Assembly: GCA_029907715.1 (NCBI GenBank)
Contig: JARYLI010000017.1
Span: forward strand, 1 to 35,467
Length of the DNA stretch: 35,467 nt
Reading direction: 5' to 3'
Source: Methanothrix sp.
GTDB lineage: Archaea; Halobacteriota; Methanosarcinia; Methanotrichales; Methanotrichaceae
Shown: positions 1 to 35,467 of the stretch, in pieces
Layout: each line of letters starts with the position of its first letter
Position numbering within the stretch: position 1 is the stretch's first letter
Translations under genes and position numbers: made by a program
Notes under the pieces: generated by a model
The model's database searches: none
What the model saw: the letters and a program-made list of their open reading frames with translations, nothing else
Told to the model about the DNA's origin: nothing

Positions 1-167
1 ACTTCATGAACTCTCTTTCTACCCATAGTCTGGATAGATCAACGCAATGGTTAAAACATTTTGTTATGGAGCACTAGCTCTCATGGATTTTACCAGTATC
101 TATCGGATTGTGGCAGATCTTGATGTGAAAAATGGATCGATGCACCATCCCCTCCAGCCTTAATGCG

Positions 168-1058
168 TCATTTCATAGCGCCGATAAGCACATCGAGCAT
201 CAGGGCTGCGAAAAGCACAGCTCTGTAGTTTGCTCCCTGGTAGAAGAGCTTCTCGCCTCTTGATGGTGTGGGGTTTCTGACGAAATCCGCGCACTGGATG
301 AGCATCCATACACCTGAGAGGATGGCTGCTGCATGGTAGAGAGCGCCGAGTCCCGAGGATATGCCAAGAAGCACCGAGAGGATCACGCCTGCGGTCCAGA
401 AGGCTGCCACAAGCCTCGATGTGAGTGGTATCCCGTAAGTGGCAGGGGTTGTGGGTATGCCCTTTGCCCGATCTCCTGGGACATCCCTGGAGGCATCGCA
501 GTTCGTGAACCCCCAGTCAGTTATGCAGATCATGAGGCCAAGAATGAGGGCTGCAGGATGAAAACCAGGACCGGGCATGAGGAATCCTGCAGGCGATATG
601 GCGAGCCAGACGCCCACAGGAACCATGCCGTACGCCAGCCCGACGAACAGCCAGCTCAGCGGCGTTCTCCGCTTCGCCCATGCGGAGTAAACGGTTATGA
701 TCGCGGTGGCGGCGAAGAGCATAACCAGGCTCTCCGGGTTGAGGTAAGCGGCTGCAGCAGCGGCGAGAACGAGAAGGATGATGGCGTAAATACCGGCGCC
801 GCGTCTGCTGACCTTAGACGAGGGGATGGGCCTGCCCGGCATCGCCACCCTGTCAACATCAACATCAACATAATCGTTGAAGACGTATGCGCTTGTTGTC
901 GCAAAGTACGCTCCGATCGTGGCTATCAGAAATGGCGCCGCTCCTGGAAGCGAGCCCGTGGTCGCGTAAGCTGAGAGAAGAGCAGCTGCAGCAGGAAGCG
1001 CGAGGTCCATGGGCGCCAGCGGGGGACGGAGCAGCTCCAGGTACGCTCTCACATCCAT
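168..1058 (-). CDS. UbiA-family polyprenyltransferase (membrane)
   Basis: A 296-residue, very hydrophobic protein with about eight membrane segments. Both Asp-rich motifs of the UbiA superfamily are visible: NDxxDxxxD at residues 61-69 and DxxxDxxxD at 188-196 (D188, D192, D196), the latter followed by GDRAKG. These bind Mg-diphosphate of a prenyl donor. Archaeal relatives include digeranylgeranylglyceryl phosphate synthase (membrane lipids) and quinone or heme prenyltransferases; the sequence does not fix the acceptor. The ATG at 1058 has a good ribosome binding site (GGAGTGAT) that overlaps the stop codon of the upstream isomerase gene, with a 4-bp gap, so the two are probably cotranscribed and translationally coupled. 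Family is sure, substrate is not. Confidence 0.88.
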   Translation of the reverse strand: MDVRAYLELLRPPLAPMDLALPAAAALLSAYATTGSLPGAAPFLIATIGAYFATTSAYVFNDYVDVDVDRVAMPGRPIPSSKVSRRGAGIYAIILLVLAAAAAAYLNPESLVMLFAATAIITVYSAWAKRRTPLSWLFVGLAYGMVPVGVWLAISPAGFLMPGPGFHPAALILGLMICITDWGFTNCDASRDVPGDRAKGIPTTPATYGIPLTSRLVAAFWTAGVILSVLLGISSGLGALYHAAAILSGVWMLIQCADFVRNPTPSRGEKLFYQGANYRAVLFAALMLDVLIGAMK

Positions 1059-1062
1059 GCCA

Positions 1063-1788
1063 TCACTCCAGAATGCCCTCGAACAGGCTCAGGTGATCCT
1101 GTGGTTTCGTCAGGAACTCCAGGCTGCGGGGCTCCCTCAGGGCGGAGTAGATCTCCCTTCTGCGGCTGAATCCGAATCTCCTCAGCATGTCGTCATCTGG
1201 CGCATCCACCCACCTGATGGGCGCTGGATCCCTGTACCTCGGGTTCTTCACGAAACCATCCTTTGTACAGTAATATGCGCCGCCACGCAGATCCCTGTAC
1301 GGGCCGTAGATGGAGGAGAAGCTCCTGCAGACGAAGTTCGCCATCTTCAGGAGTCTGTTTGAGCGGTTGATTGTTACATGACCGTATCCTGGAGGTATAA
1401 CGACCTTATCGCCCTCATATGCTGCGATGCACACGACAGAGCTCGCATCCTCATTCTGGAGGAGGTAAAGCGCCTCGCCCTCAAGGACCTCGTAGACCTC
1501 CGGGTATGTCACATCCGTGCCCGGGACCTTTGGATGATAATGACCAGCTGTCTTCACATACTCCCTGCCGAGCATTCTGGGAGGAATGATGGTTATGTCG
1601 TACCGCAGATCATGTTCAGTGAGACTGCTCCGATCAGCCCTGCTCAGGTAAAGATCCCTGTACATGTAGTAGAGATCGAGATCCTCTGCAGCGGATGCCC
1701 ATTCCGTGTCGCAGAGAAGGTCACGCATATCGCTCAACCGCCTGATGTCAGGTTCCCATCGCCTGCCTCCAATCTCGAGAGTCAGCAA
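1063..1788 (-). CDS. pgiA: Glucose-6-phosphate isomerase, archaeal cupin type
   Basis: 241 residues with the cupin metal-binding pattern of archaeal phosphoglucose isomerases: TAGHYHP (H83, H85), then PEVYEVLEGEA with the metal-ligand Glu at about 97, and PPGYGHVTIN (H137). It interconverts glucose-6-phosphate and fructose-6-phosphate in the cytoplasm; it is unrelated to the bacterial/eukaryotic PGI fold. The frame has no ATG or GTG between the upstream stop and the body of the protein, so the start is probably the TTG at 1788. A TATA-like AAATAAATT (read on -) lies near 1882-1892. It is the first gene of a two-gene unit with the prenyltransferase. Confidence 0.92.
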   Translation of the reverse strand: MLTLEIGGRRWEPDIRRLSDMRDLLCDTEWASAAEDLDLYYMYRDLYLSRADRSSLTEHDLRYDITIIPPRMLGREYVKTAGHYHPKVPGTDVTYPEVYEVLEGEALYLLQNEDASSVVCIAAYEGDKVVIPPGYGHVTINRSNRLLKMANFVCRSFSSIYGPYRDLRGGAYYCTKDGFVKNPRYRDPAPIRWVDAPDDDMLRRFGFSRRREIYSALREPRSLEFLTKPQDHLSLFEGILE

Positions 1789-2055
1789 TCCAACACCGCC
1801 TATATCGCTCAGGGGGCAGTTGCTGTGTTCATCTCAGCCAGCCCGCCCTGAAGCCTGTATCTCTTCCTATCCGTGGGCGCGCAAATAAATTCTTTAGGGT
1901 GACCTCTGAAGAAGTGGCTTCCGGGTCATACGACCAGCGAGAGTGTCAGAAATCGCCAGGATCTCCGGAGATCACAGGTCGTATATGGTGTGCCTCATCA
2001 GTCGACGATAACTATTTCAGCTGACAGGATGGATTTTACACAGGAGATGTGGGAC

Positions 2056-2736
2056 ATGCGACCTCTTCTCATCATGATGCTTTTGATGTCATTCGCAGCA
2101 GCTCATCAACCCTTCTTTGAGGATGTGGATATCACAGCAGATAATCCCTGGTTAGTGGAGGACCCGACGATCTCGACTGCGATTTATGCAGCTCTCGATG
2201 GTCCTGAGGATGTGGATTACTATTCGTTCAACGCCACCCGGGGCCAGAAGGTGCTGCTGAGCATGCTCATACCACAGATCGATGGGCATGAGAATTTCAT
2301 GCCCCGAATGGCGCTTATGGGCCGTGGTCTCCCTCCTGCGAGGCCTCCAGAGAGGGTATTCAAACCGGAAGGATCCGGCACCATGATGCTGGATCCGCCA
2401 AAAAACGCTACCACCTTCTTCGAGCCGTTCACCCGCACATCATACTGGACCCGTCAGAAGGAGATCGTGGGGATTCCGGCTGACGGCCGGTACCTTGTGG
2501 CCGTCTGGGACGATTCGGGGAGAACGGGAAGATACGTCTTCGTCATCGGCGATCGCGAGGTTCCGGGCGGAGATCTTGCATTCCCGCTGAAGATTCGGGG
2601 GTACTGGAGACCTCTTGCAGAGGCCAGGCAGAACCAGTCCCAGAACGCGAGCACCCCGGTTGCACAGCCTGGCCCGGGAGCAGTCGCGGCATCAATCTGC
2701 ATACTGCTCGTGTTTCTTCTGAGAAGAAATGGGTGA
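2056..2736 (+). CDS. Predicted secreted protein with C-terminal membrane anchor, function unknown
   Basis: I chose the ATG at 2056 because GGAG ends 9 nt upstream and because it places a signal peptide (MRPLLIMMLLMSFAAAHQ) exactly at the N-terminus; an in-frame ATG at 1990 would add 22 polar residues. After the signal comes an all-polar domain with a D-V-D-Y-Y-S-F pattern followed by a GRYLVAVWDDSG-RYVFVIGD stretch. This resembles the small beta-sandwich (pre-peptidase-like) domains of extracellular proteins, but the match is not firm. A short N/S/P-rich linker with glycosylation sequons leads to one membrane helix and a basic RRN end. It is monocistronic. It probably sits on the outer face of the cytoplasmic membrane; the role is not recognisable. 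Confidence 0.7.
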   Translation: MRPLLIMMLLMSFAAAHQPFFEDVDITADNPWLVEDPTISTAIYAALDGPEDVDYYSFNATRGQKVLLSMLIPQIDGHENFMPRMALMGRGLPPARPPERVFKPEGSGTMMLDPPKNATTFFEPFTRTSYWTRQKEIVGIPADGRYLVAVWDDSGRTGRYVFVIGDREVPGGDLAFPLKIRGYWRPLAEARQNQSQNASTPVAQPGPGAVAASICILLVFLLRRNG

Positions 2737-2812
2737 AGTCTGCTCATGTGCAACGACCCCACCCGGCACAGACCTCTTCATGTGTGGTTCCCGAATGTGG
2801 AGTCCGGAGAGA

Positions 2813-2822
2813 AAGTTTTATC
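2813..2822 (+). promoter_or_regulatory. TATA-box-like promoter of tRNA-His
   Basis: The AT-rich AAGTTTTATC lies about 30 nt upstream of the mature 5' end of the tRNA, the right place for an archaeal TBP site. Confidence 0.5.
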
Positions 2823-2850
2823 TCCGATCACAGACTCGATCTCCTCGCGC

Positions 2851-2922
2851 GCCGGGATAGGGTAGTGGTCATCCTGCGGGACTGTGGATCCCTCGAGCCG
2901 GGTTCGAATCCCGGTCCCGGCC
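2851..2922 (+). tRNA. tRNA-His (GTG anticodon)
   Basis: A complete cloverleaf can be folded by eye. The 7-bp acceptor stem GCCGGGA/TCCCGGC is perfect. The anticodon loop CTGTGGA has GTG at 2884-2886, and the T-arm is CCGGG-TTCGAAT-CCCGG. The discriminator base is C73, as expected for tRNA-His. The base before the acceptor is C, so the identity G-1 would have to be added after transcription. The D-stem is weak (about 3 bp) and the 27-43 pair of the anticodon stem is C-T. No intron and no encoded CCA (the next bases are TGG). Confidence 0.93.
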
Positions 2923-2933
2923 TGGGAATATCG

Positions 2934-2946
2934 CTTTTCCTCTTTT
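2934..2946 (+). terminator. T-rich terminator after tRNA-His
   Basis: Two T4 tracts (CTTTTCCTCTTTTG) begin 12 nt after the tRNA. Short oligo-T runs act as archaeal transcription terminators. Confidence 0.45.
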
Positions 2947-3065
2947 GAGCTGCCAGAAGCACACATTCATTCGCGATGAACGCACAGCAGGGTCGGTGCT
3001 CTCCGGCCAGAGATGGAGCATACCGCTTTTCGTGTGTTACCGCCTTCTCTTATCCATCTAGCGAC

Positions 3066-3170
3066 CTGCCAGAAGAAGCACTCCTCCTGACATGCGCTCC
3101 TGGAGCGTGAGCAGTTGCATCCACAACCACATTGCACGGCCTCCAGGTTTCTAAGCACACAAGAGCGATC
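3066..3170 (+). repeat. Dispersed ~100-bp repeat, copy 1
   Basis: This stretch between tRNA-His and moaA aligns by eye with 21892-21993. The best core is 23 bp (3124-3146 versus 21950-21972) with one mismatch, CAACCACATTGCACG[G/A]CC and onward. Outside the core there is looser similarity, including GAAGARGCACT. A third partial start (CTGCCAGAAGCAC) occurs at 2949-2961. It has no coding capacity. Confidence 0.5.
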
Positions 3171-3195
3171 GGTTCATGCGATCTCTGGTCTCCGC

Positions 3196-4092
3196 TCAGC
3201 GTCCAGCATTAGTGCCCCTGAAGAAAGGCGCTCTCCGCCCCACAACCTCCAGGATAAGCCTCTCGATCTCATCCGGATCCGTCGATCCTATCTCCAGGAG
3301 GTTGTCGTTTCTCAGGAGGCATGGCTTCAGTCTTCCATCAGAGGTCACCCTGAGCCGTGTGCAGTGCGCGCAGAACTCTGTGTTGTCCATGGGCCTGACG
3401 ATCTCAACAACAGCGCCATCAATAAAGTACTTCCTGCGCCTGTGCATCTCTCTTGTCAGAAACCCATCTGCCTGCGCCTCAATCCGCCTCTCCACGCTCT
3501 CCAGATCACCCTTCGGGCCATCTCCGAGCAGCTCGATGAGCTGCAGTATCACGCCGCTCCTCCTGGAGAACTCGATCATGCCGGGAATCTCGCACTCGTT
3601 CTCCTTCAGAACGACCATGTTGAGCTTTACAGGTTTCAGCCCGGAGACCAGTGCAGCCTCTATTCCGTCGAGAACCCTCTCCAGATCGCCCTCCGTCCCA
3701 CCGGTGATGCGCCTGTACCTGTCAGGATCCAGCGAGTCCAGGCTTATGTTCGCCCTTGAAAGTCCAGCTGCAGCAAGCCGTTCAGCCCTCTCTTTAAGAT
3801 ACACTCCGTTGGTTGTGATCGAGATCTCGACCCCGGGCGCAACCTCCTTGAATCCAGCTATCATCTCCTCGAGATCCCTGCGCATCAGCGGCTCTCCACC
3901 GGTTATCTTCACGCTCCTTATGCCAAGCCGCGATGCGGCGTTCACCACATTCACCGCCATCTCCCTGGAGATCTCTCGCCTCCCGGCCACCTCTCCCTCA
4001 TGATGGCAGTAGATGCATCTGAGATTGCATCTGGATGTAACAGACATGCGCAGACCTGTGACCTTACGTCCGTACGGATCGATCAGGACCAT
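3196..4092 (-). CDS. moaA: GTP 3',8-cyclase MoaA (molybdopterin/tungstopterin biosynthesis)
   Basis: 298 residues. The N-terminal radical SAM site is C22-x3-C26-x2-C29 (RCNLRCIYC), followed by the SAM-binding TGGEPL motif. The C-terminal cluster motif is CxxC...C (EFCAHCTRLRVTSDG and KPCLL), which binds the second 4Fe-4S cluster and GTP. MoaA makes 3',8-cyclo-GTP, the first step to the pterin cofactor of formylmethanofuran dehydrogenase. The protein ends in NAGR rather than the GG tail common in bacterial MoaA. The ATG at 4092 has a TATA-like TAAATAG about 20-27 nt upstream and no Shine-Dalgarno sequence, so the message is probably leaderless. It stands alone, with no other moa genes in the window. 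Confidence 0.93.
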   Translation of the reverse strand: MVLIDPYGRKVTGLRMSVTSRCNLRCIYCHHEGEVAGRREISREMAVNVVNAASRLGIRSVKITGGEPLMRRDLEEMIAGFKEVAPGVEISITTNGVYLKERAERLAAAGLSRANISLDSLDPDRYRRITGGTEGDLERVLDGIEAALVSGLKPVKLNMVVLKENECEIPGMIEFSRRSGVILQLIELLGDGPKGDLESVERRIEAQADGFLTREMHRRRKYFIDGAVVEIVRPMDNTEFCAHCTRLRVTSDGRLKPCLLRNDNLLEIGSTDPDEIERLILEVVGRRAPFFRGTNAGR

Positions 4093-4297
4093 TGTGCTGA
4101 AGAATCGGCTGATACTATTTAGCGGATTTGCTGTGCATGATTTTTATAGAAAAGGTGGCACGTGATCGTGCATTCTCTGAAGAGATTCTAATACAATGGG
4201 ATGTGCAAGGATGCGCATCACGCAGGCGCGCAGACCTGAGCGCATGCATTGTGCCTCTTTCATGCATGATCCCTGGCGCAGCAGCATCCCTGTGATA

Positions 4298-4690
4298 TCA
4301 GTATCCTCCAAGCCGCCCGAGGGATCGCTTGAGATAGCTGAGCAGCGCCATCGAGAGCATCATGGAGAGCGCGAGCGCTGATATCGCGTCCTCCCATCTG
4401 ATATCGCTCATCTCCATGAGGTACACAACGCCGCCGGAGAGTGTCGTCAGGAGCGCGGTGGATAGAACAGATACGAGCAGCGATGCAGCCACAGATCCAA
4501 CCTGGTACCGCTCAAATAGCGCGACGAACAGAACAAAGCTTACCGCTGTTATCACGAGTATGACAGAATACGGAAGCGTCGGGCCGTACATGAATACCTG
4601 GATCAGACCGAATGCGAGAAGGACCATGGTGACTCCAAGCATTGTGGAGGCCAGGAACGCCCTCAGGACATAGCTGTCGCGCGGTATCAT
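4298..4690 (-). CDS. Small four-helix membrane protein, unknown
   Basis: About 130 residues with four strongly hydrophobic helices, short loops and a basic C-terminus (LKRSLGRL). It starts MIPRDSYVLRAF. I prefer the ATG at 4690 over the in-frame TTG at 4696. There is no ribosome binding site; a TATATT element (minus strand, about 4713-4720) lies 25-30 nt upstream, which fits a leaderless transcript. A MITE-like element begins less than 50 nt upstream of the start. I do not recognise the family. Confidence 0.65.
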   Translation of the reverse strand: MIPRDSYVLRAFLASTMLGVTMVLLAFGLIQVFMYGPTLPYSVILVITAVSFVLFVALFERYQVGSVAASLLVSVLSTALLTTLSGGVVYLMEMSDIRWEDAISALALSMMLSMALLSYLKRSLGRLGGY

Positions 4691-4735
4691 CTGCAATTTG
4701 TTTGCTTTTATTGAATATAAGGATTCTCTTTTCTA

Positions 4736-4847
4736 TGCCGTGTCGAATAATGTTTGAGGATCCGATAGCATAGACCCGATTCATGCAAATTATAATTATA
4801 ATAAAAAATCGATAGCACCTTTTAGGTCTCAATTATTCAACACAGCA
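4736..4847 (+). mobile_element. MITE-like element, copy 1 (112 bp), flanked by 8-bp target duplication
   Basis: Terminal inverted repeats: left TGCCGTGTCGAATAAT, right ATTATTCAACACAGCA (inverted TGCTGTGTTGAATAAT), 14 of 16 matching. The element is flanked by an exact direct repeat CTTTTCTA at 4728-4735 and 4848-4855. It has no coding capacity. It is homologous over its whole length to the reverse complement of 10489-10604, sharing an inner stretch CCTTTTAGGTCTCAATTATT and a conserved AT-rich centre. It lies directly upstream of the four-helix membrane protein gene. Confidence 0.85.
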
Positions 4848-4855
4848 CTTTTCTA

Positions 4856-5325
4856 TACACCCGGTTGAGATCCGCATTCATATCGAACCTAGAGGTGTGC
4901 GATCTTATCTCTCTCATGGGTTGTGCGCCCGTCTCATTGAGACCCGCAACGTCCAACCCGTCCCATTGGTCATCGGTTAAGGATTTTCTGTAAATATATT
5001 GACCATTAAATTTGACAAATTGTGATCACGCCAGATTGGAGAGTCTGATTCAAATCGACCACCTGTGGACTTGAGTCCTGATAGCAGTACTGATGCGGGA
5101 TAAGACTATTAAGTCCAATTCTACACATGTCGATCTTAACCGATGAAGCATGCAACCCGTCCGGATTCGTGGAGCATCTCGTTGGTGTATGCCGATTCCA
5201 TCAGAATAATTCAGTACTCCGGGCCCATGACCACTGTGTGATGGTTGTTGTCAGCCTCTGCATCGTCGGACCTGAGCGATCGTGTTATCTACCATTAACC
5301 AGCAAAATATCTTTGGTGTCTTCCC
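4856..5325. other. Intergenic region, no convincing gene
   Basis: 470 bp between MITE copy 1 and the thioredoxin reductase gene. It is AT-richer than its surroundings, with TATA-like stretches near 4993-5000 (TAAATATA) and 5303-5311. The longest frame, 5127-5333 (+), has no recognisable protein features and runs into the start of the next gene. I see no RNA gene here. Confidence 0.4.
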
Positions 5326-6225
5326 TTGTATGACGTCATTGTTGTGGGTGCCGGTCCGGCGGGACTGACTGCCGGTATGTACTGCGCCAGAGGTGGCATG
5401 AAGACATTGATACTGGGCAACGTATATACCTCCCAGCAATCCATGGGAGGACTTTACGAGAACTACCCTGGATTTCCTGATGGCATTCAGGGCATCGAGC
5501 TCTCGGAGCGAATGCTCTCCCAGGCGCAGAAGTACGGGGCAGAGTACAGGCAGGAGATGGTTGAGAAGATAGTCCATCTGGATGAGACGTTCAGGATCAA
5601 GACCGAGAGCTGGGAGTACGTCTGCAGAGCCCTGATTCTGGCGACAGGTGCAAGCCACAGGAAGATCGGTGTGCCGGGAGAGGAGAAATACGTCACAAGA
5701 GGTCTCTCATACTGTGTTTACTGTGATGGCGCTCTGTTCAGGGATAAAACGACCGCCGTCGTCGGCTACGGCAACGGCGCAGCCCGGGCACTGCTGTACC
5801 TCTCAAACATATGCAGCAGGGTTCATCTCCTCTGCCCGAAGGACAGGCTTGTTGCCGAGGCGGTGTACCTCGATCGGCTGAAGGGCCTCAGGAACATAAC
5901 ACAAACATTCGGCGTCGAGGTCACTGGAATCGTCGGAGATGAGTTCGTCAGCGGCATCGAGTTCGTGGTCGGGGGGACGCCCAGATCTCTTAAGGTGGAT
6001 GGCATATTCGTGGAGATGGGTGTATCTCCAAACACAAAGCTCGCAAGGGATCTCGGGCTTGAGCTGACTGAGGGTGGATTCGTGAAGGTCAACCGTCTCA
6101 CACAGGAGACATCCATGCAGGGCGTGTTCGCAGCCGGAGATGTCACAGGTGGAAGAATGCAGGTTGCAACCGCGGTCGGCTCGGGCGCATCGGCAGCTAT
6201 AAGCGCAATGCAGTATCTCAGGTAA
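5326..6225 (+). CDS. trxB: Thioredoxin reductase-like FAD/NAD(P)H disulfide oxidoreductase
   Basis: 299 residues, the usual TrxB length. FAD-binding GAGPAG is at residues 8-13, the GGLYENYPGFP stretch typical of TrxB follows, and the redox-active pair is C130-V-Y-C133 with D next to it. A second Rossmann motif, G-Y-G-N-G-A, lies near 147-152, where E. coli has GGGNTA. A C-terminal AGDVTGG flavin motif completes the fold. The altered second glycine motif leaves open whether NADPH is the donor. The only possible start is TTG at 5326, because the frame closes at 5296 with no ATG or GTG between. It is followed 4 bp later by the RaSEA-like gene, so the two are probably cotranscribed. Confidence 0.88.
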   Translation: MYDVIVVGAGPAGLTAGMYCARGGMKTLILGNVYTSQQSMGGLYENYPGFPDGIQGIELSERMLSQAQKYGAEYRQEMVEKIVHLDETFRIKTESWEYVCRALILATGASHRKIGVPGEEKYVTRGLSYCVYCDGALFRDKTTAVVGYGNGAARALLYLSNICSRVHLLCPKDRLVAEAVYLDRLKGLRNITQTFGVEVTGIVGDEFVSGIEFVVGGTPRSLKVDGIFVEMGVSPNTKLARDLGLELTEGGFVKVNRLTQETSMQGVFAAGDVTGGRMQVATAVGSGASAAISAMQYLR

Positions 6226-6229
6226 GGCG

Positions 6230-7171
6230 ATGAAGAGCGCGCGTTCCCCTGTCGCGGTCTGGCGCGGCAGAGATCTTCTCGATGGAAGGGTTGTTGAATC
6301 CACCACAGTGATTCTCAGAACCAGGGGCTGTAGATGGAACAGGTGCGTGATGTGCGGATACGCACAGGAGGGGGTCGATGCGAGCGCTGAGGATATCATC
6401 GCGCAGTTCAGGTCGATACTCGAGAGGCTCAGGGGTGCGGAGCTCGTCAAGATCTACACCAGCGGGAGCTTTCTCGATCCTGTTGAGGTTCCTGAGGCTG
6501 CGCGCGTGGAGATGCTCAGATCGCTGAGAGATACGGACGTGAGGAGGCTTGTGATCGAGTCCAGGCCTGAGCACATCGATCGCCCCGCTCTTGAGCGGAT
6601 CCTCTCTTTCATAGATGTGGAGGTTGGCATTGGGCTGGAGAGCTCGAGCGATCTTGTGAGAATGCACCTTATAAACAAGGGGTTCACATTCTCCGATTTC
6701 GCGAGAGCCTCTGATCTGATACACTCCCTCGGAGGGCGGGTGAAGACCTACCTCCTTCTCAAGCCCCCAGGGCTCTCTGAGATGGATGCCATCGCCGATG
6801 CGCTGCGGTCTGCGAGAGATGCAGAGCCACACTCGGATATCATCTCGCTCAACCTCTGCAACATCCAGAGGAACACACCGCTTGAGAGGATGTGGCAACG
6901 CGGCAGTTACAGGCCCCCATGGCTCTGGTCAGCGGTGGAGGTGCTCCGCGAGTCCTCGCTGAGAGTTCCGGTGATATGCGATCCGGTGGGCGCGGGAGCG
7001 AAGAGGGGTCCTCACAACTGCGGCACATGTGATGGATATGTTGCGGATGCGATAAGATCGTTCTCGCTGAGCCAGAACCGGGCAGATCTCAATGTGGATT
7101 GCAGCTGCCGCTCCGTCTGGAAGAAAGTCCTGGAGCTCGAGGATATATCATTCGGAACACCACTTGTTTGA
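6230..7171 (+). CDS. Radical SAM protein, archaeosine biosynthesis RaSEA-like
   Basis: 313 residues. The cluster-binding cysteines are C34-x4-C39-x2-C42 (RGCRWNRCVMCGY), followed by YTSGSF and VGIGLES, which fit a TIM-barrel radical SAM core. The C-terminal RGPHNCGTCDGYV and DCSC motifs match the RaSEA family, which works with ArcS to turn lysine-modified preQ0 into archaeosine at tRNA position 15. It is assigned from motif memory, so the alternative is another member of the same subfamily (Elp3/YhcC-like). The ATG is 4 bp after the thioredoxin reductase stop. The neighbour may supply electrons or keep thiols reduced for it, but that is inference. Confidence 0.75.
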   Translation: MKSARSPVAVWRGRDLLDGRVVESTTVILRTRGCRWNRCVMCGYAQEGVDASAEDIIAQFRSILERLRGAELVKIYTSGSFLDPVEVPEAARVEMLRSLRDTDVRRLVIESRPEHIDRPALERILSFIDVEVGIGLESSSDLVRMHLINKGFTFSDFARASDLIHSLGGRVKTYLLLKPPGLSEMDAIADALRSARDAEPHSDIISLNLCNIQRNTPLERMWQRGSYRPPWLWSAVEVLRESSLRVPVICDPVGAGAKRGPHNCGTCDGYVADAIRSFSLSQNRADLNVDCSCRSVWKKVLELEDISFGTPLV

Positions 7172-7382
7172 CCGGAAACCACATGCTGTGATGGCCGGAG
7201 GGGACAACAGCAGGCCCTTGCTCTTCCAGGCACGTGATGAACTGATCTGGCGAGCGAATGAGTTCTCTCCACCCGCCTGACCCCGGGGTTGTTGCATGTG
7301 GTCGCCTCATCAGGTGCCAGTTCGAGCAGAACGCACCGGAAAGTGTTATGAATCCGCAGGCTCTCCAACAGCAGGGATTTGG

Positions 7383-8054
7383 ATGATTGTGGTATACTCT
7401 CTGGGTGGATCTGTTCTTGCTGCACAGGATTCCGCCGGCCTTAAAAGATATGCTGAAACGTTAAAAATGATCTCGAGGGACAACCAGCTCTATGTGGTCG
7501 TGGGAGGAGGTGCCATCGCGCGCGATTTCATAGGCAGAGCGCGTGGTGTTGGCGCAAGCGAGGCGCTCTGCGATTCGCTGGGAATACTCGCGACCAGGAT
7601 GAACGCAGCGCTCCTGGCCGCGGCACTTGGTGGTTCTGCACCATTCAGGGTGCCAGAATCCTACGATGATGCTCTCGAGGCATCAAAAACATACAGGATA
7701 GTGGTCATGGGCGGAGTATCTCCGGGGCAGACCACTGACGCGGTAGCAGCACTTCTTGCGGAGTACGCCCGTGCGGATCTTCTCGTGATCGCCACATCTG
7801 TGAACGGCGTTTACACTTCAGACCCGGAAAAGGATCCGGGGGCTGTGAAGATCCCCAGGATGAAGGCAGGGGAGCTCGCGAGGATGATGAGCCAGATCCA
7901 GCTCAAAGCTGGTTCGAGATCCCCCGTGGATCCGCTTGCAGCAAAGATAATCGAGCGGAGTCACATTCCCACCATCGTGCTCGATGGCAGGAACGTGGCA
8001 AATCTGATCAGGGCGATAGATGGAACACACGACGGCACCGAGATTCGTGGCTAG
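7383..8054 (+). CDS. pyrH: Uridylate kinase (UMP kinase), archaeal type
   Basis: About 223 residues from the ATG at 7383 (MIVVYSLGGSVL), the usual length for archaeal UMP kinase; an in-frame upstream start at 7296 would add 29 residues with no family match. The amino-acid kinase fold is seen in YSLGGSVL, VVVGGGAIARDF, the GGVSPGQTTDAV segment, VIATSVNGVYTSDP and SPVDPLAAKII. It phosphorylates UMP to UDP in pyrimidine nucleotide synthesis. About 210 bp without a gene separates it from the RaSEA-like gene, so it probably has its own promoter. Its TAG stop directly abuts the stop codon of the convergent CBS gene. Confidence 0.92.
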   Translation: MIVVYSLGGSVLAAQDSAGLKRYAETLKMISRDNQLYVVVGGGAIARDFIGRARGVGASEALCDSLGILATRMNAALLAAALGGSAPFRVPESYDDALEASKTYRIVVMGGVSPGQTTDAVAALLAEYARADLLVIATSVNGVYTSDPEKDPGAVKIPRMKAGELARMMSQIQLKAGSRSPVDPLAAKIIERSHIPTIVLDGRNVANLIRAIDGTHDGTEIRG

Positions 8055-8921
8055 CTATGCAGGGGTCAGCGATCGGATTATGTCCGCGGGGTTGACCAGA
8101 CCCCATGGCACCCCACCCTCGGTTACAACAAGCTGGCTCGCGCCTGTTTTGCCCATGATCTTTATAGCCTCGTAGACCAGATCGTCAGAGTCGATCGTCA
8201 GATAGCCCCTGGTCATGATCTCCTTTACCTCAACACCTGTGCGGCCGTCTGCAATCGCTCTAACAAGATCCACCAGGTTAACAAGCCCTGGTGAGCTCTC
8301 ATCCACGAGAGCCTCGCTCACTCCGTTATGTATCATGGTCCTGGCGGCATCCTGGATCGATGCTGAGGGGCTGATCCTGACTGCGCGGCGCGCGATCTTT
8401 TTCACAGGTATCCTAGGCACGGAGATCATCTCTCTGACCTTGAATATCAGCCTGCTCATCGTGTCGTCCCTGCCGGTGACCTCGCCCCTGATGTAGAGCC
8501 TGTTCACAGGTGTCGGCCCTATCTCGATCTCATCGCCTATGTTGAAGTCTCTGACGTTCCCTGTGATGCGAACCATGCCATCGCAGCTGTCGTGCCGCAT
8601 GACCTTGTTGAATATGATCTCGCTCGCAGAGGCGCCCTCCACCTGAACGCCGTTCTTGATTATCGGCACGTCTACCACATCGCCGCTGTTGTCGAGGCAG
8701 AGAACCTCGTATGCGGCTCCGGTCGCCTTGTAGCCGCCCTTCGGACCCGGTACTCCCTCCACAAGGTTCAGCGCCTTGAGCGACTGCATCTGGTTGCGGA
8801 TAGTGCCAGGATTGCGGTCGATCAGCTCTGCAATTTCTTCTCCCTTTACAGCCCTTCCCTCACGTCGATGTATGTTGATCAACGCGGTGAGTATATCCCT
8901 CTGAACTGGTGTTAGCTCCAT
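8055..8921 (-). CDS. HTH-CBS domain transcriptional regulator
   Basis: 288 residues. Residues 1-70 form a winged helix (LTPVQRDILTALI, then RNPGTIRNQMQSLKALNLVEG). A middle beta-rich domain at about 70-170 follows. Two CBS modules occupy about 175-288 (VRISPSASIQDAARTMIHNGVSEALVDE and EIMTRGYLTIDSDDLVYEAIKIMGKTGASQLVV). CBS pairs sense adenosyl ligands, so the protein probably couples energy or SAM state to DNA binding. Archaea often carry this architecture and the targets are not known to me. It has no ribosome binding site; a TATA-like CTAAATAG lies about 30 nt upstream, so the message is probably leaderless. Confidence 0.85.
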   Translation of the reverse strand: MELTPVQRDILTALINIHRREGRAVKGEEIAELIDRNPGTIRNQMQSLKALNLVEGVPGPKGGYKATGAAYEVLCLDNSGDVVDVPIIKNGVQVEGASASEIIFNKVMRHDSCDGMVRITGNVRDFNIGDEIEIGPTPVNRLYIRGEVTGRDDTMSRLIFKVREMISVPRIPVKKIARRAVRISPSASIQDAARTMIHNGVSEALVDESSPGLVNLVDLVRAIADGRTGVEVKEIMTRGYLTIDSDDLVYEAIKIMGKTGASQLVVTEGGVPWGLVNPADIIRSLTPA

Positions 8922-8972
8922 AGCAATACGGAGGTACCATCATTATTACCTATTTAGATTTAACCTCTGGAG

Positions 8973-10100
8973 TTACAAATCTTTGGATGGTCCTTTCGAT
9001 CGCATGGGGCATTTATTAATTCCTTTGTAGGGGAAATCTGACATCCTTTTCCAGATTTCGGATAGCGATTCTCTCAGAGCATTTCCATAGCTCTTCGGGT
9101 AGCAGGCGCACGGGTACACGTCGCCGGATGGGGTGACATGCATCCAGCTTCTCCCCGCGAAGCATCCGAAGCGTTTGAGCGCCGCAGGCACAGAGAATAC
9201 CCTCGGCGGGGGTGCGCTTGAGACGAACCTCTCCAGCGCGGAGAGATCTGAAGCGTCCAGAACGATATCCTCTGAGCCTGTGCACCTCCCCGTGGGCACA
9301 ACCTCGAAGAACGTTAGCTCATGCGCGCACGCTTCGCGCGCGAGGTCATGGAACCTCTGCAGATGTTCGATGTTATCGTGTCTCAACACCACATACAGAT
9401 CGACCAGCAGCCCTGCGTTCAGAGCATGCCTTATGGCGTTCATGGCCTCTCTATACACACCCTTTCGCCCACGGATGGCGTCGTGCTCATCCTCCACCGG
9501 GCTGTCCAGACTCACATTCACCGCCTGGAGCCCCGCATCCCTGAGCCGCCTCGCGAGGCCCTCGGTGAATCCAGCGCCGGAGGTGAACATTGTGGTCACA
9601 GCCCGATCATCCACACAGCTCACAAGCTCAGGCAGCTCCCTGTACAGACAGGGCTCTCCGCCATCGAATATTATGAGTGTGGATCCGAGATCGAGCGCCT
9701 GATCTATTATCCTCTGGACATCTTCAGGCTCAAGACTGAGATGTTTTCCTGTATCGGGCAGTGCGCAGTGCCTGCATCGGTTGGGGCACTCCTCTGTCAC
9801 AGATATCGTGATCTGATCAGGGGTTCTTCTGCCGAGGGATGCGAGGATCTGGCTCCTCACGAAGCGATCGAAGGCCCTGCTCGGGACAGGCGGCAGCCAG
9901 GTCGATATGTAAAGAGACTCTCCAGCGAATGCCGGAATGTTTCCGTCGATCATCGAGAGGGCAGATGAGATCGCCGGAAGCTTTGAGAGAAGACCATCAG
10001 CTCTGACCCTTATTCTCCCAGAATCGACGGATGCTGTCGCCTTTAAAACAGGAGTGTCGCAGAGCTTGTATCTCAAACGATCACCGCTTGTAGACCTCAT
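8973..10100 (-). CDS. Radical SAM/SPASM-type protein, function unknown
   Basis: 375 residues. The cluster motif is C105-x3-C109-x2-C112 (ECPNRCRHC), with GGEPCLY and VNVSLDSP as SAM-binding elements. The C-terminal third has [36 protein letters not shown] and a last KCPMR, the layout of a SPASM-like auxiliary cluster domain but with fewer cysteines than the classical seven. About 95 residues precede the radical SAM core and match nothing I know. Relatives modify peptides or tetrapyrroles (PqqE, AhbC/AhbD) or activate enzymes. The ATG at 10100 lies inside the end of hisI (20-nt overlap), so translation is probably coupled; the link to histidine synthesis looks positional. Confidence 0.75.
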
Positions 10101-10452
10101 CCGGCTCGAAAACCCTCTCGCCGACTATCCTCCCGTCCAGTGTCCTGTAGAAGCAGGATCTGTATCCGGTGTGGCACGCCCCTCCCCTCTGCTCAACCTT
10201 CAGGAGAATCGCGTCCTCATCGCAGTCTATCAGAATCTCCTTCACTATCTGCTCATTTCCTGAGGTCTCCCCCTTCCGCCACAGCTTCCCCCGCGACCTC
10301 GACCAGTAGTGCGCAACTCCTGTCTCGAGCGTTTTGGAAAGCGCGATGCTGTTCATGTATGCCAGCATCAGCACCTCTCCTGTCTTCCAGTCCTGTGCCA
10401 CTGCTGGAATCAGCTTGCCATCGGGAATCTCTACCATGCCCATCAGCCTCAT
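10081..10452 (-). CDS. hisI: Phosphoribosyl-AMP cyclohydrolase
   Basis: 123 residues from the first ATG. Family hallmarks are [17 protein letters not shown], the Mg-binding DCDED (D76, D78, D80) and zinc cysteines at 77, 93 and 100 ([14 protein letters not shown]). It opens the purine ring of PR-AMP in histidine synthesis, and is the separate archaeal HisI without the HisE domain. The start could also be the ATG at 10443 or 10437. A TTTATAA box at about 10468-10474 is spaced best for a leaderless start at 10443. It overlaps the radical SAM gene. MITE copy 2 is inserted only about 15 bp upstream of that TATA box. Confidence 0.92.
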
Positions 10453-10488
10453 GATCAGACGCGTGCGTTATAAAGCTTGGTGCTGTGC

Positions 10489-10604
10489 TGCTGTGTTGAA
10501 TAATTGAGACCTAAAAGGTCGATCGATATCGATTTTTACTATAATTGTAATTTGTATGATTTGGGTCTCTGCTACCGGATTCCCAAATATTATTCAACAC
10601 AGCA
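10489..10604 (-). mobile_element. MITE-like element, copy 2 (116 bp), flanked by 8-bp target duplication
   Basis: Terminal inverted repeats TGCTGTGTTGAATAAT ... ATTATTCAACACAGCA are perfect over 16 bp. The flanks are an exact direct repeat TGCTGTGC at 10481-10488 and 10605-10612. It is oriented opposite to copy 1 (4736-4847), and the two share their whole length with small indels in the AT-rich centre. No reading frame of note. The element lies just upstream of the hisI promoter. Confidence 0.88.
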
Positions 10605-10612
10605 TGCTGTGC

Positions 10613-10806
10613 CGTTCAACTCCGATCCAGCGCTCGGCATTCACACGGAGGAGTTTACGCCACCATGTACAGGAGGATCTTCTGCATCAGCCCTTAACTA
10701 CGCTCCCCCGGATTCACATGAGTTCCTGCATCCTCCAGCCACAGAATATCCCGATCGCAAAAGATATATCCAAAAAACTTGACCTTGAACCAATTAAGTT
10801 TAACAG
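10613..10806. promoter_or_regulatory. Promoter region of the DUF2162-like/ExbB unit
   Basis: There is no gene between MITE copy 2 and 10807. AAAAGATATATCC at about 10758-10769 is a good TATA box, about 40 nt before the first gene, so the leader would be short. Confidence 0.4.
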
Positions 10807-11496
10807 GTGTCCTGCTTGGAGGTTGCAATCGCACTTGGGGTGGTTGTGGGTCTGCTGATATTCGCCTTGAAGGCCGGCATGGGATGCGGGCTTGCGCATC
10901 TCAGCTGGAGGGGGATCATGCTGTTTGCGTCTGGCTATCTGCTTGTGGCCACAGGTATGGGTCTCCTGATAGATCATCTGTCTATTGATATGATGGCAGG
11001 CGTGATCAGAGCAGGCGTGACGATGCACGCGATTCTTGCTCTCTGTCTCATCGCTCTCGGAATGCTCACGGTGAGAGAGTGGAGATGCTCTGGCAGGGAC
11101 ATGTCGCGCAAAACGTTCTGGGCGCTTTCGATCCCCTGTCCTGCATGCATGGCGGCGACGTTCCTCTCATGCAGCGTGCTCGCGGATCTCCTCAGCATCT
11201 CCCCTGCGAGAATCGGCGCAGCTGTGGGCATCATCCTCTTCGTGACAATCTCCTCGGTCTCACTGCTTCTGAGAAGGCTTCAGGGTGGTCCTGGCATCAT
11301 GGGGAACGTGATGATGCTCCTGGGGGGATTTTACATCATCTCGATAATGCTCCTGCCGTCGTACATCCAGATGCATGAGGTGACAGTGAGATTCGCAGCA
11401 CCCGAGATGCATTCTGAGCTGGTTCCCGCTTATCTGATATTGATCATGCTGATCTCCCTGGGATACGTCATCCGGAAGAAAGGTGTGACGGTATGA
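10807..11496 (+). CDS. DUF2162-type predicted membrane transporter
   Basis: 229 residues with about seven membrane helices. The start is GTG at 10807 (a TTG three codons later is an alternative). A Cys pair in a membrane segment (SIPCPACMAATFLSCSVL) and an early GMGCGLA motif could bind a metal or act as a redox pair; both are seen directly. The pattern and context match the DUF2162 transporter family of methanogens, which I recall next to ExbB/MotA-like and DUF2149 genes. Its stop overlaps the next start by 4 bp (ATGA), so the genes form one operon. The substrate is unknown. The convergent CobN-like gene suggests a metal or corrinoid, which is inference. Confidence 0.7.
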   Translation: MSCLEVAIALGVVVGLLIFALKAGMGCGLAHLSWRGIMLFASGYLLVATGMGLLIDHLSIDMMAGVIRAGVTMHAILALCLIALGMLTVREWRCSGRDMSRKTFWALSIPCPACMAATFLSCSVLADLLSISPARIGAAVGIILFVTISSVSLLLRRLQGGPGIMGNVMMLLGGFYIISIMLLPSYIQMHEVTVRFAAPEMHSELVPAYLILIMLISLGYVIRKKGVTV

Positions 11497-12140
11497 TCTA
11501 CGAGACAGCTGTCAGCCTTCTCTACGTCTTCTCCACATCTCTGCTCTATCCCGATATAATCGGCCTGCTTGTTCTGTTCGGCTGGTCGCTCATCCTGCTG
11601 GGGTCCCTGATCCAGGAGTACACATCCAGGAGGAGAGATATCGGGGAGCTGGAGGAGATCACGCTCAGGGCAGCCTCACTTGCAAACTCCGGGATGTCGA
11701 AGGAGGCCGCCGAGGTCCTCAGGGGGTACAGATCCCCGCAGCTCTCCGGTGTTCTCATGGAGATGGCGGGCTCCCTGGAGGGAAGCATGCTTCACATCAG
11801 GCTCGACAAGATCCTCCAGGATGCTGAGCTGGACCTCGCCAGGAGGCTCGAGCCTCTGCGCATCGGTCTCAGGGTCGGCCCGATACTTGGGCTGATGGGC
11901 ACACTGATACCAATGGGCCCAGCGCTCGTGAGCCTCTCGAAAGGTGATGTGCAGTCCATGGCGGCGAGCCTGATAATAGCGTTTGCAACGACTGTGATAG
12001 GACTGGTCGTTGGCGGGATATGCTACTGTTCTCTTCTGATCAGAAACAGATGGTACCATCAGGACCTGAGCGATGTGGAATACGCTGCTGATATACTGAG
12101 GAGGGCCATGAATGAGAGACCGGACGGGCGTTCTGGATGA
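11493..12140 (+). CDS. MotA/TolQ/ExbB-family proton channel protein
   Basis: 215 residues. One helix lies near residues 20-40 and a pair near 128-150 and 158-182, with a long cytoplasmic loop between (GELEEITLRAASLA...). The diagnostic segment is LRVGPILGLMGTLIPMGPALVSLSKGD followed by AFATTVIGLVVGGICY, as in ExbB/TolQ. Such proteins form pentamers that couple proton flow to work on a partner. Archaea have no outer membrane or TonB receptors, so the work must be done at the single membrane or on a surface protein. It is coupled to the preceding gene (4-bp overlap) and overlaps the following one by 29 nt. Confidence 0.88.
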   Translation: MIYETAVSLLYVFSTSLLYPDIIGLLVLFGWSLILLGSLIQEYTSRRRDIGELEEITLRAASLANSGMSKEAAEVLRGYRSPQLSGVLMEMAGSLEGSMLHIRLDKILQDAELDLARRLEPLRIGLRVGPILGLMGTLIPMGPALVSLSKGDVQSMAASLIIAFATTVIGLVVGGICYCSLLIRNRWYHQDLSDVEYAADILRRAMNERPDGRSG

Positions 12141-12456
12141 GATCGACGGGGACCCGATGGAGGGCGTCGCAAACCTCTTCGATGTCGCGATGGTCTTCGC
12201 CGTGGCGCTTCTGCTCGCGCTCGTCACTGCTTACAACATCTCAGAGCTTCTCGATCCCACATCCAGCGTCACCGTCGTTAAGAACCCGGGCGAGCCGGAC
12301 ATGCAGATAATAATCAAGAACATGAGCAGCATTCAGATCCTGAACATGACAGAGCAGCTGGGTGGGGGGCAGGGAATCCGCATAGGCACAGCATACCGCC
12401 TGAAGAGCGGCCAGGTGATATACGTGCCGGAGAATGAGACGCCACCAGCTGCTTGA
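12112..12456 (+). CDS. DUF2149-type single-span protein, ExbD-like partner
   Basis: 114 residues. A short cytoplasmic start (MRDRTGVLDEIDGDPMEGVANLFDVAMVF) leads into one helix (about 23-43) and an extracellular domain ending in GIRIGTAYRLKSGQVIYVPE. This size and layout, one N-terminal helix and a small outer domain, is that of ExbD/TolR, and the sequence matches DUF2149, a methanogen family found beside ExbB homologues. ExbD needs an Asp in the helix; here Asp residues (D14, D24) lie before or at its edge, so the proton path may differ. It overlaps the ExbB gene by 29 nt, which suggests fixed stoichiometry. Confidence 0.75.
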   Translation: MRDRTGVLDEIDGDPMEGVANLFDVAMVFAVALLLALVTAYNISELLDPTSSVTVVKNPGEPDMQIIIKNMSSIQILNMTEQLGGGQGIRIGTAYRLKSGQVIYVPENETPPAA

Positions 12457-12505
12457 TCTAGAGACGGATTGCGTATCGTTAGCTCACTGCCGTACGGCAT
12501 TAAAA

Positions 12506-12527
12506 CCACCGGCACATATCCCGGTGG
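12506..12527 (+). promoter_or_regulatory. Hairpin between the DUF2149 and MBL genes
   Basis: CCACCGG and CCGGTGG form a perfect 7-bp stem with an 8-nt loop. It sits 50 nt after the DUF2149 stop and about 40 nt before the MBL start. It could mark the 3' end of one message, attenuate the next, or be an operator. No U-tract follows. Confidence 0.4.
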
Positions 12528-12567
12528 GGATATCAGTGATGTGGATCAAGGAGCAGGAGGTGATCGA

Positions 12568-13302
12568 ATGGACGTTACCCTTCTCGGCACAGGCGCAGGA
12601 ATACCGCAGGCAGACCGTGCGCAGGCATCGATTCTCCTTCATGACGAGGATCTGCTGCTCATCGACTGCGGTGCGGGCGCTCTTTTCAGACTGGGCGAGC
12701 TCGGCCTAAGCCCACTGGAGATCGAGACAGTGCTTCTGACACATCTGCATCTTGATCATGTGTCAGATCTCCTTCCGCTTGCAAAGGCGCGGTACCTTCT
12801 CGGCGAGCCGTGGCTCAAGGTCTTCGGACCTGCCGGCACGGATCAGCTGGTCAGATCCCTGCACTCTCTGTACCCTTATCTGCAATCGATAAAGCTGGAG
12901 GTCACCGAGATCGGGGCGGGATGCAGATTTGAGATATGTGGGCTCGACGTGCGGACCGTATCCGCAGTCCACAGCGTGCCAGCGCTCTGCTACAGGATCG
13001 AGGGCTCATCGACAGTCGCATGCTCCGGGGACACAGAGCCGAGCGCAGGTGTCTCTGAGCTTGCAGCCGGATCCGACCTGCTCGTCCACGAGTGCTCGTT
13101 TCCGGATGGATTTGATGTGACGAACCACACCACCCCCACACCACTCGGCCGGATCGTGAGAGATGTCGGGGAGATCGTGCTCACACACTTCTATCCCCAC
13201 TGCAGAGGTCTTGAGGATGAGATGGCGCGCACGGTGGAGGGGATCTCCGGGATCAGGACCAGAGCAGGAAGGGATCTGATGGGCCTGAAGATGTCTGGAT
13301 GA
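12568..13302 (+). CDS. MBL-fold metallohydrolase, RNase Z-like
   Basis: 244 residues from the ATG at 12568, which has one of the best ribosome binding sites in the window (GGAGGTGATC, spacing about 4). The metallo-beta-lactamase motif THLHLDHVSDL gives H-x-H-x-D-H. Further ligands are in AVHSVPALCYRIEG, ACSGDTEPS and LVHECSFPDG, with a last His in LTHFYPH. The GTGAG-x-P start and overall layout match the RNase Z/arylsulfatase-like subgroup. The exosite arm of true tRNase Z is not evident, so 3' tRNA processing is possible but unproven. It is 112 bp after DUF2149 on the same strand and may be a separate unit. It is convergent with the CobN-like gene. Confidence 0.8.
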   Translation: MDVTLLGTGAGIPQADRAQASILLHDEDLLLIDCGAGALFRLGELGLSPLEIETVLLTHLHLDHVSDLLPLAKARYLLGEPWLKVFGPAGTDQLVRSLHSLYPYLQSIKLEVTEIGAGCRFEICGLDVRTVSAVHSVPALCYRIEGSSTVACSGDTEPSAGVSELAAGSDLLVHECSFPDGFDVTNHTTPTPLGRIVRDVGEIVLTHFYPHCRGLEDEMARTVEGISGIRTRAGRDLMGLKMSG

Positions 13303-13456
13303 CGTACCGGGTTCACTGGCGGAGTCAGATGTTTCGCAGGACGAGGGCGCGTGACTGGAAGATGAGCGTATACAGCTCGGGATAAAGATGTGCTCGCAGA
13401 GGTCTCAGCTAGGTGCTGACACCCTCCCCGTGCCCGGAGAAGGAAGCAGAGAGATC

Positions 13457-16400
13457 CTACTCCCTCCTCCACATCCCAGCTGCCACCAGCAGGAGCACGA
13501 ATAGCACGAGTGCCATCCCGAAGAGTGGCGCTCCTGATACAGAGGGAGTTGCTGCAGCAGTGACATTCTCCATCACGTATCCCCTCACGTCCACGGTCTC
13601 TGTTTCAGACTTTTTCTCCATCTCAGACCCGACACCCTGGGGGAGAGTGCTGTTGTACGGATGCCTGGAGCGCGAGGAGCTTCCAGACCTCACAGGCTGA
13701 GCTGCCGGAGATCCCTCCGCGGGAACGGAAAGCATCCCGCTCATGTACTCGTTCAGGAGAAGATTGCCGCATGTGTGGTGGCAGCACGCAACCCCGTAAT
13801 CATCGACAAGATCCCTGTACCGCTCTGCGAGATCCTCCAGGACCTCGGGCGATGGGTGCCATCTCTCCTTTCTTGCAGTCTCTAAAAGCCTCGCGTCCAT
13901 CACCTGCGCTGCCCATGGGTTGTTCTTCCTGAAGAAATCCTGCAGCCCCAGGTTGTATTTGTCCTCCACATAGATGTCGTGGACCTCGTTCCATGTGTTC
14001 TCGCTCACAAGCTCTGGCACCGTCGCCTCCCATCCCCACAGGTACTCGACGAACCTGTCCATCTCCCTCGCCCCGGAGTACCCCTGCTCCATCATCCCCT
14101 GGATCCACCGGGGGTTGTAGTACCTCGTCCTCAACTCCTTTGAGAAGAACTCTCCGAGCTCATGGATCCTTTCCTTCCTGGGATCCCTCACGTCTGTCAC
14201 GTACATCTCAGGGGTGGATCCGGTCACGGTTCTTACAGCGAGAGCTATTCCGCCAAGATACTGGAAGACATCATCGTTATCGATGAATCCGTAGAGGTTT
14301 GAGTTCGTGTGATGGACAGCTGCATCAACTCCTCCAAGATTCGCGCTGTAGACCTCCATCTGCTGCTCTGCTGACAGAGATCTGCCCGAATCAAACCTCC
14401 CTCCCCAGATACCGTCGCCGTAGATGCAGGACATCCTGGATATGAAGAGCCTGCCGAGCTCTGAATCGTTCTCCCATCTGTCGCTTGCAGATATTGGTGC
14501 GTCGAGGTTGGGGCCGTATGTGCCTGCAGCCTCGAGGAATATCCTGGATCTCGAGAGAAACTCCGCATCCTCTGCGGTGCAGTTTCCAGCCTGGAGAAGC
14601 ATATCTCTCAGCATCTCAGAGTTCTCCCTGATGTAATTCGGGTACGCTGTGTCTGTATCGTTCGCAGCGAGCCGTATCGCCTTATCGATGAGAACCAGTT
14701 TCTCCGGGAAGAGATCCCTGTAGAGGCCGGATGGGACCACAAGGACATCTATCCTGGGCCTGCCAAGTTCCGATAATGGTATCAGCGCGACATCGCTCAC
14801 TCCGCCGTATGCATCATAAACAGGCCTGGCACCTATGAGCTGGAGTATCTCAGAGTCGACCACTCCATGATCTGTCATCGCCCAGGCCCAGAGGACGACC
14901 GCGATCTTTCTCGGGTATGTGCCGTTGTGCTTCATCCTGTACTCCTCAATGAGACCCTCCGCGAGCTTCCTTCCGACCTCCCATGCGGCAGGCGTCGGAA
15001 CCCTCCTCGGATCCACGGACCTGAAGTTCCTGCCTGTCGGGAGCACCTGCGGATCCCTTATCGGATCATCAGCTGGCGATGGGGGTATGTAGCCACCTCT
15101 CAGGGCGTTAGTCGTGTTCGTGAGCTCATTCCCACAGCTCCTCAAACCCTCTGCGTACATTTTCGAGAGGTTCAGGATCTCCGTCAGGTTGGAACTGATC
15201 TTTCCGAGGATAAACTCCTGAGCTGACTCTGGAGAGGAGCCGTTTATCAGGACCTCGTACAGGAGAGATGATGATACGTTTTCGATCCCATCCTCGGTGG
15301 AAGTGTTGATCGTCCTCTCAATCTCCTCAATGTAAGAATCACCGAGCATCGACCGCACCATGGATACGAGAGAATCATTCTCGTAGGGCTGGCCGAACGT
15401 GTGCAGCCCGTAGGGCATGAACGAGCTCTTAAGCTCCTCCAGGTAGTCCTCCAGCTCTGGCAGGAATGCCTCGAACGCCTCTGGTTCATCAAGGGCGCTC
15501 AGGTTCTCGCCCAGGTCCTCATCAAGGTGAAGGTCTCTGCATGTTTCCAGTATCTTCCTCCTGTACTCCTCCTTCACGCTCTCGTTGAGCACGTTCCTGT
15601 ACTCGTATATGCTCTCCTTCAGATCCGAAAGGTTGCCGTAGAGGCCTGCAGCCACTATTGGCGGAGTGAGGTGAGAGATCATCACAGCATCCCCGCGCCG
15701 CTTTGCCTGCGTGCCCTCTGCGATGTTGTCCACGATGTAAGGGTAAACAACAGGAATGTCCTGAACGAGGAGCGCTGGCCAGTCGTTCCAGCCAACAACC
15801 CCCTCTCTGCCCGGAAGCCACTCCTGGGTGCCGTGCTTTCCCAGGTGAATGATGGCATCCGCGCCGAATCCGTGCTTCAGCCAGAGGTAGAACGCTATGT
15901 ACTGATGGTGTGGAGGCACATCTGTGGAGTGGTAAAGAACCGTGCTGTTCTCAAGCCATCCCCGGCTCGGCTGTGGCAGCAGGATCACATTCCCGAAGGA
16001 GAGCTTCGGTATTACCAAGTATGAGCCGCTGGAGTTGCTGAAGACCATGATCTTCCCAGGGGGAGGACCCCAGTGATTGATGACCACATTCTGCAGATCT
16101 GCTGGAAGCTCCCTGAACCAGCTGATGTACAGATCCGCTGGAATCAGTGTGGCGTTTCCGGCCGCGACCATTGCGTCCAGCTCTCCAGGGGCCCATGTGC
16201 CCACGTTCGTTCCCTGGTGTGCCAGGAGATCGACCAGGACCTTCTCATCAGGGACATCTCCCTCGATCCTGTAACCCATGCCCTTCATGTGCTCCAGGAT
16301 GTTCCTGAGACTCCGGGGGACGTTGAGGTAGCACCCCTCTATGTTGTCCTTGCCGCCGCCGTGGTTGTAGTAGATTATGGCGACCCTCTTCTCAGAGTTG

Positions 16401-18898
16401 GGCTTTTGCAGCCTGATCTGCGCCATTGCACGATCTGCGATCCTCTCTACCTCAGGCTCTATGGAGGAGTACACGGTATCGTTCTTGCCCGAGATCGCGA
16501 TGGGATCGAAGATACCATCCATCTCAGGTAGCGCGACCTGGAAGTAGAGCTCCAGGGGGTTGATGCTGGAGTTGGTCCATTCCATGGGTGACTGGTAGTA
16601 GAGCCGCATTCCGCGAAGCACCGGCACGTTCAGCGACTCCAGGATCTCCACCCCTCTCTCAGGGTCCCCGTAGCTCAGGCGGAACGGCTTTGTGACGACA
16701 GCAAGATCGATAAGAGTGGTGTTGTTCAGAACAAAGAACCTCTCGAGGGAGGATGCATTCGAGAAGCCTATGCATATGACATTCGCACCCCTCCTCTCGA
16801 ATGCTCTGATGAGATCGATCCTGTCTGGCTGGCCCAAATCGCCATAGTAGCTCGCGATTCCAACTGTTGGAGCGCTGCTGTTGTACCGGTACCACTCCAT
16901 GTAAGATGTTGTGTTCTCGAAGAGATCCGGAGCGTCAGGGTGGTAGATGTACTCCCTTGGCGCAGGGACTGGCGCCTCAACCCCCACATCCACGCCGCAG
17001 AAATGCGCTGCGAGATACCCGATGAGCCTCCGCATGTTCTCCACCCCACCGTACTCCCAGTACATCTCGATATCTGGATGAGCGCTCATGTTCACGCTCG
17101 CAAGATGCTGGTATCCTGGTGAGTTCAGGAGCACCACCGGCACGCCCCGTTTCCTCGGCTCATCGAGAAGTCTCTCAAGCAACGACGCAGAATCGCCACC
17201 GATCATCTCCAGAAAGATCAGGCTGTACCCGGAGAGGTTCATCCCGGGATCCAGCATGTCAGGCGATATCAGCGTTATGTTCAGCGGCGCCCCCTTCATC
17301 GCCTCACGGATGGATGGCTGCTGGCCGACTGTGACGAAGAGCGCATCTGGTTTGTGCATCCTGGCGGTGATCTCGATCCTGGGACAATCCTCTGGCCTGG
17401 AGTTCCTCTCCCCGTAGTAGAAAACCAGACGATCTCCGTCGTTCAGCATCAGAGACTCCGGTCCGGTTATAGGCACAGGCTCATCGGGATAGTTGACCCA
17501 GTACCTCCAGGATATCTCTTTGCTGGAAACAAAATCGCCTATCGACTCGACCGTCAATCCGTAGATGCTGATAAGGGAATCGTTCACGCTGACGTTTATT
17601 CCAGTGGATGATGCAGATGATATCAGCGCTCCAAGTGCGCTTTTCATGCTGATGCTGTAAGTGGCATTGCTCGTTGCAGTCACATTCATGCTTTTGTTCT
17701 CAAGCAGGACCTCACCACTCCAGAGCAGATCTTTCTGCAGGGAGCTGAACGCGTAGAGCCTTCCATCATCGGCTCCTATGAAAAGGATCCCATCAGATGC
17801 AGATGGCGAGGACATGATGTACTCGTTAACAGGGTATGTCCAGACGACCGATCCGTCGGATGCGTTCAGGGCGTAAACCGCTCCTGCATCGGTGTTTGTC
17901 CCAAAATAGATCCTGCCGTCCAGGAAGAGCGGCGACGATTTCACAGGACCGTTGACCTCTGTCTCCCAGATCAGGGAGCCGTTTTCGTCGAGGCAGATCA
18001 CACGTTTATCATCAGTTCCCACATAAATGCGACCGGATGCGATCGCAGGAGTGGATTGCGTGCCGTTGATGCTTCTCTGCCACAGAGCATGACCGGTGGT
18101 GGCGTTCAGTGCTGTGATGGATCTCTCCGTCACAAAGAAGACCGTGTTGTTCCAGATTGCAGGGCTTGAGGTGATGGCTGCATCTGCAGGAGCTTTCCAC
18201 ATGATCTCCTGCGTGGAGGCGCTGACGCAGTAGAGAGCCGGATCTCCTCCAGGGAAATAGATCATCTTTCCAGATACGGCAGGGGATGCGAAAGGCGAGA
18301 TGGATCCCGTCGAGAGATTCCAGAGCTCATCGCCATCCAGGTTCAACGCATGGAGCGCGCCATCAGAGAAGCTCATGATGTAGAGCGTATTGTTTTCGAT
18401 GAGGGGGGATGAGGCGACGCCCCAGTACATCGGGTCTCTCTCTATTGTTCTGTTCCAGAGAGTCTTGCCGGTAAGAGCATCAACGCAGTAAACCTCGCCT
18501 GTCAGCGAGCCCGTGAAGACCCTCTCACCAAACACCGCTGGTGTCGATGCCCCGCCCTTTCCGCCTATGGGATTTATCCAGAGGACAGTCCCGTTTCTCT
18601 CATCGATGCATGCAAGCCCCAGCTCTCCCCTGAACGTCATGTCAGGCCAGTTCGAGACGAAGATCCTGCCAGCTGAGATCGAAGCTGATCCAGCAATGTA
18701 TCCATGTCCTGTTAGGCTCGTGCTCCACAGAATATCAGGTGAATCAGGACCTGGACCGCTCAGATTGCCGGTCCTCTGGTTATCACCGTGGAATGTCACA
18801 AAGTCAGCGCTCGCCTGCAGAATAAGCGATGAGAACAGGAATAGACCTACAAACCAGATGCGCCATGCTTGCAGGTCTCTGATGCATTTATGTGCCAT
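13457..18898 (-). CDS. Cell-surface CobN-like chelatase with PQQ propeller and transcobalamin-like domain
   Basis: 1813 residues from the ATG at 18898, chosen for its strong GGAGGTGG site 4 nt upstream; an in-frame start at 18937 would spoil the signal peptide. A signal peptide spans about 11-31 (cut after ASA). Residues ~35-395 hold PQQ-type blades (GTVLW, GKTLWNR, GSLIWET, DGSVVWTY). Residues ~400-500 resemble DUF4430/transcobalamin C-terminal domains (ISWRYWVNYPDEPVP, LNDGDRLVFYYGE). A full CobN/BchH core follows (HHQYIAFYLWLKHGF; HLGKHGTQEWLPG near 1018; a CCHHTC cluster near the end). A Ser-rich linker and one C-terminal helix before WRRE complete it. Dozens of N-x-S/T sequons support an outside location. 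CobN inserts Co into a corrin using ATP from CobST; outside the cell there is no ATP, so the role must differ (corrinoid, F430 or metal capture). Convergent with the ExbB-like operon. Confidence 0.88.
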   Translation of the reverse strand: MAHKCIRDLQAWRIWFVGLFLFSSLILQASADFVTFHGDNQRTGNLSGPGPDSPDILWSTSLTGHGYIAGSASISAGRIFVSNWPDMTFRGELGLACIDERNGTVLWINPIGGKGGASTPAVFGERVFTGSLTGEVYCVDALTGKTLWNRTIERDPMYWGVASSPLIENNTLYIMSFSDGALHALNLDGDELWNLSTGSISPFASPAVSGKMIYFPGGDPALYCVSASTQEIMWKAPADAAITSSPAIWNNTVFFVTERSITALNATTGHALWQRSINGTQSTPAIASGRIYVGTDDKRVICLDENGSLIWETEVNGPVKSSPLFLDGRIYFGTNTDAGAVYALNASDGSVVWTYPVNEYIMSSPSASDGILFIGADDGRLYAFSSLQKDLLWSGEVLLENKSMNVTATSNATYSISMKSALGALISSASSTGINVSVNDSLISIYGLTVESIGDFVSSKEISWRYWVNYPDEPVPITGPESLMLNDGDRLVFYYGERNSRPEDCPRIEITARMHKPDALFVTVGQQPSIREAMKGAPLNITLISPDMLDPGMNLSGYSLIFLEMIGGDSASLLERLLDEPRKRGVPVVLLNSPGYQHLASVNMSAHPDIEMYWEYGGVENMRRLIGYLAAHFCGVDVGVEAPVPAPREYIYHPDAPDLFENTTSYMEWYRYNSSAPTVGIASYYGDLGQPDRIDLIRAFERRGANVICIGFSNASSLERFFVLNNTTLIDLAVVTKPFRLSYGDPERGVEILESLNVPVLRGMRLYYQSPMEWTNSSINPLELYFQVALPEMDGIFDPIAISGKNDTVYSSIEPEVERIADRAMAQIRLQKPNSEKRVAIIYYNHGGGKDNIEGCYLNVPRSLRNILEHMKGMGYRIEGDVPDEKVLVDLLAHQGTNVGTWAPGELDAMVAAGNATLIPADLYISWFRELPADLQNVVINHWGPPPGKIMVFSNSSGSYLVIPKLSFGNVILLPQPSRGWLENSTVLYHSTDVPPHHQYIAFYLWLKHGFGADAIIHLGKHGTQEWLPGREGVVGWNDWPALLVQDIPVVYPYIVDNIAEGTQAKRRGDAVMISHLTPPIVAAGLYGNLSDLKESIYEYRNVLNESVKEEYRRKILETCRDLHLDEDLGENLSALDEPEAFEAFLPELEDYLEELKSSFMPYGLHTFGQPYENDSLVSMVRSMLGDSYIEEIERTINTSTEDGIENVSSSLLYEVLINGSSPESAQEFILGKISSNLTEILNLSKMYAEGLRSCGNELTNTTNALRGGYIPPSPADDPIRDPQVLPTGRNFRSVDPRRVPTPAAWEVGRKLAEGLIEEYRMKHNGTYPRKIAVVLWAWAMTDHGVVDSEILQLIGARPVYDAYGGVSDVALIPLSELGRPRIDVLVVPSGLYRDLFPEKLVLIDKAIRLAANDTDTAYPNYIRENSEMLRDMLLQAGNCTAEDAEFLSRSRIFLEAAGTYGPNLDAPISASDRWENDSELGRLFISRMSCIYGDGIWGGRFDSGRSLSAEQQMEVYSANLGGVDAAVHHTNSNLYGFIDNDDVFQYLGGIALAVRTVTGSTPEMYVTDVRDPRKERIHELGEFFSKELRTRYYNPRWIQGMMEQGYSGAREMDRFVEYLWGWEATVPELVSENTWNEVHDIYVEDKYNLGLQDFFRKNNPWAAQVMDARLLETARKERWHPSPEVLEDLAERYRDLVDDYGVACCHHTCGNLLLNEYMSGMLSVPAEGSPAAQPVRSGSSSRSRHPYNSTLPQGVGSEMEKKSETETVDVRGYVMENVTAAATPSVSGAPLFGMALVLFVLLLVAAGMWRRE

Positions 18899-19253
18899 TA
18901 TCCACCTCCAGCCTCCTTCAGGCAATGGGACCCTCATTTATGCATATTCTCTTTAGTTATGTTCTGGTCATTTGAGTAAATTAATTTGATTTTACTTAAA
19001 ATTTTTGTTCTTGGGTTACGGGTGCCGGGGCACTCACATTCCAGTGGTCTGGGGCACGCATCACCGAATACAGGAATCGGCACTCACTGACACATGGGTG
19101 ACGGATCCTGCGAGATCGCATCCTGATGACTGATACCGCAGAATCAATGACAGAATCTCAGTTCAGCAGCGCATGCCTTGGATCCTGCGATCTCGTTGGT
19201 CTCAGTCGCCTCCTGCAGAAAGGAATATTAAAGATGCATCCTCACTTTGCCTC
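18899..19253. promoter_or_regulatory. Divergent intergenic region between the CobN-like and leuD/hacB genes
   Basis: 355 bp with no gene seen. It should hold both promoters. For the CobN-like gene, GCATAAATG (minus strand) lies near 18937-18945, and an AT-rich block covers 18965-19010. An 11-bp direct repeat GGATCCTGCGA occurs at 19103-19113 and 19180-19190, and the first copy is half of a bulged hairpin with TCGCATCC. I looked for a cobalamin riboswitch because of the neighbour but could not identify its conserved core. Confidence 0.4.
19223..19232 (+). promoter_or_regulatory. TATA box of the leuD/hacB operon
   Basis: GAATATTAAA is centred about 27 nt before the ATG at 19254. This predicts a leaderless transcript, in keeping with the lack of a ribosome binding site. 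Confidence 0.55.
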
Positions 19254-19739
19254 ATGATCAGGGGCAGGGCATGGGTCTTCGGGGATGATGTTGATACAGA
19301 TGTCATAATTCCAGGAAAGTACCTCAGGACGAGGGACCTGCGCGAGCTTGCGGAGCACGTAATGGAGGGCCTGGACCCGTCGTTCCCGTCCAGGGTTCAG
19401 CCGGGAGATGTCATAGTGGCTGGCAAGAACTTCGGATGTGGCTCTTCCAGGGAGCAAGCCCCTCTCGCCCTGAAGCTCGCAGGAATATCCTGCATTGTTG
19501 CAAGATCTTTCGCCAGGATATTTTACAGGAACGCCATAAACATCGGTCTTCCACTCATGGAAGCTGACGTCAGGTGTGAGACGGGGGAGATCGTGGAGGT
19601 TGATCTTTCCAGTGGAAAGGTCACTATCAGTGGCAGGGAGTACACCGGCAGAAAGCTCCCGGACTTTCTGATGGAGATACTGAACGATGGTGGGCTTGTG
19701 GCCCACAGGAGAAAGCAGAGGGAGCGTGGTCTGATTTGA
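19254..19739 (+). CDS. leuD: 3-isopropylmalate dehydratase / homoaconitase small subunit
   Basis: 161 residues from the ATG at 19254; 27 upstream in-frame residues are not family-like. [23 protein letters not shown] and the [18 protein letters not shown] stretch are the swivel-domain hallmarks of the LeuD family. The specificity loop reads Y23-L-R25-T26. In M. jannaschii the YLRT loop, with its Arg, marks homoaconitase (HacB, coenzyme B pathway), while isopropylmalate isomerase has YLV-type loops. I therefore favour HacB, though general annotation would call it LeuD. The large subunit is not in the window. It leads a three-gene operon, with a 4-bp overlap to the next gene. Confidence 0.88.
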
Positions 19740-20566
19740 TATTCCCTGAGGACTACAAGCAGATAGGCATCTCCAGAGAGCCCAGGCATGGCGATCCTGT
19801 GTACTTTGCCACAAGATACCTGATATCATATGAGGGGAGCAGCATATGCATTTACAGGATCGAGAGCGATGGCGAGGGGTTCATGAGAAGGGCATCTCAC
19901 ATCGAGATGATCTCCAGTGGCGACGAGATCGTGGAGTATCCGGAGATTGTGAACACAAGAAATCGGGCTCATCTCATAAGACTGGCGATGGATCTCTGCA
20001 GGGGCAGAGTCAATACAGTCATCTTCAGGGGTCCGGATGAGCATGTGACCTTCGTTCACGATCCTGATCCTGGAGCGATAATGGAAATAGAGATCCTTGA
20101 TGTCCAGCCCCCTGAGCCGCCGTGGCTTGTTTACGTCATAGAGAGGCTCGAGGAGTGCGGCGTCATAGGTGATCTGACGATGGGCTTCAAACCCAGGATT
20201 CTAGATCTCAGGAGCTTCAAGGGGGAGGATGTCTACTTTCCGTGCAGGGCATCAGGGCTTGGAAGATCCCTCGATGCGGACAGGGTCACAGCTCCTGTGC
20301 CTGAGATAGTGGGATGCGAGATATCCAGAGAGATCTTCAGAGCGGTCTACGGGGAGAGAAAGCACAGGTTCACCAACATATGCCCTGTGAGCGGAGACCT
20401 TCTGGTACCAGCTGGCCCATTCATCACAAGATGCTGCAGATCCGAGAGGAAAGGGCTGATCAGAATGCATGGGCATCCTGGGGTCGTGGTCCACTGGGGT
20501 GACGGGCCGCATCAGATCGAGCAGGCTCTGAGGATGCTGGCCGAATCGATCAGGAGCGGGAGATGA
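19736..20566 (+). CDS. Conserved-looking protein of unknown function in the coenzyme B-type operon
   Basis: 276 residues. The start is TTG at 19736, overlapping the LeuD stop by 4 bp (TTGA). Its stop overlaps the next ATG by 4 bp (ATGA). I do not recognise the family. It is a soluble, mixed alpha/beta protein with no signal or membrane segment. It contains several Cys and His in the C-terminal third ([45 protein letters not shown]), which could form a metal site. Sandwiched translationally between a LeuD/HacB and a LeuB/AksF homologue, it probably acts in or regulates the same 2-oxoacid elongation pathway. Confidence 0.75.
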
Positions 20567-21534
20567 AGCGAGTCGCTCTGGTGCCTGGAGACGGCATCGG
20601 TCCTGAGGTCATATCGAGCGCGGTTCGCGTCCTGAGGGAAGCCGGATTCGATGGGGAGTTCGTGGAATTCGATATAGGCTACGGCAGATGGAGTCGCGAT
20701 GGAAAGGCCATAACAGATGATGATATTGAGGGGATGAAGGAGTGCGACTGCACACTCTTCGGTGCCATCACAACTCCGCCTGATCCCGATTACAGGAGCG
20801 TCCTGATAAGGATAAGAAAAGAGCTTGACCTGTATGCGAACATAAGGCCCCTCCGATCGAGCAGGATCGATGCCATCATTGTGAGGGAGAACACTGAAGG
20901 CCTCTATTCGGGTCTGGAGGTGCTTGGCGATGAGGAGGCCAGGACAGTGCGGGTCATAACGAGACGGGGAAGCCAGAGGATCGCTGAGGTGGCATGCAGG
21001 ATCGCATCGGATCGGAGGCACCTCACAATAATACACAAGGCGAACGTCCTCAAGAGCGATGTCTTGTTTTTGAGGACATGCAGGGAGGTCGCTGAAAGGT
21101 ACGGAATCAGGTATGACGAGATGCTTGTTGATGCTGCGGCATACAATCTGGTCGTCAGGCCCGAGAGGTTCGACGTTATGGTGACGACAAACCTCTTTGG
21201 GGACATTCTCAGCGATGAGGGCGCAGGCATTGTCGGCAGCCTGGGGCTCTGCGCCAGCGCGAATTTGGGTGACCGCTGGGCGCTCTTCGAGCCGATACAC
21301 GGGAGCGCGCCGGACATCGCGGGGAAGGGCATAGCAAATCCTGTGGGAGCGATACGGAGCGCTGCAATGATGCTCGAGTGGTTCGGCGAAAAAGGCATGG
21401 CGCAGCTGATCGAGCATGCGGTTGACAGCGCTCTCTCAAAAGGCCTGAAAACCCCTGATCTCGGCGGATCCTGCACGACATCCGGGTTCACAGACGCAGT
21501 CATCGACGAGATGAAGCGCACAGCAGCAGGTTGA
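20563..21534 (+). CDS. Isopropylmalate/homoisocitrate dehydrogenase family (LeuB/AksF)
   Basis: 323 residues, a typical archaeal LeuB/AksF length. It starts VALVPGDGIGPEV. The active-site motifs are LDLYANIRPLRS, VRENTEGLYSG, KANVLKSD, TTNLFGDILSDEGAG and FEPIHGSAPDIAGKGIANPVGAI. It carries out oxidative decarboxylation of a malate-type substrate with NAD(P). The window sequence alone cannot tell 3-isopropylmalate (leucine) from homoisocitrate (coenzyme B side chain). Pairing with a YLRT-type small subunit favours AksF, as inference. It is the last gene of the operon, with a 4-bp overlap upstream and a repeat-rich spacer downstream. Confidence 0.88.
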   Translation: MKRVALVPGDGIGPEVISSAVRVLREAGFDGEFVEFDIGYGRWSRDGKAITDDDIEGMKECDCTLFGAITTPPDPDYRSVLIRIRKELDLYANIRPLRSSRIDAIIVRENTEGLYSGLEVLGDEEARTVRVITRRGSQRIAEVACRIASDRRHLTIIHKANVLKSDVLFLRTCREVAERYGIRYDEMLVDAAAYNLVVRPERFDVMVTTNLFGDILSDEGAGIVGSLGLCASANLGDRWALFEPIHGSAPDIAGKGIANPVGAIRSAAMMLEWFGEKGMAQLIEHAVDSALSKGLKTPDLGGSCTTSGFTDAVIDEMKRTAAG

Positions 21535-21637
21535 TCTTTGACGGCACGAGATTCACGTACTCCGGTATCCGTCTAATCTCGCAAGAGTGGCTTGGGGAGC
21601 ATATTGATTCTCAATATTTTTGTCTTCGCTCTCATCC

Positions 21638-21913
21638 ATCTGATAACTTGAAGAGGCACCAGTCATGCACTCGTTTCGACTTATCTTCGACTGCGTCGAA
21701 GAGTTTCGACGAGGTCGAAACTGTCGGAACCCTTCGACGCAGTCGAAGGCCTGGCATTGGGACGGGTGCATTCAGCAATCGGCCTGCATGTCATTCAAGT
21801 TGCAGAATACGTAAGAGCGATGGGCATTCCTGGAAGAGCTTGCCCTGGTCACGCAAAATCATGAAAAGACAACGCTTTTACCAATCTGATGACTCGCGAG
21901 AAGAGGCACTGGT
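21638..21913 (+). repeat. Direct repeat pair flanking the hairpin
   Basis: 21638-21662 (ATCTGATAACTTGAAGAGGC...) and 21884-21913 (ATCTGATGACTCGCGAGAAG...) share about 25 bp, allowing a short insertion and a few mismatches. The hairpin lies between them. Confidence 0.5.
21685..21748 (+). repeat. Long nested inverted repeat (hairpin/cruciform)
   Basis: A 17-bp arm, CTTCGACTGCGTCGAAG (21685-21701), is exactly complementary to 21732-21748. Inside lies a second perfect 9-bp hairpin (AGTTTCGAC/GTCGAAACT, 21702-21722, 3-nt loop). Each outer arm is itself almost palindromic (TTCGAC/GTCGAA). No poly-T follows, so it is not a standard terminator. Confidence 0.8.
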
Positions 21914-21993
21914 TCTGCAATGTGATCATGGCGATTGAATGAGTTCCTCCAACCACATTGCACGACCTCCAGCTTGCCAGACGCATAATAGCG
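21892..21993 (+). repeat. Dispersed ~100-bp repeat, copy 2
   Basis: Partner of 3066-3170, same orientation, with a 23-bp core at 21950-21972 (22 of 23 identical). The surrounding match is loose, so the true boundaries are uncertain. Confidence 0.5.
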
Positions 21994-22146
21994 TGGGCAG
22001 ATTTACCTGAGCAGTTCTGCAACACTACTTATAAAATAAATTTGCAAACTTTCATACAAATCTAATTAAATTATACTCTTACCAGAAATACTTATATTTG
22101 ATACGTATCTGAATTATGTATCAAAGATATGGGTGGGGTGGTGCAA

Positions 22147-25095
22147 ATGGATCCTGGAAGATGCGTTCTTCTTCTCGCTGTGCTCATCTTGATGCCCACA
22201 GCATGTGCGATATCCGTGAGCTATGGCTCCAGCGGTTATGGTGGATCTGTGACGCTCTCTGAGAGCTACGAGCTGGACACCTCCACGTCTCTTTCCGAGG
22301 CGACAAGCCTGGGCCAGGGATCTGTAGAGCAGACGAAGAGCGCCTCCGGAACGGGAAACAATCGCATCTCCACATCCATATCATCAAAGGGGTACAGTGC
22401 TGGCAGCAGCATCGAGAGCACATCATCTCTCTCCCTGTCCAGCGCTGTTGCAGGGGATGGCAGTGGAGCGGGCATCTCGCAGGCCCTATCTGCCTCGGGC
22501 TCTGTATCATCCTCACTGAATGGCGTCAGCGGTGATCTTGAGGCCATGCACAGTGCAGGTGTGGAGTCCGGGTTTCTCTCATCAGCTCAGAGCATTGGCG
22601 TGGGAAATGACGTCTCAGCAATGGAGAGCACCCAGATCGCTGGCATGAACGGATACGTCTCTGCTGGATTCTCAAGTAAAGATGGGTCCGGGGAGGTGGC
22701 ATCCACAGTCTACGAGGGGGCAATCTTCGGCACCCTCGGATCAGGCAGCTCTGCTGTCTATGGAGATCTCGCCCTTAACGGCCCTGGAAGCCTGACTGCA
22801 TCCGCATCTGATCTGGGGAGCAGCAGCAAGCATGAGATCCTTATGGAGGATGAGGGGGGTGATGCTGATGAAAGAGCATCAACGATGCTCCTGGCGGCCA
22901 CCGGCGGATATGCTCTATCAGGTGCATCCCTGAGCGCAACCGGAGACAGGGTGAGCCTCTGCTCGGTCATATCCAACCCTAAGGGAAGCCTGGTCACAAA
23001 GGAGGTGCAGAGCGGGGTCTCGAAGCCTATGAGCTCCCAGTCGATTGGCATCGCCTCAGGAAACAGCGTGACCACAACCTGGAGCAGATCCGGAAGGGGC
23101 AAGATGTCTCCGATCTCATCCACATACAGAAGCACAGATGGAACGAAATCCGTGTCGAACAGCGTGAGCGGCTCAGGGTATCCGTACAGCATAGCAGGCT
23201 CTGCCACATACGGCGAGAGCAGCGCTGCGATGTACCAGACTCTGAGCAACACGAACGGAGCGCTCACAACATCCCAGAGCGCATGGTCCAGGAGCAACGG
23301 TGAGGAGCTCATAGCAACCAGCTCTCTGAAATCCTCAGGCACGATCTCAGGCACCCAGATCGCCATCTCTGATCCTGTTAAGGTCATAAGCTCGCAGTCG
23401 CTCACAGTGACAGGCACAGCAACAGTCTCATCATCCTCCAGAGCTAGCTCGAACGGCGACAGCTCCTCTGCATCAGCGAGCGTAAGTGGCGCAAGCAAGA
23501 TGTCGCTGACAGCGCTCGCCGATGCATCGAACACCAGGTACAACAACGAGCTATACCACAGAACTGGAGCGCTTGTGGACACCTCAGGATATGCGAAATC
23601 GATAAAGTCTGACAGTTCAGCATCATATCTCAACAACTTCGCAAGATCCCACGGCGAGTGGACCAAGGCCGGATCAGGAGAGCTCACGGTCAGCGCTGAG
23701 ACCGTGAAGAGCGCGGTCTCGGATGTGGAGATGAAGACTGGAAGCGATGCCGCATTATCATACACTCAGTCGGGCACAGGATCGAGTGTGAAGAGCGGCC
23801 TGTACACATACGCGGCCAAGAGATCAGGCGGTGATGTTTACCTTTACCAGAGCCACCTGTACTCGCATGCGTATCCGAAGAACGACCACCACTCCATGGA
23901 CGAGTATGTATCCACAGCGTCCTCTGCCATATCAGCGAAGAAGTCAGACATGAAGATACAGCAGTGGGAGAACGGCAGGTGGGTGACAGCAAAGAACTAC
24001 TACAGCTCAGGGAGCTACACAGCCGCGGTGAGAGCAAATGATATTTTGACATCCGAATACAAATGGGATCGGCTCTGGGAGGTGCAGCCGAGAAGCAAGA
24101 CGCCATACGACAGGGTGCCGTGGGGTGTGGAGTACATGTACAGCAGCTCCTCGCTCTCAAAGACATACGGCGGCGAGGGTATAGATGTTGCGATAATAGA
24201 TACAGGCGCTGACACGCTTCACCCTGACCTGCTCATGAGGATCGAGGACTTCGCAGATGCATACGGTCCGGGCGAGTACACACAGTCAGATCCACATGGC
24301 CATGGAACCCATGTGGCGGGCACGATAGTTGCTGATGGCGGATTCGATGGGAAGGGTATCTACGGGATGGCGCCAGAGGCCGACCTCAGGGTCTACAGCA
24401 CGAACTTCTACCATAGCGATGTCGCCAGCGGGATATACAGGGCCACCGATCTCGGAGCCGAGATAATATCGATGTCACTCGGTGGCTCGGTGGAGTCCAG
24501 CACTCTCAACAGAGCTCTTGATTACTCAATGGCGAATGGTGTGCTGGTTGTAGCTGCAGCCGGAAATGGCCTCCCGAACAACCCAACGATGGCAACGCCA
24601 GCCCGCTACCCCGGCGTCGTCGGCGTCGGCGCCATAGACAGCTCAGGAAATGCGATATGGTGGTCCTCACCCGGCTCGAACGACGGCGATTACATTCCAG
24701 AGGGCAACGAGGTAACCTTCGGAGCGCCGGGAGTGAGCGTTTACTCGACGTACCCGATATACTGGGGATACTACACAACGATGAGCGGCACGAGCATGGC
24801 GACCCCACACATCGCAGGGACCGCTGCAAGCCTGTGGTCGAGGTACCTGATCTACGGAGACGGGGCGAACGATATCAAGAATATGATGATGAACTACGCG
24901 AAGCAGAACGATGTCACAACCGTGAAGGTCACTCCTGAGTCGGTGTTGTACAGAAGCTATGCAGAGCAGTACTTGAACTCAGGATACTACAGCAGTATAT
25001 ACCCGTATATGGACGGCTCGAAGACATATTATCTGAATATGCTCCAGGGCGATGATGTTCTCACAGGTGTGGGGGTTCCAAGAATAAAGCTGTAG
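22147..25095 (+). CDS. Secreted subtilisin-family (S8) serine protease with long Ser-rich N-terminal region
   Basis: 982 residues from the ATG at 22147, preferred over 22129 because GGGTGGTG precedes it and the signal peptide (LLLAVLILMPTACA) then starts cleanly. Residues ~25-640 are a low-complexity, Ser/Gly/Ala/Thr-rich region with loose repeats of S-x-S-x-S patterns, probably an extended beta-rich pro-region or surface stalk. The catalytic domain follows: D685 in IIDTGADTLHPDL, H719 in HGHGTHVAG, S883 in GTSMATPHIAG, plus the oxyanion region AAAGNGLPNNP. No C-terminal anchor is seen. A TATA-like CTTATATTTG is at 22091-22100. It likely acts outside the cell in peptide supply or surface-protein processing. 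The peptide-type ABC transporter next to it, on the other strand, may import the products. Confidence 0.9.
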   Translation: MDPGRCVLLLAVLILMPTACAISVSYGSSGYGGSVTLSESYELDTSTSLSEATSLGQGSVEQTKSASGTGNNRISTSISSKGYSAGSSIESTSSLSLSSAVAGDGSGAGISQALSASGSVSSSLNGVSGDLEAMHSAGVESGFLSSAQSIGVGNDVSAMESTQIAGMNGYVSAGFSSKDGSGEVASTVYEGAIFGTLGSGSSAVYGDLALNGPGSLTASASDLGSSSKHEILMEDEGGDADERASTMLLAATGGYALSGASLSATGDRVSLCSVISNPKGSLVTKEVQSGVSKPMSSQSIGIASGNSVTTTWSRSGRGKMSPISSTYRSTDGTKSVSNSVSGSGYPYSIAGSATYGESSAAMYQTLSNTNGALTTSQSAWSRSNGEELIATSSLKSSGTISGTQIAISDPVKVISSQSLTVTGTATVSSSSRASSNGDSSSASASVSGASKMSLTALADASNTRYNNELYHRTGALVDTSGYAKSIKSDSSASYLNNFARSHGEWTKAGSGELTVSAETVKSAVSDVEMKTGSDAALSYTQSGTGSSVKSGLYTYAAKRSGGDVYLYQSHLYSHAYPKNDHHSMDEYVSTASSAISAKKSDMKIQQWENGRWVTAKNYYSSGSYTAAVRANDILTSEYKWDRLWEVQPRSKTPYDRVPWGVEYMYSSSSLSKTYGGEGIDVAIIDTGADTLHPDLLMRIEDFADAYGPGEYTQSDPHGHGTHVAGTIVADGGFDGKGIYGMAPEADLRVYSTNFYHSDVASGIYRATDLGAEIISMSLGGSVESSTLNRALDYSMANGVLVVAAAGNGLPNNPTMATPARYPGVVGVGAIDSSGNAIWWSSPGSNDGDYIPEGNEVTFGAPGVSVYSTYPIYWGYYTTMSGTSMATPHIAGTAASLWSRYLIYGDGANDIKNMMMNYAKQNDVTTVKVTPESVLYRSYAEQYLNSGYYSSIYPYMDGSKTYYLNMLQGDDVLTGVGVPRIKL

Positions 25096-25162
25096 GGGAG
25101 TGGCAGAGAAGGGCAGGGTGCTCATGCATCCTGCCCTGCAGATTTTACAGCCGATCTGAGAG

Positions 25163-26839
25163 CTACTGCTCTACAGCACGTTCTTCCATCACAGAGCTCA
25201 TGGCTGCGCATCTTACTAGCGATGCGGTGTACCGATGCGCAGGCTCTCTGATAACCTCGCCCGACGGCCCCTCCTCAACGATGCTCCCCCTGAGCATGAC
25301 CGCGATCCTGTCGCTCACCTTTCTCGCCAGGGCTATATCGTGGGTTATGAAAAGAATCGATAGACCCATACGCTCCTGCAGATCCATGAGCAGCCGCAGG
25401 ATCTTCGCCTGGACGCTCGGATCCAGCGCTGATGTGGGCTCATCCGCGATGAGCAGCTTTGGATGCATGACCAGAGCCCGCGCGATTGCGACACGCTGAG
25501 CCTCTCCGCCGCTGAGCTGATGCGGGTATTTTCTGAGAAACTCAGGATCTGTGGAGAGCTCGGCGCTCTCCAGAGCACCCATCGCGCTCGCGACCCTCTC
25601 CTCATCGCTTCCTATACTCTGCACGTCCAGAGGCTCCCTCACAGCCTGAAGCACATTCAGCCTGTGGCTTATCGACTCCTTCGGGTTCTGGAATATCATC
25701 TGGACCCGCCTGTAAAATCCGGCGTCCCATCTCGCCCTCTCCCCCTCAAGGAGTACCTCTCCTGAATCTGGCTCGATGAGACCCATGATGATCTTCGCAA
25801 GCGTTGTCTTTCCGGATCCGCTCTCTCCCACAAGCGCGAGCGTCTCGCCCTCGTACAGCGTGAGGCTGACATGTGATACCGCGGGAAAGCCGCTGAAAAA
25901 CTTGCACACATCCCTGATCTCCAGCAGCGGAACTATGCCGCCCCTGTGGCATGCGATCATCCTCCCGTTCGATCCTGCCAGCTTTGGCGCCTCCCTCTCA
26001 CAGATCTCTATCCTCTGTGTGCAGCGCGGGTGGAATGGACACCCGCCGATCCCGGTGATTGACCTCCCAGGTATCCCCTGGAGGTCCTTTGTTGTGTTCA
26101 TGCTTGGAAAGGATCTCATGAGACCTCTTGTGTACGGATGTCTGGGCTCTCTGATCAGATCGGCAGTCCTGCCCATCTCCATGATCATGCCTGAGTAGAG
26201 CACGGCCATTCTTTTGGATAGAGCCGATGCCAGCGATATGTCGTGTGTGATTATTATAGAAATGCGATCTGAGGTTGCGGATCTGAGAAGCTCCACGATA
26301 TCAGCCTTTGTGAGAGCGTCCAGCGAGGCTGTCGGCTCATCTAAGATCAGAAGGTCAGGATCGTTGGCGAGCGCCATTGCGATGAGAACCCGCTGCCTCT
26401 CCCCACCGCTCATCTGATGAGGATACAGCCGGTAACGCATCTCGTCGAGGCCCACTGCAGTGAGCAGTGCGCGTGCTCTCTCCCTTATGCGTGTTCTGCT
26501 CCATTTGTTGTGAGCTGCTATCGCCTCGCAGACCTGCTCCTCTGCGGTGTAAACCGGATCGAGCGCATCCTCAACGTTCTGGAAGACCATTGCCATCCTG
26601 TATCCGCGCAGACGCCTCATCTCCTCATCTGAGAGCTCCAGGAGATTCGTTCCATCGAAGACAATCTCACCCTCGAGCCTGGTGCCAGCGAGCCGCATTA
26701 TCGACAGGCCCAGCGTTGTCTTGCCCGCCCCGGACTCTCCGACGACCGCCAGAGAATCTCCCTTCTCAAGCATGAGATCTATACCTCTCAGAACCTCATG
26801 CTCTCCATACCTCGCTCTCAGTCCAGATATCTGAAGCAT
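25163..26839 (-). CDS. Peptide/nickel-type ABC transporter, fused double ATP-binding protein
   Basis: 558 residues from the ATG at 26839, which overlaps the permease stop by one base (TGATG) and has a GGAGG site; longer in-frame starts up to 26956 lie inside the permease gene. Two complete ATPase domains are fused. The first has GESGAGKTT, MSGGERQR and LLILDEPTASLD, then the Opp/Dpp tail HPYTRGLM and GCPFHPRC. The second has GESGSGKTT, LSGGEAQR and LLIADEPTSALD, then HRYTASLV. This is DppD plus DppF in one chain. It powers import through the two upstream-encoded permeases. Substrate may be oligopeptides or Ni/metallophore; the sequence does not decide. Confidence 0.9.
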   Translation of the reverse strand: MLQISGLRARYGEHEVLRGIDLMLEKGDSLAVVGESGAGKTTLGLSIMRLAGTRLEGEIVFDGTNLLELSDEEMRRLRGYRMAMVFQNVEDALDPVYTAEEQVCEAIAAHNKWSRTRIRERARALLTAVGLDEMRYRLYPHQMSGGERQRVLIAMALANDPDLLILDEPTASLDALTKADIVELLRSATSDRISIIITHDISLASALSKRMAVLYSGMIMEMGRTADLIREPRHPYTRGLMRSFPSMNTTKDLQGIPGRSITGIGGCPFHPRCTQRIEICEREAPKLAGSNGRMIACHRGGIVPLLEIRDVCKFFSGFPAVSHVSLTLYEGETLALVGESGSGKTTLAKIIMGLIEPDSGEVLLEGERARWDAGFYRRVQMIFQNPKESISHRLNVLQAVREPLDVQSIGSDEERVASAMGALESAELSTDPEFLRKYPHQLSGGEAQRVAIARALVMHPKLLIADEPTSALDPSVQAKILRLLMDLQERMGLSILFITHDIALARKVSDRIAVMLRGSIVEEGPSGEVIREPAHRYTASLVRCAAMSSVMEERAVEQ

Positions 26840-27672
26840 CAGGCATCCTCCTGCAGCCTCGGATCCATCGCCCTCTCGAGAGATGCGGCGATCAGGCTCA
26901 AACCGACAAGCGTTAACGAAAGCAGAACTCCCGCTGGAATCAACCACCACTTCCACACATCCAGATATGTGAAGGACATCGCCTGCTTCATCATCCTGCC
27001 CCAGCTCACCATCATCGGATCTGAGACACCAAGAAACGCCAGTCCCGCCTCCATGAGAACGGCGCGCCTGGCATCCTGTATCATTATGGCCACGAGGATC
27101 GGCCCCAGGTCCGGGACGATGTGTCTCAGGAGAATGTATCTCCTGGATGCCCCGAATGCTCGGGCCGCCACGACATGCAGCCTTTCCTGGAGGGAGAGCG
27201 TCTGCGATCTCACGATCCTCGCCCCTCCCGGCCAGCTGAAGAGGGAAATCAGGATTATCAGCAGTCCAAGACTTGGGCGGAGGTAAGCTGCCACAAGTAT
27301 CATCACGACCACTGATGGCAGAGATATTACAGCATCCACTGCCCTCATGCAGACCTTGTCATATGTGCCGCCAAGCATCGCTGCGCTGCCCCCGATGACC
27401 ACGCTGATCAGCGCCGAGAGAAGAGCCACGCCCACCGCGATCATCAGCGACGTTCTCGCTCCGTGGATCAGCTTTGCTGCTATATCCTGGCCGAGATCGT
27501 CTGTGCCGAGCAGATGCTCTCCCGACGGCGGGCTGAAGACCGGACCGATCTCCCTGTATGATGGAGCTATGAGAGGAGCGGATACTGCAAGGCCTGCGAT
27601 GATCGCCACTATTACCATCCCGAAAATTCCAGCCGGGCTGGATCTCATCTCCCTCCAGAGATCAACGTGCAT
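26839..27672 (-). CDS. ABC transporter permease, DppC/OppC type
   Basis: 277 residues with five to six helices. The N-terminal helix and the periplasmic-loop motif HLLGTDDLGQDIAAKLIHGARTS are typical of DppC/NikC. The ATPase-contact (EAA) loop is ERLHVVAARAFGASRRYILLRHIVP, followed by the usual AGLAFLGVSDPMMVSWGRM. It pairs with the upstream DppB-type permease, whose gene overlaps it by 11 bp, and with the downstream fused ATPase (1-bp overlap). Confidence 0.9.
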   Translation of the reverse strand: MHVDLWREMRSSPAGIFGMVIVAIIAGLAVSAPLIAPSYREIGPVFSPPSGEHLLGTDDLGQDIAAKLIHGARTSLMIAVGVALLSALISVVIGGSAAMLGGTYDKVCMRAVDAVISLPSVVVMILVAAYLRPSLGLLIILISLFSWPGGARIVRSQTLSLQERLHVVAARAFGASRRYILLRHIVPDLGPILVAIMIQDARRAVLMEAGLAFLGVSDPMMVSWGRMMKQAMSFTYLDVWKWWLIPAGVLLSLTLVGLSLIAASLERAMDPRLQEDA

Positions 27673-28630
27673 ATCTCACCCTCGGATCCAGACGGACGTA
27701 TGTCATATCCACCAGAAAGTTTGTCGTCAGGACTGTTAGAGTCACGATGAGCAGCACGCCCTGTATGAGCGGGTAGTCCCGGGCATTGAGCGCGGTGTTG
27801 AGCAGCGTCCCCACGCCGGGGTACGAGAAGACTATCTCCAGGAAGAGTGTTCCTGTTATCATGTTCGGCACGCGCATTCCCATCGCAGTCACGACAGGCA
27901 GGAGCGAGTTCCGGCCGGCGTGCCTGTATCTTATTGCCCCATCCCTCAAACCAGTGGCCTTCGCTGTCATTATGAACCTCGCCCTGAGCGTGCTGAGCAT
28001 GGCATTTCTTGTGAGCAGGTATGTGGGTGCGATCTGAACAAGCACAAGAGAGATCAGAGGGAGAACGAGATGGTGCGCTATATCCAGAACCAGATCAATT
28101 CCCTCATGCCCGGCGTATGGACTCACTGCCCCTCCCAGAGGGGCCCACTCGAGAGTCACACCGAAGAGCAGTAGAAGAACAATTCCAATGAAGAAGTCGG
28201 GCATGCCTCCCAGAAACATCATTCCTGAAAGCATGCAACCATCCAGCTTTGAGCCCCTCCTGTAGCCGGACTCTATGCCCAGAATCACTCCGATGCATGA
28301 GGAGATGACGAAAGCAAGACCTGTGAGGAGAAGCGTCCAGGGGAGGAATCCCAGTATCACCTCTGATACTCCGGTTCTGTAGTAGTAAGAGTACCCGAGA
28401 TCACCTCTGAGCAGTGCTGTTATGTATGTGATCAGCTGTGCATGCCATGGCTGGTCGAGGGCGAATCTCTTTATTATCTCTGCTTCCATCCCCGGGGTCA
28501 TTGCTATCAGCGCCTCTTCCCCATATATGGCATGCAGCGGATCGCCCGGCATCATTCTGGGAAGCACAAAGTTGAGGATGAGTATGAGGAGAAAGGATAT
28601 GGCGTAGTTTGATAGCCGGATTATATCCAT
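27662..28630 (-). CDS. ABC transporter permease, DppB/OppB type
   Basis: About 322 residues with six helices. The start is probably the ATG at 28630 (MDIIRLSNYAISFLL), because a TATA-like GAATATAG at 28683-28690 would put transcription start near 28660; an ATG at 28669 is the alternative. Family marks are VLPRMMPGDPLHAIYGEE, the LGYSYYYRTGVSEVI segment and the EAA-type loop MTAKATGLRDGAIRYRHAGRNSLLPVV. It is the first gene of the transport operon. No substrate-binding protein gene lies upstream in the window, which is unusual for this family. Confidence 0.88.
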   Translation of the reverse strand: MDIIRLSNYAISFLLILILNFVLPRMMPGDPLHAIYGEEALIAMTPGMEAEIIKRFALDQPWHAQLITYITALLRGDLGYSYYYRTGVSEVILGFLPWTLLLTGLAFVISSCIGVILGIESGYRRGSKLDGCMLSGMMFLGGMPDFFIGIVLLLLFGVTLEWAPLGGAVSPYAGHEGIDLVLDIAHHLVLPLISLVLVQIAPTYLLTRNAMLSTLRARFIMTAKATGLRDGAIRYRHAGRNSLLPVVTAMGMRVPNMITGTLFLEIVFSYPGVGTLLNTALNARDYPLIQGVLLIVTLTVLTTNFLVDMTYVRLDPRVRYAR

Positions 28631-28817
28631 CTTGATGACTTCATCATACCTTCTTAGCAGGATGGGCATATTAATGGCCAAGCTATATTCACCTGATATG
28701 ACTCAATTCTATGATTAATATTTCATTTAAACTTATTATTACCATAATTGATATGGTATATGCTTTATATTACATGTATGAAATGAGTTACATGATTTAT
28801 TAATTTTATTGTGAAAA

Positions 28818-29100
28818 CATCCTCCAGAAGCTCAAGCCTCACCGTGCTCACCCCTGTCAGCTGTGCTCAGCAGATCGCTCAGGCGCATCCGATCGACTCT
28901 GATCTCTCCAGGGGGTGCCTGGAAGGACTCGAGCGCGGAGGCGTCGATCCTGAGAGCGAGACCATCGCAACGCTGGCGGGATCGATCGCCCTGAGCTCTA
29001 GCCCCCTGTCGGATATAGTGAGCCTGGCCTCCGTGACCAGTGGGGATGCGGCCTCGATCGCACCCCGCAGGGTTTCTGCATCGATAACCGCCTTCAGCAC
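28818..29100 (-). pseudogene. Frameshifted and truncated PCNA (sliding clamp) fragment
   Basis: Starts at GTG 29100 with a perfect GAGGTGAT ribosome site. The first 49 codons read MLKAVIDAETLRGAIEAASP... and GLELRAIDPASVAMVSL, the unmistakable archaeal PCNA N-terminus. Near 28953 the homology moves to another frame (ASALESFQAPPGEIRVDRMRL, then SDLLSTADRGE). Near 28855 it moves again (TVRLELLED). It then stops at AT-rich DNA. About 95 of roughly 245 residues remain, so it cannot encode a clamp. The working gene must be elsewhere. It lies 9 bp after a small Cys-rich gene. Confidence 0.85.
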
Positions 29101-29109
29101 CCCATCACC

Positions 29110-29397
29110 TCAGTCCAGGCATGGTGCGAACCTGACGCGCGGCCTCACCGGCTCCGCAGGATACATCGCATCCATGCGCCGCCAGATGGCCTCCTGCTCC
29201 ATGCTCCACCAGACCCTCGCCTGGAGGATGTGCTCGCAGCTCTCAGACTTGCACTTAGGGCAGCTCCGGGCTCTGGACCTGTGGTTGTACTCTACTTCGG
29301 TGATCGATCTGTTCTCGGTGTCCCAGATGGAAAAGATCGTCCTCCTGATGCCGTACTTCTTGGTCTCACGCATCGAGATTTCGACTGTAGGATTCAT
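29110..29397 (-). CDS. Small Cys-rich (probable zinc-binding) protein, unknown
   Basis: 95 residues. The ATG at 29397 has a good GGTGGAG site six nt upstream and a TATA-like TACTATATG at about 29427-29435, so I take it as real. A single zinc-finger-like stretch, SCPKCKSESCEHILQA, holds C-x2-C-x4-C-x-H. The surrounding protein is basic and polar with two Trp-rich patches (ARVWWSMEQEAIWRRM). I do not recognise the family. Its stop overlaps the ribosome site of the PCNA fragment, so the two once formed an operon. The last 25 residues could already be altered by the same decay. Confidence 0.6.
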   Translation of the reverse strand: MNPTVEISMRETKKYGIRRTIFSIWDTENRSITEVEYNHRSRARSCPKCKSESCEHILQARVWWSMEQEAIWRRMDAMYPAEPVRPRVRFAPCLD

Positions 29398-29506
29398 TTG
29401 AGCTCCACCTTAATCTATCATTGAACATATAGTATTCACTAATCATATTTAAATGTACATATACCACCTAACAACTATTAAATACTATCAGCAACCATCT
29501 GGTATT

Positions 29507-29674
29507 ATGCGTGAAGATAAAAATACAAAACCGCGTATTGCTATCACAATCGATCCAGAATTCATCCAATGGATAGATCACAAAATCGATGAGAAGATCT
29601 TCGCCAGCCGATCCCATGCGATCGAGTTCGCGATCAAGCGGCTGATGGAGGAGGAGCGACAGAAGGGACATTGA
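29507..29674 (+). CDS. Ribbon-helix-helix (CopG-like) DNA-binding protein
   Basis: 55 residues from the ATG at 29507 (MREDKNTKPRIAITIDPEF). A basic N-terminal beta strand (PRIAITID) is followed by two helices with SRSHAIEFAIKRLMEEE, the RHH fold. Such proteins bind operators as dimers and often serve as antitoxins or autoregulators. A TTAAATAC box about 26 nt upstream and no ribosome site suggest a leaderless message; an in-frame start at 29453 would lie upstream of that box. Two coding frames follow on the same strand, ending in an Mrr nuclease. Confidence 0.78.
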   Translation: MREDKNTKPRIAITIDPEFIQWIDHKIDEKIFASRSHAIEFAIKRLMEEERQKGH

Positions 29675-29684
29675 GCGCCGGCTC

Positions 29685-29855
29685 ATGCGCGAGGCCGGCT
29701 ATCTTGACGAGGAGGGAATCTCATCAAACGGGCGTGGGGCAATAAGAGGGAGATGTGAGATGATATCCGTTCTGCTGGATCTATTCAGGGGCTCTGGTGG
29801 TAATGAGCACCGCGGGGCTGAATGTTACAATTTACCAGGAGATGGTAGACAATGA
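29685..29855 (+). CDS. Small ORF between the RHH and Mrr genes
   Basis: 56 codons, ATG at 29685 to TGA at 29853-29855, overlapping the Mrr start codon by ATGA. The start lies 10 bp after the RHH stop. The protein is small, Gly/Arg-rich, and has one short hydrophobic stretch (MISVLLDLF). I do not recognise it. The four-base overlap and spacing argue for a translated coupling ORF, but composition alone does not prove it. Confidence 0.35.
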   Translation: MREAGYLDEEGISSNGRGAIRGRCEMISVLLDLFRGSGGNEHRGAECYNLPGDGRQ

Positions 29856-30739
29856 GCATTCCTGACTACGAAACGATAATGCTTCCACTGCTGCAGTTTG
29901 CAGCAGACCAGAAGGTACACTCGTTCCAGGAAGCTATAGATGCAATGGCAGAGAGATTCAACCTGACGGATGAAGAGCGCAAGAAACGGTATCCATCTGG
30001 GAAGTTGATCATTTTCAATAATCAAGTGGTCTGTGCACGAGCAGCCCTTAAACAGGGAGGTCTCCTCGAATACCCTAAGCCGAAACATTTTCGCATAACT
30101 CAGAAGGGTATCGAGCTCTTGAAGAGTAACCCGACGAAGATTGATCATAAATTTATACGTCATCTTATGAAAGCAAATGATCCTGATCATGAGGGTAATG
30201 CTGAATTATGCGATGTATCAGCATACAGCCCTGAGGAGCTGCTGGAGGATGCATACAAACAGCTGCGTGAGAGCCTTGCTGCGGATCTCCTCAGCATGAT
30301 GAAGCAGTGCTCGCCGGAGTTCTTTGAGAGGCTGGTGATAGACGTTCTTGTGAAGATGGGATACGGCGGCACGCGCCAGGATGCAGGCCAGGCGATCGGT
30401 CGAACGGGCGATGGTGGGATAGACGGTGTGATAAAGGAGGATCGTCTCGGCCTGGATTCTGTTTACATCCAGGCCAAGCGCTGGGATGGGGTGGTCGGGC
30501 GTCCTGAGATCCAGAAGTTCGCTGGAGCGCTCCAGGGGAGGCATGCGCGCAAGGGCATATTCATAACCACAGGGCGATTCTCTGACGAGGCTCATGATTA
30601 CGTGAAGTACATCGACAGCAGGATCGTGCTCATCGATGGCGAGACGCTGGTCGAGCTGATGATCGATAACGATGTAGGAGTGAATACGGTAAGATCACTT
30701 CATATCAAGAAGATAGACCACGACTACTTCGAGGAGTAA
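29852..30739 (+). CDS. Mrr-type restriction endonuclease
   Basis: 295 residues, close to E. coli Mrr in length. The N-terminal ~100 residues form the Mrr_N winged helix (PDYETIMLPLLQFAADQKVHS). The C-terminal Mrr_cat domain has GDGGIDGVI with D191, then VYIQAKRW with the PD-(D/E)xK-type Q207-A-K209, followed by GRPEIQKFAGALQG. Mrr enzymes cut modified DNA (type IV restriction). AGGAG lies about 10 nt before the ATG. It is the last gene of a three-frame cluster with an RHH protein, close to a CRISPR array, so a defence island is plausible. Confidence 0.9.
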   Translation: MSIPDYETIMLPLLQFAADQKVHSFQEAIDAMAERFNLTDEERKKRYPSGKLIIFNNQVVCARAALKQGGLLEYPKPKHFRITQKGIELLKSNPTKIDHKFIRHLMKANDPDHEGNAELCDVSAYSPEELLEDAYKQLRESLAADLLSMMKQCSPEFFERLVIDVLVKMGYGGTRQDAGQAIGRTGDGGIDGVIKEDRLGLDSVYIQAKRWDGVVGRPEIQKFAGALQGRHARKGIFITTGRFSDEAHDYVKYIDSRIVLIDGETLVELMIDNDVGVNTVRSLHIKKIDHDYFEE

Positions 30740-31191
30740 AATTGAAGTCTGCTGCGTCTGAGCGTTAGCAAAAATTTCAATTTCAAACAGGCTGCTGAGG
30801 GATGTGGATTCAATGATCTGAGCCCATGAACAGAAGTTCGAGTAAATGCTAAATTTCAGAAAAAGCTGAAATCTGTTCAGATCATGAACATGCTCAATAC
30901 GTTGAGGTAAATTGCCCTCGGGGAGTATTTCTGGATGACTATGCCCGATGATAGCGGCTTCACTTGATAAGTAACTCAAGTACGCTCACGATATTGAGCA
31001 AATACTAACATCTCCTACAGGAACTGTTATACACCCGAGTTTTGTGTAGTACGGCAAAATATGGTATCCATGGTGAATTTTTTATAAATATTTGTAAAAA
31101 TTTTAGTGCCGCTGCTCACTGAAAGTTGATAGTATCACATTAGCCGATTTTTTATATAATATGATACTAACACTGGCTGGAGCGTGGTCTG
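30740..31191. other. AT-rich intergenic region after mrr
   Basis: 450 bp with no gene seen. A 7-bp hairpin ATTTCAG/CTGAAAT lies at 30853-30872. The repeat CTACAGGAACTGTTATACAC starts at 31015. TATA-like blocks are at 31079-31092 and 31150-31162, the latter in position to drive the decayed gene at 31192. TAGTATCA and TGATACTA form an inverted pair around the second TATA. Confidence 0.4.
31015..31035 (+). repeat. 21-bp direct repeat, left copy flanking the CRISPR region
   Basis: CTACAGGAACTGTTATACAC plus one C, 20 of 21 bases identical to 35430-35450. A weaker GAGTT match continues a few bases downstream in both. Confidence 0.65.
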
Positions 31192-31560
31192 GTGAACTTG
31201 ACCCCATCAAGGCGCAGGGCGAGGCAGCTAAAAGCCGAGGCTGAGAGGTTCGAGCGGTAGGCGGCGATCCTGTAGAAGATCGATAAGATGGAGCCTGCGG
31301 TGCGGTTGAGGCTTCAGACCGCGGCGGAGTACCGAGCAAGGGCAGAGCTCCTGGAGAAGCGGGCTCGGCTCGAAGATCTGAGCGTGCGGAATGTGGCCCT
31401 CCTGAAGGGCAAGAAGACCTACTGGCGGTGGATAACCTCGTGGAGAGAGGGCTCGAAGATCCGCACTGTCTATCTCGGGAGCTGTAACAAGATCACGAAG
31501 GAGAGGGCGCTCGAGAAGGCCAGGAAGATGAAGGCTCAGGCCCTGGGCATCGAGCTTTAA
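31192..31560 (+). pseudogene. Small basic protein gene with two in-frame TAG codons
   Basis: From GTG 31192 the frame runs to TAA 31558-31560 (122 codons) but is broken by TAG at 31258 and 31273. Both lie where Gln (CAG) would fit (FER-stop-AAIL-stop-KIDKMEP). The intact 90-residue part from 31288 ends with KGKKTYWRWITSWREGSKIRTVYLGSCNKI, a pattern I associate with short archaeal proteins of unknown function (possibly DUF6788-like, unsure). A second degenerate copy of the stop-containing stretch lies at 31767-31796. Decay is the simplest reading; amber readthrough as pyrrolysine is the alternative. Confidence 0.6.
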
Positions 31561-31586
31561 AACATTATGATAAGAGGAGAGGACAT

Positions 31587-31714
31587 ATGACTGAAATAGA
31601 ATCAAAGAAGGCGGAGGCGAGAAGGAGAGCGTGGCGACCGTGAAGGGTGAGGCAGAGGCAGGAGCGGGAGGCAAGCCGCCAGAGGCTGCGAGCGCAGCCC
31701 CGCTTCACTTTTAA
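31587..31714 (+). pseudogene. Frameshifted small ORF next to the decayed gene
   Basis: ATG 31587 has a good GAGGAGAGG site, but the frame closes after 18 codons at 31641. Shifting frame near 31620 gives a continuous tail KESVATVKGEAEAGAGG ... ending at TAA 31712. It is probably a small gene with a frameshift; the protein is too short and low in complexity to identify. Confidence 0.35.
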
Positions 31715-31723
31715 TGAGCGGGG
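31698..31723 (+). repeat. Hairpin after the decayed small ORFs
   Basis: CCCCGCT and AGCGGGG form a 7-bp GC-rich stem with a 12-nt loop containing CTTTTAA. It could be a terminator or the edge of a lost element. Confidence 0.4.
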
Positions 31724-31766
31724 CGAAGCGAGCAGTTAGCGGCGCTGCGAGCTGGATGTGGTACTG

Positions 31767-31796
31767 TTCAAGCGATAAGCAGCGATTCTACAGAAG
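31767..31796 (+). repeat. Degenerate partial copy of 31249-31278
   Basis: TTCAAGCGATAAGCAGCGAT followed by TCTACAGAAG matches the segment around the two TAG codons of the upstream pseudogene with about six changes. Here the first stop is TAA and the second position is still CAG. It shows that the gene family has been duplicated and decayed here. Confidence 0.5.
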
Positions 31797-31799
31797 CAG

Positions 31800-32049
31800 A
31801 TGCTACGATCGATTCAGATGCGTGTGTTGTCAGAGCGATGGAATACCTTGCCCAGGAACCTGGCAGGAGTCTGAGTGATCGTCTTTCACCGTTCGAGGAT
31901 GTTCTGATCCAGGACTCACCAAATAAGATGGTTTAAGGTCTTCGCCAGAGTTTATATACCTGCTTACATCCTGGTACCTGGCGAAAATCCACCACAATTC
32001 AGACCTGTCCGGCAAAAGATTTATGTAAAATAGACCCCTCATATGGGCT
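31800..32049 (+). promoter_or_regulatory. CRISPR leader with TATA box
   Basis: No credible gene. TTTATATA at 31951-31958 is a good TBP site and would start transcription near 31980, reading into the array. A second AT-rich stretch (GATTTATGTAAAATAG) lies at 32018-32033. Position upstream of perfect repeats, with the degenerate repeat at the other end, supports leader identity. Confidence 0.6.
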
Positions 32050-35000
32050 GTTGCAAGGCGAATCCCGATGAAAAGGGAACTGAAAGAAAATATGTGCGTT
32101 CGATCCAAAATATGTGCGCGCTTTGTTGCAAGGCGAATCCCGATGAAAAGGGAACTGAAAGCGCTTCGAAAAAACTGATTATCTCGTCCTGAGGCACAGT
32201 TGCAAGGCGAATCCCGATGAAAAGGGAACTGAAAGTTGGTGGCACTTCGTCCAGTACTTCCGCTAACTTGAGTTGCAAGGCGAATCCCGATGAAAAGGGA
32301 ACTGAAAGCTGTATCGCATCGCACACTGTTTTTATATCATACGGGTTGCAAGGCGAATCCCGATGAAAAGGGAACTGAAAGGCAATGTTTGCGCTCTGAA
32401 GGATGCGGAGATCAAGCGGGTTGCAAGGCGAATCCCGATGAAAAGGGAACTGAAAGAGCTCATCCCCAGATCCTCGCCTCGCTCCTTCATCAGTTGCAAG
32501 GCGAATCCCGATGAAAAGGGAACTGAAAGGCGTTACAGAGATCTGATAGTCGTCCAGCACACTCTGGTTGCAAGGCGAATCCCGATGAAAAGGGAACTGA
32601 AAGATCATAATTTCGAAGCTTATCAAATGCTGAACTGAGTTGCAAGGCGAATCCCGATGAAAAGGGAACTGAAAGAATATTTACAATTTTCGATAAAGAA
32701 ATCATAGTCCAGGTTGCAAGGCGAATCCCGATGAAAAGGGAACTGAAAGGTATTCGTTTTGAATCGATTCGAGCGATACCATTTAGTTGCAAGGCGAATC
32801 CCGATGAAAAGGGAACTGAAAGTGTGCCTTCTTATCGCACCAGCTTTTAGCGCGATATCGTTGCAAGGCGAATCCCGATGAAAAGGGAACTGAAAGATGT
32901 GATTCATGTTAACCCCCACAAAATCGGGCCATAGTTGCAAGGCGAATCCCGATGAAAAGGGAACTGAAAGAACAACAGCAGCCTGTCCGGATGATAAAAG
33001 CTGTCTTGCGTTGCAAGGCGAATCCCGATGAAAAGGGAACTGAAAGCGCTCCGTGTTATGAAGGACACACTCGAAAAGATCAGGGTTGCAAGGCGAATCC
33101 CGATGAAAAGGGAACTGAAAGCTTACGCGCGTCGCGCGACAGCAAGGGCAGGCTGGTGTTGCAAGGCGAATCCCGATGAAAAGGGAACTGAAAGTTCTGT
33201 CCTCCATCCTCTGTATCATCTTCTCAATGAGTTGCAAGGCGAATCCCGATGAAAAGGGAACTGAAAGACAACCGGCTTACCCGCTCCAAGATCAAGTCTT
33301 ATGTCACTGAGTTGCAAGGCGAATCCCGATGAAAAGGGAACTGAAAGTCGCGTCGTCACTCAGCCCGCCCGGCGCAATATTGGTTGCAAGGCGAATCCCG
33401 ATGAAAAGGGAACTGAAAGTGTACGAAATCGCCCGTCGCAAAGACGGGCGGTACACCGGTTGCAAGGCGAATCCCGATGAAAAGGGAACTGAAAGCGATG
33501 GGGACGTCGGCACCCTGTACGTAGATGCGAAAATTGTGTTGCAAGGCGAATCCCGATGAAAAGGGAACTGAAAGTGATCTTCGCTGTGATTCCCGATTCC
33601 CTTCCACGGGTTGCAAGGCGAATCCCGATGAAAAGGGAACTGAAAGCTGAACGTGCCATCAATTGTGTACGTCTTGGACCGGACGTTGCAAGGCGAATCC
33701 CGATGAAAAGGGAACTGAAAGTTCGTCTGGCGCGGTGATCCAGATTCTAACGTCTGTTGGTTGCAAGGCGAATCCCGATGAAAAGGGAACTGAAAGGCTT
33801 TTAGCGCGATATCTAGCGCGGTCCCATGCACTCCGTTGCAAGGCGAATCCCGATGAAAAGGGAACTGAAAGAATTCATTTTAGACAGATCGGACAGATCA
33901 TAACCTCGATAGTTGCAAGGCGAATCCCGATGAAAAGGGAACTGAAAGTACGATGAACTTCCCGCGAATCTGAGGGAAGTTGTTGATAGTTGCAAGGCGA
34001 ATCCCGATGAAAAGGGAACTGAAAGAATGATATCCTGCATTTCTCGCTCAACCGAGAAGGCGTTGCAAGGCGAATCCCGATGAAAAGGGAACTGAAAGCG
34101 AATTTTTGGGCGGTTGTTTCTGCGGGTGTCCTGGAAAGGTTGCAAGGCGAATCCCGATGAAAAGGGAACTGAAAGGTATTACCGGAGAGCCGATGAGTGT
34201 ATACGAACAGAGTTGCAAGGCGAATCCCGATGAAAAGGGAACTGAAAGCTTGGTCCCTTGGTTTGATAGACTGCCGCGAAATCCAAAGTTGCAAGGCGAA
34301 TCCCGATGAAAAGGGAACTGAAAGCAGCGGAAACGCTTGCGCGCTCGACGAGCTCTCCATTTGTTGCAAGGCGAATCCCGATGAAAAGGGAACTGAAAGC
34401 GAATTTTTGGGCGGTTGTTTCTGCGGGTGTCCTGGAAAGGTTGCAAGGCGAATCCCGATGAAAAGGGAACTGAAAGGTATTACCGGAGAGCCGATGAGTG
34501 TATACGAACAGAGTTGCAAGGCGAATCCCGATGAAAAGGGAACTGAAAGCTTGGTCCCTTGGTTTGATAGACTGCCGCGAAATCCAAAGTTGCAAGGCGA
34601 ATCCCGATGAAAAGGGAACTGAAAGTGGCGTACCCTTCACATACATCGGTCGCTTTCTGAAGTTGCAAGGCGAATCCCGATGAAAAGGGAACTGAAAGTT
34701 GTGTGAATCTGCGACCGCATCGCCTCCTTCACCTTGTTGCAAGGCGAATCCCGATGAAAAGGGAACTGAAAGCCTTGCCACCCGTAATCATCCAGCAGGT
34801 CATTCACAAGTTGCAAGGCGAATCCCGATGAAAAGGGAACTGAAAGGCAATTCTTCAAATGTCGAATTTGCTGTATATTTGCGTTGCAAGGCGAATCCCG
34901 ATGAAAAGGGAACTGAAAGGGAAACAGCAAAGATGGCCCGATCGTTATGATTTACGGGTTGCAAGGCGAATCCCGATGAAAAGGGAACTGAAAGTCGATT

Positions 35001-35367
35001 GAATTTACAACGAGCACGTACGGCGATTTCTTCAGTTGCAAGGCGAATCCCGATGAAAAGGGAACTGAAAGATACCTGGACGCACTTCTCAGTGTCCAGT
35101 ATTTTGTGTTGCAAGGCGAATCCCGATGAAAAGGGAACTGAAAGCACTTTCGTATACACTGAGACTGGCACCCGCTCCGCGTTGCAAGGCGAATCCCGAT
35201 GAAAAGGGAACTGAAAGTCATACACTGGTTCCCCTCGTCTCCTCTGCACACCTGTTGCAAGGCGAATCCCGATGAAAAGGGAACTGAAAGATACTTATCG
35301 GGGAAAATTTATGAATTTCACCCGATTAAAGCTGCAAAACGAATCCCAAGGAAAAGGGAACTGAAAC
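32050..35367 (+). CRISPR. CRISPR array: 45 repeats of 37 nt, 44 spacers
   Basis: The repeat begins GTTGCAAGGCGAATCCC and ends GGGAACTGAAAG. The GAAAG end is typical of archaeal type I/III repeats and would give an 8-nt ACTGAAAG tag on crRNAs, so the array is read on +. 44 repeats match the consensus; the last (35331-35367) has six changes and ends GAAAC, marking the old end. Period is 72-80 nt and spacers are 35-43 nt. A weak TCCC/GGGA stem lies inside the repeat. Three spacers occur twice, so 41 are distinct. No cas gene lies in the window, so type cannot be assigned. All reading frames across it (recurrent FSSLFIGIRLAT- or NPDEKGTE-like peptides) are repeat artefacts. Confidence 0.98.
34099..34625 (+). 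repeat. Duplicated three-spacer block inside the array
   Basis: Spacers 28-30 (34099-34138, 34176-34211, 34249-34287) recur exactly as spacers 32-34 (34400-34439, 34477-34512, 34550-34588) at an offset of 301 bp. Spacer 31 between the blocks and spacer 35 after them differ. Confidence 0.95.
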
Positions 35368-35467
35368 TCACACAATCCGATTTTACCAAAAGTAACCCCT
35401 ACCCACACTATAAGTTCCTATAGTATCGACTACAGGAACTATTATACACCATGAGTTCCGGATAGTA
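35368..35467. other. Trailer of the array to window end
   Basis: No gene seen. It contains ACTATAAGTTCCTATAG (about 35408-35424), an imperfect inverted match to the repeat copy that follows at 35430-35450. Confidence 0.4.
35430..35450 (+). repeat. 21-bp direct repeat, right copy flanking the CRISPR region
   Basis: Matches 31015-31035 at 20 of 21 bases. It lies 63 bp after the last, degenerate repeat. Confidence 0.65.

Follow-up and report, generated by a model that had tools for sequence, protein, structure and literature searches.

The window analysed here is a stretch of 35,467 nucleotides from a Methanothrix sp. genome (GCA_029907715.1, contig JARYLI010000017.1) and carries a gene for a long, predicted membrane-anchored protein of the CobN chelatase family. 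The gene lies on the minus strand (13457–18937), where the longest open reading frame encodes 1826 amino acids, and its assignment rests on the frame itself, its translation, Pfam matches and a PDB sequence match to the heme de-chelatase HmuS (9d26). An alternative ATG at 18898 would yield a protein of 1813 residues; the closest ortholog (L079), itself of 1813 residues, begins at the matching position, and translation probably starts at 18898. The coordinates (13457–18898) and length (about 1813 residues) proposed in an earlier note on this DNA, which gave no strand, are confirmed. Such a frame is not a product of chance, being 1826 residues long with an N-terminal part of 516 residues that is 49–92% identical in 13 relatives.

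Facing the chelatase gene on the plus strand (10807–12456) are three genes with overlapping frames, here called T, U and V. T (10807–11496) encodes a DUF2162 membrane protein (PF09930, 198.6 bits) with GCG and PCPxC motifs that are invariant in the alignment, U (11493–12140) a homolog of HmuU of the MotA/TolQ/ExbB proton-channel type (PF01618, 35.8 bits, cut-off 22.9), and V (12112–12456) a homolog of HmuV, a DUF2149 protein with a single membrane helix (PF09919, 113 bits). A plus-strand gene of the metallo-beta-lactamase fold (12469–13302, Pfam) lies between V and the chelatase gene; its link to them is positional only, and it neighbours the locus elsewhere in the genus too. The window also contains a single run (19173–21534) of genes that are HacB/LeuD-like, DUF7714 (matching the XcbA family below cut-off) and homoisocitrate-dehydrogenase-like and may serve the synthesis of coenzyme B or M, a subtilase whose long N-terminal part is rich in serine (22129–25095), and an ABC transporter of the oligopeptide/nickel type in which a double ATPase is fused (25163–28681). 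At 32049–35467, extending towards the window end, lies a CRISPR array with 45 or more repeats (GTTGCAAGGCGAATCCCGATGAAAAGGGAACTGAAAG), which contains an internal duplication of 268 nucleotides (34062–34329 and 34363–34630).

The chelatase begins with a putative signal peptide (residues 14–44; 18806–18898, minus strand, as are all positions within this gene), in which a hydrophobic stretch precedes an A-x-A cleavage-type site (LQASA|DF), cleavage after ASA being predicted from hydropathy and ortholog alignment. There follows a BamB-type beta-propeller of eight blades (residues 69–398; 17744–18733), which matches PQQ_2 (PF13360) at 159 bits (cut-off 27.6). When residues 45–560 are modelled by AlphaFold on 14 orthologs (pLDDT 82), the eight-bladed propeller is followed by a small alpha/beta domain, and the best solved matches of the propeller in Foldseek include BamB and the designed propeller Cake8; the Foldseek list for the two domains modelled jointly was filled by propeller matches. 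The small domain coincides with a module resembling DUF4430, of the transcobalamin C-domain type (residues 404–527; 17357–17728), which is the weakest part of the architecture. A complete CobN/Mg-chelatase domain comes next (residues 626–1699; 13841–17062), with a PF02514 match of 1124 bits spanning positions 3–1089 of 1090, and by hydropathy the protein ends in one strong membrane helix, the presumed anchor (residues 1800–1822; 13472–13540), followed by WRRE. The earlier note had described a signal peptide, propeller, complete CobN core and C-terminal anchor in one chain, a description that hydropathy and the two Pfam scores bear out. It had also proposed profile searches and structure prediction as a check: PQQ and CobN lie above their cut-offs, the propeller is modelled with eight blades and the DUF4430 region folds confidently. 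Its DUF4430-like segment stands with a reservation, since the window protein itself scores 13.9 bits, under the Pfam cut-off of 23.8, while the corresponding segment in orthologous chelatases exceeds it (30.7, 26.0 and 25.4 bits). As the module is missing from several orthologs (L090, L092, L093 and L094), we regard it as optional.

Hydropathy, the density of N-glycosylation sequons (2.4 per 100 residues, against 0–0.6 in short CobNs) and the behaviour of relatives together indicate that the chelatase is probably extracytoplasmic and membrane-anchored. The earlier note had assumed that CobN/BchH relatives are cytoplasmic and ATP-driven, a premise now outdated. HmuS of Bacteroides is a membrane-bound heme de-chelatase of the CobN family that shares an operon with HmuT, HmuU and HmuV (PMC12583661), an operon annotated in Bacteroidota as hmuYRSTUV (PMC10434189), and HmuS of P. 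gingivalis, which carries membrane helices as well as a signal peptide, has been assigned to the periplasmic space (PMC13227078). Being membrane-bound, HmuS therefore provides a precedent for an extracytoplasmic relative of CobN. In 2025, archaea were said to lack complete hmu operons and the use of archaeal CobN homologs was called unclear (PMC12583661).

In a PDB sequence search the best solved relative of the chelatase is HmuS (9d26), which scores 564.6 bits where CobN of M. tuberculosis reaches 507 and ChlH 434. The catalytic His538 of HmuS, which sits in HFG(T/A)HG and whose replacement (H538A) leaves the enzyme inactive (PMC12583661), aligns with His1035 in HLGKHG (15833–15835). At the position of the second axial histidine of HmuS, His1209 in LSLDHxxEFMGG, the window protein has Asp1556 in IDNDDVFQYLGG (14270–14272), an aspartate that it shares with CobN of M. 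tuberculosis and with the homolog in Trichlorobacter. Both residues are retained in 53 of 58 anchored archaeal homologs and both are lost in three. The heme ligands Met79 and His254 of HmuS are not matched, the alignment placing Ile579 (beside Met578) and Pro751 at these positions, and the methionine-rich insertion of domain IV is absent, there being 55 residues between aligned blocks where HmuS has 218. Because several features specific to HmuS fail, the window protein belongs to the same anchored branch yet is not HmuS. Anchored paralogs without the catalytic histidine and aspartate (L088 1963–6480, L082 5859–10238 and L119 6561–10838) are perhaps binding-only proteins.

Given the conservation of His1035 and Asp1556, the window chelatase is probably an enzyme rather than a mere receptor, and for the same reason a pure receptor is not our first choice. 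The surface receptor or scavenger proposed in the earlier note thus survives in part: an anchored, extracytoplasmic protein engaged in metal-tetrapyrrole scavenging is the likeliest theme, and a mere receptor is unlikely. The alternative is a corrinoid scavenger without metal chemistry, in which the propeller, the DUF4430 module and the CobN cleft would bind cobamides and U and V would power their release to an ABC importer in the manner of TonB. DUF4430 occurs at the C-terminus of transcobalamin (PMC4350170), and operons in Methanotrichaceae additionally encode an alpha/alpha-toroid protein and one resembling DUF4430, which correspond to the two fold classes of transcobalamin. The Trichlorobacter lovleyi homolog is set between cobamide genes, both as published (PMC3403914) and in our cluster analysis, and three archaeal paralogs lack both catalytic residues. 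Retention of the pair in the 53 homologs nonetheless goes beyond a binder's need, several orthologs lack DUF4430, and a cobalamin-type importer was not seen among the window genes scanned; we consider a scavenger of this kind possible but doubtful, and prefer an enzyme.

The chelatase also departs from the biosynthetic CobNs, scoring 1182 bits against the NCBIfam CobN model (cut-off 1619) and falling under the cut-off of every CobN model, and Pfam revealed no CobS/CobT or ChlID AAA+ partner among the window genes scanned. A late cobalt insertion enzyme was not our first choice either, on account of the location and the missing AAA+ partner. Another rival is a surface chelatase that loads an external tetrapyrrole with a metal such as cobalt or nickel; in its favour CobN inserts cobalt and the active site here is of CobN type (Asp1556), not the bis-histidine site of HmuS. 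To our knowledge, however, no supply of metal-free tetrapyrrole exists outside the cell. Related bacterial systems, moreover, are iron- or zinc-starvation genes, which fits metal release (PMC10434189, PMC4542158), and insertion at the surface appears improbable.

The genome containing the window encodes two further, short CobNs. On contig C4, about 8.5 kb separate a short CobN of cytoplasmic type from the genome's sole ChlID-type AAA+/VWA protein (801.6 bits, above its cut-off), and the interval holds ABC importer genes of the iron/cobalamin type. Two wirings hence coexist in one genome, a short CobN near ChlID and a surface gene with T-U-V, and because the former is present we read the window gene as a surface counterpart and not as a misplaced biosynthetic enzyme. 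A relic biosynthetic CobN, functionless outside the cell, would be in keeping with a genome whose short CobNs and ChlID make it superfluous for biosynthesis, but the frame is intact, its residues are conserved and it co-occurs strongly with V in different families, all of which renders this hardly credible. Short cytoplasmic CobNs with an HmuS-like second histidine (DLDHYFEFFGG), of which one is in the same genome (L121 7967–11698, contig C7) and others are at L123, L130 and L131, are possible intracellular de-chelatases by this motif; the L121 gene adjoins an iron/cobalamin-type binding protein.

Comparison by hhalign with the hmu operon on a Bacteroides finegoldii plasmid relates U to HmuU (E=2e-31) and V to HmuV (E=4e-32). 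U further matches E. coli ExbB along its length (E=2.7e-4), and its pore threonines Thr137, Thr166 and Thr167 are invariant (34/34). V has an aspartate, Asp24 in NLFDxAMVF, at the start of its membrane helix that is invariant in 39 of 39 sequences. ExbD, TolR and MotB each have a membrane aspartate; V (DUF2149) gives no sequence match to solved ExbD, and its assignment as a stator component follows from the invariant membrane aspartate and the pairing with U. A homology between T and HmuT was rejected, their comparison giving a probability of 1.6%. The AlphaFold model of T (pLDDT 78.6) has no significant fold match in the PDB (best E 0.25), and searching with the profile of T likewise gave no meaningful match. 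In Runella the T position is taken by a protein with weak similarity, below cut-off, to DsbD/NicO; from this and the cysteine motifs, T may have a DsbD- or NicO-like role. Besides GCG and the PCPxC cysteines, Lys22, His74 and Asp98 are invariant in T (10807–11496), which hints at membrane thiol or metal chemistry. A helix-turn-helix regulator, ArsR-like by eye, is found near T, upstream, in 13 loci (L109, L112, L113, L114, L115 and others). In the literature searched, DUF2162 is not named and DUF2149 is mentioned rarely, and the search returned no expression or proteome data for the archaeal chelatase or T-U-V genes.

The association of the chelatase with V was assessed in 61 genomes, comprising the genome containing the window and others of the same genus, family and class. 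V and T are each present in 45. A CobN frame of at least 1400 amino acids occurs in 42 of the 45 genomes with V, the remaining three carrying only CobN pieces at contig edges, and in none of the 16 without V. One genome without V (G004) has a contig-edge CobN piece and may be an exception, and another (G027) has a frame of 1395 amino acids with a partial domain. Across the 61 genomes the co-occurrence is significant by a Fisher test that ignores relatedness (p=5e-12), and within one genus (g2) the chelatase and V are jointly present or absent (p=0.014). Short CobNs (about 1160–1330 amino acids) are found both with and without V. Sampled across the phylum, V is present in 93 of 295 genomes; its bearers include Methanothrix, Methanosarcina, Methanolobus, Methanococcoides, Methanohalophilus, Methanoculleus, Methanofollis and ANME groups. 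The genes are arranged on one strand as chelatase-T-U-V in several Methanotrichaceae and as T-U-V-chelatase in Methanosarcinaceae. Another genome of the genus (G002) has some 285 kb between its chelatase gene and T-U-V, which counts against the reading that we prefer. Tandem arrays of several anchored chelatases (1425–2284 amino acids), with varied N-terminal lengths, stand behind a single T-U-V at L111, L119, L098, L115, L114 and L118.

Among bacteria, plasmid records yielded U/V-linked anchored CobNs from Trichlorobacter, Bacteroides, Prevotella, Aureibacter, Runella, Azospirillum, Comamonadaceae, Diaphorobacter and Pseudoalteromonas; a Paracoccus DUF2149 match without an annotated CobN nearby was left out of the comparison. 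Save for a few uncertain starts or contig ends, U/V-linked CobNs of archaea and bacteria alike begin with a hydrophobic stretch and end in an anchor, features that cytoplasmic CobN and BchH lack. In an unrooted tree of the CobN core (994 columns, LG+C20 PMSF, quick search), one branch with SH-aLRT support of 100 separates all 36 anchored U/V-linked proteins, HmuS included, from all 14 cytoplasmic CobN/BchH proteins, and an earlier tree on longer sequences gives the same split.

No TonB was found in the 61 genomes, nor any ExbD match above cut-off. This group of archaea lacks an outer membrane, so that, with TonB absent too, its U and V cannot serve a TonB-dependent receptor. In Trichlorobacter lovleyi a separate ExbB-ExbD-TonB set adjoins T-U-V-CobN. 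On these grounds U and V most likely serve the chelatase. The last 36 residues of chelatase paralogs from the same genome are 70% identical, against 43% for the core, while chelatases from different genera show 39% in the tail and 42% in the core; all 12 genomes compared show an excess of tail identity (Wilcoxon p=0.0005), a further one, in which the second protein ends at a contig edge, having been excluded. This accords with U and V acting on the chelatase, but the tail may be shared either because it docks to a common partner or through gene conversion within tandem arrays. The earlier note had rightly observed that there is no ATP outside the cell, but overlooked a candidate answer to the puzzle, namely that the ExbB-like and DUF2149 proteins form a stator-like pair using the proton gradient; it is because of the lack of external ATP that we propose this source of energy. 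In vitro, purified HmuS works with NADH in the absence of HmuUV (PMC12583661), and hence U and V may not be needed for catalysis. That U and V constitute a proton-driven chelatase motor throughout the anchored branch, HmuS included, replacing outside the cell the AAA+ motor of ChlI/ChlD or CobS/CobT, is accordingly a proposal we advance tentatively, as one with somewhat less than an even chance of being correct.

Clues to the substrate conflict. Besides the cobamide context described above, FeoB and an iron-type DtxR regulator lie downstream of the chelatase gene in two genera, the Azospirillum set is accompanied by iron transport genes, and HmuS, the known member of the branch, acts on heme, which likewise points to iron. 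The Runella set lies among hydrogenase/nickel (hyp) genes, and that of P. aeruginosa belongs to the Zur regulon, implicating zinc (PMC4542158, PMC9431628). The simplest reading of these contexts is a single machine used for different metals. A Methanotrichaceae operon at L080 and L094 (about 1.3–15 kb) encodes two PQQ proteins, the chelatase, T, U, V, a DUF4430-like protein and a squalene-cyclase-type toroid, a set reminiscent of transcobalamin with its two domains.

Taken together, we think it reasonably likely that the window protein is a CobN-superfamily protein of the cell surface, belonging to the HmuS branch, which acts with a dedicated T-U-V membrane complex as a metal-tetrapyrrole chelatase or de-chelatase, plausibly driven by the proton gradient through U and V. 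For the window protein, release of metal from a tetrapyrrole ranks first, with a corrinoid, heme or F430 as candidate substrates. The propeller and DUF4430 module would be outermost, holding the tetrapyrrole or its carrier, and the CobN body would handle the tetrapyrrole metal, with His1035 and Asp1556 opposed in the cleft; removal of the metal for uptake is the most likely direction. U, together with the membrane aspartate of V, would convert the proton gradient into motion, which could reach the chelatase via its C-terminal membrane helix in place of an AAA+ motor, and T may be a metal permease or a path for reductant.

The chelatase-U-V core is present in a wide range of methanogens and methane-oxidising relatives, where it is fused to surface modules and sometimes forms tandem arrays within a genome. 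Our analysis suggests that methanogens strip metals from tetrapyrrole cofactors outside the cell, and if metal release is indeed the function it would offer them a route to iron, cobalt or nickel from external cofactors. A proton-driven motor, if real, would change the current view of HmuU and HmuV as energising an outer-membrane heme receptor, and the archaeal case makes the role of these proteins in gut and oral bacteria testable.

Of the systems already known, HmuS is the closest, and what is new here is the archaeal membership of the anchored, U/V-linked branch and the surface modules added to it. The window protein shares with HmuS the CobN fold, signal peptide, C-terminal membrane anchor, catalytic histidine and homologous U and V, and the HmuS-like gene order S-T-U-V recurs in several Methanotrichaceae; it differs in its second axial residue, in lacking the Met79/His254 ligands and methionine-rich insertion, in its propeller and DUF4430 module, in a T (DUF2162) that is not detectably related to HmuT, and in the want of outer-membrane components. 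With class I CobN, which works with CobS and CobT, it has in common the full CobN domain and the HLGKHG and DDxxQYxGG motifs, but it is extracytoplasmic as judged from sequence, has no AAA+ partner at the locus and does not reach the NCBIfam CobN cut-offs. U and V resemble the ExbB-ExbD and MotA-MotB stators in that U matches ExbB/TolQ with its pore threonines and V keeps one membrane aspartate, although there is no TonB and V is not recognisable as ExbD from sequence. The pGLOV01 cluster of Trichlorobacter lovleyi has the Methanosarcinaceae order (DUF2162-ExbB-DUF2149-CobN) and an anchored CobN with the LDNDDFFQYLGG motif of many archaeal members, but is bacterial, lies beside TonB-dependent receptors and cobamide genes, and has neither propeller nor DUF4430. 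Finally, PA1922–PA1925 of P. aeruginosa, compared here by published description, likewise bring together CobN-like, ExbB/ExbD-type and DUF2149 genes within the Zur regulon (PMC9431628, PMC4542158), but are regulated by zinc starvation and have no reported DUF2162 gene.
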